From Methyloversatilis thermotolerans (GTDB lineage Bacteria > Pseudomonadota > Gammaproteobacteria > Burkholderiales > Rhodocyclaceae): a stretch of 64,000 nt of DNA. The DNA lies in assembly GCF_000372885.1 (NCBI RefSeq), contig NZ_KB889967.1:682001-746000 (forward strand). Direction: 5' to 3'. The notes below the pieces were generated by a model. That model was not told the DNA's origin, did not search any database, and saw nothing but the letters and a program-made list of their open reading frames with translations. This document shows, piece after piece, positions 1-64,000 of the stretch; position 1 is the stretch's first letter, and each line of letters begins with the position of its first letter. The position numbers and the translations under genes are program-made.

Positions 1-168
1 AAGCGCTCCATCATGGACGAAATGTCCAGCGTGCAGCCAGCCGATCTGGACATCGTCAAGGACAGTCAGGGCGTCGAGATTTCCTTCGCATACAGCCGCA
101 AGGTGCCGCTGTTCGGTCCGGTGAGTCTGGTGTTCGATTTCGAAGGGTCGGCCTCGGGGTCGAACTGA
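1..168 (+). CDS. DUF4845 family membrane protein (3' end only)
   Basis: The reading frame is open from the window edge and stops at TGA 166-168, giving the last 55 residues. The tail (PLFGPVSLVFDFEGSA) matches the end of DUF4845 proteins, which in betaproteobacteria sit between lepB and rnc. The family is a small single-pass membrane protein of unknown role; the N-terminal membrane segment lies outside the window. The call rests on this short tail and on its position 4 bases upstream of rnc. Confidence 0.7.
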   Translation, partial: KRSIMDEMSSVQPADLDIVKDSQGVEISFAYSRKVPLFGPVSLVFDFEGSASGSN

Positions 169-172
169 AGCG

Positions 173-850
173 TTGAATCCCGATGAACGTATCGAGCGTG
201 CGCTCGGCCATGAGTTTGCATCGCGCGCGCTGCTTGCGCAGGCGCTGACCCACAGCAGTCATTCATCCACTCATAACGAAAGACTCGAGCTGCTGGGCGA
301 CGCGGTGCTCGACTGCGTGGCCACCGATCTGCTGTTCCGGAGGTTTCCGGACACACCGGAAGGTCTGCTGTCGCGGTTGCGTGCCTCGCTGGTCAAGGAA
401 GACACGCTGGCGGACATCGCCGCCGGCATCGCGCTCGGCGATGCGCTGCGGCTGAGCGCAGGCGAACAGAAAACCGGCGGCCGCAAGCGGCCGGCACTGC
501 TCGCGAATGCGCTGGAAGCGCTGATCGGCGCGGTCTTTCTCGAAGCCGGTTACGACGCCGCCCGCGCGGTGGTGGCGCGCTTGCTGGAATCGCGACTGAT
601 GGCGTTGAATCCCGAACGGGACGCGCGCGACCCGAAGACCGCGCTGCAGGAATGGCTGCATGCGCGGGCCAACCGGCCCCCGCGTTATGAGATCGTGTCG
701 ACCAGCGGCCCGGCCCACGCCCCGGTGTTCCGCGCAGCCTGCGTGATCGATGCGCTGGGCGTGCGCACCGAAGGTGAGGGGCGCAGCCGTCGTCATGCCG
801 AGCAGGCTGCCGCCGCAGACGCGCTCGAACAACTTCAGGGGGCGGCATGA
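173..850 (+). CDS. rnc: Ribonuclease III
   Basis: Dimeric double-strand-specific endoribonuclease that processes rRNA precursors and some mRNAs. The 225-residue product has the RNase III signature NERLELLGDAVLD near residues 35-47 and a C-terminal double-stranded RNA-binding domain from about residue 155 (KTALQEWLHA). TTG at 173 is chosen because no ATG, GTG or other TTG lies between the previous in-frame stop and this codon, and family members start just before the RALGHEF-like segment. It begins 4 bases after the DUF4845 stop and overlaps era by ATGA, so translation is probably coupled. A TTG start with a weak ribosome site suggests low expression. Confidence 0.96.
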   Translation: MNPDERIERALGHEFASRALLAQALTHSSHSSTHNERLELLGDAVLDCVATDLLFRRFPDTPEGLLSRLRASLVKEDTLADIAAGIALGDALRLSAGEQKTGGRKRPALLANALEALIGAVFLEAGYDAARAVVARLLESRLMALNPERDARDPKTALQEWLHARANRPPRYEIVSTSGPAHAPVFRAACVIDALGVRTEGEGRSRRHAEQAAAADALEQLQGAA

Positions 851-1782
851 CCGACATTACGCAACATGACTTGCCGGCGGATGATGCGGCCGGCCCGCCG
901 GTGACCCACTGCGGTTTCATTGCCATCGTCGGCCGCCCCAATGTGGGCAAGTCCACGCTGGTGAACCGTCTGATCGGACAGAAGGTGAGTATCACGTCGG
1001 CCAAGGCGCAGACCACGCGCCATCGCATTCACGGCGTCCTGACCCGGAATGCCCGCCAGTTCGTGTTCGTCGATACACCCGGCTTCCAGACCCGGCATCG
1101 CAACGCGCTGAACCGCGCCATGAACCGCACCGTGACACAGGCGCTGGCCGATGTCGACGTCGTGGTGTTCGTGATCGAAGCCGGCCGCCTGACCGACGCC
1201 GACGAGGAGGTGCTTGCGCTCTTGCCGCAGGACCGGCCGGTGCTGCTGCTGCTGAACAAGACCGACAAGACCGGCGACCGTGCGAAGCTGCTGCCCTTCG
1301 TCGAGCGCATTTCGAAGCTGCGCGACTTCCACGCCATCATTCCGGTGAGTGCGCAGCGCGGCGATGGTCTGGATGCCCTGCTCAAGGTGGCGGGTGATCT
1401 GTTGCCGGAAGGTCCGGCCATGTTCGACGCCGACGACTTTACCGATCGCAGCGAACGCTTTCTGGCGGCCGAGTACATCCGCGAAAAGCTGTTCCGGCAA
1501 CTGGGCGACGAGCTGCCCTACGGTCTTGCAGTCGAGATCGAGCGCTTCGACGTCGATGGGGCGCTGCGGCGTATCGCGGCAGCGGTCATCGTCAGTCGCG
1601 AGGCGCACAAGGGCATCGTGATCGGTCGCGGCGGCGAAGTGCTGAAGACGGTCGGCGCGGCGGCTCGGACCGATATGGAGCGGGTGTTCGGTTCGAAGGT
1701 ATTCCTTGAACTGCATGTGAAGGTGCGCAGCGGCTGGGCCGATGACGAACGCGCGCTGAAGAGCCTGGGTTTCGAGCCATGA
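847..1782 (+). CDS. era: GTPase Era
   Basis: Essential GTPase that binds the 3' end of 16S rRNA and helps 30S subunit maturation. At 311 residues it is of normal length. Visible motifs are the P-loop GRPNVGKST (about residues 28-36), DTPG (G3), NKTD (G4) and a C-terminal KH RNA-binding domain with VIGRGGEVLK. The start overlaps the rnc stop (ATGA), the usual rnc-era coupling in proteobacteria. The N-terminus has about 20 extra residues before the GTPase domain, as in other betaproteobacterial Era proteins. Confidence 0.97.
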   Translation: MTDITQHDLPADDAAGPPVTHCGFIAIVGRPNVGKSTLVNRLIGQKVSITSAKAQTTRHRIHGVLTRNARQFVFVDTPGFQTRHRNALNRAMNRTVTQALADVDVVVFVIEAGRLTDADEEVLALLPQDRPVLLLLNKTDKTGDRAKLLPFVERISKLRDFHAIIPVSAQRGDGLDALLKVAGDLLPEGPAMFDADDFTDRSERFLAAEYIREKLFRQLGDELPYGLAVEIERFDVDGALRRIAAAVIVSREAHKGIVIGRGGEVLKTVGAAARTDMERVFGSKVFLELHVKVRSGWADDERALKSLGFEP

Positions 1783-1810
1783 CCGCTCGTGGAGGGCGGA
1801 GGCGCGCGCG

Positions 1811-2542
1811 GTGAGCGGCGGCAAGCAGCGGGTGGATGGTCAGCCGGCCTTCCTGCTGCAGGCCCACGCCTATCGTGAAACAAGCCTCATCGTCGACGTA
1901 TTCAGCCGCGACTACGGTCGCGTCGGGCTGGTGGCGCGCGGCGCCAAGCGGCCGCGCTCGCAGTTGCGTGGCGTGCTGGTCGAGTTCCAGCCGCTCGAGC
2001 TGGGCTGGTTCGGTGCGGGAGAGCTGCACACGCTGGCGCGCGCCGAATGGCAGCGCGCCTGGCCCATGCTGTCCGGTCCCCGCTTGCTGCTCGGCTACTA
2101 TCTGAACGAGCTGCTGCAGCGACTGCTGGCGCGCGAGGACGCTCACCCGGCGCTGTTTGCGCTTTATGCCGAAGCGGTGCAGAAGCTGGCCACGGCACCC
2201 GCTGACACGGTAAGGCACGAAGCCATGCTGCGCGCCTTCGAGAAGGCGCTGCTGCGAGAACTGGGCTATGGCCTGACCCTGGCTCACGACGCTGGCGGCC
2301 AGGCCATCGATCCTGCGGCCAATTATGTGTTCAGGCCGGAACAGGGCTTGATCGAAGGCGAGGGCGGGCCGGATGATTTCGGTCTGAGCGGCGCCCAGGC
2401 GCTGGCGCTGGATGCGGACGACTATGCCGATGCGCAGGTCGCCCGCCTCGCGAAGACCTTGATGCGCATGCTCATCGCGCATTATCTGCAGGGACAGGAG
2501 CTGCGTACGCGGCGCGTATTCATCGAATTACAGGATCTCTGA
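1811..2542 (+). CDS. recO: DNA repair protein RecO
   Basis: Recombination mediator of the RecFOR pathway that loads RecA onto SSB-coated single-stranded DNA. The 243-residue protein starts with the OB-fold region ([20 protein letters not shown], ending in the [13 protein letters not shown] stretch) followed by the helical RecO C-terminal domain. The GTG at 1811 is supported by GGAGG at 1798-1802, 8 bases upstream. It follows era by 28 bases and precedes pdxJ by 2, so it is inside the rnc operon. Confidence 0.94.
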
Positions 2543-2544
2543 AC

Positions 2545-3300
2545 ATGATCGAACTGGGCGTCAACATCGACCACGTGGCGACCCTACGGCAGGCGCGCCG
2601 GACTTACGAACCGGACCCGGTCTGGGCAGCCGTCGAGGCGCATCTGGGCGGTGCCGATGGCATCACCGTGCATCTGCGCGAGGACAGACGCCATATCCAG
2701 GATGACGACGTGCGCCGGTTGCGCGATCTGGTGCACATCAAGCTGAACCTGGAAATGGCAGCCACCGACGAAATGGTGGGCATCGCCTGCACCTTGCGAC
2801 CGGAAATGGCCATGCTGGTACCCGAAGGGCGACACGAGGTGACGACCGAAGGCGGCCTGGACATCGTGTCGCAGGAGATACGGCTGAAGGACGTGATCGG
2901 CCGATTGCGCGACGCCGGCATCGTGACCAGTGTATTCATCGATGCCGAGCCGGCGCAGATCGAAGCCGCCGCGCGCATCGGCGCCCAGGTCTGCGAGGTG
3001 CACACCGGCCCCTATGCGCACGCCTTCCATGGCCTCGGGCGCGACCGCGAATCGCAGGCTGTGGTGGTCGAACTGGACAAGGTGCGCACCGCGGGCAAGC
3101 TCATCCGCGACCTCGGCATGCGCTTCAACGCGGGCCATGCGCTGAACTACGCCAATGTACAGCCGGTGGCCGAGTTGCCGGGGGTACGCGAACTGCACAT
3201 CGGGCATGCCATCGTGAGCCGGTCGGTCTTTGTCGGTCTGCGCGAGGCGGTGCGCGAAATGAAGGCGCTGATGCGCGAGGCGGCCGGGAGGCATGCGTGA
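2545..3300 (+). CDS. pdxJ: Pyridoxine 5'-phosphate synthase
   Basis: Condenses 1-deoxyxylulose 5-phosphate with 3-amino-1-hydroxyacetone 1-phosphate to pyridoxine 5'-phosphate, the last ring-forming step of DXP-dependent vitamin B6 synthesis. The 251 residues cover the whole TIM barrel, beginning [17 protein letters not shown] and including [26 protein letters not shown] and FNAGHALNY. It starts 2 bases after recO and overlaps acpS (GTGA). The pdxJ-acpS pair is conserved in proteobacteria. Confidence 0.97.
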
Positions 3301-3686
3301 TTGCCGGCGTCGGCACCGATCTTTGCAGCGTTGCGCGTTTCGCGCGCATGCTGGCCGAAGACGGTGACGGGATCGCGCATCGCATCCTGAGTGCGTCCGA
3401 ACTGGTCGAATTCGCCAGTGCGAAGCGACCGGCGCATTTTCTGGCCAAGCGCTTCGCCGCCAAGGAGGCGCTGGGCAAGGCCCTGGGCACGGGCATCCGG
3501 GCGCCGGTTCTGCTGCGTGCAATCGCCGTGATGCACGACGATCTGGGGCGGCCCGATTTCGCCTTCGATGAGGCGTTGGCAGCCTGGATGGCGGAACGCG
3601 CACTGCGGCCGCATCTTTCACTGTCGGATGAAAACGAACACGCGCTCGCCTTCGTGGTGGTCGAGCGCACGGAGAACCGAACATGA
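3297..3686 (+). CDS. acpS: Holo-[acyl-carrier-protein] synthase
   Basis: Transfers 4'-phosphopantetheine from coenzyme A to the serine of acyl carrier protein. The 129-residue protein carries the family motifs [12 protein letters not shown] (magnesium-binding Asp) near the N-terminus and [14 protein letters not shown] (Glu/Lys motif) in the middle. The GTG start overlaps the pdxJ stop, and the end overlaps nagZ by ATGA, so the three genes are translationally linked. Confidence 0.95.
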
Positions 3687-4717
3687 GGACTGCGCCACCC
3701 GGACCGGTCATGCTGGATGTGCATGGACTGGAACTCGATGCCGAGGATCGCGAACTGCTCAACCATCCGTCGGTGGGCGGGCTCATCCTGTTCGCGCGCA
3801 ACTTCCATGACGCCCGGCAGCTTGCCGCGCTGACCGATGCCATCCATTCCGTGCGCAGGCCGCCGCTGCTGATCGCGGTGGATCACGAGGGCGGCCGGGT
3901 TCAGCGTTTCAAGTCGGACGGTTTCACCCATCTTCCGTCCATGCACACACTGGGCAGTCGCTACGAGGCGGATGCCGGCGGCGCGCTGGCCGATGCGCGC
4001 GCGGCTGGCTATGTGCTCGCGGCCGAACTGCGGGCGCTGGGCGTGGACCTGTCCTTTACGCCGGTGCTCGATCTGGATTACGGCCGCAGCGGGGTGATCG
4101 GTGATCGCGCCTTCCACCTGGACCCGGCCATTGTCGCTCCGCTGGCCGGTGCGCTGGCGGAAGGTTTGCGCGCAGCCGGCATGAAATCGGTGGGCAAGCA
4201 CTTTCCCGGCCACGGATGGGCCGAAGCCGATTCGCATGTGGCCATCCCGGTGGACGAGCGCGACTTCGACACGATATGGGCGCTGGACATCCGGCCCTAT
4301 CTGGACCTCGGCCGGCAGATCGATGCCGTGATGCCGGCCCATGTCATCTATCCGGCGGTCGATCGCATGCCGGCCGGTTTCTCGCGTACCTGGGTGCAGG
4401 ACATCCTGCGCGGCAAACTCGCTTTTGACGGCGTGGTGTTCAGCGACGACCTGTCCATGGAGGGCGCGTCGGTGGCCGGTGACGTGGTGGCACGCGCGGA
4501 GGCGGCATGGGATGCCGGCTGCGACATGGTGCTGGTGTGCAATGCGCGCGACCAGGCGGTGAAGCTGATCGATGGCTGGCGGCCCGAATTCGACAGCGTG
4601 CGCAGTGCGCGCGTCGCGTCGCTGATGCCCGCACGACCTTATGGCGATCGCAGCGTGCTCGCGCAGGACGCACGCTATCGCGATGCACTGGACGCGGTGC
4701 GCAGCCTGCTTGCCTAG
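3683..4717 (+). CDS. nagZ: Beta-N-acetylhexosaminidase NagZ
   Basis: Cytoplasmic glycoside hydrolase family 3 enzyme that removes N-acetylglucosamine from anhydro-muropeptides during cell-wall recycling. The 344-residue product shows the family motif KHFPGHG with the catalytic loop His downstream (ADSH), the nucleophile region FSDDLSMEG, and the substrate-binding segment DHEGGRVQRF. There is no signal peptide, as expected for NagZ. It overlaps acpS and precedes uvrC by 12 bases. Confidence 0.96.
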   Translation: MRTAPPGPVMLDVHGLELDAEDRELLNHPSVGGLILFARNFHDARQLAALTDAIHSVRRPPLLIAVDHEGGRVQRFKSDGFTHLPSMHTLGSRYEADAGGALADARAAGYVLAAELRALGVDLSFTPVLDLDYGRSGVIGDRAFHLDPAIVAPLAGALAEGLRAAGMKSVGKHFPGHGWAEADSHVAIPVDERDFDTIWALDIRPYLDLGRQIDAVMPAHVIYPAVDRMPAGFSRTWVQDILRGKLAFDGVVFSDDLSMEGASVAGDVVARAEAAWDAGCDMVLVCNARDQAVKLIDGWRPEFDSVRSARVASLMPARPYGDRSVLAQDARYRDALDAVRSLLA

Positions 4718-4729
4718 CGCCTCGTTGCC

Positions 4730-6511
4730 ATGAGTTTCGACGCCAAGGCCTTCCTGCCGACGGTGCCCGAGGATCCGGGCGTCTATCGCATGATGGGCGC
4801 CGAGGACGAGGTACTCTACGTCGGCAAGGCGAAGAACCTGCGGCGGCGCGTGTCCTCGTATTTCCAGCGCACGCAGTCCAGTCCACGCATTGCCATGATG
4901 GTGGCCCAGGTGGTGCGCGTGGACACCACGGTGGTGCGATCGGAAACCGAGGCGCTCATCCTCGAGAACAACCTGATCAAGAGCCTGCGGCCGAAGTACA
5001 ACATCCTGTTCCGGGACGACAAGTCCTATCCCTACATCAAGCTGAGCAACGACCGCTTTCCGCGCATCGCCTTCTTCCGCGGCAGCGTCGGACGCGATGC
5101 GCGCTACTTCGGCCCGCTGCCCAATGCGTGGGCGGTGCGGGAGACGATACAACTGGTGCAGCGTGCCTTCCTGCTGCGTACCTGCGAGAACAGCGTGTTC
5201 AACAACCGTTCGCGCCCCTGCCTGCTGCACCAGATCCACCGCTGCTCCGCTCCTTGCGTGGACCTGATCGAGAAGGAGGACTACGACGAGGATGTGCGGC
5301 TCACCGCGCTGTTCCTGAACGGTCGTCACGGTGAAGTGATCGAGCGCCTGTCGGAACAGATGAATGCCGCTGCCGAGGCGCTCGCCTTCGAGAAGGCCGC
5401 GCAGATCCGGGACCAGATCCGGGCGCTCAATCGCGTGCTGCACAAGCAGTTCGCCGACAGCGCGCGCGACGAGGATCTGGACATCGTGGTGGCGATCGAG
5501 CGCGACGGCTCCGCCTGCGTCAATCACGCGATGGTGCGCGGCGGGCGCCACCTCGGTGATCACGCGCATTTTCCCGCGGCCGGGCAGGGCAGCGCGGCCG
5601 ACATGCTGCTTGCTTTTGTCACGCAACACTACGCGGCCGGGAATGCGCCGAAACGCATCGTGGTGAACGTGCCGCCGGAGGCCGAAGATGGCGAAGCACC
5701 GCTGCCCGGTTCGACCCTGGCGCTGGCTCGCAACGAGCGCGAGCGGGCGTGGACCGACATCGCGTTGAAGAACGCGGAGATCGCGCTCACCACGCGCCTG
5801 GATGCGGGCGCCCGAGCCTCCCATCGCGTGCGGGCGCTGGTGGATGCGCTGGAGCTGGATATCGCGCCCGACCGGATCGAGTGCTTCGACATCAGTCACA
5901 CCATGGGCGAAGCCACCGTGGCGTCCTGTGTCGTGTGGATGAATGGCGCCATGCGCAACAGCGAGTACCGCCGCTACAACATCGACGGCATCACGCCGGG
6001 CGACGACTATGCGGCGATGCGCCAGGTGCTCACCCGCCGCTACGAGAAGGTGGCCAACGGTGAGGGGGCACGACCCGACCTGGTGCTGATCGATGGCGGC
6101 AAGGGGCAACTCGGCATCGCCATCGAGGTGATGGCCGAACTGGGTCTCGATCTGCCGCTGGTAGGCGTGGCCAAGGGCGAGGAGCGCAAGATGGGGGCGG
6201 AGGAACTGATACGCCCCGGTGTCGAGACGCCGCTCGTGCTCGGACCGGAACATCCGGCGCTGCATCTGATTGCGGAAATCCGCGACGAGGCGCACCGCTT
6301 CGCGATTGCCGGCCATCGTGCCAAGCGCGCGAAGAAGCGGCTCACCTCCACGCTGGAGGACATTCCCGGCATCGGACCGGCCCGCCGCAAGCGACTGCTC
6401 ACCACCTTCGGCGGACTGTCCGGTGTGCGCAATGCCACGGTAGAGGATCTGTGCCGGGTGGATGGCATCAGCCGCAAGCTCGCCGAACAGATACACCGGC
6501 AGTTAAACTAG
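4730..6511 (+). CDS. uvrC: UvrABC excinuclease subunit C
   Basis: Makes both incisions around UvrB-marked lesions in nucleotide excision repair. The 593 residues carry, in order, the GIY-YIG nuclease (PGVYRMMG...VLYVGKAKNLRRR, residues 15-45), the UVR domain that contacts UvrB (EALAFEKAAQIRDQIRAL, about 215-235), the RNase H-like 5' nuclease (IECFDISHTMGE, about 383) and tandem helix-hairpin-helix motifs at the C-terminus (IPGIGPARRKRLL). Length and order are normal for the family. Confidence 0.97.
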   Translation: MSFDAKAFLPTVPEDPGVYRMMGAEDEVLYVGKAKNLRRRVSSYFQRTQSSPRIAMMVAQVVRVDTTVVRSETEALILENNLIKSLRPKYNILFRDDKSYPYIKLSNDRFPRIAFFRGSVGRDARYFGPLPNAWAVRETIQLVQRAFLLRTCENSVFNNRSRPCLLHQIHRCSAPCVDLIEKEDYDEDVRLTALFLNGRHGEVIERLSEQMNAAAEALAFEKAAQIRDQIRALNRVLHKQFADSARDEDLDIVVAIERDGSACVNHAMVRGGRHLGDHAHFPAAGQGSAADMLLAFVTQHYAAGNAPKRIVVNVPPEAEDGEAPLPGSTLALARNERERAWTDIALKNAEIALTTRLDAGARASHRVRALVDALELDIAPDRIECFDISHTMGEATVASCVVWMNGAMRNSEYRRYNIDGITPGDDYAAMRQVLTRRYEKVANGEGARPDLVLIDGGKGQLGIAIEVMAELGLDLPLVGVAKGEERKMGAEELIRPGVETPLVLGPEHPALHLIAEIRDEAHRFAIAGHRAKRAKKRLTSTLEDIPGIGPARRKRLLTTFGGLSGVRNATVEDLCRVDGISRKLAEQIHRQLN

Positions 6512-6516
6512 GGTTC

Positions 6517-7089
6517 ATGTTTACCCTTCCCACCGCGCTGACCTGGGCGCGCATCCTGCTGATTCCCCTGTTCGTCGGCGTGTTCTTCGTGCCCGATCAC
6601 ACCTTGTCGCTGCACGAAAAGAACGTGTTCGCGACCACCGTGTTCGTCGTCGCGGCGATCACCGACTGGCTGGATGGCTATCTCGCGCGTACGCTGAACC
6701 AGACGTCCTCCTTCGGCGCTTTCCTCGATCCGGTGGCGGACAAGCTCATGGTCGCGGCAGCACTCATCATGCTGGTCGAGCTGTCGCGCACAAGCACGGT
6801 GATCGCGCTCATCATCATCGGCCGCGAAATCACCATTTCCGCGCTGCGCGAATGGATGGCCAAGGTGGGCGCCTCGCGTAGCGTGGCGGTGTCCATGATC
6901 GGCAAGATCAAGACCACGGCGCAGATGATCGCGATACCCATGCTGCTGTATTTCGATCCGCTGTTCGGCATAGACATCGGCTTCATCGGCGGCAAGCTCA
7001 TCTGGATCGCCGCGCTGCTCACCGTGTGGTCCATGGCCTACTACATGCGAAGGGCATGGCCCGAGCTGCGCGCGCGCAAGGAGGTCTGA
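6517..7089 (+). CDS. pgsA: CDP-diacylglycerol-glycerol-3-phosphate 3-phosphatidyltransferase
   Basis: Integral membrane enzyme that makes phosphatidylglycerophosphate, the precursor of phosphatidylglycerol and cardiolipin. The 190-residue product begins MFTLPTALTWARILLIP, the standard N-terminus, so ATG 6517 is preferred over a longer in-frame extension that would overlap the uvrC end. The CDP-alcohol phosphotransferase motif is complete (DWLDGYLAR, then SSFGAFLDPVADK). Several hydrophobic segments follow. It is the last protein gene of the operon; the uvrC-pgsA-tRNA order is common in beta- and gammaproteobacteria. Confidence 0.95.
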   Translation: MFTLPTALTWARILLIPLFVGVFFVPDHTLSLHEKNVFATTVFVVAAITDWLDGYLARTLNQTSSFGAFLDPVADKLMVAAALIMLVELSRTSTVIALIIIGREITISALREWMAKVGASRSVAVSMIGKIKTTAQMIAIPMLLYFDPLFGIDIGFIGGKLIWIAALLTVWSMAYYMRRAWPELRARKEV

Positions 7090-7119
7090 AGGTACGGCGG
7101 CGATTTCTGCTGCGGACAG

Positions 7120-7147
7120 TTGACAGCTTTTCCGGCAGGCCTATAAT
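7120..7147 (+). promoter_or_regulatory. Sigma-70 promoter for the tRNA cluster
   Basis: A perfect TTGACA (7120-7125) and a perfect TATAAT (7142-7147) are separated by 16 bases, and the -10 is followed by a G/C-rich GCGCGCC discriminator as in stringently controlled stable RNA promoters. The predicted start near 7154 is a few bases before tRNA-Gly. Confidence 0.88.
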
Positions 7148-7160
7148 GCGCGCCTGTCTT

Positions 7161-7236
7161 GCGGGAATAGCTCAGTTGGTAGAGCGCAACCTTGCCAAGG
7201 TTGAGGTCGCGAGTTCGAGCCTCGTTTCCCGCTCCA
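7161..7236 (+). tRNA. tRNA-Gly (GCC), first copy
   Basis: The 76-base sequence folds as a complete cloverleaf: acceptor GCGGGAA pairs with TTCCCGC, the anticodon loop is TTGCCAA (anticodon GCC), the T loop is TTCGAGC, and CCA is encoded. It is the first gene behind the 7120-7147 promoter and is identical to the copy at 7409-7484. Confidence 0.97.
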
Positions 7237-7244
7237 GGATACAG

Positions 7245-7272
7245 AAATGGGGAAGCTCAGCTTCCCCATTTT
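7245..7272 (+). terminator. Hairpin between tRNA-Gly and tRNA-Cys
   Basis: AAATGGGGAAGCT and AGCTTCCCCATTT form a 13-base inverted repeat with a minimal loop, ending in TTTT. It looks like a rho-independent terminator or RNA-processing hairpin just after the first tRNA. Because two more tRNAs follow, it may act as a partial terminator or a 3'-end processing signal. Confidence 0.6.
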
Positions 7273-7303
7273 GCTTCACGGCCTGTTCTCCGGCCGTGCC
7301 TCT

Positions 7304-7377
7304 GGCGAGGTGGCAGAGTGGTCATGCAGCGGCCTGCAAAGCCGTGGACGCCGGTTCGATTCCGACCCTCGCCTCCA
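7304..7377 (+). tRNA. tRNA-Cys (GCA)
   Basis: The 74-base cloverleaf has acceptor GGCGAGG pairing with CCTCGCC, anticodon loop CTGCAAA (anticodon GCA), T loop TTCGATT and encoded CCA. It lies between the two tRNA-Gly copies. Confidence 0.96.
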
Positions 7378-7408
7378 AGACAATCCGGTCGATGCCAGGC
7401 ATCGATAC

Positions 7409-7484
7409 GCGGGAATAGCTCAGTTGGTAGAGCGCAACCTTGCCAAGGTTGAGGTCGCGAGTTCGAGCCTCGTTTCCCGCTCCA
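7409..7484 (+). tRNA. tRNA-Gly (GCC), second copy
   Basis: Identical over all 76 bases to the copy at 7161-7236, including the GCC anticodon and the encoded CCA. It ends 8 bases before a strong terminator that closes the cluster. Confidence 0.97.
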
Positions 7485-7492
7485 ACACCCTG

Positions 7493-7525
7493 AACGGCGA
7501 AGCTTGCGCTTCGCCGTTTTTCTTT
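7493..7525 (+). terminator. Rho-independent terminator of the tRNA cluster
   Basis: AACGGCGAAGC pairs perfectly with GCTTCGCCGTT across a TTGC loop and is followed by TTTTCTTTT. This is a textbook intrinsic terminator placed just after the last tRNA. Confidence 0.9.
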
Positions 7526-7615
7526 TCCGGCACGCGCGGCGTGCCGCGACGCTGTACGCGTGCGCGCGGCGGGCATATGCTGCACATCCGGTCCGCCAAC
7601 TGGAGAGCCGTTCCG

Positions 7616-9688
7616 GTGAGCTCCCCGTCGCAGCGTGTCACCCTGGAACCGCGGTGTTGCCGCTGGCTGCGCCGGCTTGGCGCACTCGCCATCCTGTGTC
7701 TGCCCGCAGCGCAGGCGTTGGCAGCCACGGTCAGGCTGGCTGCAGCCGAACAGCCTCCATACATCGGTCCGGCGCATCCGCGCGAAGGTTATGTCGCGGA
7801 ACTGGTGCGCGCGGCGTTCGAACGGGTCGGCTATACGGTGGACATCCGCTTCTATCCGCCCGCCCGTGCGCGCAGCCTGGCCGCTTCCGGGCAGGTCGAT
7901 GGCCTGCTTCCTGTTCCGCATGACGATGCGTTCACCCCGGAATTCGCATTGTCGGACCCGTTTCCTGGTGCCAGTGTCGGTCTGCTCAAGAAGCGTTCGC
8001 TGGACATCCACTACCCGCCCGATGCACCGGTGCGGCCGGCGGAAACGCTGCGCGGTCTTGCGAACCTGCGATTCGGTGCCGTGCGCGGCACCTCGGTTTG
8101 GTCTGCCTTCGACGCGGCGGCCTTCCTGAAGCGTGAATACGTGGATCAGGATCTGCAGAACCTGGACAAACTGGCGCTCGGGCGCATCGACCTGATGCTG
8201 GTCGACAAGTTCACCGCCAGCGATCTGATGATCCTGCACCGGCCGCATCTGATCGGTCAGCTCGATTTCATGCAGCCGCCGCTGTTCCGCAGCGATTTCC
8301 ATATCGCATTCGCCAGGCGGGCACCGAATCACGAACGTCTGCGCGCCGATTTCAACCGCGGTCTGGCGGCTCTGGCGCGTGAAGGGCGCGTGGACGACAT
8401 TCTTACCCGGCACGGGCTGAGCGCACGCGGTCCGGCGGCGGATGGACGCAAGGTGCTGACCGTGGCCACCGTGAACAACCCGGACATGCTGACGCTCAAG
8501 ACGCTGGCTGCCGAATTCACGCGTCGCCACCCGGATGTGCGCATCGAGTGGCGCGTGCTTGACGAGACCTCGCTGCGCACCCGGCTCATGACCGATCTGG
8601 CGATTGCCGATGGCCAGTTCGACGTCATGACCATAGGTTCATACGAGGTGCCGCTGTGGGCGGCACGCGGATGGCTGGTGCCCTTCCGCGATCTGCCGCC
8701 GGCCTATCGCGAGGACGATCTCATCGCTCCGGTGCGCGAGAGCTTGCGTCATGACGGGGTATTGCATGCGCTGCCCTTCTATGCCGAAAGCACCATGACC
8801 TATTACCGGACCGACCTGTTCCGCCGCGCCGGGCTGACCATGCCAGCCCAGCCCAGCTATGCCGACATCGGACGGCTGGCTGCCCGTCTGCACGATCCGG
8901 CGGCCGGTGTTCACGGACTGTGCCTGAGGGGACGTCCGGGCTGGGGTGACAATGTCGCGGTGATCACCACCATGGTGAATACCTATGGTGGTCGCTGGTT
9001 CGACGATGCCTGGCAGCCGCAGCTGGACAGCCCCGAGTGGCGCGAGGCGGTGTCCACCTATGTGGATCTGTTGCGCCGCTACGGACCGCCGGATGCGCAT
9101 CTGAACGGTTTTCCCGAAACGCTGGAACTGTTTGCGCGCGGACACTGTGCGATCTGGATCGATGCCACGGTGGCGGCCGGCAAGCTGTTCAACGCGAAGG
9201 AGTCCCGGGTGGCTGCTTCGCTCGGCTTCGCGCCGGCGCCGGTCGAGCGCGTGCGCGAAGGATCGAACTGGCTGTGGATATGGGCGCTCGCGATTCCGGC
9301 CTCGTCTCCCAACAAGGAACTCGCCCGACGTTTCATCGAGTGGGCGACCTCGCCCGAATATCCTTCGCTGGTCGCCGCGCAGGCTGGCTGGGTTGCGGTG
9401 CCGCCCGGCACACGGCTGACGGTGTACGACGCGCCGGCTTACCGTGCCGCCGCACCTTTTTCAGGTTTCGTCCGGCAGGCGATTGCGAGTGCATACACAC
9501 AGTTGCCCGGGCGTCGTTACACCGGCGTGCAATGGGTGGGCATTCCTGAATTTCCGGCCATCGGCCATCGCGTCGGCACCGAAATCGCGCGTGCGCTGGT
9601 CGGAGAACAGGATGTCGATACGGCGCTGCGTGCGGCGCAGGCCGAGGTCGCGCGGCAGATGCGGGCGTCGGGCTACATCCGGCAATAG
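7616..9688 (+). CDS. Fused periplasmic binding protein (family 3 domain + family 1 domain)
   Basis: The 690-residue protein has a signal peptide (basic RCCRWLRRLG, hydrophobic ALAILCLPAA, cleavage near AQALA) and then two complete binding folds. Residues about 35-270 resemble amino-acid-type family 3 binding proteins (VRLAAAEQPPYIG, YVAELVRAAFERVGY). Residues about 275-690 resemble family 1 sugar/polyol binding proteins (KVLTVATVNNPDMLTLKTLA, YGGRWFDDAWQPQL, EWATSPEYPSLVA). GTG 7616 is favoured by GGAG 10 bases upstream; in-frame codons further upstream run into the tRNA region. No permease or ATPase gene is adjacent, so the protein may serve sensing rather than uptake. It ends one base before the stop of the convergent kinase gene. 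Confidence 0.8.
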   Translation: MSSPSQRVTLEPRCCRWLRRLGALAILCLPAAQALAATVRLAAAEQPPYIGPAHPREGYVAELVRAAFERVGYTVDIRFYPPARARSLAASGQVDGLLPVPHDDAFTPEFALSDPFPGASVGLLKKRSLDIHYPPDAPVRPAETLRGLANLRFGAVRGTSVWSAFDAAAFLKREYVDQDLQNLDKLALGRIDLMLVDKFTASDLMILHRPHLIGQLDFMQPPLFRSDFHIAFARRAPNHERLRADFNRGLAALAREGRVDDILTRHGLSARGPAADGRKVLTVATVNNPDMLTLKTLAAEFTRRHPDVRIEWRVLDETSLRTRLMTDLAIADGQFDVMTIGSYEVPLWAARGWLVPFRDLPPAYREDDLIAPVRESLRHDGVLHALPFYAESTMTYYRTDLFRRAGLTMPAQPSYADIGRLAARLHDPAAGVHGLCLRGRPGWGDNVAVITTMVNTYGGRWFDDAWQPQLDSPEWREAVSTYVDLLRRYGPPDAHLNGFPETLELFARGHCAIWIDATVAAGKLFNAKESRVAASLGFAPAPVERVREGSNWLWIWALAIPASSPNKELARRFIEWATSPEYPSLVAAQAGWVAVPPGTRLTVYDAPAYRAAAPFSGFVRQAIASAYTQLPGRRYTGVQWVGIPEFPAIGHRVGTEIARALVGEQDVDTALRAAQAEVARQMRASGYIRQ

Positions 9689-9689
9689 C

Positions 9690-12600
9690 CTAGATGCGGG
9701 TGTCCGGGTCTCCGGTCGGGGCTCGCAGTTGCGTCATCAGTGCCAGGGCGCTGTCGAAGTCGTAGCGCTCCATTGCGCGTGACATCTGCTTCAATGTCTG
9801 CCGTACTTCGGGCGTGCGAGGCCGCTCGAGCAGCGCCGACAACAATTCGGTCGATTCGCTGTCGTTGCTCTCCAGCAGTCCGTATAGCCGGGCGATGTCC
9901 TCTTCGGTCAGCGGTTCGGCCACGGATGATGCCGGGGGCCGAGCCAGTTCATTGCGCATGGCATCGAGCGTGCTGTCGAACAGGTCGTCGCCGGCTCGCA
10001 GAAGTCCGTTCAGGTCGACAGCCTCTGCTTGACGACATGCGTCCTCGACGCGGCGCAGAGCGACTGCGAGCCTGTTTGCGCCCAGCGCGGCAGCGCTGCC
10101 CCGGGCACGGTGGGCCAGACCGGCGAGCGCCTGCATGTCCCGGTGCGCGAGCGCCGTGCGCATGCGCGCGCGCAGATGGACGGATTCGTCGATGAACAGC
10201 GTGAGGGCACGACGATAGGTGGCTTCCGCGCCATTCAAGCGACGCAAAGCCCCGTCCCGATCGAGCAGCGGATCCACGTCGTCCGGCGCGCATGCGATGG
10301 AAGAGGCCACCGGCTCGGCGACTCCCGGTCGGTCGCCCAGCCAGCGGCACAGGGTGGCCATGAGAATGTCGACGTCCACCGGTTTGGTGATGTGATCACT
10401 CATGCCTGCCTGACGCGTCTGTTCGCGCTCCCACGGCATGGCGCCCGCCGTCATCGCGATGACCGGCAGTTCGCGCAGATGTTCGCGGCGACGGATTTCC
10501 CGCGTGGCATCCAGCCCGTTCATGACCGGCATCTGCACATCCATCAGCACGAGATCGAATCCGGTCGCATCCAGATGCCTGAGCGCCTCGGCTCCGTTAT
10601 CCGCGACGACCACTTCCATGCCGACGGCCTGCAGGAGTTCGACACCGAGTTCCTGGTTGATCGGATTGTCCTCCACCAGAAGCACGCGTCGCCCTCTCAG
10701 GATGGCGACATCATCGGGGGCGGACGGAACGGGGGGCGCGCCCTGTCCTGCCGACTGCAGGCCGAAGGCGGTCACGATGGCGTCGTGCAAGGCCGAGGCG
10801 CTGGCGGGTTTGGTCAGCACACCGGCAATTTCGAGGCCGCGAGCCGCGTCCCGCATGTCGTCGGCACCGTAGGCGCTCACCATCAGGACTGCCGGCGGCA
10901 GCGGTGAGCGTGCGGACGATTGCATCCGGCGTACCAGTTCCACCCCATCCATGCCGGGCATTTTCCAGTCGCATACCAGCAGGTCGACCGCTGTGCCACT
11001 GTCCATCCGCTCCAGAGCCTGTTGTGCGCTGCTTGCGCGTATCGTGCGCAGCCCCAGGTGTTCGATGTCACGACACAGGATGTCCAGCGCCTCGCTGTTG
11101 TCGTCCACCACCAGAACCCGGGCGTCGCGCAGGGCCGGCGGCAGCACGCGGCGGTCGGCATCGGGAAGTTCCGCCGTAGCGAAACGGGCGACAAAGGTGA
11201 AGGTGGTGCCGACGCCCTCGCGGCTGCTCACCTGCAGGCGGCCATTCATCAGTTCGGCCAGTCGCCGGCTGATGGCCAGCCCCAGACCGGTGCCGCCGAA
11301 GCGCCGCGTGATCGAGCTGTCGCCCTGGGTGAAGGGCTGGAACAGCTTGTCCTGCTGCGCCCGGCTCATGCCTATGCCGGTATCGCGCACCGCGAAAGCC
11401 AGCAGCGCATGGCCGTCTTCCTGGTCCAGTCTGCGGCAGGACAGATGTACCGCGCCGCGCTCGGTGAACTTGATCGCATTGCCCACCAGATTGGTCAGTA
11501 TCTGCCCCAGGCGCAGTGGGTCGCCGACCAGTACAGGTGGTACGTCTGGCGCCACGTCGAGCAGCAGATCGAGGCCCTTCTCTTCCGCGCGCAGCGCAAC
11601 GACCGACAGCAGCGATTCGAATACCCGCTCCAGCCTGAACGACATGGATTCCAGAACGAGCTGGCCCGCTTCCACCTTGGAAAAGTCGAGGATGTCATTC
11701 AGGATGCCGAGCAGCGATATGGCCGAACCGTTGGCCTTGCCGATGTAATTGCGCTGGCGGGCATCCAGATCGGTCTGCAGCGCGAGCCGCGTCATGCCGA
11801 TGATGGCGTTCATCGGCGTACGGATTTCGTGGCTCATGTTGGCGAGGAATTCGCTGCGCGCCTGTGCCGCGCCTTCCGCGGCCAGCTTGGCCGAAATCAG
11901 TGCCGCTTCGGCTTCCTTGCGCTGGGTGATGTCCATAGAGAATGCGATGCAATGATCGTTCTGGCCGGAGGAGGGCGGTCCGAAATAGATGCCCACTTCG
12001 ACCGGCACCTCGCTACCGTCGCCCCGGCGCGCGATGGTTTCGATGCGGGCATGCCCCCGCTCGCGCAGTGCAGGCTCGAGCGCGGCGAGATCGTCGCCGG
12101 CGATGTCGATCAGCACATCGCCGACCCGGGTACCCAGCAGTTCCGCCCTCGATCGGCCATACAGCGCGCAGGCGCGATCGTTCACGTAGCTGAAGCGGCC
12201 GCTGGCCGCGTCTATCCACTGGATGGCCACGCCCGCGTGATCGAGTGCGAACTGGGTTTCCTCGAGGCGGCGATTGGTGCTTTCCAGTTCGGCGGTGCGG
12301 CTGGAGACCAGCTCCTCGAGGTGCTCCTGATGCTGCGCCAGTTCCTCTTCGGCACGCCTGCGATCGGTGATATCGCTCAATATGGTGATGTTTGGATCTT
12401 CCGACATCATGCCGCCGATCTCCACGATCTTTCGGCTGCCGTCCTTGCAGATGACCGAGTAGGGACGCGATTTCACGAGCCCTGCCGCAAGCGGTGCATC
12501 GGCCAGATCCTGCGCCCAGGTGCGTTGCACCTCCTCGCGGTACACCGGGTCCGGATAGGCGAGCCGGAACCAGGTTTCCGCATCCGGAATATCGTCCAGT

Positions 12601-13421
12601 GTGTAGCCGAAGGTCGCGACGAAGCTCTCGTTCAGATAGACGATGCGCCCGTTGCGTTCGAACAGGCTGATCGGCAGCGGCAGAAGCCGGATCACGCGCT
12701 GGAAGCGTTCGTTCGATGCCGCCAGTTCGGCATTGCGGGCTTCCAGTTGGGACACCATCGCATCCAGCGAACGCGTGAGACTGTGCAGTTCGCCCGCAAA
12801 GCGCAGGCTGCCGAGCTCGCGTTGCGAGCGTCCCTCGCGCGCGACTTCGTCGGCGTGCCGCTCCACTTCCCGCAGCGGTTGCAGCACCATGCGTTGCAGC
12901 GCGATGTACAGCGCCATGGTGAGCACCGCGTCGAGCGCCACGATGAACAGCACCAGGCTGACCAGCGTTCCACGCAGCTCCTGTTCGACATATTCCGGCG
13001 TGGCGATCACGCGGACCGTGCCTATCGGCTGCTCGCCCGACAGGATGGGCCGTTCGCGGACCCGCCACTTCGGGCTCTCCGCGACGCCGTCGACCGCTTG
13101 CGGTGCGCCATCGGCGGCCCGGGCGAACGCGAGGCGGGCGGTGTCCAGCTGTACCTCGACCCCGGCGATCGACCGATCCCGCATGCGGCTCTCCATGAGC
13201 TTGCGCACCTGTTCGTAGTCGAGGTTCCAGGCCGCCGGCACCAGTCCTACCGCAAGCTGTTCCACCGACATGTCCATCGCCTGCTCGAACTCGCGGAGCT
13301 CCGCTTCGCTGTAACTGCGGTAGAGCAGCGCACCCACCGCGGCAAGCAGCAGCGATACGGTCGTGACGATGAGAACGATGAGCAGACCGGCGATGGACGA
13401 GGGACGGCTCGACGGGCTCAC
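9690..13421 (-). CDS. Membrane-bound hybrid histidine kinase (PAS, HisKA, HATPase, REC-REC, Hpt)
   Basis: The 1243-residue sensor has a membrane segment at about 10-33, an external region of about 120 residues, a second membrane segment near 155-180 with HAMP, and two PAS domains (about 245-480, the second ending in a PAC-like region). HisKA follows ([15 protein letters not shown], phospho-His about 528), then HATPase ([25 protein letters not shown]), two receiver domains ([10 protein letters not shown] about 820, LMDVQMPVM about 955) and a C-terminal Hpt domain ([14 protein letters not shown], His about 1103). GTG 13421 is chosen because AGGAG lies 7 bases upstream; an upstream in-frame GTG at 13490 has no such site. 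Signals could pass His-Asp-His within one protein. The output partner is not visible. Confidence 0.9.
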
Positions 13422-13540
13422 ACGGGCACTCCTGGAACGGCATCGGTCATGGATCGGCGACTCCGCACGGATTTGGCGCGGAGTATGCACCGCGATGGCT
13501 GTCGCGGTCCTGACAACCCTTTGCGCACTGCGGCAATGGC

Positions 13541-14635
13541 TCAGCCGGTGCTGCGCCGCCAGTGCCGGACGCTGATGAGCGCCAATGTCACCGCCGTGAG
13601 CGGCAGCACGATGGTTTTCATCACGAGAGCATAGTCGTGCAGCGCATCATGTTCCTTGGCGGCGAGGATCAGATAGAGGGTGTAGGCCACGTAATAGGCG
13701 AGGAACAGCCCGCCCTCCCAGCGCGCGATCAGATGGCCGGTGGCGAATATGGGCAGGCATGCGACACATACCGCCACCATGACCGGGATGTCGAAATTGA
13801 GCATGGCCGGCGCGAGCGAGAGTGCGTGCGGTGCCGCGACCGCGGAAAGTCCGAGCGCGCCGAGCAGGTTGAAGATATTGCTGCCGACGACGTTGCCTAC
13901 CGCGATGTCGCGCTGGCCGCGCAGGGCCGCGGTGACCGATGCCGCCACCTCCGGCAGCGAGGTGCCGGCTGCGACCACGGTCAGACCGATCACCGCTTCG
14001 CTCATGCCCAGGTGACGGGCAAACACGATGGCGGCGTCGACCATGAAGTCGGAGCCGGCCACCAGCGCCGCCAGACCGATGACGATGAGGGCAAGCTGCA
14101 CCGGCAGTCGGTCGTCCAGACCTCGGGTCCGGGAGGGCTCCGATGCGGGCCGATCAAGGTCTGTAGTGGTGTCGTCCGGACCGCCGTTCTGCCGCCGGCT
14201 CTGGACAATGAGGAAGGTGGTGTACGCGGCAAGCAGCACGCACAGCAGCAGACCCTCGCCGCGCGACAGTTCGCCGTCGAGTGTGAGACCAGCGAACAGC
14301 AGGGCGGCGCCTATCATGAGCGGGACTTCCTGACGTATCAGCTGCCTGTCTACCAGCAGCGGCGTGATCAATGCCGAAAGCCCCAGTATGAACAGCACGT
14401 TGAATACATTGCTGCCCACTACATTGGCGACCGCCATATCGGTCTTTCCGGACCATGCCGATTGCACCGATACCGCCATTTCCGGAGAACTGGTACCGAA
14501 GGCCACGATGGTCAAGCCGACGACCAGCGGCGAAATGCCGAAGGACAGTGCGAGACGGGAGGCGCCGTGCACCAGCATCTGGGCACCGACGATGAGCAGG
14601 GTGAGTCCGAGCGCAAACAGCAACAGGGTGATCAT
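13541..14635 (-). CDS. Calcium/sodium antiporter (CaCA family, YrbG-like)
   Basis: Inner-membrane cation exchanger of 364 residues with about ten membrane segments arranged as an inverted duplication. Each half carries the family repeat: GTSSPEMAVSV with NVVGSNVFNVLFILG in the first, GTSLPEVAASV with NVVGSNIFNLLGALG in the second. A hydrophilic linker separates the halves (about 155-180). It is the last gene of a minus-strand set and overlaps the glycosylase gene by ATGA. The transported ion is inferred from family only. Confidence 0.9.
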   Translation of the reverse strand: MITLLLFALGLTLLIVGAQMLVHGASRLALSFGISPLVVGLTIVAFGTSSPEMAVSVQSAWSGKTDMAVANVVGSNVFNVLFILGLSALITPLLVDRQLIRQEVPLMIGAALLFAGLTLDGELSRGEGLLLCVLLAAYTTFLIVQSRRQNGGPDDTTTDLDRPASEPSRTRGLDDRLPVQLALIVIGLAALVAGSDFMVDAAIVFARHLGMSEAVIGLTVVAAGTSLPEVAASVTAALRGQRDIAVGNVVGSNIFNLLGALGLSAVAAPHALSLAPAMLNFDIPVMVAVCVACLPIFATGHLIARWEGGLFLAYYVAYTLYLILAAKEHDALHDYALVMKTIVLPLTAVTLALISVRHWRRSTG

Positions 14636-15183
14636 CGGGACGTCCAGCCGGGTTGGATGTGCGCTTCGACTGTCGATGCAAGGATGGGTTGCAGCGCAGC
14701 ATGCCAGCGCTCGAGTTTGCCTGCCGCGCCCAGACTGGCGTGAGCGGGGCTGGTCGACGGCAGACGGATCTGGCGCAGCGCGCGCACATGGGGCGCGACG
14801 TCACGCCGGAACAGTCGTTCCGCCATCCCGCCATTGAAAGCCACCGCGGCGATCAGCGGATGTCGCTCGAGAAAGCGCTCGAAATCGTTGATCCGCGCAC
14901 TGCGCAGATCGATATCGGCGTCCAGGCTGCCGCATCGCTGGCAGCTCTCCAGCACGTCCCACAGGGCAATGCCCGCATCCTTCAGCCGCTGCAGGCGATG
15001 TTCGTACGGCAGATCCGGGCTGGCACCGAACAAGGCGCCCGCGATGGGCCAGAACTGGTTGCGCGGATGCGCGTAATAGCGCCCGGCACTCAGGGAGGCC
15101 TCGCCCGGCATGGAACCCAGGATGAGTATGCGAGCGGTGGCCGGGTCGGCAACCGGCGGGAAGCTGGAAACGCGGTCCGCCAT
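14632..15183 (-). CDS. DNA-deoxyinosine glycosylase (uracil-DNA glycosylase superfamily, HDG-like)
   Basis: The 183-residue protein has the superfamily motifs GSMPGEASL near the N-terminus, YYAHPRNQFWP, and LPSTSPAHA towards the C-terminus. These fit the family 6 hypoxanthine-DNA glycosylases, which remove deaminated adenine from DNA. A Mug-type uracil/mismatch role is the alternative. The start codon overlaps the stop of the upstream thioredoxin-like gene (TGATG), and the end overlaps the antiporter gene, so the three are probably co-transcribed. Confidence 0.85.
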   Translation of the reverse strand: MADRVSSFPPVADPATARILILGSMPGEASLSAGRYYAHPRNQFWPIAGALFGASPDLPYEHRLQRLKDAGIALWDVLESCQRCGSLDADIDLRSARINDFERFLERHPLIAAVAFNGGMAERLFRRDVAPHVRALRQIRLPSTSPAHASLGAAGKLERWHAALQPILASTVEAHIQPGWTSR

Positions 15184-16052
15184 CAGCGGTTCAGCAGCGC
15201 AGCGAGCTCCCGCCGGAAGCGCCGCACCAGTTCGTGATCGGAGCCAAGCAAGGCGAACAGGTCGAGCAGGGCGCGACGGCCTGCGTCGTCCTCGAAGGCG
15301 CGATCCTGGCGCACCACTTCCAGCGCCTGCGCCATCGCACCTTCCCAGTCCTGGCGGGCGGCAAGCGCCGCCGACCAGGCAAGGCGGGCAGCCAGATCGC
15401 CGGGGTTGCGTGCAATGCGCGCCTCGTAGTCCTGCGCGTTCCCGGCCGGCTGACGGCGAGCCACCGCCAGGCGCGCGTACAGCGTGCCGATGCGCGCCGC
15501 ATCGTGGCGTGGCTCGGGCAGCTTGTCCAGCGCGTCCTGCGCCTCGTCCAGGCGGCCCAGCGCAATCAGCGCTTCGACACGCCCCAGGCGGGCGGGCTCG
15601 AAGCCGGCATCCAGGGCGAGCGCGACGTCGCCCATGGCCAGTGCGGCCTCTGCATCCCCGCGTGCCAGGGCTGCCTGCATTTCGTCACATGCTGGCTGGG
15701 CAGGCGAGGGCAGCAGCGCCTCCATGAAGTCGTGCAGTTCGCGTTCCGGCAGCACGCCGGTGAATTCATCCACCACCACGCCGCCCACGAAGGCCTTCAC
15801 GTTGGGAATGCCGCGTACGCCGAAACGCCGTGCCAGTTCCGGATTGTCGTCCGAGTTGATCTTTGCCAGCCGCATGCGCCCGGCGAAAGAGGCGGCCAGC
15901 GCTTCCAGCTTCGGAGTCAGGGCGCGGCAGGGCTGGCACCAGGGCGCCCAGAAATCGACCAGAACGGGTACGCGCCGCGAAACGTCGATCACGTCGCGCT
16001 GGAAGTTGGTCAGGTTGACCTCGATGACATCGGGCATGGAGGCATCGGACAT
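15183..16052 (-). CDS. cnoX: Thioredoxin-TPR chaperedoxin (CnoX/YbbN-like)
   Basis: The 289-residue protein joins an N-terminal thioredoxin fold (residues about 8-110, active site FWAPWCQPCRAL) to a C-terminal TPR-like helical region typical of YbbN/CnoX. CnoX proteins hold oxidised or unfolded clients and pass them to chaperones; unlike the E. coli protein, this one keeps a full WCxPC motif and so may also be redox-active. ATG 16052 is chosen because GGGAG lies 10 bases upstream and the family starts here; a longer frame to 16118 lacks a site. Confidence 0.88.
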   Translation of the reverse strand: MSDASMPDVIEVNLTNFQRDVIDVSRRVPVLVDFWAPWCQPCRALTPKLEALAASFAGRMRLAKINSDDNPELARRFGVRGIPNVKAFVGGVVVDEFTGVLPERELHDFMEALLPSPAQPACDEMQAALARGDAEAALAMGDVALALDAGFEPARLGRVEALIALGRLDEAQDALDKLPEPRHDAARIGTLYARLAVARRQPAGNAQDYEARIARNPGDLAARLAWSAALAARQDWEGAMAQALEVVRQDRAFEDDAGRRALLDLFALLGSDHELVRRFRRELAALLNR

Positions 16053-16336
16053 GCAGGCAGTGCTCCCGGGTGCGTGGAGGGGGGGGCTTTCCGCGAAGCA
16101 GATGCGGAAAGCGCGCACATCGTAGTGCGAATTCCGGCCCTCGCGCCAGCGGGCCGCGCATTGTCCCCGAGTGCGGGAACAGTCCTACCGCGACGCCGCG
16201 CAGCGACTACAGGAGCGCGTGACCGGCATCGCTAAGCTTCACATCACCGGCTGTCGGCATGCAGCCAGCGCATCGCCGACAACCCCCACCGGTGCGGCCG
16301 GGAACCGCATGGCCGCGCCAGCTCAAGGAGACCGCC

Positions 16337-16741
16337 ATGAAGAAGAGGAAAGCCCTGTTCAACGCACTGTGTTCCATCTGCCTGTCAACATTGACCCTGC
16401 CGGCGGCCGCGGCCGACCAGGAAGATGTGATCGAGGCGCGTGCCGAGGCGACGTACGATGCCGCGCGCAAGAACATCGACCTGGACTACAAGGCCGCCAT
16501 GGATCGTTGTGACAAGCTCGATGGCGACGCCGAGAATGTATGTGAGAAGGAGGCTGAGGCCGCGCGCAAGAATGCGCTGGCGGATGCCAAGGTGGCGCTG
16601 AAAACGGAAAAGGCGCGCGCCGAACAGGTCGAGGAACGCAACGAAGCCGAGTTGGCGGCGGCCCAGGCACGCTGCGAGTCGCTCGAAGGGTCGGCGCGCA
16701 AGGCCTGCATGAAGGACGCCGAACTGAAATACGACGATTGA
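16337..16741 (+). CDS. Small periplasmic Ala/Glu/Lys-rich protein, function unknown
   Basis: The 134-residue product starts with a clear signal peptide (MKKRKALFNALCSICLSTLT, cleavage near PAAAA). The mature part is almost entirely charged helix built of A, E, K and D, with four spaced cysteines (MDRCDKL, NVCEKE, ARCESL, KACMKD) that could pair into two disulfides in a helical hairpin. AAGGAG at 16325-16330 supports ATG 16337. I recognise no named family. It stands alone between the thioredoxin-TPR gene and purL. Confidence 0.75.
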   Translation: MKKRKALFNALCSICLSTLTLPAAAADQEDVIEARAEATYDAARKNIDLDYKAAMDRCDKLDGDAENVCEKEAEAARKNALADAKVALKTEKARAEQVEERNEAELAAAQARCESLEGSARKACMKDAELKYDD

Positions 16742-16799
16742 GCGGCTGGGCGAGAGGAATCTTCCGGAGGGGCGGAAGTGGCGCCGGCGCCTGACGCGT

Positions 16800-16829
16800 T
16801 TGGGACGAGGGGCGACGCCCACGTATAAT
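16800..16829 (+). promoter_or_regulatory. Predicted sigma-70 promoter of purL
   Basis: A perfect TATAAT at 16824-16829 is preceded, across 18 bases, by TTGGGA (4 of 6 matches to the -35 consensus). It lies about 65 bases before the purL start, leaving a leader of roughly 60 bases. Confidence 0.6.
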
Positions 16830-16894
16830 TGTGGATTGGACGGCGCCGGCAGCACGGCCGCCGCCGCTTTCACCTCCCGCCCTTGCCTGCATCC

Positions 16895-19800
16895 ATGGCC
16901 CACATCCTGAAGCTCCGCGGTTCCGCCGCCCTGTCCCAAGCCCGCCTTGCCCGCCTGACCGAAAGCTGTCGCGCCGTCGTACCGCGCCTGCGCGAACTGG
17001 ATGCGACCCAGTACTTCTTCATCGAATGCGGCGCCGCGCTCGAAACCGCTGCGCTGGAGCGGCTATGCGCGCTGCTGGCCGCCCGCCCGGCTTCCGCGAT
17101 CGAAGGTGAATGCCTGCTGGTCACGCCGCGCATCGGCACCATTTCGCCGTGGTCGTCCAAGGCCAGCGATATCGCCCGCAACTGCGGATTGACCGGCGTA
17201 GTGCGCATCGAGCGCGGGGTGATGTTCGAGCCCGCCCTGGCGCGCGGCTTGCGGGCTGGAAGCATGGATGCAGCCGAGCGCGCCGCGCTGGCAGCCGCCC
17301 TGCACGACCGCATGACCGAATCGGTGCTCGGCGGACTGGAGGAGGCGGATGCCTTGTTCAGTCATGTACTGCCGCGACCGCTGGTGAGCGTTCCGCTCGC
17401 GGACGGTCGGGTCGCGCTGGAGCGTGCGAATTCGGAACTCGGTCTGGCGCTGTCGGATGACGAGATTGAATACCTGTTCAACGCCTACGCGAAACTGGGC
17501 CGCGATCCGACCGATGTCGAACTGATGATGTTCGCGCAGGCGAATTCCGAGCACTGCCGGCACAAGATTTTCAATGCAAGCTGGACCATCGATTATCAGC
17601 CACAGGACATGAGCCTGTTCGGCATGATCCGCGAAACGCACAGGGCCACGCCGCAGCACACCGTGGTCGCGTACTCGGACAACGCCGCGGTGATCGAGGG
17701 CGCGACCACCGTGCCGGTGGACCGCTTCTACCCGGACCGCGAGGGCCGCTGGGGTTGGCATGTCGAACCCATGCATTTCCTGGCCAAGGTCGAGACGCAC
17801 AATCATCCGACCGCGATTTCGCCCTTCCCGGGCGCGGCGACCGGTGCCGGCGGCGAAATCCGCGACGAGGGCGCAACCGGTCGTGGCGCAAAGCCCAAGG
17901 CAGGTCTGGCCGGCTTTTCCGTGTCCAACCTGAACATCCCCGGCTTTGAACAGCCGTGGGAGCGCATCGACAGCGATGCGACATCGCTGCCCTATGGCAA
18001 GCCTGAGCGTATCGCATCGCCGCTGCAGATCATGATCGAAGGTCCGCTCGGTGCCGCCGCGTTCAACAACGAATTCGGCCGCCCGAATCTGGCCGGCTAT
18101 TTCCGCACCTTCGAACTGCCCTTCATGGGCGAGATGCGCGGCTATCACAAACCCATCATGATCGCCGGCGGCATCGGCAACATCGCCGCGCGCGATGCGC
18201 TGAAGATCGAGTTCCCGGCTGGCACCAAGCTGGTGGTGCTGGGTGGCCCGGCCATGCTGATCGGTCTGGGCGGCGGCGCCGCATCGAGCATGACCACCGG
18301 CACCAATACCGCCGACCTCGACTTCGCATCGGTGCAGCGCGGCAATCCGGAAATCGAGCGCCGCGCGCAGGAAGTGATCGACCGCTGCTGGCAGATGAAG
18401 GACGACAACCCCATCCTGGCCATCCACGACGTGGGTGCCGGTGGCCTGTCCAATGCGCTGCCGGAACTGGCGCACGGTGCCGGTCATGGTGCGTGGTTCG
18501 ACCTGCGCGCGATCCACAGCGAAGAGTCGGGCATGAGCCCGGCCGAACTGTGGTGCAACGAGTCGCAGGAGCGTTATGTGCTCGCCATCGCCCCGCAGCG
18601 CATCGCGGAATTCGAGGCGCTGTGCGCGCGCGAGCGCTGCCCGTTCGCGGTGCTGGGCGAGGCGACCGCCGATGGCCAGCTCACGGTGGCCGATCCGCTG
18701 TTCAACACGAAGCCGGTCGACATGGCGATGGACGTGCTGCTCGGCAAGCCGCCCAAGATGCACCGCACGGTGTCGCGCCGGCCGGCCTATGCCCCGCCGA
18801 TGGACGTCGCCGGCTACGACCTGAAGGACGCCGCCTACCGCGTGCTGCGCGTGCCGGCCGTGGCCAGCAAGTCCTTCCTGATCACCATCGGCGACCGCTC
18901 GGTCGGCGGTCTCACCGCGCGCGACCAGTTCGTCGGCCCCTGGCAGGTGCCGGTGGCCGACGTCGCCGTCACCTGCGAAAGCTTTACCGGCTATCGCGGC
19001 GAGGCATTCGCGATGGGCGAGCGCACGCCGGTGGCGCTGCTGTCCGGTCCGGCCTCGGGCCGCATGGCCATAGGCGAGGCCATCACCAACCTGATCGCTG
19101 CCGACGTGCGCAGCTTCGAGCGCATCAAGCTGTCGGCCAACTGGATGGCGGCGGCCGGCCACAAGGGCGAGGATGCCGCGCTGTTCGACACGGTGAAAGC
19201 GGTGGCCCTCGATTTCTGTCCGGCCCTCGGGCTGGCGATCCCGGTCGGCAAGGACAGTCTGTCGATGAAGACGCGCTGGTCCGAGGCCGAGGTGCAGAAA
19301 GAGGTGGTGGCGCCGCTGTCGCTCATCATCACCGCGTTCGCCGGTGTCGACGACGTGCGCCGGACGCTGACGCCGCAGTTGTTGATCGACCCGGAAATCG
19401 ACACCGAACTTCTGCTGATCGACCTCGGCCAGATGAAGAACCGCCTTGGCGGCTCGGCCTTCGCCCAGGCCTGTGGCGTGGTCGGCGAACATGCCCCGGA
19501 TGCCGATGCCGTGCTGCTCGGCCGCCTGCTGCCGGCGATCACCCGCCTGCGCGACGACGGGCTGGTGCTGGCCTATCACGACCGCTCGGACGGCGGCCTG
19601 TTCGCCACGTTGTGCGAGATGGCTTTCGCCTCGCACGTCGGTCTGTCCATCAACCTGGACACGCTGGCTTACGACCCGCTGCTGGTCGATGTCGATTCGC
19701 TCGCGAAGAAGCCGGATGCAGTGCGCGGCCGTTTCAACGACCGCACCTTCACCGCGCTGTTCGCCGAAGAACTGGGCGTGGTGATCCAGATCCGTGTCGA

Positions 19801-20875
19801 TCAGCGCTCGCGGGTGATGGACATCCTGCGCGAGGCGGGCCTGTCCGGGGTTACCCACGGCATCGGCAGCCCGAACGACCGCGACGAGATCCGGTTCTGG
19901 CACAACGCCAAGGTCATTTTCAGCGAGTCGCGTGCGGACCTGCAGAAGGCATGGACCGAAACCAGCCACCGCATCGCCGCGCTGCGCGACGATGCCGACT
20001 GCGCGCGCGAGGAATTCGCGCTGCTTGACGACAACGCCGACGCCGGCCTGTTTGCCGCACTCACCTTCGAGCCGCAGGAGGATGTCGCACTGCCTTTCAT
20101 CAGCAAGGGAGCGCGCCCGCGCATCGCCATCCTGCGCGAACAGGGCGTGAACGGCCAGGTCGAGATGGCCGCGGCCTTCGACCGTGCCGGCTTCGATGCG
20201 CAGGACGTGCACATGTCCGACCTCATGGCTGGCCGCCTCAAGCTCGCCGACTTCAAGGGCCTGGCGGCCTGCGGCGGCTTCTCCTACGGCGATGTGCTGG
20301 GCGCCGGGTCCGGCTGGGCGAAGTCCATCCTGTTCCATCCGCTGTTGCGTGACGCCTTCGCCGAGTACTTCAGCCGTGAAGACACCTTCTCGCTCGGCGT
20401 GTGCAACGGCTGCCAGATGATGAGCCAGCTCGCGGACATCATTCCTGGTGCGGAACACTGGCCGCGCTTCGAGCGCAACCGTTCGGAACAGTTCGAGGCC
20501 CGCTTCACCGAGGTCGAAGTGCTGGATTCGCCGTCCATCTTCTTCCGTGGCATGGCCGGTTCGAAAATGCCCATTGTCGTGTCACACGGCGAGGGACGCG
20601 CGGTGTTTGCCGACGAACAGGCGAAGTCGCTGGCGCATCTGGCGATGCGCTACATCGACCACGACGGCTCCGTGGCTACGCGCTACCCGCGCAATCCGAA
20701 TGGCTCGCCGGACGGCATCACCTCGGTCACCTCGGCCGACGGTCGCGCCACCATCCTCATGCCGCATCCGGAACGCGTGTTCCGCACCGTGCAGATGAGC
20801 TGGCACCCGGCGCACTGGGGCGAGGACAGCCCATGGATGCGCATGTTCAGGAATGCGCGGGTGTGGGTGGGCTGA
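16895..20875 (+). CDS. purL: Phosphoribosylformylglycinamidine synthase (large single-chain form)
   Basis: Converts FGAR, glutamine and ATP to FGAM in the fourth step of purine synthesis. The 1326-residue form matches the proteobacterial single-chain type: an N-terminal PurS-like part, two AIR-synthase-like ATP domains ([20 protein letters not shown]; a second with [10 protein letters not shown]) and a C-terminal glutaminase with nucleophile Cys 1170 in [10 protein letters not shown] and the His/Glu pair in [12 protein letters not shown] 16895 begins the family N-terminus MAHILKLRG; an upstream in-frame ATG at 16829 overlaps the -10 box and is rejected. A terminator follows. Confidence 0.97.
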
Positions 20876-20903
20876 GCGCCGACCTGTCTCCAGAAGCGGC
20901 AAG

Positions 20904-20930
20904 AGGCCGGCGCAAGCCGGCCTTTTCGTT
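20904..20930 (+). terminator. Rho-independent terminator after purL
   Basis: GGCCGGC pairs with GCCGGCC around a GCAA tetraloop and is followed by TTTTCGTTT, 29 bases after the purL stop. On the opposite strand the run of A before the stem is short, so it mainly serves purL. Confidence 0.85.
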
Positions 20931-20936
20931 TCCCGC

Positions 20937-21848
20937 TCAGGGGGCTTCAGCGATCTGATCCTCGTCGGGCCTCGGTGCGGCGATCAGCGCCTCGAAGGCG
21001 AGGGCGGCCGGACCGAGCGGGCGCTCGGGCAGACGGATGCGGTAGAGCGTGCGCTGGATGGCCGCGCCACCCGGATGCAGCCGGCGCACGCGGCCGAGCG
21101 CGAGCTGATCGCGGGCGCAGATGCGCGGCACCAGGCCCAGTCCGCCGCCGGCTGCGACGCTCTGCACGATGGCTTCATTGCTGCCCACTTCCATGGTGCG
21201 GGCGGGGGTGAGCCCCAGTTCGTCGAGCACGCGGTCGGTGGCGGTGCGGCTGCCCGAGCCGCGCTCGCGCACGATCCAGGTGTGCTGCGCGAGGTCGGCC
21301 GGCCGGAAGCGGTCGTCCGACGACAGGTCGAGGTCGCGCGGCGCGACGATCACCATTTCCTCGCGCCGCCAGATTCTGCGCTGCAGCCGCGTGTCGTCGA
21401 CCTCGCCCTCGACCAGCGCCACGTCCACCCGGCAGTCGAGCAGCAGATCGGCGATCTGACGGGTGTTGCCGGCGACGACCTGAAGGTCGAGCCGCGGATG
21501 CCGGGCGTGGAAGTCGACCAGGAAGGGCGGCATCCAGTAAGTGGCGATGGTGGTGCTCGCGCCTATGGTGAGCCGGCCCCGGTCGAGCGAGCTGTAGGCG
21601 CGCAGCGTTTCCGTGGCTTCGCGTTCCAGCGCCAGGATGCTGCGCCCGTAGTCGTACAGCGCCTGGCCGGATTGGGTGGGGCGGAAGCTCTTGCCGCGCC
21701 GGTCCAGCAAAACCGTTTCGAGCTGTGCTTCCAGTTCCCTGACCGCCTTGGATACCGCGGGTTGCGTGATGTCCAGTGCCTCTGCCGCGCGGGAAAAGCT
21801 CTGTGCGTCCACCACTTTCACGAAGATGCGCAGCAAGTGCAGGTTCAT
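20937..21848 (-). CDS. LysR-family regulator (YeiE-like)
   Basis: The 303-residue protein has an N-terminal LysR winged helix (SFSRAAEALDITQPAVSKAVRELE, residues about 15-38, cited here as positions; key AVSKAVRELE) and a C-terminal effector domain (GRLTIGASTTIATYWMP, then a VGSNEAIVQSVAAGGGLGLVP segment). It is transcribed away from a YeiH-type transporter, the arrangement of yeiE-yeiH in enterobacteria, where YeiE has been linked to sulfite. It therefore probably controls that transporter and itself. A 15-base palindrome ends 3 bases before its start codon. Confidence 0.88.
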   Translation of the reverse strand: MNLHLLRIFVKVVDAQSFSRAAEALDITQPAVSKAVRELEAQLETVLLDRRGKSFRPTQSGQALYDYGRSILALEREATETLRAYSSLDRGRLTIGASTTIATYWMPPFLVDFHARHPRLDLQVVAGNTRQIADLLLDCRVDVALVEGEVDDTRLQRRIWRREEMVIVAPRDLDLSSDDRFRPADLAQHTWIVRERGSGSRTATDRVLDELGLTPARTMEVGSNEAIVQSVAAGGGLGLVPRICARDQLALGRVRRLHPGGAAIQRTLYRIRLPERPLGPAALAFEALIAAPRPDEDQIAEAP

Positions 21849-21850
21849 GT

Positions 21851-21865
21851 ATTACCCCAGGTAAT
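21851..21865. promoter_or_regulatory. LysR-type operator between the regulator and yeiH
   Basis: ATTACCCCAGGTAAT is a perfect 6+3+6 inverted repeat that satisfies the T-N11-A rule of LysR sites. It lies right before the regulator start codon. A second, weaker dyad (ATCA-N5-TGAT, 21864-21876) abuts it on the yeiH side, as expected for a recognition plus activation site pair. Confidence 0.6.
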
Positions 21866-21952
21866 CATCTGGTGATTTGCATGATATAGAAGAATGAATC
21901 GCTCGCCATCTAGGCTGCGCGCCATCGCTTCCCGATGTAATGCACACGCCCG

Positions 21953-22954
21953 ATGAGCTCTCTTCCCCTGATGCCCGGACGCCCAGTGGGCCTCGCCTCC
22001 GCGATCGGCATCGCTCTGCTGTCCGCTCTGCTTGCCCGCATGCCGGGCATGGAAAGCAGCGGTCTGGGCTGGCTCCCGCTGTCGGTCCTGGTGGGCATGG
22101 CGGCGGGCAATCTGTGGCCGGCTCTGTCCATGTACGGCGCACGCGGACTGCATCTGGCGCGGGGTCCGCTGATGCGTGCGGGCATCGCGCTGTTCGGGCT
22201 GCGCATCGGCTTCGCCGATCTCGGCGCCGCCGGCATTCACGGGGCGGTCGCGGTCGTGCTGATGGTGGCAAGCACCTTGCTGCTGGCGGACTGGCTAGGC
22301 CGGCTGCTTGGCGTGGAGCGGGATCTGCGCCTGCTGATCGGCTGCGGCAGCGCCATCTGCGGCGCTGCCGCAGTCGCCGCGGCCGATGGCGTGATCGGCG
22401 CGCGCGCCCGTCATGTGTCGGCCGCGGTGCTTGCCGTGGTGGTGTTCGGGTCCGCCTGCATGTTCCTGCTGCCCGCTCTGCAGCCCTTGTCGGGCATGGA
22501 CGCGCATCAGTTCGGCATGTGGGTGGGGTTGTCGGTGCACGAGCTGGGTCATGTGGTGGCCGCTGCGTCGGCGGGCGGCGGCGACGCGACTGCTGCGGCG
22601 CTGGTCGAGAAGATGGGGCGGGTCATGTTGCTGGCGCCGGTGCTCATGCTGCTGGCGCGCGGACTGCGCCGGACCTCGGCGCCGGAGGGTAGCGGCCGCA
22701 CGCCGGCATTCGCCTGCGTATTCGTGTTGATGATGTTGCTCAATGGCAGTGGCCTGCTGCCGCCTGCCGTGCAGCAGGCCGGCGTGATGGCGGCGCAATT
22801 GCTGCTCGCCATCGGTCTGGCCGCGCTCGGCATGCAGACGCGCTTGTCCGATATGGGCGGTGCGGGTGTGCGCGTGTGGCTTCTGGCGGGGGGGCTGTGC
22901 ATCCATCTCGTGGTGGGCGCTGCCATCCTGGTGCTGATCGGAGCGTGGTCGTGA
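21953..22954 (+). CDS. yeiH: YeiH/UPF0324 family putative sulfate/sulfite exporter
   Basis: The 333-residue protein is strongly hydrophobic with about ten membrane segments. The family signature GCGSAICGAAAVAA is present near residues 125-140, and VGLSVHELGHVVAA follows at about 185. UPF0324 proteins are annotated as putative sulfate exporters; direct transport evidence for the family is limited. The adjacent divergent LysR gene is its likely regulator. The neighbouring gene downstream encodes a second type of putative sulfite exporter, suggesting sulfite detoxification as a theme. Confidence 0.88.
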   Translation: MSSLPLMPGRPVGLASAIGIALLSALLARMPGMESSGLGWLPLSVLVGMAAGNLWPALSMYGARGLHLARGPLMRAGIALFGLRIGFADLGAAGIHGAVAVVLMVASTLLLADWLGRLLGVERDLRLLIGCGSAICGAAAVAAADGVIGARARHVSAAVLAVVVFGSACMFLLPALQPLSGMDAHQFGMWVGLSVHELGHVVAAASAGGGDATAAALVEKMGRVMLLAPVLMLLARGLRRTSAPEGSGRTPAFACVFVLMMLLNGSGLLPPAVQQAGVMAAQLLLAIGLAALGMQTRLSDMGGAGVRVWLLAGGLCIHLVVGAAILVLIGAWS

Positions 22955-23094
22955 TCGGGGCACCGCTTGAGGGCGCACGTGCGCCGGCATCGTGCGCGAC
23001 CGGCGCAGGGCCTGCCGCGGGCCGCAGGCCGGAAACGCAGGCAGGACGCCGCGAAGGCCCGCAGAGGCGCCATCCGGTGTGGCTCTTGCTTTAT

Positions 23095-23116
23095 CCAACC
23101 TGTCATGACAGGTTGG
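23095..23116. promoter_or_regulatory. Palindromic operator upstream of the TauE/SafE gene (GntR site 1)
   Basis: A perfect 22-base palindrome with core AACCTGTCATGACAGGTT (23097-23114) lies 39 bases before the exporter start. A copy with 2 mismatches in 18 lies directly upstream of the gntR gene, so the GntR protein is the likely binder. The first half lies within the 201-base gap after yeiH, which holds no other recognisable feature. Confidence 0.75.
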
Positions 23117-23155
23117 TCGCGCCGTCCGGGCTGTGCCGACCGCACGAAGGGATAT

Positions 23156-24022
23156 ATGGACATGTCTGTGCTCCAGGGCTGGTGGGGGGTACGCGACGCC
23201 ACCAGTTGGACGGTGATCGCGTCCGCGGTGCTGGCGGGCGGCGTCCTGCGAGGCATGACCGGATTCGGGGCGGCCTTGCTGATGGCACCGTTGCTCGCGC
23301 TGGTGGCCTCGGCGCGCGACACGCTGTGCCTGGTCACCTTGCTCAATGCCTTGCCACTGACGCACGCACTTGCGCCTGCCATGCGACGACAGGTGGATCA
23401 CCGGGTGCTCTTGCCCATGCTGGGCGCGGCCGCATGTGGCCTGCCATGTGGGCTGTGGGCGGTGCAGCGCGTGCCGGCAGGCCACTTCGGACTGCTGGTG
23501 GGCTTGTCGGTCCTGCTCAGCGCCGCGTTGATGGCGTCCGGCTGGCGTCCGCGATGGACCCCTGGACCGGCGGGGGCTGCGCTGGCCGGACTGGCCAGCG
23601 GCCTGCTGACCGGTTTCGGTGGCGTGGGCGGGCCGCCCGCCATTCTTTATCTGCTGGCCATCGATACCGATGCGCGCCGGCTGCGTGCCAGCTTCCTCGT
23701 CTACTTCGGCTGCCTGTATCCGATGGCGCTGGCCTGCATTGCGCTGGGCGGGGTGCTCGACCGCGCGCTGCTGCTGCAATCGCTGCTGCTGGCGCCGCTG
23801 TTCCATGCGGGCGGTCTGCTGGGCGAGCGGGTGTACCGGGTGCTCGATCCGCGCTACTTCCGCCGCGTGGTGCTCGCGCTGCTCATGATCATCGGTCTGC
23901 TTGCATCGTGGCCACGACAGGCGGCCGATATGGTGCATCGCACAGCGGCGGTGCAGGAAAACCCGGCGAATCGTTCGGGCGAATCCCCGGTAATTCGACA
24001 TGTAATTGTTTTGAATCAATGA
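23156..24022 (+). CDS. TauE/SafE family sulfite exporter
   Basis: The 288-residue membrane protein has about eight hydrophobic segments in two repeats (RGMTGFGAALLMAPLLAL, and GFGGVGGPPAILYLLA), the family hallmark. TauE/SafE proteins export sulfite or sulfoacetate-type anions released during organosulfonate breakdown. ATG 23156 is supported by GAAGGG at 23146-23151; a second ATG at 23162 is also possible. An upstream open frame back to 22967 contains the operator and is not coding. It is followed after 90 bases by gntR, and the whole downstream cluster runs in the same direction. Confidence 0.86.
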   Translation: MDMSVLQGWWGVRDATSWTVIASAVLAGGVLRGMTGFGAALLMAPLLALVASARDTLCLVTLLNALPLTHALAPAMRRQVDHRVLLPMLGAAACGLPCGLWAVQRVPAGHFGLLVGLSVLLSAALMASGWRPRWTPGPAGAALAGLASGLLTGFGGVGGPPAILYLLAIDTDARRLRASFLVYFGCLYPMALACIALGGVLDRALLLQSLLLAPLFHAGGLLGERVYRVLDPRYFRRVVLALLMIIGLLASWPRQAADMVHRTAAVQENPANRSGESPVIRHVIVLNQ

Positions 24023-24053
24023 GCTGAACACGATTTTGTGCACGGCGAAAAAG

Positions 24054-24070
24054 TGGCACCGAGTTTGCAT
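24054..24070 (+). promoter_or_regulatory. Sigma-54 (-24/-12) promoter of the gntR operon
   Basis: TGGCACCGAGTTTGCAT matches the RpoN consensus TGGCAC-N5-TTGC: the GG and GC doublets are exactly 10 bases apart. The predicted transcription start is near 24080, about 33 bases before the gntR ATG and inside the GntR operator. The flank at 24001-24035 is unusually AT-rich for this genome and could hold bending or activator sites, but no enhancer-binding protein gene is in the window. Confidence 0.72.
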
Positions 24071-24075
24071 GACAT

Positions 24076-24093
24076 AACCCGTCATAACAGGTT
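24076..24093. promoter_or_regulatory. GntR operator overlapping the sigma-54 start site (GntR site 2)
   Basis: AACCCGTCATAACAGGTT differs from the site 1 core AACCTGTCATGACAGGTT at 2 of 18 positions. It covers the predicted start of the RpoN promoter and ends 19 bases before the gntR ATG. Bound protein would block transcription directly, so autorepression is the simplest reading. Confidence 0.75.
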
Positions 24094-24112
24094 CTTCGAC
24101 AGGAGCTCCAGC

Positions 24113-24895
24113 ATGGCACCGCAACAGACGCCGGAACCGGATTCCGTACCGGACGCGTTAGGCAAGGATCTTTCGGCGGTATCGCAGATGCCGCTGTATA
24201 CGCAGATCCGGGAAATCCTGCGCCGTCGCATTCTCGACGGCAGCTATCCCCCTCATACCCAGATGCCGTCGGAAAGCCAGATGATGTCGGCATTCAAGGT
24301 GAGCCGCATCACGATACGCCAGGCTCTGGGCGACCTGCAGAAGGAGGGGCTCATCTTCAAGGTGATGGGCAAGGGCAGTTTCGTCGCCAAGCCCAAGGCC
24401 TTCCAGAGTCTGTCCAGGCTGCAGGGTTTCGGCGAGGCCATGTCCTCGTCCGGCTACGAAACCTATTCATTGCTGCTCAGCGCGAAGCCGGTGGCTGTGA
24501 CGCCGCTGGTGGCGCAGCGCCTGCATCTGAAGAAGCACGATGACATGGTGTTCGAGATCCAGCGTCTGCGCTACCTGAACCGGGAGCCGATCTCGGTCGA
24601 CGTGAGCTACTTCCCGCTCGACATCGGTGAGCGGCTCACCCAGGAGGACCTGGCCACGCGCGACATCTTCGTCATTCTCGAAAACGACTTCGGTCACAAC
24701 CTGACGCATGCCGATGTGCAGATCGAGGCGATCTCCGCCGACGACTCGCTGGCGCGGCATCTGGACATCGCCGAGGCCTCGCCCTTGCTGCGCATCGAGC
24801 GGCTCACCTGGGCCGGCGAACGGCCCATCGATTTCGAATTCCTCTACTACCGCGGCGATGCCTTCCAGTACCGGCTACGGATCGACCGGAGTTGA
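24113..24895 (+). CDS. GntR-family regulator, HutC/UTRA subfamily
   Basis: The 260-residue protein has an N-terminal GntR winged helix (residues about 28-90: MPLYTQIREILRRRILDGSY, then MPSESQMM and SRITIRQALGDLQKEG) and a C-terminal UTRA ligand-binding domain (about 105-255, e.g. VFEIQRLRYLNREPISVDVS, FEFLYYRGDAFQYR). UTRA regulators are usually repressors released by a small ligand of the pathway they control. AGGAG at 24101-24105 fixes ATG 24113. Its gene sits between the exporter and the redox/transport genes, and its presumed operator occurs before both transcription units. Confidence 0.92.
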   Translation: MAPQQTPEPDSVPDALGKDLSAVSQMPLYTQIREILRRRILDGSYPPHTQMPSESQMMSAFKVSRITIRQALGDLQKEGLIFKVMGKGSFVAKPKAFQSLSRLQGFGEAMSSSGYETYSLLLSAKPVAVTPLVAQRLHLKKHDDMVFEIQRLRYLNREPISVDVSYFPLDIGERLTQEDLATRDIFVILENDFGHNLTHADVQIEAISADDSLARHLDIAEASPLLRIERLTWAGERPIDFEFLYYRGDAFQYRLRIDRS

Positions 24896-24989
24896 GGCGG
24901 GCAGTGATGCCTGGAAATTGCATCGCAGGAATTCTTCGTTCGCAGGCGGGCGCTGACGCGCCAGAGTGCGACACCCTACAGGAGAGAAC

Positions 24990-26720
24990 ATGAAACGCAT
25001 CGATCTGGAATTCGACCTCGTGGTCATCGGCGGTGGTACCGGCGGCCCGATGGCCGCGGTCAAGGCCAAGGAAAAGAACCCCAAGCTGCGCGTGCTGCTG
25101 ATCGACAAGGCCAACGTGAAGCGCTCGGGCGCGATATCGATGGGCATGGACGGATTGAACAACGCCGTCATACCCGGTCACGCGACACCGGAGCAGTATG
25201 TCAAGGAAATCACCATCGCCAACGACGGCATCGTCGATCAGGAAGCGGTGATGGCCTATGCCGCCAACAGCTTCGACATGATCAACGAACTGGATCGCTG
25301 GGGCGTCAAGTTCGAGAAGGACGAAACCGGCGATTACGCGGTGCGCAAGGTGCATCACCTGGGCAGCTATGTGCTGCCCATGCCTGAAGGTCACCACATG
25401 AAGAAAATCCTCTACCGCCAATTGAAGAAGGCGCGCGTGGAGGTGACCAACCGCGTCGTCGTCACCCGCGTGCTGACCGGCGCCAACGGCGAAGTGGCCG
25501 CGGTGATGGGCTTCGACTGCCGCACCGCCGACATCTATGTCATCCGTACCAGGGCGGCGGTGATCAGCACCGGCGCGGCCGGCCGCATCGGCCTGCCGGC
25601 CTCCGGTTATCTGATGGGCACCTACGAGAACCCGACCAACTGTGGCGACGGACATGCGATGGCCTATCACGCCGGCGCTTCACTGGCCAATCTCGAGTGC
25701 TTCCAGATCAACCCGCTGATCAAGGACTACAACGGTCCGGCCTGTGCCTATGTGACCGGTCCTTTCGGTGGCTTCACCGCGAACTCCAAGGGCGAGCGCT
25801 TCATCGAGTGTGATTACTGGAGCGGCCAGATGATGATGGAGTTCCACAACGAACTCGAGGGCGGCAACGGTCCGGTGTTCCTGAAGCTCGATCACCTGGC
25901 GGAGGAAACCATCCAGGAGATCGAAACCATCCTGCATACCAACGAGCGTCCGAGCCGCGGCCGCTTCCACGAGAAGCGCGGCAACGACTACCGCTCGCAG
26001 ATGGTGGAAATGCACATTTCGGAAATCGGGTTCTGCAGCGGCCACAGCGCATCCGGCATTCACATCAACGCGCGCGGCGAAACCTCGGTGCCCGGCCTGT
26101 ATGCCGCCGGCGACTGTGCCAGCGTGCCGCACAACTACATGCTGGGTGCCTTCGTCTATGGCCGTATATGCGGCGAGAACGCCGCCGAGTACTGCGCCGA
26201 GCGGCCGCTGGTCGACTACGACGCGGGCGCCGCAGCGGCCGAGGAGGCGCGCATCCTGGCCCCGCTGGGACGCACCGACGGACTGACCCCGTTCCAGATC
26301 GAGTACAAGACGCGCCGGCTGGTGAATGACTACCTGCAACCGCCCAAGATCACGCGCAAGTACGAGATCGCGCTGCGCCGTTTCGACGAAATCCGTGAGG
26401 ACACGGCCTGCATGATGGCCGGCAATCCGCATGAGCTGATGCGTGCGATGGAAGCGCACTCCATCATCGACTGCGCCGAAATGGCCGCCCGCGCCTCGTT
26501 GTTCCGCACCGAAAGCCGATGGGGCCTCTACCACTACTACGTCGATCATCCCGAGCGCGACGACGACAACTGGTTCTGCCACACCTTGCTCAGCAAGGGC
26601 GCCGACGGCCGGATGACGCTGGCGAAGAAGGCGATCGAACCCTATGTGGTGCCCATCGACGAGGAAGAGCGCACCGCCTATCAGCGCCTGCGCGTTGCCC
26701 GCAGCGCCGAGGCCGCCTGA
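24990..26720 (+). CDS. AprA/FrdA-like FAD-dependent oxidoreductase subunit
   Basis: The 576-residue flavoprotein belongs to the succinate dehydrogenase/fumarate reductase/adenylylsulfate reductase superfamily. The dinucleotide-binding segment is at the N-terminus (LVVIGGGTGGPMAAVKAKE), followed by VKRSGAISMGMDGLNN, which resembles AprA more than FrdA, and the second FAD motif GLYAAGDCASVPHNYMLGAF near residue 370. There is no signal peptide, so it is cytoplasmic. Partner ferredoxin starts 71 bases downstream. No cytochrome b or anchor subunit is nearby, so it is not a respiratory fumarate reductase. Proteins of this type are widespread beside sulfonate-type ABC transporters; the reaction is, to my knowledge, not established. 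AGGAG supports ATG 24990. Confidence 0.8.
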   Translation: MKRIDLEFDLVVIGGGTGGPMAAVKAKEKNPKLRVLLIDKANVKRSGAISMGMDGLNNAVIPGHATPEQYVKEITIANDGIVDQEAVMAYAANSFDMINELDRWGVKFEKDETGDYAVRKVHHLGSYVLPMPEGHHMKKILYRQLKKARVEVTNRVVVTRVLTGANGEVAAVMGFDCRTADIYVIRTRAAVISTGAAGRIGLPASGYLMGTYENPTNCGDGHAMAYHAGASLANLECFQINPLIKDYNGPACAYVTGPFGGFTANSKGERFIECDYWSGQMMMEFHNELEGGNGPVFLKLDHLAEETIQEIETILHTNERPSRGRFHEKRGNDYRSQMVEMHISEIGFCSGHSASGIHINARGETSVPGLYAAGDCASVPHNYMLGAFVYGRICGENAAEYCAERPLVDYDAGAAAAEEARILAPLGRTDGLTPFQIEYKTRRLVNDYLQPPKITRKYEIALRRFDEIREDTACMMAGNPHELMRAMEAHSIIDCAEMAARASLFRTESRWGLYHYYVDHPERDDDNWFCHTLLSKGADGRMTLAKKAIEPYVVPIDEEERTAYQRLRVARSAEAA

Positions 26721-26791
26721 TTTTCACGACGGCGCTGATCCGCTCCGTTTCCACGACCCGACTCAAGACTCGATTCCACAAGGAGTACGCC

Positions 26792-27025
26792 ATGACCCTA
26801 GCAGCTACGCCGACCCAGGTGCCGGTGCAGGTCGACAACGACAAGTGCATTGCCGAGAAGGGCTGCACCGTGTGCGTGGACGTCTGTCCGCTCGACGTGC
26901 TCGCCATCGACATGCTCACCCGCAAGGCCTTCATGAAGTTCGATGAGTGCTGGTACTGCCTGCCCTGTGAGACCGACTGCCCGACCGGTGCGGTCAGCGT
27001 GTCCATCCCCTACCTGCTGCGCTGA
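26792..27025 (+). CDS. Two-cluster [4Fe-4S] ferredoxin, AprB-like partner
   Basis: The 77-residue protein carries two cysteine sets: CIAEKGCTVCVDVCP and CWYCLPCETDCP, enough for two [4Fe-4S] clusters. The layout resembles the cluster domain of AprB without its C-terminal tail. It lies immediately after the AprA-like flavoprotein and presumably passes electrons to or from its FAD. AAGGAG at 26780-26785 fixes ATG 26792; the longer frame upstream overlaps the flavoprotein and is not used. Confidence 0.88.
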   Translation: MTLAATPTQVPVQVDNDKCIAEKGCTVCVDVCPLDVLAIDMLTRKAFMKFDECWYCLPCETDCPTGAVSVSIPYLLR

Positions 27026-27035
27026 AGGGACCATC

Positions 27036-27983
27036 ATGGAACTGCAGACATTGTCGATTGCCGATCGACTGGCCAGCCCGGATGCCGAGGTGCGCCGCCT
27101 GGCCGTGATCGATCTGCCCTACAGCGATGAGGACGACATCGTTCCGTTGCTGCTGCCGCGGCTGCAGGACAGCGACGCCACGGTGCGGACCGAAGCCGTG
27201 CGTGCACTCGAGGGCTACGAGGACGCCGAGGTGGTCGAAGCGCTCGCCCCCATGCTGCTCGACCCGGATGCCGAGGTGAGGACGGCCGTTGGACTGGTGC
27301 TGTCAGAACTGAAGGAAAGCGCCTCCGCCGCACCGCTCATTCCTTTCCTGAGCGGTCACAGCGCCGAGGTGCGCATGCTGGCGTTGCGCGCGGTGCGCGC
27401 GCTGCGCGTCGATGCCGCATTCGCGCCGGCCATGGATGCGCTCAAGGACGCCGATGCCGGCGTGCGCCGCGAAGCGGTCGGCGTGCTTGGCTACCTGCGC
27501 CGAGCGGAGGCGATCGGTGCGCTGGCCGAGATCGCGGCGCGCGATCCGGATCACGAGGTGCGGCGCATCGCCATCGGTGCCATCGGCTACTCCAGCGAAG
27601 TGAGTGTGCTGCCGGCGCTGACGCGGGCGCTGAGCGATGTGTCCTGGATGGTGCGCGACGAAGCGGCACAGACCCTGGGCAAGTTGCGCCTGGGCCTGGC
27701 CATCCCCGAACTGATGCGCGCTATGCAGGACGACTATTGGCAGGTGCGTGTGAAAGCGGCACGCAGCCTCGGGCTGCTGAAAGCGACCGCAGCGCTGCCG
27801 TCGCTGATGGAGGCGCTCGCACATCCGATAGGCAATCTGCGCAAGGAGGCCGCGATCGCGCTCGGCGAAATCGCCGACCCGCGTGCCATCCCTGCGCTGG
27901 AAAAGGCGCTCGACGACGCCGACCCGGATGTGCGCAAGCTGTCCCGTCTCGCGCTGACCGCCATTTCCCTCGCCCAGAAATAG
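27036..27983 (+). CDS. HEAT-repeat protein (PBS-lyase-type repeats)
   Basis: The 315-residue protein is built of about nine helical repeats of around 31 residues, with recurrent D-x-x-V-R-x-x-A spacing (SDATVRTEAVRALEG, PDAEVRTAVGLVL, DAGVRREAVGVLGYL, HEVRRIAIGAIGY, DPDVRKLSRLALTAIS). Such repeats form protein-binding solenoids. There is no signal peptide. It begins 10 bases after the ferredoxin and ends 9 before the second ferredoxin, so a role as scaffold or maturation factor for the Fe-S/flavin complex is likely. No catalytic residues are visible. Confidence 0.88.
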   Translation: MELQTLSIADRLASPDAEVRRLAVIDLPYSDEDDIVPLLLPRLQDSDATVRTEAVRALEGYEDAEVVEALAPMLLDPDAEVRTAVGLVLSELKESASAAPLIPFLSGHSAEVRMLALRAVRALRVDAAFAPAMDALKDADAGVRREAVGVLGYLRRAEAIGALAEIAARDPDHEVRRIAIGAIGYSSEVSVLPALTRALSDVSWMVRDEAAQTLGKLRLGLAIPELMRAMQDDYWQVRVKAARSLGLLKATAALPSLMEALAHPIGNLRKEAAIALGEIADPRAIPALEKALDDADPDVRKLSRLALTAISLAQK

Positions 27984-27992
27984 GAGACCGCC

Positions 27993-28328
27993 ATGACCTT
28001 CGTCGTGACCGAAGCCTGTGTGCGCTGCAAATACACCGACTGCGTGGATGTGTGTCCGGTGGAGTGCTTCCACGAAGGGCCGGAATTTCTGGTGATCAAT
28101 CCGGCCGGCTGCATCGACTGCGGCGTGTGCGTGCCGGAGTGTCCGGCCGAAGCCATCTATGCCGAGGACGATCTGCCGGAGGACCAGCGCGCCTTCATCG
28201 ACATCAACGCACAACTGGCGCGGCAGTGGCCGGTCATTTCGGCGTCTCGCGATCCGCTGGAGGAGGCGGATCGCTGGGTAGCCGTCAAGGACAAGCGCCA
28301 GTACCTCGACATAGCCGAGAAGGTCTGA
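27993..28328 (+). CDS. fdxA: Seven-iron ferredoxin (FdxA type)
   Basis: The 111-residue protein matches Fdx[24 protein letters not shown] gives the [3Fe-4S] part (positions 9-21; key residues C9, C17, C21) and [12 protein letters not shown] the [4Fe-4S] part, followed by the usual tail of about 55 residues ending near [11 protein letters not shown]. It is a soluble low-potential electron carrier. Its placement here suggests that it feeds the AprA-like flavoprotein. Confidence 0.92.
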
Positions 28329-28397
28329 GCACAGACCCGCACACCGATTTCATCCGTTGCGCAATTTCATCGATCTGACAGGAAGAAGGGGATAGCC

Positions 28398-29843
28398 ATG
28401 AATGGACTGATGTACGGCTCGAAGCGACTGCAGCGCACACTGCGTTCCATGCTGTTTGCCGGCTCGCTGCTGGCCTGTGCCGGAACGGCGCTGGCGGAAG
28501 TGGTGACGGTGGGCATAGGCACCCAGAACACCACCACGAATACCGTCACCGGCGGCATCGTGGTCAAGGAACTCGGGCTGATCGAGAAGCACCTGCCCAA
28601 GACCGGCAAGTACAAGGACATCCAGTTCAGGATCGAGTGGCAGAACTTCACCTCCGGCCCTCCGGTCACCAACGGCATGGTGGCCAACACGCTGCAGATC
28701 GGCATGATGGGCGACTATCCCTTGCTGGTGAATGGCGCCACCTTCCAGGCCAGCCCGGACACGAGGAGCCGTCTCATCGCGCTGATCGCCTACAACGCGG
28801 ATGGTGCCGGCAACGGCATCGTGGTGCACAAGGATTCGCCCTACTACCAGTTGTCCGATCTCAAGGGCAAGAAGGTGTCCGTGCCTTTCGGTTCTGCCGC
28901 GCACGGCATGCTGCTCAAGGCGATGGAGGACAAGGGCTGGAAGAGCGACTTCTGGGAGCTGTCCAGCCAGAGCCCGGAGGTCGGCACGTCGAGCCTGCAG
29001 GAAAAGCGCATCGACGGTCACGCCGATTTCGTTCCGTTCGCTGAACTGCTGCCCTACCGGGGCTTCGCGCGCAAGATTTTCGATGGCGTCGAAACCAAGG
29101 TGCCCACCTTCCACGGCGTGGTGGTGCGCGAGGACTTTGCGAAGAAGTATCCGGAATTCGTCGTCGCCTACATCAAGGCGCTGATGGAGGCCAACGAGTG
29201 GGTGCGCAAGAACCCGGTCGAGGCCGCCACGAAGATCGAGGAGTGGACGCGGGTGGAAAAGGAAGTTGCCTACATGTTCCTCGGCCCGGGCGGCGTGCAT
29301 ACGCTGGATCCGACCATCAAGCCGAAGTGGGTCGACACCGTGAAGTATGACCACGGCGTGCTTCAGCGCATGGGCCGCGTGAAGGACTTCGATGCCGATG
29401 CCTGGGTCGACGAAACCTATGTCAAGCAGGCGTTCAAGGAACTGGGCCTGGATTACGACAAGCAGAAGGCGAGCTTTGCCAGCTACGAAATCACCGGCAC
29501 CGATCCGCTGTGCGGCGGCGCGATAGACAAGCCGCGTGAGGCGGGCGAGGTGTGGCTGGAGGGCGGCAGCATTGCCGCCTACAAGTCGGCCGAATGCACG
29601 CTGGCTGCGGTCAATGCGGCGACCAAGGCAGGCAAGAAGATCGGCGTGGCTTTCGTGTTCGACCAGGCGTTCAAGATCAAGCTGTTTGCCGACAAGGCCT
29701 TCTATTCCATCGTGAGCAAGGGCGGTGCGAGCAGCATCACGCCTTTCCTGCTGAAGAAGGATGCCGAAGCCCATGCCGCCGCCAATGGCGGAAAACTGGG
29801 CAGCTACGCCGATGCACTGGCGGTCGCCACGGTAAGGAAATAA
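28398..29843 (+). CDS. ABC substrate-binding protein (sulfonate/nitrate/taurine type) with NosL-like C-terminal domain
   Basis: The 481-residue protein has a signal peptide (LRSMLFAGSLLACAGTALA). Residues about 28-370 form an SsuA/NrtA-type binding domain (VTVGIGTQNTTTNT, LQIGMMGDYPLLV, VPFGSAAHGMLLKAM). Typical family members end near 320-350 residues. The extra 110 residues here (from CGGAIDKP to the end) contain FADKAFYSIVSKGG, FLLKKDAEAHAAANGG and KLGSYADAL, a pattern that resembles the copper-protein chaperone NosL. The substrate cannot be read from sequence. It starts the transporter part of the operon, 4 bases before the permease gene. Confidence 0.82.
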   Translation: MNGLMYGSKRLQRTLRSMLFAGSLLACAGTALAEVVTVGIGTQNTTTNTVTGGIVVKELGLIEKHLPKTGKYKDIQFRIEWQNFTSGPPVTNGMVANTLQIGMMGDYPLLVNGATFQASPDTRSRLIALIAYNADGAGNGIVVHKDSPYYQLSDLKGKKVSVPFGSAAHGMLLKAMEDKGWKSDFWELSSQSPEVGTSSLQEKRIDGHADFVPFAELLPYRGFARKIFDGVETKVPTFHGVVVREDFAKKYPEFVVAYIKALMEANEWVRKNPVEAATKIEEWTRVEKEVAYMFLGPGGVHTLDPTIKPKWVDTVKYDHGVLQRMGRVKDFDADAWVDETYVKQAFKELGLDYDKQKASFASYEITGTDPLCGGAIDKPREAGEVWLEGGSIAAYKSAECTLAAVNAATKAGKKIGVAFVFDQAFKIKLFADKAFYSIVSKGGASSITPFLLKKDAEAHAAANGGKLGSYADALAVATVRK

Positions 29844-29846
29844 GTC

Positions 29847-30833
29847 ATGGCCAATGCGATGAGGATTGCCGCGCTGGACGAGACGGCCCCGCCGTCCGGC
29901 GAGGTCGATACGCCACCCGCCGCGGCGCCGGTGGCAACGACCCTGGCGGCCGGCGGGGCCACGCACGCGCCGGTCGTGCCGGTGATGCCGAGACCGTCAG
30001 GCATGACGCAACCCGCCGGCGCAACGACAGCCGCCCGCTGGGGTGCCGCGCTACGGCGCGGTTTGCCCGGCCTGTTGCTGGGTGCGCTTTCGATCGGCCT
30101 GCTGATCGGCTTCTGGCATCTGGCGACCACTCATCGCTGGGTGTTCTACATCCGCTTCACGAATGTGCCAGGGCCGGTCGAGGTGTTTACCGAGGCGGTG
30201 CACCTGTTCGGTGATCGCGGCTTCGGTTCGCACATCCTGCTCAGCCTGAGACGCATCCTGCTCGGCTTCGCGGTGGCGACCGTGCTGGGTGTGACGCTGG
30301 GGCTCGTGATAGGCCGCTACAAGGCGATGCGCAGCCTGCTGTTCCCCGCGATGGAAGTGCTGCGTCCGATACCGGCCATCGCCTGGGTGCCCATCTCCAT
30401 CATGCTGTGGCCGACCACCGAAACCAGCATCGTGTTCATCACCTTCATCGGCGCCTTCTTTCCCATCCTGCTGAACACGGTGCACGGGGTGCAGAGCATG
30501 GACGCGGTATTGGTGCGGGCCGCCCGTTGCCTGGGTGCGAGCGAATTCGCGCTGATGACCCAGGTGGTACTGCGCGGCGCCATGCCGCACATTTTCACCG
30601 GTCTGGCGGTGGGCATGGGTGTGGCGTGGGTGTCGTTGATCGCCGCGGAAATGATTTCCGGTCAATACGGCGTCGGCTACTTCACCTGGGAAGCCTATTC
30701 GCTGATCGAGTACGCGAACATCGTCGTCGGCATGGTGGTGATCGGGGTGCTCGGTCTGGCATGCAGCGGTGCGATACGGCTGCTTGGCCGCGTGCTGATG
30801 CCCTGGCAGTCCGGTCACGGCAAGGAGAACTGA
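29847..30833 (+). CDS. ABC transporter permease (SsuC/TauC/NrtB type)
   Basis: The 328-residue protein has about six membrane segments from residue 70 onwards and the cytoplasmic coupling motif ARCLGASEFALMTQVVLRGAMPHIFTG (EAA loop near residues 228-255). The first 70 residues are an unusual Pro/Ala/Thr-rich hydrophilic tail that most SsuC proteins lack. It is flanked by the binding protein (3-base gap) and the ATPase (1-base gap), giving a complete importer. Confidence 0.93.
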   Translation: MANAMRIAALDETAPPSGEVDTPPAAAPVATTLAAGGATHAPVVPVMPRPSGMTQPAGATTAARWGAALRRGLPGLLLGALSIGLLIGFWHLATTHRWVFYIRFTNVPGPVEVFTEAVHLFGDRGFGSHILLSLRRILLGFAVATVLGVTLGLVIGRYKAMRSLLFPAMEVLRPIPAIAWVPISIMLWPTTETSIVFITFIGAFFPILLNTVHGVQSMDAVLVRAARCLGASEFALMTQVVLRGAMPHIFTGLAVGMGVAWVSLIAAEMISGQYGVGYFTWEAYSLIEYANIVVGMVVIGVLGLACSGAIRLLGRVLMPWQSGHGKEN

Positions 30834-30834
30834 T

Positions 30835-31704
30835 ATGACGACCCCTCCAGCAACGGCAGCCGGACACATCGACATCCGCGATGTGAGCGTGCGTTTCGTG
30901 CAGAACGGCCGGCCCTTCGACGCCGTCAGCAGCGTGTCACTCGACGTGAAACCCGGGGAATTCGTGTCCATCGTCGGACCGTCGGGCTGCGGCAAGTCCA
31001 CGCTGCTCAACATCGTCGCCGGGTTCCTGCGCGCCGACGCGGGCCGCGTGACGGTCGATGGCCAGGGCATCAGCGGGCCGGGCGCGGATCGTGGCGTGGT
31101 GTTCCAGCAGTACTCGCTGTTTCCCTGGCTCACCGTGCGGCAGAACGTGGAATTCGGACTGAAGATGAAAGGGGTGGGGCGCATGTTGCGAGAGGCGCGC
31201 GCGCGCACCTTGCTCGGCCTGGCCGGCCTGCTGTCTTTCGAGAACCACTATCCGGATCAGTTGTCCGGCGGCATGAAACAGCGGGTCGGCATCGTGCGGG
31301 CGCTGGCGACCAGTCCGCAGGTGATGCTGATGGATGAGCCCTTCGGCGCGCTCGATGCGCAGACGCGGGTGGTGATGCAGGAAATCCTGACCAATATGTG
31401 GCAGCAGCTCAAACTGTCGGTGCTGTTCATCACGCACGATATCGAGGAAGCCATCTTCCTGTCCGACAAGGTGTATGTCATGACCGCTCGGCCCGGCCGC
31501 ATCAAGGCGGAAATTCCGATACCGCTGCCGCGTCCGCGCACACCCGACATGCTGTCTTCACCCGCCTTCCTGTCGCTGCACCGACAGTTGCGCGCGCTGA
31601 TACGCGAGGAGAGTCTGGCTGCCATGGGTGGCGAGCTGAAGGAGGGCGGGCTGGCCGGTCACGACTGGCATATGGGCGAGCAGAGCGTCGGGGCGGTGCT
31701 GTGA
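30835..31704 (+). CDS. ABC transporter ATP-binding protein (SsuB/TauB/NrtD type)
   Basis: The 289-residue ATPase has Walker A GPSGCGKST (about residue 51), Q-loop FQQYSLFPW, signature LSGGMKQRV, Walker B VMLMDEPFGALD and switch His in FITHDIEEA. It completes the importer with the upstream permease and binding protein. The C-terminal extension of about 40 residues is typical of the SsuB/NrtD group. Its stop overlaps the start of the DUF971 gene (GTGA). Confidence 0.95.
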   Translation: MTTPPATAAGHIDIRDVSVRFVQNGRPFDAVSSVSLDVKPGEFVSIVGPSGCGKSTLLNIVAGFLRADAGRVTVDGQGISGPGADRGVVFQQYSLFPWLTVRQNVEFGLKMKGVGRMLREARARTLLGLAGLLSFENHYPDQLSGGMKQRVGIVRALATSPQVMLMDEPFGALDAQTRVVMQEILTNMWQQLKLSVLFITHDIEEAIFLSDKVYVMTARPGRIKAEIPIPLPRPRTPDMLSSPAFLSLHRQLRALIREESLAAMGGELKEGGLAGHDWHMGEQSVGAVL

Positions 31705-32024
31705 GCGCGCTGCCGGTCAGGTTGGTGCTGCATGCTGAATCGCGCCTGCTCGAGATCGAATGGTCGGACGGACTGAACCGTGCGTTGCCGCATGGCCTGC
31801 TGCGCGCGCGCTGCCGTTGTGCCCAGTGCGAGAGGGGGCGGCGCGACGGCCAGCCGCCTGCCGAAATCGCGTCGGTAGGTGTGCAGGCGGTGAAGCCGCT
31901 GGCCGATCACGGGCTCAACTTCGTGTTCTCGGATGGCCACGAACGCGGCATCTACCCATGGCCCTATCTGCGCGAACTGTGTCAGTCGGAGCAGGCGGCG
32001 CGAATGGCTGGAACCGGGGTCTGA
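31701..32024 (+). CDS. DUF971 domain protein
   Basis: The 107-residue protein is a stand-alone copy of the DUF971 domain also found at the N-terminus of gamma-butyrobetaine hydroxylase and fused to Mrp/ApbC Fe-S carriers. Visible features are LEIEWSDGLNRALPHGLLRA, a cysteine cluster CRCAQC and WPYLRELC. GTG 31701 overlaps the ATPase stop, so it belongs to the operon as its last gene. The link to Fe-S carriers elsewhere makes a cluster-maturation role for the two ferredoxins reasonable, but this is inference. Confidence 0.85.
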   Translation: MSALPVRLVLHAESRLLEIEWSDGLNRALPHGLLRARCRCAQCERGRRDGQPPAEIASVGVQAVKPLADHGLNFVFSDGHERGIYPWPYLRELCQSEQAARMAGTGV

Positions 32025-32059
32025 AAAAAGAAATGCCGGGGCTGGAACGGCCCCGGCAT
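32024..32059 (-). terminator. Rho-independent terminator of the fdhF-type operon
   Basis: On the minus strand ATGCCGGGGC pairs with GCCCCGGCAT across a 7-base loop and is followed by TTTCTTTTTT. It lies about 60 bases after the stop of the small winged-helix gene. The T-run overlaps the last base of the convergent DUF971 gene. Confidence 0.85.
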
Positions 32060-32116
32060 GAAGGCGTCGAGGAGGAGAAGACGCCGAGGAGAGAGAAACT
32101 TTCGATGCGCGCCGGC

Positions 32117-32458
32117 TCAGTGCACCGGCGGCGGAGGTGGCGTATCGCCGTCCTCCATCAGCAGCGCGCACAGCGCGCGACCTTCTGTCGTCAATTCGAC
32201 CTGTCCGCTGCCGTCCTCGGTGAGCATGACGCCCACCAGTCCGGCATCTTCCAGCGCAGTGAGCTGGCGACGCAGTGTGCTCTGGCGAGCGCCCACACGC
32301 TTCGCCAGCCGTGCGAGCGACATGTCGCGGCTGTCGGCCAGATCTTCGTGCAATGCACGCAGTATGGCGACCGTCAGCGGATCGACACCGTCGTTGTCGC
32401 TGCCGGCATCCGGTTCGACATCATCGTCGAACAGGTCTTCGTCGTTACGCGGCGACAC
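32117..32458 (-). CDS. Small winged-helix protein, MarR/ArsR-like
   Basis: The 113-residue product has an acidic N-terminal tail (DEDLFDDDVEPDAGSDND), then a winged helix (SLARLAKRVGARQSTLRRQL, wing about VELTTEGRALCALL) and a proline-rich end (TPPPPPVH). It starts with GTG and overlaps the end of the molybdopterin oxidoreductase gene by 14 bases, so it is translated with it. A regulator or accessory role for that enzyme is plausible; I do not recognise a named family. Confidence 0.75.
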   Translation of the reverse strand: MSPRNDEDLFDDDVEPDAGSDNDGVDPLTVAILRALHEDLADSRDMSLARLAKRVGARQSTLRRQLTALEDAGLVGVMLTEDGSGQVELTTEGRALCALLMEDGDTPPPPPVH

Positions 32459-34745
32459 GCGAAGGCTCCATCAGGACCGGAATCGACTTCGAGGTCGGTG
32501 TGCGCGCCTTGTCGGCGAAGCTGTGCAGCGGTACCAGCGGATTGGTTTCCGGGTAATAGCCGCTGATGCAGCCGTCCGGAATGTCGTACTCGACCAGCTT
32601 GAAGCCGTCGGCACGACGCTCGATGCCGTCGTCCCACACGCTGACCAGATCCACCCACTGGCCCGGCGCGAAGCCGAGGCGGTCCATGTCGGCACGGTTC
32701 ATGAACAGCACGCGACGCTGACCGAACACGCCGCGATAGCGGTCGTCCATGCCATAGACCGTGGTGTTGTACTGGTCATGCGAGCGCGTGGTCATCAGCG
32801 TGAGCACGCGATCGCCGAAGCGCTTGCGCGCCTGGTGTATCGGCGTGTCCTTCGGGATGGCGTGCACCTTGAATTCCGCACGGCCGCTGGGCGTGAGCCA
32901 GACACGGTTGCGCGAGGCCACACCCAGGTGGAAACCACCCGGACGCACGACGCGCGCGTTGAAATCCTTGAACTGCGGGTACACCTTTTCGATCGCATCG
33001 CGGATGCGCGCATAGTCTTCCGCGTACCACATCCAGTCTATGCCGGCGTCCGGCAGGGTGGCCTGCGCCAGCCGGGCGACGATTTCGATCTCGGTCAGGC
33101 ATTCCGGCGAGGCCGGCTTGTTGATGCCGTAGGAAATATGGACCATGCTCATCGAGTCCTCGACCGTCACACCCTGCGGTCCGAGCGCGGTGGCGTGGAT
33201 TTCGGTGCGCCCCATGGTGGGCAGGATGAGTGCATCGCGGCCATGAACCAGATGGCTGCGGTTGAGCTTGGTCGTGATGTGCACGGTCAGGTTGCATGCG
33301 CGCATCGCGGCGAACACGCGATCGGTATCCGGCGACGCCATAACGAAGTTGCCGCCGAGGCCGATGAACACCTTCACCTTGTCGTCCAGCATGGCCTGTA
33401 TCGTCGCCACGACGTCGTAGCCATGGTGGCGCGGCGGTTTGAAGCCGAACACCTTTTCCAGGCGATCGAGGAAGGCCGGGGTGGGGCGTTCATCGATGCC
33501 CACGGTGCGGTCGCCCTGCACGTTCGAGTGACCGCGAACCGGGCACAGTCCGGCGCCGCGCCGGCCGATATTGCCGCGCATGAGCATCAGGTTGGTGAGC
33601 ATCTGCAGCGTGGCCACGGCATGCTTGTGCTGGGTCAGGCCCATGCCCCAGGTTGCGATCACGGCCTTGCCGCGTGCGTAGATGCCGGCCAGTCGGTCGA
33701 TCTCCTCGTACGGCACGCCGGATTCCTCGACGATTTCACTCCAGTCCGACGCACGCAGATCGGCCGCGAAGTCGTCGAAGTGGGCACAGTGCTCGGCGAT
33801 GAATTCGACGTCGATCACGCGCTCGCCGCCCGCATCGATCACCGCGTCGTCCATTTCAAGCACGCGCTTGGCAACCCCCTTGATCAGCGCGAGATCGCCG
33901 CTGAGCTTGGGACGGATGAACACCGAACTGATCTGCACGCCCTTGGGCGACAGCATGTCCAGCATGTGCTGCGGACTCGCGAACCGTTCCAGCCCGCGTT
34001 CGCGCAGCGGATTCACCGCGACGATGGTGGCGCCGCGCTTGGCGCATTCGCGCAGCTCGCCCAGCATGCGCGGATGGTTGGTCGCCGGGTTCTGGCCGAA
34101 CAGAATGAGCGTGTCGCAGTGGTCGAAGTCGTCCAGCGTCACCGTGCCCTTGCCGACACCGACCGTTTCCGGCAGGCCTATGCTGGTCGGCTCGTGGCAC
34201 ATGTTCGAACAGTCGGGGAAGTTGTTGGTGCCGTAGCGACGCACGAACAACTGGTACATGAAAGCCGCTTCATTGCTGGCTCGGCCCGAGGTGTAGAAGG
34301 CCGCCTGATCAGGGTCGGGCAGGGCATTCAAATGGTCAGCCATGAGCTTGAAGGCTTCGTCCCAGCTCACCTGAACATAGCGGTCGGTGGCCGCGTCGTA
34401 GCGCATCGGATGGGTCAGCCGGCCATGCGCTTCCAGTTCGTAGTCGGACTGCTGCAGCAGTTCGGTCACCGTGTGACGGGCGAAGAAATCCGGGGTGACG
34501 CGCTTGGCGGTCGATTCGGCCGCAACCGCCTTGACGCCGTTCTCGCAGAACTCGAAGGTGGAGGTGTGCTCGCGGTCGGGCCAGGCACAGCCGGGACAAT
34601 CGAAGCCATCGGGCTGGTTCTGCGACAGCAGGGTGAGTGCGCCGCGGCCGGGAATCTTTTCCTTCAGCAAATGGATGGCGACGTTCTTCAGCGCACCCCA
34701 GCCACCGGCCGGCGCGTTGTACTCCTTGATCCCTGAATCCGACAT
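32445..34745 (-). CDS. FdhF/YdeP-family molybdopterin oxidoreductase
   Basis: The 766-residue protein matches the YdeP/FdhF-alpha-like branch of the DMSO reductase superfamily: N-terminal CPGCAWPD with CENGVKA, molybdopterin-binding stretches (YTSGRASNEAAF, ILFGQNPATNHP, GMGLTQHKH) and the C-terminal dinucleotide domain (LMTTRSHDQYNTTVYG). There is no Tat signal, so it is cytoplasmic. The physiological substrate of YdeP-like enzymes is not settled; formate is a family-based guess only. ATG 34745 has GGAG 5 bases upstream and is preferred over 34769. The upstream LysR gene probably regulates it. Confidence 0.9.
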   Translation of the reverse strand: MSDSGIKEYNAPAGGWGALKNVAIHLLKEKIPGRGALTLLSQNQPDGFDCPGCAWPDREHTSTFEFCENGVKAVAAESTAKRVTPDFFARHTVTELLQQSDYELEAHGRLTHPMRYDAATDRYVQVSWDEAFKLMADHLNALPDPDQAAFYTSGRASNEAAFMYQLFVRRYGTNNFPDCSNMCHEPTSIGLPETVGVGKGTVTLDDFDHCDTLILFGQNPATNHPRMLGELRECAKRGATIVAVNPLRERGLERFASPQHMLDMLSPKGVQISSVFIRPKLSGDLALIKGVAKRVLEMDDAVIDAGGERVIDVEFIAEHCAHFDDFAADLRASDWSEIVEESGVPYEEIDRLAGIYARGKAVIATWGMGLTQHKHAVATLQMLTNLMLMRGNIGRRGAGLCPVRGHSNVQGDRTVGIDERPTPAFLDRLEKVFGFKPPRHHGYDVVATIQAMLDDKVKVFIGLGGNFVMASPDTDRVFAAMRACNLTVHITTKLNRSHLVHGRDALILPTMGRTEIHATALGPQGVTVEDSMSMVHISYGINKPASPECLTEIEIVARLAQATLPDAGIDWMWYAEDYARIRDAIEKVYPQFKDFNARVVRPGGFHLGVASRNRVWLTPSGRAEFKVHAIPKDTPIHQARKRFGDRVLTLMTTRSHDQYNTTVYGMDDRYRGVFGQRRVLFMNRADMDRLGFAPGQWVDLVSVWDDGIERRADGFKLVEYDIPDGCISGYYPETNPLVPLHSFADKARTPTSKSIPVLMEPSRVAA

Positions 34746-34878
34746 GAGCGCTCCGCAATGATTCGTCACGGGCGCTTGATGCCGGTCAATGTGGTTTCAA
34801 CCGGCCTGTGCCCATGCACTGTTGCGGTGGATGCTGCAAGGGCTTGACAGACCCGTCCAATCGTTTGTCCGGATTCTT

Positions 34879-34897
34879 TGATAAGCCGTGCTTATCA
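34879..34897. promoter_or_regulatory. LysR-type palindrome upstream of the molybdopterin oxidoreductase
   Basis: TGATAAGCCGTGCTTATCA is a perfect 8+3+8 inverted repeat with T-N11-A inside (ATAAGC-N3-GCTTAT). It overlaps the stop codon of the LysR gene and lies 134 bases before the oxidoreductase start, the usual distance for a LysR recognition site. A second stem (GCCGGT/ACCGGC, 34781-34805) lies between it and the gene. Confidence 0.6.
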
Positions 34898-35818
34898 GCC
34901 GCCCGCAGACGGCGTGCCGAAGCGCCGATGCAGATCCAGGCCGGACGCGATGTGCCACAAGGCCGAGGGCAGTGGCGGCAGTGCCGGCAGAGGGTCCGGA
35001 TCGCGCAGCACCAGACCGATCACGCGCGAGAACAGCGGCTTGAGGCTCACCATCGTCGTGCCGGTAGGGGCGATCGCCAGATCGGTCAGGCTGTGCGGCA
35101 CCACGCTGTACAGGCCGGCATGGCGCACCTGCGCGAGCAGTGCCGACACCGAATCGGTCTCCACCGCGACGAAGGGCTGCGCCGATGCACGGCGAAAGCC
35201 TGCATTGACGATCTGGCGGTTCTGCATGTTCGGCGTGAGCAGGCATAGCGGCAGTGCCGCCGCTTCCTTCCAGCTTATGGTGTCGAGCGCCGCTTCGCGC
35301 GAGCCGGCCGGGGCAAGCAGCATGTAGCGCTCCTGGAACAGCGGCAGTACGCGGAAACCCGCTTCGTCGACGTCGTCCAGATAGCACACGCCGGCATCGA
35401 GCTCGTATTCGTCCACCCGTCGCAGGATTTCGTCGGTGGATAGCGACAGCACCGAGTAGGCCAGTTCCGGATGCTGGCTGCGGCAAGCTCCGGTCAGCAG
35501 CGACACGATGACCGACGAGGTGGGGATGACGCCGAGACGCAGCACACCGGTCAGGTGCGCCTGGGCCACCGATGCCTCCTGGCGCAGGCCGGACAGTGCG
35601 GCGAGGCTCTGCCGCGCCCAGGCGAGGATGCGCTCGCCCTCGGCGGTGAAGCCGAGGAAGCGCTGGCCGCGCAGCACGATGGTCACGCCCAGCTCTTCTT
35701 CCAGATTGCGGATCGCTGACGACAGCGCGGGCTGGGACACGTGGCAGGCCTTGGCTGCGCGGGCGAAATGCTTCTCGCGGGCGAGGGTGACGAGGTATTC
35801 GAGTTGCCGGAAGAACAT
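34895..35818 (-). CDS. LysR-family regulator
   Basis: The 307-residue protein has the LysR winged helix at residues 1-60 (HFARAAKACHVSQPALSSAI) and the effector domain from about 90 (GVLRLGVIPTSSVIVSLLTG; ELDAGVCYLDD). It lies 149 bases upstream of the FdhF/YdeP-type oxidoreductase on the same strand, and LysR genes are common partners of that family. The palindrome overlapping its own stop codon is a likely binding site for control of the enzyme. Confidence 0.9.
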   Translation of the reverse strand: MFFRQLEYLVTLAREKHFARAAKACHVSQPALSSAIRNLEEELGVTIVLRGQRFLGFTAEGERILAWARQSLAALSGLRQEASVAQAHLTGVLRLGVIPTSSVIVSLLTGACRSQHPELAYSVLSLSTDEILRRVDEYELDAGVCYLDDVDEAGFRVLPLFQERYMLLAPAGSREAALDTISWKEAAALPLCLLTPNMQNRQIVNAGFRRASAQPFVAVETDSVSALLAQVRHAGLYSVVPHSLTDLAIAPTGTTMVSLKPLFSRVIGLVLRDPDPLPALPPLPSALWHIASGLDLHRRFGTPSAGG

Positions 35819-36058
35819 GGTGTGCGGTCAGCCGAGAACAGGTGCCCGGAACGGTCGTCACGATAGCATGCGGGCGACCGCCTTCTCCCGTTCTCGATCC
35901 GGCGGCAAGGATCTGTGCCGACTGTGCAGGGGTTTGCACTTCGCGCGCTTCAGTTTCCGCCGGAAAGGTCGATAGACCTCGGGATCGTCGTGAGACGCAC
36001 TCGGCCGGGCGGGCGCCGATGCGTGCCGGCCCCGGAATAGCATTGCAGCGGTGATGAA

Positions 36059-36997
36059 ATGAAGATTCTGCTCGTCGAGGACAGCCGCGCCATGGCCGCC
36101 ATCATGTCGGTGCGGCTGGCGTCCTTCGGCTACGAGGTGTGTATCGCCGAGAATGGCGCGGTAGGCGTGGAGAAGTTCTCCAGCTTTGCACCTGACCTGG
36201 TATTGATGGACATCGAAATGCCGGTGATGAACGGTTTCGATGCGACGGCGCGCATCCGCGCGATCGAGGCGACCCAGGACTGGGCGTGGACGCCCATCAT
36301 CTTCCTGACTGCGTCGGGTACGCACGAAAACCTGATTACGGCCATTGACGCGGGCGGCGACGACTTTCTCGTCAAGACGCTGCCGGAAGCCGTGTTGTGC
36401 GCGAAGATGAAGGCCATGGCACGCATCGCGCGCTTGCGCAAGCGGCTCACGCTGGCGAACCACCTCCTCAAGGAACAGGCGATACGCGACAGTCTGACCG
36501 GTCTGTGCAACCGTCGACACATGGATCTCACGGTAGACGTCGAGTGGGAGCAGGCACAGCAGACACGTTCCTCGTTCGCCTTGCTCATGCTCGACATCGA
36601 TCACTTCAAGCAATACAACGATCTGTACGGACATGCCGCCGGCGATGACTGTCTGCGTCGGGTCGCGCGTACCCTGGCCGATGTGGTCGAACGTTTCAAC
36701 CAGGAGAAGCGCACTCGCGGCGCCCTGGCCGCACGTTACGGAGGCGAGGAATTTGCGGTCCTGATGCCGGATGCCAGTCTGGAAACCTATCGCACGCTGG
36801 CCGACGAAGTCATATCCGGAGTACGCGCGCTCGCCATTCCGCATTCGTGCAACGACGACTGGGGTGTGGTGACCACCTCCATCGGCGGCGCCTTCGTACC
36901 TTCGGCGGACGCCGAGGTCCTGCATCTTTTCCGTACCGCCGACGAAAGGCTGTACGCAGCGAAACAGGCAGGACGCAACCGCGCGGTGTTGAGCTAG
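36059..36997 (+). CDS. Response regulator with GGDEF domain (predicted diguanylate cyclase)
   Basis: The 312-residue protein joins an N-terminal receiver domain (LLVEDSRAM, phospho-Asp in LVLMDIEMPVMNG, about residue 52) to a GGDEF domain (DSLTGLCNRRHMD, LDIDHFKQYNDLYGH, active site RYGGEEF). Catalytic residues are intact, so it should make cyclic di-GMP on phosphorylation. The RxxD inhibitory site before GGEEF is absent (RGAL instead), so product inhibition at that site is unlikely. No partner kinase is adjacent; the 240-base gap upstream shows no clear promoter. Confidence 0.93.
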   Translation: MKILLVEDSRAMAAIMSVRLASFGYEVCIAENGAVGVEKFSSFAPDLVLMDIEMPVMNGFDATARIRAIEATQDWAWTPIIFLTASGTHENLITAIDAGGDDFLVKTLPEAVLCAKMKAMARIARLRKRLTLANHLLKEQAIRDSLTGLCNRRHMDLTVDVEWEQAQQTRSSFALLMLDIDHFKQYNDLYGHAAGDDCLRRVARTLADVVERFNQEKRTRGALAARYGGEEFAVLMPDASLETYRTLADEVISGVRALAIPHSCNDDWGVVTTSIGGAFVPSADAEVLHLFRTADERLYAAKQAGRNRAVLS

Positions 36998-37017
36998 GGT
37001 CTGTGGACGTTGCGTGA

Positions 37018-37812
37018 TCAGGTTCGGATCCGTCGCCGCCGCCCGCATTCGCTGGCGACGATGCACAGCGCGAGCCAGCAAGCGCCGGACAACATGCCGG
37101 CCACCACATCGCTCGCGAAATGCACCTGCAGCACGATGCGGCTGAAGCCGGTGGTGAGTGCGACCGCAACGGCGGCCAGCACCACAGGCAGATGCCATCG
37201 TGCGGGCAGAAGCTGCAGCAGCACATAGGCGAACACACCCCAGGCAGCGACAGTGCCGGAAGCGTGTCCACTAGGGAAGCTCCAGCTTGTTTCCATCGTC
37301 ACGCCGTGTTCGTGCACCGGCCTCGCGCGCTGGAACGCGCTCTTGAGGCTTACGTTGAGCAGCGAATTGCCGCCGATCACAGCCGCCCAGGTGGCAGCCA
37401 GCCGGTACTGATGGCGCCACAGAAGCACGGCAGTGCCGAGTACGCCGAGAACGGTCAGCACTTCGGTGTCGCCGAACCGCGTCAGCACTGCAAACACCTG
37501 CAGCGTCGTCACAGTGGCGTGGGTGGCCAAGGCATCGACCAGAGCGTCGTCGAGGGCCGGCAATGCATTGCCTCTGTGCACTGCGAAGGCGATGCACGCG
37601 AAAACGATGGCACCGGTGCCGATGGCGCACAGTCCGGCGATCACGATTGCGGTGAGGCGGGCATCACGTGTGCCTCGCCAATCCCGCCACGCGACGAATA
37701 TCAGCGCGGCGGCGGCCAGGGCTCCGATCAGGAGCACGGCATAGACCAGCCATATCCGGGTGGCGAGCAATTCGGCCAGTGCGGCCGCTCCTCCGGTGAT
37801 GGAAGCGCTCAT
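37018..37812 (-). CDS. PAP2-family membrane phosphatase
   Basis: The 264-residue integral membrane protein carries the three acid-phosphatase motifs of the PAP2 family: K-x6-RP (KSAFQRARP), PSGH (SFPSGHAS) and SR-x5-H-x3-D (SRIVLQVHFASD). Substrates in the family are lipid phosphates such as phosphatidic acid, phosphatidylglycerophosphate or undecaprenyl diphosphate. ATG 37812 overlaps the stop of the upstream metallophosphoesterase gene; an extended frame would run through that gene. Confidence 0.9.
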   Translation of the reverse strand: MSASITGGAAALAELLATRIWLVYAVLLIGALAAAALIFVAWRDWRGTRDARLTAIVIAGLCAIGTGAIVFACIAFAVHRGNALPALDDALVDALATHATVTTLQVFAVLTRFGDTEVLTVLGVLGTAVLLWRHQYRLAATWAAVIGGNSLLNVSLKSAFQRARPVHEHGVTMETSWSFPSGHASGTVAAWGVFAYVLLQLLPARWHLPVVLAAVAVALTTGFSRIVLQVHFASDVVAGMLSGACWLALCIVASECGRRRRIRT

Positions 37813-38606
37813 CGGCAGTGTCGCGCAAGTGGCAGCGCATTGAGCGCAGCCAGTTCGAACGCACCCGACGCATCGCGAAAGTCCCAGCGTTCGACAATGC
37901 AGGCGCGGTCGCCTGCGCGGCGCAGCAGGTTCACCGAATTGCCCGCATCGTGACGGATGCGGTGCGATACCGCAGTGCCGGCCAGCACCGCCCAGGACCA
38001 GCGTGGCGCGTGCTCGAGGCGGCGTACCGAGGGCAGATGGATATGGCCGCCCAGCATGAGGTCGGCGCCCGCACGTATCCATTCGCGGATCGCCTCTTCG
38101 TGACCGTGGACGCGGTTGCGCCGTTCACTGCCGCGCCCGACCTCCAGGGGGTGATGCAATGCAACCACGCGCAGTGCACCGTTGGGTGCGGAGCGCAGAA
38201 GCTCGGCGGTGCGCGCGATCTGCACATCGGACAGTTCGCCATCGACGTGGCGCAGGCGGCGGGTCGAATCCAGACCGATCAGGCGCAAGCCATCCACATC
38301 GAGCACCCCGTCGTGGGCCGGTCCGAAATGCCGTCTGTAGCGTGCATAGGGCCGGAACAGGCGGCTTGCAAGATCGAACAGCGGAATGTCGTGATTGCCT
38401 GGCAGGGTCAGCCGATGCGGCACGTTCAGGCTGTCGGCGAAGCGGCGGGCGGCGGCGAATTGCGCGGGACGGGCGCGCTGCGTCAGATCGCCGCTCATCA
38501 GCAGCACATGCGGGCGCTCGCGCTGCGCCAGACGCAGCAGCGCATCGCACACTTCAGGGCGCTCGGCACCGAAATGCGGATCGGATACCTGCAGCAGCAG
38601 GTTCAC
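37809..38606 (-). CDS. Metallophosphoesterase
   Basis: The 265-residue protein has the calcineurin-type metal motifs in order: D-x-H (VSDPHFG), GD (LMSGDLT), GNHD (LPGNHDIP), and GGHIH (LMLGGHIHLP). There is no signal peptide. The GTG start overlaps the stop of the diacylglycerol-kinase-like gene (GTGA), and the end overlaps the PAP2 gene. Related enzymes include cyclic-nucleotide and lipid (UDP-diacylglucosamine-like) phosphodiesterases; the operon context points to a lipid-phosphate substrate. Confidence 0.88.
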   Translation of the reverse strand: MNLLLQVSDPHFGAERPEVCDALLRLAQRERPHVLLMSGDLTQRARPAQFAAARRFADSLNVPHRLTLPGNHDIPLFDLASRLFRPYARYRRHFGPAHDGVLDVDGLRLIGLDSTRRLRHVDGELSDVQIARTAELLRSAPNGALRVVALHHPLEVGRGSERRNRVHGHEEAIREWIRAGADLMLGGHIHLPSVRRLEHAPRWSWAVLAGTAVSHRIRHDAGNSVNLLRRAGDRACIVERWDFRDASGAFELAALNALPLARHCR

Positions 38607-39556
38607 TCGCGCGCCTCCACCGCGCGCGGCACGACGAGGTTCAATGCGTCGGGCAACACCGTGAACTCGAGCGGCGTACGCATCCATACGATTTCGCCGT
38701 CGGTGGCGACCTTGATGCGGCCATGGCTCCTGCGCCTTCTCAGCACGCTCAGGCGCAAGGTGCGGAAGCTGAAGCTCTGTATTTCCTGCGCGTCGCCGAG
38801 CCGGCCGAAGGCGCCGCGCGCGAGCAGCCACAGCATGGCCCTGCGTCCTACCGGGCGCAGCGCGAGCGCGGCGAGACGGCCGTGCTCCAGCGCGGCCGCC
38901 TCGGCGATGCCGATCTGTTCCAGTTGCAACGGGTTGTTGCCCACGAACAGCGTCGAGGTGTGCATGGTACGCAGCCCGCCGCCGTGCTCGATTTCCAGCG
39001 TCAGACGACGATGGCCGCGCAGCAAGGTCGCCAGCCCTGCCCACAGCGCCACCAGACGGGTGCGGCCGAACTGGCGTTTCCATTGTTCGCGGTTTTCGAG
39101 CAGGGTGGGGTAGAGCCCGAGACTGGCATTGACCAGGAAAATGTGGTCATTGACGCGGCCCACCTGCACCGGTCTGACCTGGCCGTCGAGCAAGGCGCGC
39201 AACGCGGTTTCGGTGTCGGTCGGCAGGCCGTGGGTACGCGCGAAGTAATTGAATGTGCCCTGAGCCAGCACGCCGAAGGGCACACCGGTACCGACCACCG
39301 CCTGCGCGACCGCATTGATGGTGCCATCGCCGCCGGCGACCACGACCATGCCCTTCTGCATCCGCGCCTCTTCGACCGCCTGCCAGGCCACTGTGGCGAG
39401 CCGGCGCACATCATGTACGTGCAGCATGCGATGCTGGCGGCCACAACCGCTCAGCACCGTTTCGATGATGCGTGCGGTTTCCTCCGCGTCCCGGCTGCCC
39501 GAGGCTGCATTCAGGACGATGAACAGGGGGGCGTCGGCGGAAAGTGCGAATGTCAT
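38603..39556 (-). CDS. Diacylglycerol kinase-like lipid kinase
   Basis: The 317-residue protein has the DAGK catalytic domain: LFIVLNAASGSR at the start, nucleotide-binding VVAGGDGTINAVAQA near residue 75 and GVLAQGTFNYFAR. Family members phosphorylate diacylglycerol or related lipids in the cytoplasm. ATG 39556 is preceded by GGAG at 5 bases; ATG 39574 is an alternative. It heads a set with overlapping reading frames (kinase, phosphoesterase, PAP2 phosphatase). Confidence 0.88.
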   Translation of the reverse strand: MTFALSADAPLFIVLNAASGSRDAEETARIIETVLSGCGRQHRMLHVHDVRRLATVAWQAVEEARMQKGMVVVAGGDGTINAVAQAVVGTGVPFGVLAQGTFNYFARTHGLPTDTETALRALLDGQVRPVQVGRVNDHIFLVNASLGLYPTLLENREQWKRQFGRTRLVALWAGLATLLRGHRRLTLEIEHGGGLRTMHTSTLFVGNNPLQLEQIGIAEAAALEHGRLAALALRPVGRRAMLWLLARGAFGRLGDAQEIQSFSFRTLRLSVLRRRRSHGRIKVATDGEIVWMRTPLEFTVLPDALNLVVPRAVEARE

Positions 39557-39611
39557 CCAGTCTCCATGCAGCATGTACCGCCGCTCATCATACGGCCTGC
39601 CGCTCCCGTTC

Positions 39612-40538
39612 TCAGCCGGAGGATTCCGACACTCTGCGCGTTTCGTAGGCCTGGAGATGCGACAGGGCGAGATCAAGCATGGGCACCTGCAAGGCATGCT
39701 CTTCGGCGCGCCGGCAAAGATCGCCCAGTATGTGCTCCGCTTCGGTCTGTGCGTGACGCAACAGGTCACGCAGCATGGACGCAGTCAGCGTCGAACCGGA
39801 TTCGGTGAGGGTCGCCCGGTAGCCCTCCATTCTGGCCGGTGCCGGAGCGTGGCCGCAGGCCGATGCGACGGCGGCGCTTTCCGCCAGCATGTCGTCGATC
39901 AGGCGGCCACCGGCGTGCGTGGCGAGGATCACCCCGACGGGGGCACGCATCAGGCAGGTGGCTCCGGCCAGTACGCTGATGAACACCAGCTTGTCCCACA
40001 TGTCCTGTTCGATGTCGGCGGATACGAGGTAATCGGGCGAGATCGCGGCAAGCCGTTCGCCCAGCGACTCGACCATTGTCCGATGCGAATCCGCCCGCGC
40101 GCCGATGATGAGCTTCTCGGTCGAGTTCAGGTGACGGATGTCTCCATCTCCGTCCAGCGTGAGCGCCAGATGCGCCACGCCGCCTGCCACGCGCTGGCGG
40201 CCGAAACGCCGGTCCAGTGCATCGAGATGGGCGACGCCATTGAGCAGTGGCACGACGGCGCTGTGCGGGCCCATCGCCGGTTCAATCGAATCGAGTGCCG
40301 GGTTGATGTCATACGCCTTGCAGGACAGCAGCACCACGTCGGCCGGCGCGTCGACGCGCGTGATGACGTCGGGCTGCAGCCGCAGATCGCCCAGCGGGCT
40401 GTGCACCCGCAGGCCGCGGGCGCGCAGGATTTCCGCGCGGGGCGGGCGTACGAGAAAGTGCACATCCGCACCCGCATGCTGCAGGCGCGCTCCGAAGTAG
40501 CCGCCTATGCCGCCGGCGCCCAGTATCAGTATCCGCAT
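39612..40538 (-). CDS. panE: 2-dehydropantoate 2-reductase (ApbA/PanE family)
   Basis: NADPH-dependent reduction of ketopantoate to pantoate for coenzyme A synthesis. The 308-residue protein starts with the Rossmann motif ILGAGGIGGYFGA, has LLSCKAYD (catalytic Lys) near residue 75, LLNGVAHLD, and the helical C-terminal domain with DMWDKLVFISVLAG. Some members of this family act on other 2-keto acids, so the exact substrate is family-based. It is 55 bases upstream of the lipid kinase gene, possibly in the same operon. Confidence 0.85.
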   Translation of the reverse strand: MRILILGAGGIGGYFGARLQHAGADVHFLVRPPRAEILRARGLRVHSPLGDLRLQPDVITRVDAPADVVLLSCKAYDINPALDSIEPAMGPHSAVVPLLNGVAHLDALDRRFGRQRVAGGVAHLALTLDGDGDIRHLNSTEKLIIGARADSHRTMVESLGERLAAISPDYLVSADIEQDMWDKLVFISVLAGATCLMRAPVGVILATHAGGRLIDDMLAESAAVASACGHAPAPARMEGYRATLTESGSTLTASMLRDLLRHAQTEAEHILGDLCRRAEEHALQVPMLDLALSHLQAYETRRVSESSG

Positions 40539-40651
40539 GATCACCCCCTGTCGTCGGTGCCGCACAGCATAGCCGCGAACTGCGGGCCGGACCCGTCCGG
40601 GACGGCCTCGCGCGCTGCGCTGTACCGGCCGCCGGGCCGTGACAGGGACGA

Positions 40652-43600
40652 TCAGCCGGTGAGCTTCTTCATCAGCTCACGCACCGCGCCGACCCGGCTG
40701 TCCAGATCCGGGCTCGACCGCTTCCAGGACAGTCTGTCCTGTCCCGCGAGCTTGAAGTTCCTGTCCTTCTGCACAAGCTGGATGATGCGTATCGGTTCGA
40801 TCGGGGGATTGGGCACGAAGGTCACCAGTATCTGCGTCTCGTGCGCATCGATCTTGGCGATGCCCAAGGGCTTCGCCGCCAGCCGGAGACGGTGGGTTTC
40901 CATCAGGGCGCGGGTCTGCTCCGGCATCGGGCCGAAGCGATCCACCAGCTCCTCGCGCAAGGCACCCAGTTCGTCGTCGCTCTCGCAGTTGGCCAGACGC
41001 TTGTACAGGGTGAGGCGCTCGTGCACATCGGGACAGTACTGGGTGGGCAGCAAGGCGGGCATGTGCAGATTGATTTCCGACACCACGTCGAGCGGTTGCG
41101 TGAGGTCGACACTTTCGCCCTTGTCGCCCCTCTGCAGCGTCTTGACCGCGCTCTTGAGCATTTCGGTGTACAGATTGAATCCCACCTCCTGCATTTCGCC
41201 GGACTGCGATTCGCCCAGCACTTCGCCGGCGCCGCGGATCTCCAGATCGTGCATGGCGAGGAAGAAGCCCGACCCCAGTTCCTCCATCATGGTGATCGCT
41301 TCCAGCCGGCGGCGGCCCTGTTCGGTCGGCTTGGCATGCGCATCGGTCAGCAGATAGGCGTAGGCCTGGTGATGGCTGCGGCCGACGCGACCGCGCAACT
41401 GGTGGAGCTGCGCAAGTCCGAAACGGTCGGCGCGGTTGATGATGATGGTGTTGGCATTCGGATTGTCGATGCCGGTTTCGATGATGGTCGTGCACAGCAG
41501 GACATTGTGCCTGCGCTGCGTGAATTCGCGCATCACGCGCTCCAGCTCGCGTTCCGGCAACTGGCCGTGGCCGACCACGATGCGCGCTTCCGGCAGCAGG
41601 TCGGTCAGCCGCGTTTTCATTTCCTCTATCGTGTCGACCTCGTTGTGCAGGAAATACACCTGACCGCCACGCTTGAATTCGCGCAGCACTGCCTCGCGGA
41701 TCAGGCCGCGCGACCACGGGCTGACGAAGGTCTTGATCGCCAGCCGCTTCTGCGGCGCGGTGGCGATCACCGAAAAGTCGCGGATGCCTTCGAGCGACAT
41801 CGCCAGCGTGCGCGGGATCGGCGTCGCGGTGAGCGTGAGTACGTCCACCTCTGCACGCAGCGCCTTCAGCGCCTCCTTCTGGCGCACGCCGAAGCGGTGT
41901 TCCTCGTCGATGATGACCAGACCCAGGCGGGCGAACTTCACGTCCTTCTGCAGCAGTCGGTGGGTGCCGATCAGCACGTCTATCTTGCCCTCGGCCGCCT
42001 CCTTCAGTGCTTGCGCCTGTTCCTTCGCGCTCTTGAATCGCGAAATTTCGGCGATGCGCGCGGGCCACTCGTGCGCCACCTGTGCGAAGCGGTCGGTGAA
42101 GGTCTGGTAGTGCTGCTCGGCCAGCAGCGTGGTCGGCGCCAGTACCGCCACCTGCTTGCCGTCGGCCACCGCGACAAAGGCGGCGCGCAGCGCCACCTCG
42201 GTCTTGCCGAAGCCGACATCGCCACAGACCAGGCGGTCCATGGGCCGGCCGGACGTCATGTCGCCGACCACCGCGTTGATCGCGTTGAGCTGGTCCGGCG
42301 TTTCCTCGAAGCCGAATCCTTCGGCAAAGGCATCCAGATCGTGCTGCCTGAAGCCGAAAGTGTGACCCTTGCGTGCAGAGCGCTGCGCGTACAGCGCCAG
42401 CAGTTCGGCCGCGGTGTCGCGCACCTGGGCAGCGGCCTTCTTCTTCGCCTTTTCCCACTGGCCTGAGCCGAGCTTGTGCAGATGCACCTGGTCGCCCGGT
42501 GCGCCGCTGTAGCGGCTGATCTGATGCAGTTGCGATACCGGTACGTAAAGTTTGTCGCCGTCGGCGTATTCCAGGTGCAGGAACTCGGTCTCGCCTTCGC
42601 CGAGATCCATGTGCATGAGCCCGAGGTAGCGCCCGATGCCGTGCTGCAGATGCACAACCGGATCGCCGATCTTCAGTTCGGTCAGGTCGCGCAGGAAGTT
42701 CTCGGCGGTCACCTTGCGCCCGTCGCGGCGACCGCGCGAGCGCGCCTGCGACGGATACAGCTCGCTTTCGGTCACCAGCGCCAGACCCTGGCCCTTTTGT
42801 GGCGTGGTCAGCACGAAGCCCTCGGCCAGGGGACCGACCGCGATGGCCAGTTGCGTATCGGAGTTCAGTGCGGTGTCGAAGCCATCGACCGCCGCGTTCC
42901 GCAGACCGTATTCGGAGAAGTAATCGGCAAGTGTTTCCCGGCGTCCCGCCGATTCCGCCACCACCAGCACGCGCTGGACGGCGACCAGTGCGCGCAGCCG
43001 GAACAGCGGGTCGTCGGACTTGCGCTCAACCGCGACATCCGGCAGCACCCCGACATCGGCCAGGTCGTCGCCGCGCCCCAGCCGCACGATGGGGCGGTTG
43101 GCCAGCGACACATGAAACTGCTCTTCCGACAGGAACAGTTCGGCCGGCGGCAGTATGGGGCGGGCACGTTCGCCCTTCATCAGGTCATGCCGGCTTTTCG
43201 TGTCACGCCAGAAATCGGCGATCGCATCGTTCACTTCGAAGTCGAGGGCGACCACCGCATGCGTCGGCAGGTAGTCGAACAGTGTGTCGGTGCGCTCGAA
43301 GAACAGCGGTATGTAGTACTCGATGCCAGCGCTGGGTACGCCGTTCGATACGTCCTTGTAGATGGTGGATCTCGATGGGTCGCCTTCGAAAGCTTCACGG
43401 AAGCGCGAGCGGAAGGCCGCACGGGCCTTGTCGTCCATCGGGAATTCGCGCGCGGGCAGCAGGCGTATTTCCTGGGTCGGGAACACGGTGCGCTGGGTAT
43501 CGACATCGAAGGTACGGATGCTCTCGACCTCATCGTCGAACAGATCGATGCGGTAGGGCAGGGCCGAGCCGGTCGGGTAGAGGTCAACCAGACCGCCCCG

Positions 43601-44104
43601 CACGCTGTACTCACCGGGCGCCACGACCTGGGTGACCGCGCTGTAGCCGGCGACGGCGAGCTGCAGGCGCAGGCTCTCGACGTCCAGCCTGGACCCCTGT
43701 TTCACGAAAAAGGTGTGGGCCGCGAGATACTCGCGCGGCGCGAGCCGGTACAGCGCCGTCGATGCCGGCACCACCAGGACGTCGAGCTCGCCGCGCATCA
43801 GCGCATACAGCGTTTCCAGCCGTTCCGACACCAGGTCGGCATGCGGCGAAAACTGGTCATAGGGCAGGGTTTCCCAGTCCGGCAACTGGAAGGTGCGCAA
43901 GTCCGGCGCGAACCAGCGCAGTTCGTCGAGCAGGCGCTGTGCCTCCATCGGGCGGGCGGCAACGACCACCAGCGGGGCATCCAGCTCGCGTGCGAGTTCG
44001 CACAGCGCGAGTGCGCGGGCGCCGCCGGGCAGTGCGGGCCAGTCGGTGCGGCCACCTGCGCGAGGGCGGGGAAGGCGGGACAGCAGGGAGGGTGATGAAG
44101 TCAT
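40652..44104 (-). CDS. mfd: Transcription-repair coupling factor
   Basis: Displaces stalled RNA polymerase and recruits UvrA. The 1150 residues carry the UvrB-like N-terminal region, the RNA-polymerase interaction domain near 470-545 (IGDPVVHLQHGIGRYLGL), the SF2 translocase (Walker A CGDVGFGKTEVALRA, DEEH box IIDEEHRFG, TATPIPRTL) and the C-terminal TRCF domain. Neither candidate start (44104 or 44119) has a strong ribosome site; 44104 gives the more usual N-terminus. It is 113 bases upstream of panE. Confidence 0.96.
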   Translation of the reverse strand: MTSSPSLLSRLPRPRAGGRTDWPALPGGARALALCELARELDAPLVVVAARPMEAQRLLDELRWFAPDLRTFQLPDWETLPYDQFSPHADLVSERLETLYALMRGELDVLVVPASTALYRLAPREYLAAHTFFVKQGSRLDVESLRLQLAVAGYSAVTQVVAPGEYSVRGGLVDLYPTGSALPYRIDLFDDEVESIRTFDVDTQRTVFPTQEIRLLPAREFPMDDKARAAFRSRFREAFEGDPSRSTIYKDVSNGVPSAGIEYYIPLFFERTDTLFDYLPTHAVVALDFEVNDAIADFWRDTKSRHDLMKGERARPILPPAELFLSEEQFHVSLANRPIVRLGRGDDLADVGVLPDVAVERKSDDPLFRLRALVAVQRVLVVAESAGRRETLADYFSEYGLRNAAVDGFDTALNSDTQLAIAVGPLAEGFVLTTPQKGQGLALVTESELYPSQARSRGRRDGRKVTAENFLRDLTELKIGDPVVHLQHGIGRYLGLMHMDLGEGETEFLHLEYADGDKLYVPVSQLHQISRYSGAPGDQVHLHKLGSGQWEKAKKKAAAQVRDTAAELLALYAQRSARKGHTFGFRQHDLDAFAEGFGFEETPDQLNAINAVVGDMTSGRPMDRLVCGDVGFGKTEVALRAAFVAVADGKQVAVLAPTTLLAEQHYQTFTDRFAQVAHEWPARIAEISRFKSAKEQAQALKEAAEGKIDVLIGTHRLLQKDVKFARLGLVIIDEEHRFGVRQKEALKALRAEVDVLTLTATPIPRTLAMSLEGIRDFSVIATAPQKRLAIKTFVSPWSRGLIREAVLREFKRGGQVYFLHNEVDTIEEMKTRLTDLLPEARIVVGHGQLPERELERVMREFTQRRHNVLLCTTIIETGIDNPNANTIIINRADRFGLAQLHQLRGRVGRSHHQAYAYLLTDAHAKPTEQGRRRLEAITMMEELGSGFFLAMHDLEIRGAGEVLGESQSGEMQEVGFNLYTEMLKSAVKTLQRGDKGESVDLTQPLDVVSEINLHMPALLPTQYCPDVHERLTLYKRLANCESDDELGALREELVDRFGPMPEQTRALMETHRLRLAAKPLGIAKIDAHETQILVTFVPNPPIEPIRIIQLVQKDRNFKLAGQDRLSWKRSSPDLDSRVGAVRELMKKLTG

Positions 44105-44203
44105 GAGCGGGCAGAGCATTGGGGCGCCGGAGAGGACCGGACGCCACCGGTGACGGCGGAGGCGTGGATTATCCCGGAAACCGACCGTTCGCCGTGACCG
44201 GTG

Positions 44204-44557
44204 TCATTCGTACTCGTCGTACTTGCGCGCATCGCCGCGTACGCGGTCGGCCGGATACTTCTGCCGGTTGATGGCCATCTTGTTCGCGATCGCGCCGGGC
44301 AGATCGATATCCAGCACGTCGGCCAGCCGCACGAGGTACACCAGAACATCGGCCAGTTCATGGGCCACCGCCTGCCGTTTGTCCTCGCTCAGCTCGCGAC
44401 CGGTGGGCAGCCACTGGAAATGCTCCATGACTTCGGCTGCCTCGATGCTCATGGCCATGGCCAGATTCTTGGGTGTGTGGAACTGTGCCCAGTCGCGCTC
44501 ATCGACGAAGGCGCGCACCAGGGCGCGCAGGGCAAGCAGATCGGAAGTATCGGTCAT
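44204..44557 (-). CDS. MazG-like nucleotide pyrophosphohydrolase
   Basis: The 117-residue protein matches the small all-alpha NTP pyrophosphatases (RS21-C6/MazG-like): AMAMSIEAAEVMEHFQW and HELADVLVYLVRLAD supply the metal-binding Glu/Asp residues. Such enzymes clean non-canonical or surplus nucleotides (dCTP analogues in the characterised relative). ATG 44557 fits the family N-terminus; it is divergent from kup with a 131-base gap. Confidence 0.88.
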   Translation of the reverse strand: MTDTSDLLALRALVRAFVDERDWAQFHTPKNLAMAMSIEAAEVMEHFQWLPTGRELSEDKRQAVAHELADVLVYLVRLADVLDIDLPGAIANKMAINRQKYPADRVRGDARKYDEYE

Positions 44558-44688
44558 GGTGTCGATGGCTGGTGATGCCAGCCCGGTAAAACATCGATAA
44601 ACATCAACGCGATGTGAGGTCAAGACTTGATCTTGAACATGTTGCGGCGCAGTATCTGACGCCCTTTGCCTCGCATTCCGCAGTCCGG

Positions 44689-46572
44689 ATGATGACCCAG
44701 GCGCATCACGAATCAAAATCAATGGGGCCGCTCATCGTCGCGGCCCTGGGCGTCGTGTTCGGTGACATCGGCACCAGCCCGCTGTATGCATTCAAGGAGG
44801 CATTCTCCGGCGCGCATGGGCTGCCGCTTTCCGAGGCCAATGTACTGGCCACGCTGTCGGCGCTGTTCTGGGCCGTGACCCTGCTCATTTCGTTCAAGTA
44901 CGTATTCATCGTGCTGCGTTTCGACAACGAGGGCGAAGGCGGTTCGCTGGCACTGGCATCGCTCGCCCAGCGCTCGGCACGGACCGGGGTACGTCGCCGC
45001 ATCGCGGCCGTGACAGCCGCTGGCGTGTTCGCTGCGGCCCTGTTCTACGGCGACGCGGTGATCACGCCGGCGATTTCCGTACTGGCCGCGGTCGAGGGTG
45101 TGGCCGTCGTGGCGCCCACCCTGGAACACTGGGTCGAGCCGATCACCATATTCATACTCGTCGTCCTGTTCTGTGCCCAGCGCAAGGGCACCGGCGTGGT
45201 GGGGCGTTTTTTCGGGCCGGTCACCATCGTCTGGTTCGCAACCCTGGCCATGCTCGGGCTCAACAGCATCGTGCAGACTCCCGAGGTGCTTGCGGCACTG
45301 AATCCTGTGCATGCGGCGCGCTTTGCGGCCGAGAAGCCGGCAGAGGCGTTCTTCCTGCTGGGTGCGGTGTTTCTCGCGCTGACGGGCGGGGAAGCCATGT
45401 ATGCCGACATGGGCCATTTCGGAGCGCGCCCGGTGCGTCTGGCCTGGTACTTCATCGTCTGTCCCGCGCTGCTCATCAATTACTTCGGCCAGGGTGCCCT
45501 GGTCCTGCGCTCGGTGGAGGCGGTCGAGAACCCGTTCTTCATGCTGGCGCCGGAAGAGTGGCGCATTGGCCTGGTCGCGCTCGCTACCATGGCCACCGTG
45601 ATCGCGTCGCAGGCCACCATTTCCGGCGCCTTCTCGATCACGGCGCAGGCCACGCGCCTGGGTTATCTGCCGCGGCTGCGCCAGCTCCACACCTCGGACA
45701 CCGAGCGCGGTCAGGTCTATATTCCCGCCGTGAACTGGCTCATGCTGATCGCGGTTGTCGTGCTGGTACTTGAATTCGACAGTTCGAGCGAACTGGCTGC
45801 CGCCTACGGCATCGCGGTGTCCGGCGACATGATCATCACCACGCTGCTCATGCTGTTCATCACCAGCATGTCCACGCGCCGCCTCAAGGGCTTGCTGTTC
45901 GCGGTACTGGTGGTGTTCCTGCTGATCGAAATGCTGTTCTTCGCGTCCAACCTCACCAAGTTCATGGCGGGCGGCTGGCTGCCCACCTTGCTTGGCGCGG
46001 CGCTGTTTACCCTGCTCACCACCTGGAAGCGCGGCTCCAGCCTGATCAGCAGGGAACGCAGACGCATCAACATTCCGATGTCCGATTTCATCAGTGCTCC
46101 GCTGCTCGATGTGCCGCGCGTGGCGGGCACCGCCATCTACCTCACGTCCGACACCGACACGGTGCCCAGCGCCTTGTTCCACAACCTCAAGCACTTCAAG
46201 GTGATGCACGAGCGCATCCTTTTCCTGCACGTGACGATCGAGGACGTGCCGCGCGTACCGGATATCGACCGGGCGGAAATGCATACCTTGTGCAGCGATA
46301 CCTATGCGGTGGAAATCCGCTACGGCTTTCGCGAGGAACCTGACATCCCGGCTGCGCTCGAACAGCTCAAGGCGCGCGGCCTGGAACTCGAATCGATGAG
46401 CACCACCTATTTCGTCGCGCGGGCGACCGTGGTCGAGGGTGAGGGCGACGACCTGCATTCCTGGCGGCGAGCACTGTTCGCGTGGATGATGCGGCAATCG
46501 GAAGGCCCGGCGAACTATTTCCATCTGCCGCCCAATCAGGTGGTCGAACTGGGCACACAGATCAGCATTTGA
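44689..46572 (+). CDS. kup: Kup-type potassium uptake protein
   Basis: The 627-residue inner-membrane protein has about twelve membrane segments followed by a cytoplasmic C-terminal domain of about 170 residues, normal for the KUP/HAK family. Family landmarks include GVVFGDIGTSPLYAFKEAF at the start, FYGDAVITPAISVLAAVEG and TGGEAMYADMGHFG. It is a proton-coupled potassium importer. ATG 44689 or 44692 are both possible; a longer frame to 44614 would have atypical sequence. A GC-rich hairpin without T-run (46582-46603) follows the stop. Confidence 0.96.
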   Translation: MMTQAHHESKSMGPLIVAALGVVFGDIGTSPLYAFKEAFSGAHGLPLSEANVLATLSALFWAVTLLISFKYVFIVLRFDNEGEGGSLALASLAQRSARTGVRRRIAAVTAAGVFAAALFYGDAVITPAISVLAAVEGVAVVAPTLEHWVEPITIFILVVLFCAQRKGTGVVGRFFGPVTIVWFATLAMLGLNSIVQTPEVLAALNPVHAARFAAEKPAEAFFLLGAVFLALTGGEAMYADMGHFGARPVRLAWYFIVCPALLINYFGQGALVLRSVEAVENPFFMLAPEEWRIGLVALATMATVIASQATISGAFSITAQATRLGYLPRLRQLHTSDTERGQVYIPAVNWLMLIAVVVLVLEFDSSSELAAAYGIAVSGDMIITTLLMLFITSMSTRRLKGLLFAVLVVFLLIEMLFFASNLTKFMAGGWLPTLLGAALFTLLTTWKRGSSLISRERRRINIPMSDFISAPLLDVPRVAGTAIYLTSDTDTVPSALFHNLKHFKVMHERILFLHVTIEDVPRVPDIDRAEMHTLCSDTYAVEIRYGFREEPDIPAALEQLKARGLELESMSTTYFVARATVVEGEGDDLHSWRRALFAWMMRQSEGPANYFHLPPNQVVELGTQISI

Positions 46573-46628
46573 AATCACCGCGCCCGGCATGCGAGCGCCG
46601 GGCCGTTCCACCGATCCGGAAACCTGTC

Positions 46629-47159
46629 ATGCACTACACAAAGACCGCGATATCGCTGCACTGGCTTGTTGCGCTGATGCTGTTCGGCATGTTCGCCTTC
46701 GGCCTCTACATGGTCGAGCTGCCTCTTTCACCGCAGAAGCTGAAGTATTACTCCTACCACAAGTGGGCGGGCGTTACGGTGTTCCTGCTTGTGCTGGTGC
46801 GCCTGGCATGGCGCATCGCCCATCGACCGCCCGAACTGCCTGCAGGCATGAACCCGTTGCAGATCAGGCTGGCCAAGGGCGGCCATCATCTGCTCTACCT
46901 GCTCATGGTGCTGGCGCCGCTGTCCGGTTGGCTCATGAGTTCGGCCAAGGGATTCCAGACCGTGTGGTTCGGTGTATTGCCGCTGCCCGATCTGCTGCCC
47001 AAGGACGAGGCGCTGGGTGAGGCACTGCTGTGGGTGCATCGGGTGCTGAACTGGTTCTTCATGCTGGTGGTCGCCGGGCATGTCATCGCCGCGCTGAAGC
47101 ACCAGTTCGTGGATCGCGATGGACTGATGTCCCGCATGTTGCCGTTCCGCGGCGACTGA
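46629..47159 (+). CDS. Cytochrome b561 family membrane protein
   Basis: The 176-residue protein has four membrane segments and the heme-ligand histidines of bacterial b561: TAISLHWLVALM in helix 1, YYSYHKWAGV in helix 2, and VVAGHVIAALKHQF in helix 4. Bacterial members act as superoxide:ubiquinone oxidoreductases or as membrane electron-transfer partners. ATG 46629 gives the standard N-terminus. It follows kup by 56 bases and may be read from its own promoter. Confidence 0.92.
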   Translation: MHYTKTAISLHWLVALMLFGMFAFGLYMVELPLSPQKLKYYSYHKWAGVTVFLLVLVRLAWRIAHRPPELPAGMNPLQIRLAKGGHHLLYLLMVLAPLSGWLMSSAKGFQTVWFGVLPLPDLLPKDEALGEALLWVHRVLNWFFMLVVAGHVIAALKHQFVDRDGLMSRMLPFRGD

Positions 47160-47217
47160 CCGCGGTTGCGGCGGAGCGCATGCCGCATCGGGCGCACTGC
47201 GGCTCTGTCGGAGCGCT

Positions 47218-47787
47218 TCAGCGGGCGTCCGCCGGCGTCCACGCCTGATCCGCTTCGAGGCGGTAGGTCCAGGGCAGGCCGGCATTCTTCCAGCCGTTCA
47301 GGTTGCGCCGGCCATTGGCCAGATCGCCTTCGAAGCCATCCACCACATTCCATACGCGCGTGAATCCGGCGGCCGCCAGCACGTTCACCGCCTGTGTGGT
47401 GCGATCGCCGGAACGGCAGATGAGCACGATGTCCGCGTCGCGATCCAGTCCCCTCGCCTTGAGTCGGGCTTCTATCGCACGCAGGAAATCCGGGTTGCGG
47501 TGCAGTGTGTAACTGCGCTTCTTGCTGTCGAAGTGATCGAAATCGATCAGCAGGAAGGGAATGTTGGCATCCAGACCCTCGGGGATGCCCACATAGCTCA
47601 CTTCGGCTTGCGTGCGTACGTCGATGAACAGGACGCGACTGCGGTTGGCGCTGACCATCGCATGCGCTTCGGATGCCGTCAGATAGCGCTCAAGCACAGT
47701 CCGCCTTTCCTTCGCCACATCCTCGGGGGCAGCGGCGTGTGCGAGCGGAACGGCAAGGGCAACAAGTGCGATCAGGATTCGACGCAT
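47218..47787 (-). CDS. Periplasmic rhodanese-domain protein
   Basis: The 189-residue product has a signal peptide (MRRILIALVALAVPLAHAAA) and a single rhodanese fold with active-site loop LICRSGDRT (Cys 124). Rhodaneses move sulfane sulfur or act as persulfide or redox sensors; the CRSGDRT loop fits a sulfurtransferase. AGGAG 9 bases upstream supports ATG 47787. It is convergent with the cytochrome b561 gene. Confidence 0.9.
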   Translation of the reverse strand: MRRILIALVALAVPLAHAAAPEDVAKERRTVLERYLTASEAHAMVSANRSRVLFIDVRTQAEVSYVGIPEGLDANIPFLLIDFDHFDSKKRSYTLHRNPDFLRAIEARLKARGLDRDADIVLICRSGDRTTQAVNVLAAAGFTRVWNVVDGFEGDLANGRRNLNGWKNAGLPWTYRLEADQAWTPADAR

Positions 47788-47860
47788 GGCTGGAGGCTCC
47801 TGCATGTGTGGGCGCATCCGGCGGGCGCGACGGCTGGATGCAAAAGGCGCGGATGCCGCC

Positions 47861-50446
<2,586 letters not shown>

Positions 50447-50591
50447 GCTGCCTTCTGTCAGCGTCGAGTGGGGCATGACGGGGCGGATGTGCGGTGCGTG
50501 GCGGCCACGTTGTGCCGGGAAAGTGAATTGCTCCTGTTCACGGCCATCAGACCTGATTCTTGAGCGGGGATACCGTGATCCAGGACCGTAT

Positions 50592-51221
50592 TCATTGTCC
50601 GTAGCTCCCGAATTTCGCGATCACGCGACTCATTTCCTCTTCGCCGATCAGGCGCGGCGTTCCCACCTGAAGTGCGCGCCAGTACTGTTCGCAGAGGGTT
50701 TCGAATTCGAGCGCCAGGGTCAGCGCGTGGCTCAGGGTGTCGCCATGGACCAGCATGCCGTGATTGGCCATCAGGCAGGCGCGACGTCCGTCCAGTGCTT
50801 CCAGCACCGCATCGGACAGGGCCTGCTCGCCGAAGGTGGCATAGCGCGCACAGCGCACGCTGGCGCCGCCGAAGCGGGCGATCATGTAATGGAAGGGCGG
50901 AATGTCGTCACCGATGCAGGCCAGTGCGGTGGAGAAGGGCGCATGGGTATGAACGATGGCGCCCGCGTCCGGGCAGGCGCGGTAGATGTCGCGGTGTATG
51001 CGCCATTCGGACGAAGGCTTCAGGCGTCCCTGCCATCCACCTGCCAGATCCATGGTCACCACGTCCTCCGGCGCCAGCAAATCCGGAGCGACACCGCTCG
51101 GTGTGATGAGGAAAACGGCGCCGCAGCGCGCACTGACGTTGCCAGCGGCACTCCGGTTGAGTCCCCATGTTTCCAATCGGCGTGATGCATCGCGCACCAT
51201 TTCGCCGCTGACCTCGGTCAT
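50592..51221 (-). CDS. Class II aldolase, fuculose-1-phosphate aldolase-like (putative 5-deoxy/5-methylthio-ribulose-1-phosphate aldolase)
   Basis: The 209-residue protein aligns closely with L-fuculose-phosphate aldolase, including catalytic Glu 72 (SSEW), zinc ligands His 91, His 93 (VHTHAPF) and His 154 (ANHGML), the GNVS phosphate loop, [10 protein letters not shown] and the C-terminal KFGSYG. These positions match Glu73/His92/His94/His155 of E. coli FucA almost one for one. It reads as an aldolase rather than the related MtnB dehydratase. Because mtnA lies 227 bases upstream on the same strand, the substrate is probably 5-methylthio- or 5-deoxyribulose 1-phosphate (DHAP shunt). Confidence 0.82.
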
Positions 51222-51254
51222 CAGGGTGTGCCCCTGTATTGTTGAGTGTCGCTG

Positions 51255-51282
51255 ATTATCCTGACGTAACGAGGGATTTCAA
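51255..51282 (-). promoter_or_regulatory. Predicted sigma-70 promoter of the aldolase gene
   Basis: On the minus strand TTGAAA (51277-51282) and GATAAT (51255-51260) are 16 bases apart, placing the start near 51248, about 27 bases before the ATG at 51221. The surrounding 51240-51420 stretch is AT-richer than the genome and holds no credible gene. Confidence 0.6.
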
Positions 51283-51448
51283 GCGTGTCTCGATGAAATG
51301 TTGACGAATCTTAAGGGCAAGCTCGCCATCGATGCCCGAAAAACGTTGTCCAGACTGGATTTCGTTAACCTCGAAACTTTCTTAAGTTCTGTGGATGGTT
51401 TTGCATTTGCGCTCATGGTCCGTCATTCGACAGCGGCAGGTGACCGCG

Positions 51449-52498
51449 TCAGGCGCCGCTTCGGTCGGTCACCGGCGTTTCGCCCGCGCGGCAACGGACG
51501 ACGCCGGTTTCCGTGATCAGCGCATCGATCAGGTGGGCGGGCGTGATATCGAAGGCCGGGTTGTGCACGTCATGCTCCGGTTGCAACTGGCGGACCATGC
51601 CGTCCATGCCTCTCAGGATGCACAGTTCCTCGTCGGCACGCAGTTCGATCGGAATCGAGCCGCCGTTCGCGCAGGCCAGATCAATGGTGGACCAGGGGGC
51701 GGCAACCCAGAACGGAATCTGGCTTTCGCGCGCGGCCAGCGCCTTGAGGTAGCTGCCCACCTTGTTCGCTGTGTCGCCATTCGCCGCGATGCGGTCGGCA
51801 CCGATCACCACCGCATCAACGCGGCCCTGCTGCATCAGCAGCCCGGCCGCATTGTCCGCGATCAGCGTGTGCGCGATGCCGGCTTCAGCCAGTTCCCAGG
51901 CGGTGAGCAGGCCCTGGTTGCGCGGGCGCGTTTCCGATACCCAGACGTGGACATCCATGCCGGCCTGATGCGCCAGATAGATGCCTGCCAGCGCTGTGCC
52001 CCAGCCGGTGGTGGCCAGCCAGCCGGCGTTGCAGTGGGTCATCAGGTCGACGCGCCTGCCGGCCTGTGCCAGCGTGCGGATCAGCGCCAGCGTGTGCCGG
52101 CCGATCGCGAGGTTGGCGGCGCGGTCTTCGTCGCACAGCGCCATCGCTTCACGCCAGGCCGCTTCCCCGCGGGCGGCTTCCGGCAGCGGCAGCACACGGC
52201 GCGCCACCCGGGCGAGCGCCCACGACAGATTGACCGCCGTGGGACGGGTGGCCGCGAGCATGTCCCGCGCGGCGGCGAGCGCGTCATCGTTGGCCGCTTC
52301 ACGCAGCGCCAGGGCAAGGCCGAATGCGCCGACTGCGCCGATCAGCGGTGCGCCGCGCACCTGCATGCTGGCGATGGCGTGAGCGGCCTGGCGCGCTGTT
52401 TCTATCTTCACTTCCCGTCGCTCGAAAGGCAGCGCGGTCTGATCGAGGATGTGGAGCACATCGTGCTCCACGCGCAGAGGGCTGGGCGTGTCGTGCAT
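51449..52498 (-). CDS. mtnA: S-methyl-5-thioribose-1-phosphate isomerase
   Basis: Isomerises 5-methylthioribose 1-phosphate to 5-methylthioribulose 1-phosphate; related enzymes also take 5-deoxyribose 1-phosphate. The 349-residue protein shows family motifs MQVRGAPLIGAVGAFG, MTHCNAGWLATTGWGTALAG (active-site Cys), VWVSETRPRNQG and VVIGADRIAANGDTANKVG with the catalytic Asp. ATG 52498 is the more typical start; 52531 is possible. It is divergent from an aminotransferase gene and upstream of the class II aldolase. Confidence 0.94.
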   Translation of the reverse strand: MHDTPSPLRVEHDVLHILDQTALPFERREVKIETARQAAHAIASMQVRGAPLIGAVGAFGLALALREAANDDALAAARDMLAATRPTAVNLSWALARVARRVLPLPEAARGEAAWREAMALCDEDRAANLAIGRHTLALIRTLAQAGRRVDLMTHCNAGWLATTGWGTALAGIYLAHQAGMDVHVWVSETRPRNQGLLTAWELAEAGIAHTLIADNAAGLLMQQGRVDAVVIGADRIAANGDTANKVGSYLKALAARESQIPFWVAAPWSTIDLACANGGSIPIELRADEELCILRGMDGMVRQLQPEHDVHNPAFDITPAHLIDALITETGVVRCRAGETPVTDRSGA

Positions 52499-52562
52499 CG
52501 GGTTCGGTCCTGGCGTCGGGCGCTGAAGCATAATCCGCGCTGATCACTTCCTGCTGCCCGAC

Positions 52563-53720
52563 ATGCACGACTATCCAGGCATTGTCCGCTCACGTCTGCC
52601 CGACGTGGGCACCACGATATTCACCGTCATTTCGCGCGAAGCCGCGGAGTGCGGAGCGCTGAACCTTGCGCAGGGCTTTCCCGACTTCACCGCTGAGCCC
52701 GCGCTGTTCGATGCGGTGACCCAACACATGCACGCCGGTCGCAACCAGTATTCGCCGATGACCGGCCAGCCGGCTTTGCGCCAGGCCATCGCCGACAAGA
52801 TGAGCGCGGTCTACGCGGCGCGCTATGACGCCGACGCGGAAATCACGGTCACCGCCGGTGCGACGCAGGCGGTGTATACGGCGATCACCGCACTGGCCGG
52901 ACCGGGCGACGAGGTGATCATTTTCGAGCCGGCCTTCGACAGCTACCTTCCGGGCATACGGCTGGCCGGCGCGACGCCGGTTTTCGTCCGCCTGCAGGCG
53001 CCACATTTCCGGCCCGACTGGGAGGCGGTCGAACGTGCGATCACGCCGCGCACGCGACTCATCATTACCAATACGCCACACAATCCGACAGGTTCGACCT
53101 GGACGCTGGACGATCAGCGACAACTCGCCGCCCTGTGCGAGCGGCATGACATCCTGGTCATTTCGGATGAAGTGTATGAGCACATCGTTTTCGATGGCGC
53201 GGCGCACGCCAGTGCCTGCCGGCTGCCCGAACTGGCGCGCCGTACGCTGGTCGTGTCGAGTTTCGGAAAGACGTTCCATGTCACCGGCTGGAAGGTGGGC
53301 TTCGTCTGCGCACCGGCTGCGCTCAGTGTGGAATTCCGCCGCGTGCATCAGTTCAACGTGTTCGCGGTGAACACGCCCTGCCAGCTCGGCCTCGCCGACT
53401 ACATGCAGCACGCTGCGCGCTATCTGCAACTGGGTGCGTTCTACCAGAAGAAGCGCGACGCCTTCCGCGCTGCGCTGCAGGGATCGGCGTTCGAACTGCT
53501 GGCGTGCTCCGGCACCTATTTCCAGCTCGCGCGGCACGAGGCGATCGCGCGCGAGGGCGACCAGGCCTTTGTGCGCAGATTGATGCGCGAGGCCGGCGTG
53601 GCATCCATTCCCGTGTCGGCTTTCTATCACGATGCGCACGATCCCGGGCTGGTGCGCTTCTGCTTTGCCAAGAGCGATGCCTTGCTTGAACAGGCGTGCG
53701 AACGGCTGCGTCGTTTCTGA
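52563..53720 (+). CDS. Methionine-type aminotransferase (PLP-dependent, YbdL-like)
   Basis: The 385-residue class I aminotransferase carries NLAQGFPDF near the N-terminus, TPHNPTG, ISDEVYEHIVFDG and the PLP-binding Lys in SSFGKTFHVTGWKVG. This sequence set fits the methionine/aromatic transaminase group (YbdL, KAT III), which converts 4-methylthio-2-oxobutanoate to methionine in the standard salvage pathway. It is divergent from mtnA with 64 bases between them, consistent with a methionine-related role. Confidence 0.88.
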   Translation: MHDYPGIVRSRLPDVGTTIFTVISREAAECGALNLAQGFPDFTAEPALFDAVTQHMHAGRNQYSPMTGQPALRQAIADKMSAVYAARYDADAEITVTAGATQAVYTAITALAGPGDEVIIFEPAFDSYLPGIRLAGATPVFVRLQAPHFRPDWEAVERAITPRTRLIITNTPHNPTGSTWTLDDQRQLAALCERHDILVISDEVYEHIVFDGAAHASACRLPELARRTLVVSSFGKTFHVTGWKVGFVCAPAALSVEFRRVHQFNVFAVNTPCQLGLADYMQHAARYLQLGAFYQKKRDAFRAALQGSAFELLACSGTYFQLARHEAIAREGDQAFVRRLMREAGVASIPVSAFYHDAHDPGLVRFCFAKSDALLEQACERLRRF

Positions 53721-53725
53721 CTGGA

Positions 53726-53950
53726 ATGGATCAACAGATGGATGACATCGATTTCGAACTGCGCGGCGAATTCATCGCCCTGTGCGACCTGCTCAAGCTG
53801 GTCGGCCTGGCGGGTAGCGGTGGTGAGGGCAAGGCGCGGGTGGATGCCGGCGGCGTCTACGTGGACGGCCAGCCGGAATCGCGCCGTACCGCCAAGATAC
53901 GCGCGCACCAGGTGGTCGAATGCGACGGCGTGCGGATCACCGTCCGCTGA
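53726..53950 (+). CDS. S4-domain RNA-binding protein (YbcJ-like)
   Basis: The 74-residue protein is a single S4 RNA-binding domain: FIALCDLLKLVGLAGSGGEG, ARVDAGGVYVDGQPESRRTAKI and GVRITVR. Small stand-alone S4 proteins bind structured RNA, often rRNA; the precise role of this group is not settled. ATG 53726 is 5 bases after the aminotransferase stop; a longer frame to 53696 would overlap it. Confidence 0.9.
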   Translation: MDQQMDDIDFELRGEFIALCDLLKLVGLAGSGGEGKARVDAGGVYVDGQPESRRTAKIRAHQVVECDGVRITVR

Positions 53951-54019
53951 TTCGCCGAGGCAGGCAGCGCGATTCCGGACGCTGCGGCGATCCCGCTTCG
54001 GCCGGCGGGCCCGGGCGGT

Positions 54020-55294
54020 TTACGCGTTGCTCTCCTGGTGCGCGATCCGGTGTGCGGCGGCAATGCCGCTGCGCACGGCCGATTCCAGCGTGGCCGGGTA
54101 GTCCGGAACCATGTAATCGCCAGCGACCGCGATCCGGCGGTCGGCAGGTTGCTCGATGAGCGGACGATGCGGTACGCAGCGAAAGCTCGCGCGACGTTCG
54201 CTCAGACTGCGCACCCACAGCGGTTCTCCCAGTTCCGGCCAGCGCCGCTTCATCGCCTGCAGCACCTCGCGTTCCGTCGTGTTCCGTTGCCGCGTGTCGG
54301 CGGACACGACGGCGGCCAGCAAACCGGGCGGTCCGCCCAGCGCACCGCGGTCGAATACCCAGTGCGGCAGGCCGTCGACGAAACCGGTCATGGGATCCGG
54401 CAGCGTGCAGGATGCATCGAACGCCGCATAGACAGTGGTGATCGCTTCGTACTCGAGCGCGTCGATCGCCGATGCCGTGTGCGAGCAGCCGGCCAGGCCA
54501 AGCATCAATCCGGCCGCATGCTGCGGAGCGGTGGCGATGACCAGATTGTCGACGCGGTGCCCGGTTTCGCCGACGTCGAGATCGAAACCCGTGCCGGATG
54601 ACCGTATGTGCCGCACGCGGCTGCCACGCATCACGTCGACACCGCGAGCGGTGAGCCAGGCGACTGCCGGTTCGGGGAACAGGGCGCCGAGGTCCACGCG
54701 CGGCAGCAGCAGGTCTGCGGCGCCGCCGCCGGCAAGCAGGCTGTCTGCCAGCACACGTGCGAACACGCGTGCGCTGGCCTGATCCGGTGCCGTATTCAGC
54801 GCCGCCACGCACAGCGGGTCCCACAGGTGGCGCACAAGGTTGTCGCGCTGTCCGGTGCGTGCGAGCAGCGCGGAGACCGTTTCATCCTCGATGTCCGGTC
54901 GCCCGATTGCCCAGAGCAGGCGCAGCAGGCACGACACATCACGCCAGTGCAGGCCGCGCGCAGTGAGCAGCGCAAGCGCTCGAGCAAGCGATGAACCGCC
55001 GCGCGCGCGCAGCGCAAAACCGTCGTCGAAGCTGAGGGTGAGCGGCAGCCGGTGCAGGCATCTGTCCGGATCCGCACCCACCGTGTGCATCATGTCCAGA
55101 GTGGCCGTGTAGGCGCCGATCAGGATGTGCTGGCCGTTGTCGAGCACGAGCCCGTCGAGGCTCACTCCGCGCGCGCGGCCGCCAGGGTGGGCGGCCGCTT
55201 CGAAGACGACAGGCGCCAGTCCCCGCCGCACGCATTCGACCGCGCAGGCCAGACCTGCCCATCCGCCACCGATGATGCCGACCGTGGGCTTCAC
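54020..55294 (-). CDS. hpnE: Squalene-forming FAD-dependent desaturase-like HpnE
   Basis: Reduces hydroxysqualene to squalene, the third step of the three-enzyme bacterial squalene route. The 424-residue protein has FAD motif VGIIGGGWAGLACAVEC at the N-terminus, the FEAAAHPGGRARG segment and a C-terminal VAGDYMVPDYPATLESAVRSG. Its neighbours hpnD and hpnC confirm the assignment. No squalene-hopene cyclase gene is in the window. Confidence 0.95.
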   Translation of the reverse strand: MKPTVGIIGGGWAGLACAVECVRRGLAPVVFEAAAHPGGRARGVSLDGLVLDNGQHILIGAYTATLDMMHTVGADPDRCLHRLPLTLSFDDGFALRARGGSSLARALALLTARGLHWRDVSCLLRLLWAIGRPDIEDETVSALLARTGQRDNLVRHLWDPLCVAALNTAPDQASARVFARVLADSLLAGGGAADLLLPRVDLGALFPEPAVAWLTARGVDVMRGSRVRHIRSSGTGFDLDVGETGHRVDNLVIATAPQHAAGLMLGLAGCSHTASAIDALEYEAITTVYAAFDASCTLPDPMTGFVDGLPHWVFDRGALGGPPGLLAAVVSADTRQRNTTEREVLQAMKRRWPELGEPLWVRSLSERRASFRCVPHRPLIEQPADRRIAVAGDYMVPDYPATLESAVRSGIAAAHRIAHQESNA

Positions 55295-55304
55295 GTCGCC
55301 TCGT

Positions 55305-56138
55305 TCAGTTGCGCAGCCAGGTTTTCCACGCCAGCCACAGCTTGCGCAGCGGTGTGAGCGCGATGCGGCGGTCCAGCACGCGGCAGCCGTCGCGTTCTAT
55401 CTCGTCGAGCAGGGTGCGATAGATGGCCGCCATCACCAGACCGGGCCGCTGCGCCGCGCGGTCCTGCGCCGGCAGTGCCGCCATGGCCTGTTCGTAGTAC
55501 TGGCGGGCGCGGGCGATCTGGAACTCCATCAACTGGCGGAATTCGTCGCTGTAGCGCGCCTGCAGGATGTCGGCGGCGCGCACGTTGAAGCGCTGCAGGT
55601 CCTCGACCGGCAGGTAGATGCGACCGCGGCGCGCATCTTCGCCGACGTCGCGGATGATGTTGGTGAGCTGGAAGGCGATGCCCAGATCATGGGCATACTT
55701 CTGCGTGTCGCGATGCGTTTCGCCGAAGATGCGCGCCGCCAGCAGTCCGACCACCGACGCCACGCGATAGCAGTAGAGCTGCAGTCCTTTGAAGTCCAGG
55801 TAGCGCGACTGGTCCAGATCCATTTCCATGCCGTCGATGATTTCGAGCAGTTGTTCGCGCGGCAGCGCGTAATCGCGGATGGCGGGCAGCAGCGCCACAC
55901 AGACCGGGTGTTCCGGCGTGCCATCGAAGCAGGCGTCGATCTGCATGCGCCACCAGGCGAGCTGGGCACGCGCGATGCTGCCATCCTCGGTCTCGTCGAC
56001 CACGTCGTCCACCTCGCGGCAGAAGGCGTACAGCGCGGTGATCGCGCGACGGCGCGGCGGTGGCAGGAACAGGAAGCTGTAGTAGAAGGACGAGCCGCTC
56101 CGCGCGGCCTTGTCCTGGCAGTATTCGTCCGGGGTCAT
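55305..56138 (-). CDS. hpnD: Presqualene diphosphate synthase HpnD
   Basis: Joins two farnesyl diphosphates into presqualene diphosphate. The 277-residue protein has both aspartate-rich motifs of the squalene/phytoene synthase fold: FCREVDDVVDE near residue 40 and NIIRDVGEDARRGR near 165, with DLGIAFQLT between. ATG 56138 overlaps the hpnC stop (ATGA), so translation is coupled; the frame continues upstream into hpnC but is not coding there. Confidence 0.95.
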   Translation of the reverse strand: MTPDEYCQDKAARSGSSFYYSFLFLPPPRRRAITALYAFCREVDDVVDETEDGSIARAQLAWWRMQIDACFDGTPEHPVCVALLPAIRDYALPREQLLEIIDGMEMDLDQSRYLDFKGLQLYCYRVASVVGLLAARIFGETHRDTQKYAHDLGIAFQLTNIIRDVGEDARRGRIYLPVEDLQRFNVRAADILQARYSDEFRQLMEFQIARARQYYEQAMAALPAQDRAAQRPGLVMAAIYRTLLDEIERDGCRVLDRRIALTPLRKLWLAWKTWLRN

Positions 56139-56968
56139 CGGTAGGAGAGGGCCTTCCAGGCAATCAGGGGCCAATCGGAGCGGCCCAGTTGCGGGCGGTG
56201 GCGGAATACATCGTAATCGACTTGTTCGATACGTTGCAGAATGCGCAGTCCGCCCTGCACGATCAGCCGCAGTTCCCAGCCGATGCGGCCGGGCAGGCGG
56301 CGTGCCAGCGGCATGCCCGAGCGCATGAGCTGGCGCGCGTCATCGACAAGGTCCTTCATCATGGCGCGGAAGCGTTCGTCGCAGTGGGCTGCGCGCAACT
56401 GTTCTTCGCTCACGCCATGGCGCGCCATCACGTCAAGCGGCACATAGATGCGACCGGGCGGATCGCAGTGCGGATTCTTGCGCAGATCGATGGCAATGTC
56501 CTGCCAGTGGTTGATGAGCTGGAGTGCGCTGCAGATGGCGTCGGATTCACGCAGGCTGGACGCATCGTCCACACCGTACAGGCACAGCAGCAGACGGCCT
56601 ATCGGGTCGGCCGAGCGGCGGCAGTAGTCGCGCAGCTCGGCGTCGTTCGCATAGCGTGTTTTCACCACGTCCTGCGCGAAGGCATCCAGCAGGTCGTGGA
56701 ACAACTTGAGTGGCAATGACCACGTGCGGATCGCGCGCGCCAGGCGTGTATGAATCGCGTCGTCCGGCTCGCCACCTTCGGCGATGACCCACAGTTGCCC
56801 GCGACACTGCTCGAGCGCCCTCAGCCGCTGTTCCGGCGGGCTGTCGCCTTCGTCCGCGATGTCGTCGGCGTTGCGCGCGAAACCGTAGATGGCCACCACC
56901 GGCTCACGCAGTGCGGGCGGCATCAGCAATGACGCGACGGGGAAGTTTTCGTAGTGTTCGACCGGCAT
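56135..56968 (-). CDS. hpnC: Squalene synthase-like HpnC (hydroxysqualene synthase)
   Basis: Converts presqualene diphosphate to hydroxysqualene. The 277-residue protein has FARNADDIADEGD (first Asp motif, about residue 35) and INHWQDIAIDLRKN (second region), matching HpnC. It is the first gene of the hpnC-hpnD-hpnE set and starts at ATG 56968 (MPVEHYENFPVAS), the family N-terminus. The genes are 10 or fewer bases apart, so they form one unit. Confidence 0.95.
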   Translation of the reverse strand: MPVEHYENFPVASLLMPPALREPVVAIYGFARNADDIADEGDSPPEQRLRALEQCRGQLWVIAEGGEPDDAIHTRLARAIRTWSLPLKLFHDLLDAFAQDVVKTRYANDAELRDYCRRSADPIGRLLLCLYGVDDASSLRESDAICSALQLINHWQDIAIDLRKNPHCDPPGRIYVPLDVMARHGVSEEQLRAAHCDERFRAMMKDLVDDARQLMRSGMPLARRLPGRIGWELRLIVQGGLRILQRIEQVDYDVFRHRPQLGRSDWPLIAWKALSYR

Positions 56969-57013
56969 GGGCCGCCGAGTATACCGGGCCGCCATGTACA
57001 ATCGTCGCCGCGT

Positions 57014-57098
57014 GCCCAGGTGGCGAAATTGGTAGACGCACTGGATTTAGGTTCCAGCGCCGCAAGGTGTGGAGGTTCGAGTCCTCTCCTGGGCACCA
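57014..57098 (+). tRNA. tRNA-Leu (TAG anticodon)
   Basis: The 85-base cloverleaf has acceptor GCCCAGG pairing with CCTGGGC, a long variable arm typical of leucine tRNAs (CGCCGCAAGGTGTGG), anticodon loop TTTAGGT (anticodon TAG) and encoded CCA. A TACAAT box at 56997-57002 is a plausible -10. It overlaps no gene and lies between hpnC and a minus-strand methyltransferase. Confidence 0.95.
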
Positions 57099-57110
57099 GC
57101 CTGCGCCTGT

Positions 57111-57737
57111 TCAGCCAGGCTTTCTCGCCACCATCCCCGCCAGTGCAGACAGCCCGCGATGCGCGGAGCCTTCCGCGAGTACCTCTTCGTATTCGTCCAG
57201 CACTTCGATGTCGAAATCGTCGAAGGCGGAACGCAGCAGTGAGAGGGTGTAGAGATTGTCGACCGCGGAGGGCCCTCCGGTGCGATATTCGAGCTGCTTC
57301 GGTGTATAGCCCTGAAGCACGATGCGGCCGCCGGGGCGCAGCGTCCGCTTCAGGTTGTCGAAAAGCCGGGCGCGTTCGTCCGGTGCCGCGAACTGGATGA
57401 AGATGGCGACCACCAGGTCGAAGGTGTCTTCAGGATAGATCCAGCAGAGCGCATCGGCGAGCACGAAATCCACGGCCACACCGCGTTGCGCTGCCAGCGT
57501 CTCGGCCTTCTCGATGGCCACTGTAGACAGGTCGATGGCGGTCACGTCCAGCCCCTGCTGCGCCAGCCAGACCGCGTTGCGCCCTTCACCGTCAGCGACG
57601 CTCAACGCGCGTTGGCCAGGCCGGATCAGAGCGGCCTGCGATGTCAGGAAGCGGTTCGGCTCGGTGCCGAACAGATAGTCCTTGCCAACGGCGCGATAGC
57701 GGTCGGACCAGAAATCCTGCGCGTCGACGTGGCTCAT
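57111..57737 (-). CDS. Class I SAM-dependent methyltransferase (TehB/thiol methyltransferase-like)
   Basis: The 208-residue protein has a Rossmann-type SAM domain with the modified glycine motif ALSVADGEGRNAVWLA, acidic ribose contact VTAIDLS and post-motif LRPGGRIVLQGY. The N-terminal WSDRYRAVGKDYLFGTEPN fits the group that includes tellurite-resistance TehB-like and small-molecule thiol methyltransferases. Its exact substrate is unknown. It is 5 bases after ribA on the same strand. Confidence 0.85.
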   Translation of the reverse strand: MSHVDAQDFWSDRYRAVGKDYLFGTEPNRFLTSQAALIRPGQRALSVADGEGRNAVWLAQQGLDVTAIDLSTVAIEKAETLAAQRGVAVDFVLADALCWIYPEDTFDLVVAIFIQFAAPDERARLFDNLKRTLRPGGRIVLQGYTPKQLEYRTGGPSAVDNLYTLSLLRSAFDDFDIEVLDEYEEVLAEGSAHRGLSALAGMVARKPG

Positions 57738-57742
57738 GGCGA

Positions 57743-58423
57743 CTACTTCATGTGGCCCATGCGCTGGGCCTTGGTCGCCAGGTAGCGATGGTTCATCGGA
57801 TTGGCGCCGACATGCAGCGGAATGCGTTCCACCACCTCGACACCTTCGGCTTCGAGCGCACGCACTTTCAGCGGATTGTTGGTGAGCAGACGCGCCTGGC
57901 GTATGCCCAGACTGCGCACGATGTGGGACGCGAAGCGATAGTCACGCGCGTCGTCGGCGAAGCCCAGCATGAGGTTGGCGTCCACGGTGTCGGCGCCTTC
58001 GTCCTGCAGCGCATAGGCGCGGATCTTGTTGATCAGGCCGATGCCGCGACCTTCCTGTCGCAGATAGACCAGCACGCCGCGTTTCTCGGCCGCGATCGCC
58101 CGCAACGATGCCTCCAGTTGCGGGCCGCAGTCGCAGCGCAGGCTGAACAGCGTGTCGCCGGTGAGGCATTCCGAATGCAGGCGCAGCATGACCGGCGATC
58201 GGTCATCGATGTCGCCCAGGGTGAGCGCAACATGTTCCAGCCCGGTATCCGGATCGCGGAAGCCGTGCAGCGTGAAGTCGGCCCAGCGGGTGGGGAGATG
58301 GCAATGGACCTCCGATGGACCACCGGCGCCGGCGGTGACTGCGTCGGATACGTGCCGGCTCGGATCGGCGTCGGGAAGGTGGCCGATGACCCGGTATTTC
58401 TTTTCAGTGGATGAGCTGCTCAT
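57743..58423 (-). CDS. ribA: GTP cyclohydrolase II
   Basis: Opens the imidazole ring of GTP in the first step of riboflavin synthesis. The 226-residue protein has the zinc-binding cysteines in [18 protein letters not shown], the catalytic segment [11 protein letters not shown] and [13 protein letters not shown]. It stands as a separate RibA without a fused RibB domain. The first 30 residues are a short extension before the family core. It is followed closely by the methyltransferase gene. Confidence 0.95.
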
Positions 58424-58528
58424 TGCTGCGCGGGCTGGGCCCGGAATCTGCGGGCGGGTCGGAAGCCATAAGTATGGCTCATGTCGCGACCTTCAAGCAC
58501 GACATGCCACTTTCGGGGTAGCCGGAAG

Positions 58529-58566
58529 CGAGAAGCCCTGATGGCGGGCGCCATCAGGGCTTCTCG
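58529..58566 (-). terminator. Long perfect hairpin after the iron-binding protein gene
   Basis: CGAGAAGCCCTGATGGCG pairs perfectly with CGCCATCAGGGCTTCTCG across two bases, 22 bases beyond the stop at 58589. There is no T-run on either side, so it is either a T-less terminator or an mRNA 3'-end stabiliser. The rest of the 165-base gap before ribA shows nothing recognisable. Confidence 0.5.
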
Positions 58567-58588
58567 TCGCTATGGGCGTTGTCCTGTA

Positions 58589-59617
58589 TCAGCGATAGCC
58601 CGCGCGATCGAACACCTTCTGCGCCTGCGGCGTGGTCCTGGCCAGTTCACCCACGTTCAGTGTGTCCGACTTGAAATCGCCGAGCGATTTCAGCTCCGGA
58701 TTGGATACCACGGCCGACGGCACCACCGGCCATTCATTGTTGCCATTGGCGAAATAGGTCTGCGCCTCGTCGGAAGCCAGGTATTCCAGGAACCTGACCG
58801 CGGCGTCCTTGTTGGGCGCGTTCTTCAACATCCCGCCCCCCGATACATTGATGTGGGTGCCGAAACTCGACTGGTTCGGCCATACCACCGCGATCTTTTC
58901 CATCACCGCGCGTTCCTCGGGCTTGGATGAACGCATCAGGCGGACGAGATAGTAGGTGTTGGATACCGCGACATCGCATTCGCCGGCGGCGACCGCCTTG
59001 ATCTGGTCGGTATCGCCGCCCTTTGGATCACGCGCGAAGTTGGCGACCACACCGCGCGCCCATTCTTCGGTCCGCGCCTCACCCAGATGCTGGATCAGCG
59101 CAGCACCGAGCGAAACGTTGTAAGGATGCGCGCCGGAGCGGGAACACAGCTTGCCCTTCAACGCGGGCTTGGCCAAGTCCTCGTAATTGGCGACATCGGC
59201 AGCCTTGAGTTTCTGCTTGTTGTAGACAATGACGCGCGCGCGTGTCGAGAAGGCGAACCAGTGCGCCTGCGGGTCACGCAGATGGGCGGGTATGCGCTGC
59301 TCCAGCAGCGCCGACTTCACCGGCGCGAACAGCCCCAGGGCATCGGCCTGTTCCAGGCGCGAGGCATCGACCGTGAGGAATACGTCGGCCGGGCTGTTGC
59401 TGCCCTCGTTGCGGAGGCGTTCCAGCAGCTCGTCTTCCTTGCCTTCGATGCGATTGATCTTGATGCCGGTCTGCTTCGTGAAGTTGCTGTAGAGCGCTTC
59501 GTCGGTCTGGTAGTGACGAGCAGAGTAGAGGTTGAGCACCTTTTCCTGCGCGGTGGCAGGGGCGACTGCCAGCACGGTCAGGATCAGGGTGGCCTGGCGT
59601 ATCGAAAGGGAAGCCAT
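58589..59617 (-). CDS. Iron(III) ABC transporter substrate-binding protein (FbpA/FutA-like)
   Basis: The 342-residue protein has a signal peptide (ATLILTVLAVAPATAQ) and the ferric-binding fold: LNLYSARHYQTDEALYSNF at the start, FLTVDASRLEQADALG, and the paired tyrosines in VSNTYYLVRL that hold iron in the family. ATG 59617 gives the signal peptide start; longer frames upstream lack one. It is divergent from the DUF2325 gene, with a Fur box between. No permease or ATPase gene is adjacent, so it may pair with a transporter elsewhere. Confidence 0.9.
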   Translation of the reverse strand: MASLSIRQATLILTVLAVAPATAQEKVLNLYSARHYQTDEALYSNFTKQTGIKINRIEGKEDELLERLRNEGSNSPADVFLTVDASRLEQADALGLFAPVKSALLEQRIPAHLRDPQAHWFAFSTRARVIVYNKQKLKAADVANYEDLAKPALKGKLCSRSGAHPYNVSLGAALIQHLGEARTEEWARGVVANFARDPKGGDTDQIKAVAAGECDVAVSNTYYLVRLMRSSKPEERAVMEKIAVVWPNQSSFGTHINVSGGGMLKNAPNKDAAVRFLEYLASDEAQTYFANGNNEWPVVPSAVVSNPELKSLGDFKSDTLNVGELARTTPQAQKVFDRAGYR

Positions 59618-59741
59618 TTTTCTTGCTCCGGAGTGATGGGGGTGTGGCCGGTTCGCGCAGAACGCCCTGGTTGTTTGCGGGCTAACAAATCGCGTCAACA
59701 AGGGCTCGGCCGCGCGGGAAATTATCAGATGCATTTTGAGA

Positions 59742-59790
59742 TTGCAAAGCATTCGCAGTTGGTCTAGAGTAAATGCGAATCGTTCTCATA
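59742..59790 (+). promoter_or_regulatory. Promoter with Fur box for the DUF2325 gene
   Basis: TTGCAA (59742-59747) and TAGAGT (59765-59770) are 17 bases apart. Directly downstream ATGCGAA-TCG-TTCTCAT (59773-59789) forms a 7-3-7 dyad with one mismatch, typical of betaproteobacterial Fur boxes. On the other strand TTTGCA and GATAAT could serve the divergent iron-binding gene, so one repressor may control both directions. Confidence 0.65.
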
Positions 59791-59801
59791 AAGGTTTTCA
59801 T

Positions 59802-60131
59802 ATGGACGCTGTTCTGGTCGGCGCTGATCGTCTCGGCAACATTCCCGACGTGCTCGCCGAGTTCGGGCTCACCATCCGGCATCACATCACCGGCCGCGAT
59901 CCCAAGCATCAACGTTCGACACAAAGGCTGCCGGGAGGGACCGATGTGCTCATCCTGTTTACCGATTTTCTCGGGCACAACGTGATGAAGGCGTTCCGCG
60001 AGGCGGCGCGCGACAGCGGTATTCCGGTCGTGGCGTGTCGCCGTTCCGTGTGTGCGCTGAAGCAGGCGCTGGAAGGATGCGGCGCGGTGAAGTGCGCGGG
60101 CTGCCCGGGAAGCAAACCTACACGTCACTGA
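59802..60131 (+). CDS. DUF2325 family protein, probably iron-regulated
   Basis: The 109-residue protein matches DUF2325 (AVLVGADRLGNIPDVLAEFG; VLILFTDFLGHNVMKAF). The C-terminal third carries a cysteine cluster (ACRRSVCALKQ, GCGAVKCAGC) that could bind metal or an Fe-S cluster. Function is unknown. The Fur box overlapping the presumed start site and the divergent iron-binding ABC protein point to iron homeostasis. ATG 59802 begins the conserved domain; the frame upstream runs through the promoter. Confidence 0.82.
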   Translation: MDAVLVGADRLGNIPDVLAEFGLTIRHHITGRDPKHQRSTQRLPGGTDVLILFTDFLGHNVMKAFREAARDSGIPVVACRRSVCALKQALEGCGAVKCAGCPGSKPTRH

Positions 60132-60351
60132 AGGCGGTCCGGCGAGCGATGCGGAAGGTGTCCGGGCAAACGCGGAGCGGGGCAGCGGGTGGCTGACGTC
60201 CGGGGGCATGTCGTATGCATCCGTCTGTCGGTGACTCGCCCGGCACTGTAAGGCGGTTCGACAGTCTGCACCTTCAGATGGAGGTGTTCCGTCTTCTGAG
60301 CACCTTGATGGTGCGCGCCAGACCGCTGTCAGCGGATATTCCGCAACGGCC

Positions 60352-60936
60352 TCAGTGGATCGGCGAAGCGGAGGCGTCCTGCACGTCGATGCGTCGCCCG
60401 CCATTGAAGCGCTTGGCCCAGTAGCGTCCGCTCATGTCATCGACACGGACGCCGCCGCCGCGCGAATTCGCGTGCAGGAACTTGTTGTCGCCCAGGTAGA
60501 TGCCGACATGCGAGAACGAGCGGCGAAGCGTGTTGAAGAACACCAGATCGCCTGGCTGCAGTTCGTCACGGGTGACGGTATCACCCATCCTGGCCATTTC
60601 TACTGCCGTGCGCGGCAGCAGCACGCCCAGTGCATCCGAAAACACATGACGCACGAAACCGCTGCAGTCGAAGCCGCTTTCCGGCGAATTGCCACCGAAG
60701 CGGTAACGTATGCCCAGCATGGACAGCCCGCTGTCGATCAGGCCGGTCACGGCGTCGGCCGCCGCCGTCGCATGCTCGACCACGCGGTCGCCGGAGAACT
60801 GGGCGTAGAGGGCGGAAAACCCCGGGCCGCCCTGAACCGTATCGGCAGAGGGTTCCGCATGCACGGACGAGGTGCCGATCGCCATGAGGGCGACTGCCGC
60901 GCAGATCCATGTCCTGCTTGGGGTTTTTATTGGCAT
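60352..60936 (-). CDS. NlpC/P60 family peptidase (C40)
   Basis: The 194-residue protein has a signal peptide (ICAAVALMAIGTSSVHA) and the C40 cysteine-peptidase triad: Cys 91 in FDCSGF, His 143 in FSHVGIY and a polar third residue at His 155 (LHANS). Such enzymes cut D-Glu-diaminopimelate bonds in peptidoglycan in the periplasm. It stands alone; the 220-base gap to the DUF2325 gene shows only a weak GCACC/GGTGC dyad. Confidence 0.92.
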   Translation of the reverse strand: MPIKTPSRTWICAAVALMAIGTSSVHAEPSADTVQGGPGFSALYAQFSGDRVVEHATAAADAVTGLIDSGLSMLGIRYRFGGNSPESGFDCSGFVRHVFSDALGVLLPRTAVEMARMGDTVTRDELQPGDLVFFNTLRRSFSHVGIYLGDNKFLHANSRGGGVRVDDMSGRYWAKRFNGGRRIDVQDASASPIH

Positions 60937-61108
60937 GGGTCCGGACTATACCGGCGCGACCGGTCACTGCCAAGTTTTCCGACAGCGTCGGCGATGCGTG
61001 CTCACGTTTCCGGTCTCGCGCGGACCCGCACCCGCCGCACCCCCGGCGGTGAAGTGCATCGCCTACAATCGCCCATCCGATCCGACACCCTGTTCATTCG
61101 AGAGGCGC

Positions 61109-62281
61109 ATGAGCGAACCGACCCCATCCGACGACGTCGTGCACGCGAAGGTGCTGGTGATAGATGATTCGCGCATGGTGCGCGCGTCCATCATCAAGCG
61201 CATCCGCGACCGCTTCGAATGTCGTGAGGAGGTCGATGGCGAGGCCGGCTGGCAGGCGCTCCTGGTCGATGATTCAATACAGGTGGTGCTGTCCGACCTG
61301 AGCATGCCCAAGCTCGACGGCTATGGCTTGCTGCAGCGCATACGTGCCTCGCACATCCAGCGCATCGCCGACATTCCGGTCATCATGATTTCCGGCGATG
61401 AGGACGACGAGGCACGCGAGCGTGCCCGTGCGCTGGGCGCGAACGACTTCATCACGAAGGGCATCGGTACGGTCGAACTGCTGGCGCGCATTGAATCGGC
61501 CAGCCGGCTCAATGCCACGACCCGCCAGCTTGCCGACAGCCGGGAAGCGCTCGCTGCGTCGTCTCCGATCGATCCCGACTCCGGCATGGCGACGCCGCAG
61601 TACATGGAAATCCACGGCGCGCAGCTGCTGTCGGCGGCCGTGCGCTACCACGGCCAGGTGAGCGTACTTATCGTCGGCATCGACAACTTCGCCGACATCG
61701 TGCGCAGCTTCGGCCGTCATGTCACCGATCTCATCATGCGCAAGCTGGCCAAGGTGCTGGCAACCAAGGTGCGAAAGGAGGATACCTTCTCGCAGATCGG
61801 CGACGGTCAGTTCGCCATCATCACGCCGGACATCAGCCTGCAGAGCGCCGAGCAGTTCGCCAACCGCATGCGCAGCGTGATTGCGGCAACCGCCATGCAG
61901 TACCGCGGCCAGACCTTGCGCATCAGCCTGAACATCGGTGTCGCCAACAGCGTGGCCGACAACGCGAGTTCCGTGTCGCAGATGCTGGGTCTTGCGGTGG
62001 CCCGCGCCGATATGGCCCATCGCGAAGGCGGCAATGCGGTGCGCAGCACCGGTGGCGAGCCTCAGAAATTCGCCTGGACGGCGGGCATCGTGAGCATCGA
62101 GCGCGCACTTCTGCTGATCAAGTCCGGCGCACAGCAGGAGGTCGAACCGCAACTGCCGGCCCTGATCTACCGGCTGCTGCCGCTGCTGGAATTGATCGCG
62201 GTCAAATACGACTGCAACATTCCGGTCGACACCTTGCGCACACTCATTGCCGAAGCCGATACTTCGCTGCTTGGAAAATAA
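61109..62281 (+). CDS. Response regulator with degenerate GGDEF domain
   Basis: The 390-residue protein has a receiver domain (VLVIDDSRMVRASI; phospho-Asp in VLSDLSMPKLDG, about residue 60) and then a GGDEF-like fold (about 165-310) in which the active site reads QIGDGQFAII instead of GG(D/E)EF. The upstream metal and substrate motifs are also altered (IDNFADIVRSFG in place of DHFKxxND). It is therefore unlikely to make cyclic di-GMP and may bind it, bind another nucleotide, or act by protein contact. A C-terminal extension of about 80 residues has no recognised domain. Confidence 0.88.
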   Translation: MSEPTPSDDVVHAKVLVIDDSRMVRASIIKRIRDRFECREEVDGEAGWQALLVDDSIQVVLSDLSMPKLDGYGLLQRIRASHIQRIADIPVIMISGDEDDEARERARALGANDFITKGIGTVELLARIESASRLNATTRQLADSREALAASSPIDPDSGMATPQYMEIHGAQLLSAAVRYHGQVSVLIVGIDNFADIVRSFGRHVTDLIMRKLAKVLATKVRKEDTFSQIGDGQFAIITPDISLQSAEQFANRMRSVIAATAMQYRGQTLRISLNIGVANSVADNASSVSQMLGLAVARADMAHREGGNAVRSTGGEPQKFAWTAGIVSIERALLLIKSGAQQEVEPQLPALIYRLLPLLELIAVKYDCNIPVDTLRTLIAEADTSLLGK

Positions 62282-62367
62282 GAGCATCGCGGGCGAGGGC
62301 CGTCAGCCCCGTCACCGCGAGCCAGAGCTGCATCCATCCACAGTCGTGCGGGGGTTGGAGGAGATGA

Positions 62368-64000
62368 ATGACAACAAGCAAGGCATTCCGCGAGCGCGCA
62401 CTCGCCCAGCGTGACGAATTCTGGGCGGAGCAGGCCGCGCTCGTGGATTGGCAATCGCCGCCTGAACGTATCTGTGATTTCTCCCGCCCGCCATTTGCCA
62501 AGTGGTTCGTCGGCGGTACCACCAATCTGTGTCATAACGCGGTGGATCGCCATGCCGCAAGCCGGCCCGATGCCACCGCGCTGATCTTCGTATCGACCGA
62601 AACCGGGGCGGAGCGCACCTACAGTTTTGCCGAACTGCAGCGCGAGGTCGAACGGATGGCGGCCATCCTGTTGTCGCTGGGCGTGGCGCGCGGTGATCGC
62701 GTGCTCATCTACATGCCCATGATCGCCGAGGCCGCTTTTGCAATGCTGGCCTGTGTCCGCATTGGCGCCATCCATTCCGTCGTGTTCGGCGGATTCGCAT
62801 CCGGGTCGCTGGCGACCCGCATCGACGATGCACGCCCGAAGGTGATCGTGTCCGCCGAGGCGGGCATGCGCGGCGGCAAGGTAGTGCCCTACAAGCACCT
62901 GCTGGACGAGGCGTGCTCGTTGTCGAGTCATCCGCCGCACAAGGTGCTCATGGTCGATCGCGGCCTCGAAGCCGGCTTTCAGCGGATCGAGGGGCGCGAC
63001 GTCGATTACGCGACATTGCGCGCGCAACACATCGATGCGACGGTGCCCTGCGTCTGGCTGGAATCGAGCGAGCCGTCCTACATCCTCTACACCTCAGGTA
63101 CGACCGGCAAACCCAAGGGTGTGCAGCGCGACACCGGCGGCTACTGCGTTGCGCTTGCTGCGTCGATGAAGCACATCTATTGCGGCAATGCTGGCGAAAC
63201 GATGTTCACGACGTCGGACATCGGCTGGGTGGTGGGCCATTCCTACATCATCTACGGTCCGCTGATCGCCGGCATGGCCACTCTGATGTACGAAGGCACA
63301 CCCTTGCGTCCCGATCCCGCCATCTGGTGGAGCCTGGTCGAGAAGCATTCGGTGTCGGTCATGTTTTCGGCGCCGACCGCCGCGCGGGTGCTCAAGAAGC
63401 AGGATCCGGCCTATCTGCGCAAGCACGACCTGTCCTCGCTGCGGCATGTGTTCCTGGCCGGCGAGCCGCTCGACGAGCCGACCCATCAGTGGCTGATGGA
63501 TGCGTTGGGCAAGCCGGTGATCGACAACTACTGGCAGACGGAAACCGGCTGGCCCATCCTGTGCGAACTGCCCGGTGTCGAGAACACGCCGGTACAGCTC
63601 GGCTCGCCCGGGCATCCGGTCTATGGCTACGATCTGCGCATCTTCCGCGAGGATGGCAGCGAGTGCGGAGCGAACGAGAAGGGCATCGTCGGCATCGTGC
63701 CGCCGCTGCCCCCGGGCTGCCTGTCGACGGTGTGGGGCGACGACGAGCGTTTCGTGCGCACTTATTTCTCCCTGTTCAAGTCACCGCTCGTTTACTCCTC
63801 CTTCGACTGGGGCATACGCGACGAGGCGGGGTATCACAAGATACTGGGCCGTACTGACGACGTCATCAACGTGGCAGGCCACCGGCTTGGTACGCGCGAA
63901 ATCGAGGAGGCCATCCAGGCCCATTCGGCGATTGCTGAAGTTGCGGTCGTCGGTGTCGCCGATGCGCTGAAGGGGCAGATGCCGATTGCATTCGCGGTGG
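62368..64000 (+). CDS. prpE: Propionyl-CoA synthetase (3' end beyond window)
   Basis: The frame is open from ATG 62368 to the window edge, giving 544 residues of an acyl-CoA synthetase. RPPFAKWFVGGTTNLCHNAVDRH is a PrpE hallmark (residues about 31-53; key FAKWFVGG and NLCHNAVD), and the AMP-binding motif YTSGTTGKPKG, the YWQTETGWP segment and the GRTDDVINVAGHRLG hinge are all intact. It activates propionate or acetate with ATP. GGAGG at 62357-62361 supports the start. Further propionate genes would lie downstream outside the window. Confidence 0.93.
   Translation, partial: MTTSKAFRERALAQRDEFWAEQAALVDWQSPPERICDFSRPPFAKWFVGGTTNLCHNAVDRHAASRPDATALIFVSTETGAERTYSFAELQREVERMAAILLSLGVARGDRVLIYMPMIAEAAFAMLACVRIGAIHSVVFGGFASGSLATRIDDARPKVIVSAEAGMRGGKVVPYKHLLDEACSLSSHPPHKVLMVDRGLEAGFQRIEGRDVDYATLRAQHIDATVPCVWLESSEPSYILYTSGTTGKPKGVQRDTGGYCVALAASMKHIYCGNAGETMFTTSDIGWVVGHSYIIYGPLIAGMATLMYEGTPLRPDPAIWWSLVEKHSVSVMFSAPTAARVLKKQDPAYLRKHDLSSLRHVFLAGEPLDEPTHQWLMDALGKPVIDNYWQTETGWPILCELPGVENTPVQLGSPGHPVYGYDLRIFREDGSECGANEKGIVGIVPPLPPGCLSTVWGDDERFVRTYFSLFKSPLVYSSFDWGIRDEAGYHKILGRTDDVINVAGHRLGTREIEEAIQAHSAIAEVAVVGVADALKGQMPIAFAV

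Follow-up and report, generated by a model that had tools for sequence, protein, structure and literature searches.

A gene unit coding for a GntR-type regulator, a flavoprotein, a 2x[4Fe-4S] ferredoxin, a HEAT-repeat protein and, less constantly, a DUF971 protein is conserved, with an ABC importer in most loci. This unit is real, widely shared and uncharacterised in bacteria. Its probable role is to take up a sulfur compound and to process it with a flavin/Fe-S enzyme that is related to APS reductase and has a changed active site. We put the chance at about even that it is a GntR-controlled sulfur-scavenging unit with reductive flavin/Fe-S chemistry and sulfite as the likely product.

Organisation of the gene cluster

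All ten genes of the cluster are present at 23156-32024 of the window (the whole stretch of 64,000 nucleotides analysed), on the + strand (Table 1). The first-pass annotation had read ten genes of these families on one strand, and the coordinates and family matches confirmed this. A YeiH gene and a divergent LysR gene, both absent from the gene list of that annotation, lie directly upstream. With the GntR start at ATG 24113, the intergenic gaps are 90 nt (TauE-GntR), 94 nt (GntR-flavoprotein) and 71 nt (flavoprotein-ferredoxin). After the ferredoxin gene, the gaps are 10, 9, 69, 3 and 1 nt, followed by a 4-nt overlap. TauE is a member of its family (PF01925, 91.9 bits against a gathering score of 32.6), and FdxA scores above the cut-off of its equivalog model (158.9 against 135 bits).

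Table 1. Genes and predicted operator sites of the cluster and its upstream neighbours, in window coordinates
Feature	Position	Strand	Remark
LysR regulator	20937..21848	-	divergent from YeiH
YeiH family, putative sulfate exporter family	21953..22954	+	PF03601
GntR-type operator ACCTGTCATGACAGGT	23098..23113	.	43 bp upstream of TauE
TauE/SafE family exporter (TSUP)	23156..24022	+	PF01925, 91.9 bits
GntR-type operator ACCCGTCATAACAGGT	24077..24092	.	21 bp upstream of GntR start ATG 24113
GntR/HutC-type regulator (GntR + UTRA)	24113..24895	+	domain matches
FAD flavoprotein, PRK08275 family, 576 aa	24990..26720	+	FAD_binding_2/Succ_DH_flav_C
2x[4Fe-4S] ferredoxin, 77 aa	26792..27025	+	Fer4 dicluster
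HEAT-repeat protein, 315 aa	27036..27983	+	HEAT match
FdxA-type ferredoxin	27993..28328	+	NF045490 equivalog, over cut-off
Periplasmic binding protein (NMT1-type SBP; C-terminal domain of probable NosL fold)	28398..29843	+	
ABC importer permease, NitT/TauT type	29847..30833	+	BPD_transp_1
ABC importer ATPase, NitT/TauT type	30835..31704	+	ABC_tran
DUF971 protein	31701..32024	+	PF06155

Conservation across related loci

Related loci number at least 584, and synteny was counted in the best 80 of these. The 80 loci were picked by the flavoprotein and are hence biased towards near relatives, and 13 have less than 21 kb of sequence. In these best 80 loci, the flavoprotein, the 2x[4Fe-4S] ferredoxin and the HEAT protein occur together in 80/80, GntR in 78/80 and DUF971 in 68/80. 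The importer genes were found in 57-59 loci, all three jointly in 57, and among the 67 loci that reach 21 kb or more, 18 carry none of the three. FdxA (27/80) and TauE (4/80) belong to part of the lineages only. A ferredoxin-NADP reductase (FNR) is encoded in 19/80 loci, all of which have FdxA, so that 19 of the 27 FdxA-bearing relatives encode it at the same locus; on a Methylobacterium plasmid its gene is next to FdxA. LysR (at least 50% identity) was found in 6/80 and is probably outside the core, and a YeiH relative (at least 25% identity) lies upstream or downstream of the cluster in 16/80.

Three other window genes, taken as a control, were found in 0, 0 and 1 of the 80 loci. Since the core genes reach 78-80/80, the gene arrangement is far beyond chance. 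Synteny across genomes, which the first-pass annotation had named as the check on its ten-gene unit, was thus found for a smaller one: the GntR-flavoprotein-ferredoxin-HEAT-(DUF971) core stood, with the importer in most loci, whereas FdxA and TauE are not regular members. The unit occurs in Proteobacteria, cyanobacteria and actinobacteria, and copies are also carried on rhizobial, cyanobacterial and actinobacterial plasmids, including those of nodule bacteria.

GntR operator

The window has only two sites of a palindromic GntR-type operator, one upstream of TauE and the other upstream of GntR, against 0.03 expected by shuffling. Since one site falls between the two possible GntR starts, ATG 24113 was preferred over GTG 24038. 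Over 1.63 Mb of sequence, 65/65 operator sites are directly upstream of GntR, the flavoprotein or TauE (0.39 expected). The operator search gave no site for the YeiH gene, nor one for the TauE gene annotated upstream of GntR on an Aquabacterium plasmid. TauE, the sulfite exporter assigned to the unit, shares the GntR operator here. Sulfite export is not a general part of the unit, since TauE occurs in 4/80 loci, and sulfite need not be a general product.

Family and active site of the flavoprotein

The flavoprotein belongs to PRK08275 (NF006131; 1060.8 bits against a curated cut-off of 587), whose HEAT-fused sister is PRK13800; both models bear the generic name fumarate reductase/succinate dehydrogenase. 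The fumarate/succinate models gave scores far below their cut-offs (TIGR01812, 169.9 against 567.3 bits; TIGR01176, 136.6 against 932.7; TIGR01816, 126.1 against 727.35). An ordinary fumarate reductase was rejected on these scores, in agreement with the earlier annotation. Two other, distant flavoproteins are encoded in the genome, one of 595 aa (26% identity) and one of 548 aa (21%), provisionally taken as SdhA and NadB from their sequence, without a family scan.

The best solved relative is PAPS reductase alpha (PDB 8a8o; E 3.9e-76; 28% identity, over nearly the full length of the flavoprotein), followed by AprA (1.4e-56). Three AprA residues that we take to be in the active site, Trp234, Arg265 and His398 (A. 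fulgidus numbering), were compared; the positions of the first two were checked by counting in the alignment. In 23/23 family sequences, Trp234 is replaced by Tyr212 and Arg265 by Leu243, and His398 is kept as His352. All three residues are present in 6/6 AprA/8a8o sequences. The Arg is presumably the sulfate-binding residue of AprA and PAPS reductase. Because it is Leu in 23/23 sequences, APS-type sulfonyl transfer to the flavin may not occur. Four cysteines are invariant in the family (Cys237, Cys252, Cys349 and Cys495). Thus, the description "AprA-like" holds for the closest solved kin, PAPS and APS reductases, but two of the three tested AprA residues are replaced.

8a8o is the PAPS reductase of Methanothermococcus thermolithotrophicus. 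Excerpts of PMC10322725 give its PAPS loop as Lys120-Arg121-Ser122 and describe an FAD alpha subunit with a 2x[4Fe-4S] beta subunit, as here; a HEAT partner, present here, is not mentioned in them. The loop is not conserved, the GKRSI of 8a8o being aligned with a GSYVL-type sequence. The AprA and AprB models gave 160.5 against 641.75 bits (TIGR02061) and 36.2 against 135.65 bits (TIGR02060). With scores below the cut-offs, Trp and Arg replaced and the PAPS loop not conserved, an APS/PAPS reductase was rejected.

Partner proteins

The 77-aa ferredoxin matches AprB (2.8e-9 and 3.3e-6). It is AprB-like in the cluster domain, including the CWxC motif, and the C-terminal tail of AprB is missing. 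Dissimilatory AprAB thus has the flavoprotein family, the CWxC-type ferredoxin partner and the conserved His in common with the unit, and differs in the model scores and in the Trp and Arg replaced here.

In the PRK13800 model, the N-terminal part matches the flavoprotein and the C-terminal part the HEAT protein, and the two are one protein in an actinobacterium. Because of these fusions, they probably act together. Four cyanobacterial copies have an Mrp/NBP35-type ATPase in the DUF971 slot. Three of these were checked by Pfam and carry a MIP18/NUBPL-type Fe-S carrier ATPase there, which supports the Fe-S maturation earlier ascribed to the unit.

Importer and binding protein

The N-terminal domain of the binding protein is of SsuA/TauA type, and TauA and SsuA are the best solved matches, although the protein scores below the SsuA model cut-off (TIGR01728, 116.7 against 163.5 bits). 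Thus, this domain and the importer resemble TauABC/SsuABC. The C-terminal domain (about 29400-29840) lies outside the stretch that matches the TauA and SsuA structures and probably shares the fold of NosL. PF05573 gave 19.5 bits for it (gathering score 24) and matched 15/16 members at E<=0.1 (best 9.3e-7). In a Foldseek search with its structure model (pLDDT 84.5), the six best matches were all NosL, followed by MerB2.

Sulfur context

Of the 23 annotated plasmid copies, 11 have sulfur-acquisition genes beside them. The control was limited to six stretches of those plasmids, at places chosen by the analyst, and gave 0/6. The counted neighbours were ssuD, TauD/TfdA, sulfate ABC, sulfonate ABC, TauE+YeiH, metX-metY and 3-mercaptopropionate dioxygenase; 12/23 copies had none of them. 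This result supports the handling of a sulfur compound proposed earlier. Searches of the genome at E 1e-5 found neither SsuD nor a TauD-family protein, and the sole Xsc model match falls below cut-off, in agreement with the lack of SsuD, TauD and Xsc first read from the cluster. The genome has four PAPS_reduct-domain places, one adjoined by a sulfite-reductase-domain protein.

The statement that known sulfonate pathways use only SsuD, TauD or Xsc had overlooked asfRABC. This aromatic sulfonate cluster of Pseudomonas putida S-313 (PMC4267179, PMC2864759, PMC9694294) appears in excerpts of PMC4267179 as a reductase/ferredoxin/importer system and is, by analogy, the closest known counterpart of the unit. 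As far as these excerpts go, both have a reductase, a ferredoxin, a binding protein and an ABC importer, both point to sulfur acquisition, and the host genera overlap (Variovorax, Polaromonas, Hydrogenophaga, Cupriavidus, Acidovorax and Pseudomonas). The regulator of asfRABC is described as LysR-type, whereas GntR/UTRA with its own operator is found here and the window LysR, beside YeiH, is not core. HEAT, DUF971, FdxA and a NosL-fused binding protein are not mentioned for asfRABC in the excerpts of the three papers. In C. metallidurans, asfRAB lies on CHR2 according to an excerpt of PMC2864759; on this replicon, no relative of the flavoprotein better than 27% identity was found (best 27% and 26%). 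Based on this placement, with the exact AsfA gene unlocated, the flavoprotein would not be orthologous to AsfA.

Proposed function and alternatives

The gene context argues strongly for a sulfur role. The case for a reductive direction and for sulfite as the sulfur product is moderate, and to name a sulfonate or S-sulfonate as the substrate is guesswork. In the proposed mechanism, the sulfonate-class binding protein with its NosL-fold domain would supply the ABC importer with a small anion that contains sulfur. A soluble cytoplasmic complex of the PRK08275 flavoprotein, the AprB-like ferredoxin and the HEAT protein would reduce or cleave the anion at the flavin, with electrons entering via FdxA and, where encoded at the locus, FNR. 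Sulfite would be assimilated by the sulfite-reductase-domain protein, its excess would leave through TauE, and DUF971 may aid Fe-S cluster loading.

It is possible, though we hold it only tentatively, that the unit represents a new class: desulfonation or S-X cleavage that aerobic bacteria would carry out independently of oxygen, on an APS-reductase scaffold that has lost the sulfate-binding Arg and gained aligned active-site cysteines, with a NosL-fused sulfonate-type importer. More than 95% of soil sulfur is organic, with sulfonates a major part, and the release of sulfonate sulfur described in excerpts of PMC4267179 is by oxygen-requiring monooxygenases. If true, widespread APS-reductase-like handling of sulfonates would be a new step of the sulfur cycle, and a family of at least 584 related loci, now named fumarate reductase, would gain a function. 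The proposal is directly testable through the predicted operator and the replaced residues.

The flavoprotein and ferredoxin might instead supply electrons to an oxygenase whose gene lies outside the unit, a role proposed for AsfA/AsfB in the use of aromatic sulfonates; desulfonation itself would then be oxygenolytic. The architecture is the same as that of asfRABC (excerpts of PMC4267179), SsuD or TauD/TfdA genes are close to some copies, and one luciferase-like monooxygenase is encoded in the genome. We consider this rather improbable, given the SsuD and TauD searches above and the fact that PAPS and APS reductases, its closest relatives of solved structure, are catalysts themselves. Moreover, since family-specific residues are invariant at aligned catalytic positions, a substrate pocket rather than a mere carrier is suggested.

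C-S cleavage is chemically harder than reductive S-S or S-O cleavage, which would favour thiosulfate, S-sulfonates (S-sulfocysteine), thiocyanate or an oxyanion (chromate) over a C-sulfonate as substrate. The Arg-to-Leu change likewise argues for a differently charged group. One copy has 3-mercaptopropionate dioxygenase and rhodanese genes downstream, and another oxyanion would also fit because a chromate exporter gene (chrA) adjoins one A. baumannii copy. However, the binding protein is most like sulfonate/taurine-binding proteins and several copies have sulfonate-type genes alongside, and such substrates are accordingly a minority prospect.

Metal handling, with copper or another metal bound by the NosL-fold domain and metal-sulfur species reduced or repaired by the unit, is suggested by the Foldseek matches and the four invariant cysteines. 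It is quite unlikely: the neighbours indicate sulfur more often, and no gene recognised as a metal transporter belongs to the conserved block. The Cys of the NosL-like domain is kept in window-type binding proteins and absent from the aligned Pseudomonas-type ones, so copper binding cannot be general.

A respiratory fumarate reductase/succinate dehydrogenase subunit with unrelated neighbours, as the database name and the shared FAD_binding_2/Succ_DH_flav_C domains would have it, is very improbable, because the SdhA/FrdA cut-offs lie far above the scores, membrane subunits are absent among the ten genes, the two distant flavoproteins may already fill the SdhA and NadB roles, and the ferredoxin and HEAT partners are conserved.

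Gene content and distribution of the unit

All ten genes named by the first-pass annotation were found on one strand, with the families as stated: TauE/SafE, GntR, the PRK08275-family flavoprotein, a 2x[4Fe-4S] ferredoxin, a HEAT protein, FdxA, a periplasmic binding protein (SBP), a permease, an ATPase and DUF971. The window belongs to a 4.16-Mb genome of the genus Methyloversatilis. We consider the molybdopterin oxidoreductase downstream of the cluster formate-dehydrogenase-like by our own reading.

Positions of the unit, its candidate operators and other features in the window
Feature	Position	Strand	Location
tRNA array (tRNA-Gly, tRNA-Cys, tRNA-Gly)	7161-7484		
Divergent LysR gene and YeiH-family putative sulfate exporter	20937-22954		upstream of cluster
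Candidate GntR operator	23098-23113		before TauE
Ten-gene cluster	23156-32024	+	
Candidate GntR operator	24077-24092		before GntR
Flavoprotein (576 aa)	24990-26720	+	in cluster
SBP	28398-29843	+	in cluster
NosL-fold domain fused to sulfonate-type SBP	29400-29840		in SBP
Small winged-helix protein overlapping molybdopterin oxidoreductase	32117-34769	-	downstream, convergent with cluster

To scan named genome contigs, a 16-sequence alignment was used; at least 584 loci encode a flavoprotein relative, and the best 80 were taken. In these best 80 of at least 584 loci, tblastn detected the flavoprotein, the ferredoxin and the HEAT protein in 80/80 each, GntR in 78/80 and DUF971 in 68/80. The importer genes followed (SBP 59/80, permease 58/80, ATPase 57/80), and FdxA (27/80), FNR (19/80), YeiH (16/80) and TauE (4/80) were less frequent. 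Control genes of the window were nearly absent from the same loci (FdhF-like 0/80, winged-helix 0/80, PurL 1/80). The overlapping winged-helix and molybdopterin oxidoreductase pair lay near the cluster in none of the 80.

Three layouts were observed. The window type has HEAT and FdxA ahead of the importer; in the Pseudomonas/Paraburkholderia type, the importer sits between the ferredoxin and HEAT; the third has no importer, and all three importer genes were absent in 18/67 loci of at least 21 kb. Among 60 relatives and the window's own genome, the flavoprotein was matched in 15/61 genomes, ten of them of the same genus and one with a match of 32%. In a phylum sample of 398 genomes, 21, own included, exceeded the curated cut-off, and control genomes gave 0/14. 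The flavoprotein was also present in 51 plasmid records, including those of rhizobia, Methylobacterium, Acidithiobacillus, Acinetobacter, cyanobacteria and actinobacteria. The unit is real, conserved and functionally uncharacterised. No description of the cluster was found in the open-licence literature, and the available portions of PMC2996968, PMC13352529, PMC7661421, PMC11941057 and PMC4070957 contained nothing on the window's flavoprotein.

The flavoprotein is present twice in one genome of the same genus (G003), at 93% and 74% identity to the window's copy, and a Methyloversatilis discipulorum MAG (L091) has the cluster in the Pseudomonas-type layout. These two observations suggest exchange of cluster types. 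In Mesorhizobium sp. AR07 (L139:13945-14902), the annotation splits the HEAT gene into two reading frames that overlap, and the gene may be broken there.

Relationship of the flavoprotein to APS and PAPS reductases

The flavoprotein scored 1060.8 bits with the PRK08275 model (cut-off 587) and was far under the cut-offs of the AprA, SdhA and FrdA models. On these scores, and on comparison with the genome's own SdhA-like protein (26% identity), an ordinary fumarate reductase was rejected.

The best solved structure for the family profile was the PAPS reductase alpha subunit of Methanothermococcus thermolithotrophicus (8a8o, E 3.9e-76, profile positions 2-562/572), followed by A. fulgidus AprA (1.4e-56) and then SdhA. 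The window protein is 28% identical to 8a8o and about 26% to AprA. The ferredoxin matched AprB chains (2.8e-9 and 3.3e-6), and above them a 394-aa multi-cluster ferredoxin (9sfi_O, 2.2e-10).

Trp234, Arg265 and a histidine are active-site residues of AprA; the first two numbers match those obtained by counting along the profile-structure alignment. All three residues were present in 6/6 comparison sequences (five AprA and 8a8o). In 23/23 family sequences, which take in cyanobacterial and actinobacterial members, Trp234 is replaced by Tyr212 and Arg265 by Leu243, and the histidine is retained as His352. Cys237, Cys252, Cys349 and Cys495 were cysteine in 23/23 family sequences but in 0/6 comparison sequences. 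According to PMC10322725, the methanogen PAPS reductase shares its catalytic residues with APS reductase, the differences being Lys120, Arg121 and Ser122; this PAPS loop was absent in the family members displayed in the alignment. In the tree, AprA and PAPS reductase split from the family with full support, and only this separation was used, given a long-branch warning. With a pLDDT of 56.4, the AlphaFold model of the flavoprotein was too poor to be used.

On the residue replacements, the alignment and the tree, a true APS or PAPS reductase was rejected. The family shares the scaffold of these enzymes and their cofactor partners, with the pocket remodelled. By these tests on sequence, it is no APS/PAPS reductase, and it may work like one.

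Partner proteins

A single 893-aa protein of Tsukamurella comprises the flavoprotein and HEAT, and one end of NCBIfam PRK13800 matches the flavoprotein and the other the HEAT protein. These fusions make joint action of the two proteins probable. In the protein that takes the DUF971 slot of three cyanobacterial plasmid copies, Pfam recognised a MIP18-type Fe-S assembly domain together with a NUBPL iron-transfer NTPase; therefore, this slot probably serves Fe-S loading. All 19 of the 80 loci with FNR fall within the 27 with FdxA, and a Methylobacterium plasmid carries FdxA and ferredoxin-NADP reductase in one array. This co-occurrence suggests an electron path. In Acidithiobacillus caldus (L121:10574-14035), the place of the window's importer after FdxA is taken by a 1153-aa FAD/NAD(P) protein, in which Pyr_redox_2 was the sole domain recognised.

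The match of the SBP to TauA and SsuA structures was confined to residues 76-283. Its extra C-terminal 147 residues matched NosL, in the window with a domain E of 0.0013, under the Pfam gathering score, and in 15/16 aligned family members at E<=0.1 (best 9.3e-7). With an AlphaFold model of this domain (pLDDT 84.5), the six best PDB matches were NosL structures, followed by MerB2. The fusion was observed in all 16 aligned SBPs. Window-type proteins retain the sole cysteine of the domain, which the aligned Pseudomonas-type ones lack. Thus, a general copper role of the domain is unlikely, and copper was dropped as a general theme.

Sulfur context

Sulfur-acquisition genes were present in the fetched flanks (unequal, 8-12 kb) of 11/23 annotated plasmid copies, among which the two Sinorhizobium and the two Pseudanabaena are near-copies; none were counted in 12/23. 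An A. baumannii copy (L120), with a TSUP transporter about 7 kb off, was left out of the positives. None were counted in six control stretches taken elsewhere on these plasmids (0/6); one of them (L174) carries nifS, a further Fe-S assembly gene and one LLM oxidoreductase, which were not scored as sulfur acquisition.

Sulfur-acquisition genes beside the cluster in plasmid copies
Plasmid copy	Neighbouring genes
Leptolyngbya; two Pseudanabaena	TauE and YeiH
Aquabacterium	TauE
Nostoc	metX-metY
Two Sinorhizobium	sulfate and sulfonate ABC systems with TauD/TfdA; one also ssuD
Mesorhizobium	tauA and ssuD
Cupriavidus	SsuA-type SBP and NtaA/DmoA
Paraburkholderia	3-mercaptopropionate dioxygenase and rhodanese
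S. fredii	MsnO8 with SsuA-type SBP

In the host genome, SsuD and TauD were not found at E 1e-5, no Xsc exceeded the model cut-off, and one luciferase-like protein was present. Four places have a PAPS_reduct domain, a family that includes CysH and CysD. Sulfite-reductase domains adjoin one of them, at 3.985 Mb, so that sulfite could be assimilated by the host.

From this context, the function of the unit is most likely sulfur scavenging. Reductive chemistry is moderately supported, by homology.

Comparison with asfRABC

By analogy, the closest known system is asfRABC of Pseudomonas putida S-313. As described in the available text of PMC4267179, it comprises a reductase, a ferredoxin, a binding protein, an importer and a LysR regulator for aromatic sulfonates, which asfA transposon mutants cannot use. 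The host genera of the two systems overlap (PMC9694294). In C. metallidurans, asfRAB is located on CHR2 according to PMC2864759, and this replicon has no relative of the window's flavoprotein above 27% identity; given this placement, orthology with C. metallidurans AsfA was rejected. When 200 kb of the 2.58-Mb replicon was examined, a candidate asfAB pair at 793-796 kb proved to be TcuAB. At 928 kb (L167:7881-9862), a 549-aa flavoprotein and a 111-aa 2x[4Fe-4S] ferredoxin lie beside a sulfonate-type importer; this pair may be asfAB, but the window's LysR had no match in the 20-kb stretch there. On this evidence, judged via the CHR2 placement, the unit is probably distinct from asf and runs parallel to it with a similar logic. 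If it were orthologous to asfA, the unit would amount to asf described more fully, and what was found on the residues, HEAT, NosL and the operator would stand.

Candidate regulators of the unit

The palindrome CYYGTYATRACRRG occurred at 65 sites in the 80 loci (1.63 Mb) against 0.39 expected, counts that are partly circular because these loci were the source of the pattern, which was also relaxed to accept the sites of the window. Of the 65, 51 preceded GntR, 10 lay directly before the flavoprotein, 4 were upstream of TauE and 0 elsewhere; these 4 represent every one of the four TauE-bearing loci. The window has precisely two copies of a slightly longer form (0.03 expected), one lying 43 bp ahead of TauE and the other 21 bp ahead of GntR. 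Since the sites precede both genes, TauE is probably under the same GntR regulator in the window, something that the first-pass annotation could suppose from gene order alone. YeiH in the window had no site.

The 23 annotated plasmid loci had no part in deriving the pattern. In five of the seven GntR-type loci, the only site, with no more than one mismatch, directly preceded GntR or the flavoprotein; none was found in A. caldus and Tsukamurella. TauE of the Aquabacterium copy had no site. The 16 loci without annotated GntR had a single stray one-mismatch site, in one locus.

Oxygen sensing via Crp/Fnr regulators was dropped, as the 12 examined (11 alphaproteobacterial, 1 cyanobacterial) were without the N-terminal cysteines of FNR. 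Cyanobacterial copies have a divergent LysR of about 670 aa (L122:7388-9424; similar length in L127 and L140). The LysR of L122, the one scanned, carries at its C-terminus an NMT1 (SBP-like) domain, which would fit a regulator that responds to the importer's ligand.
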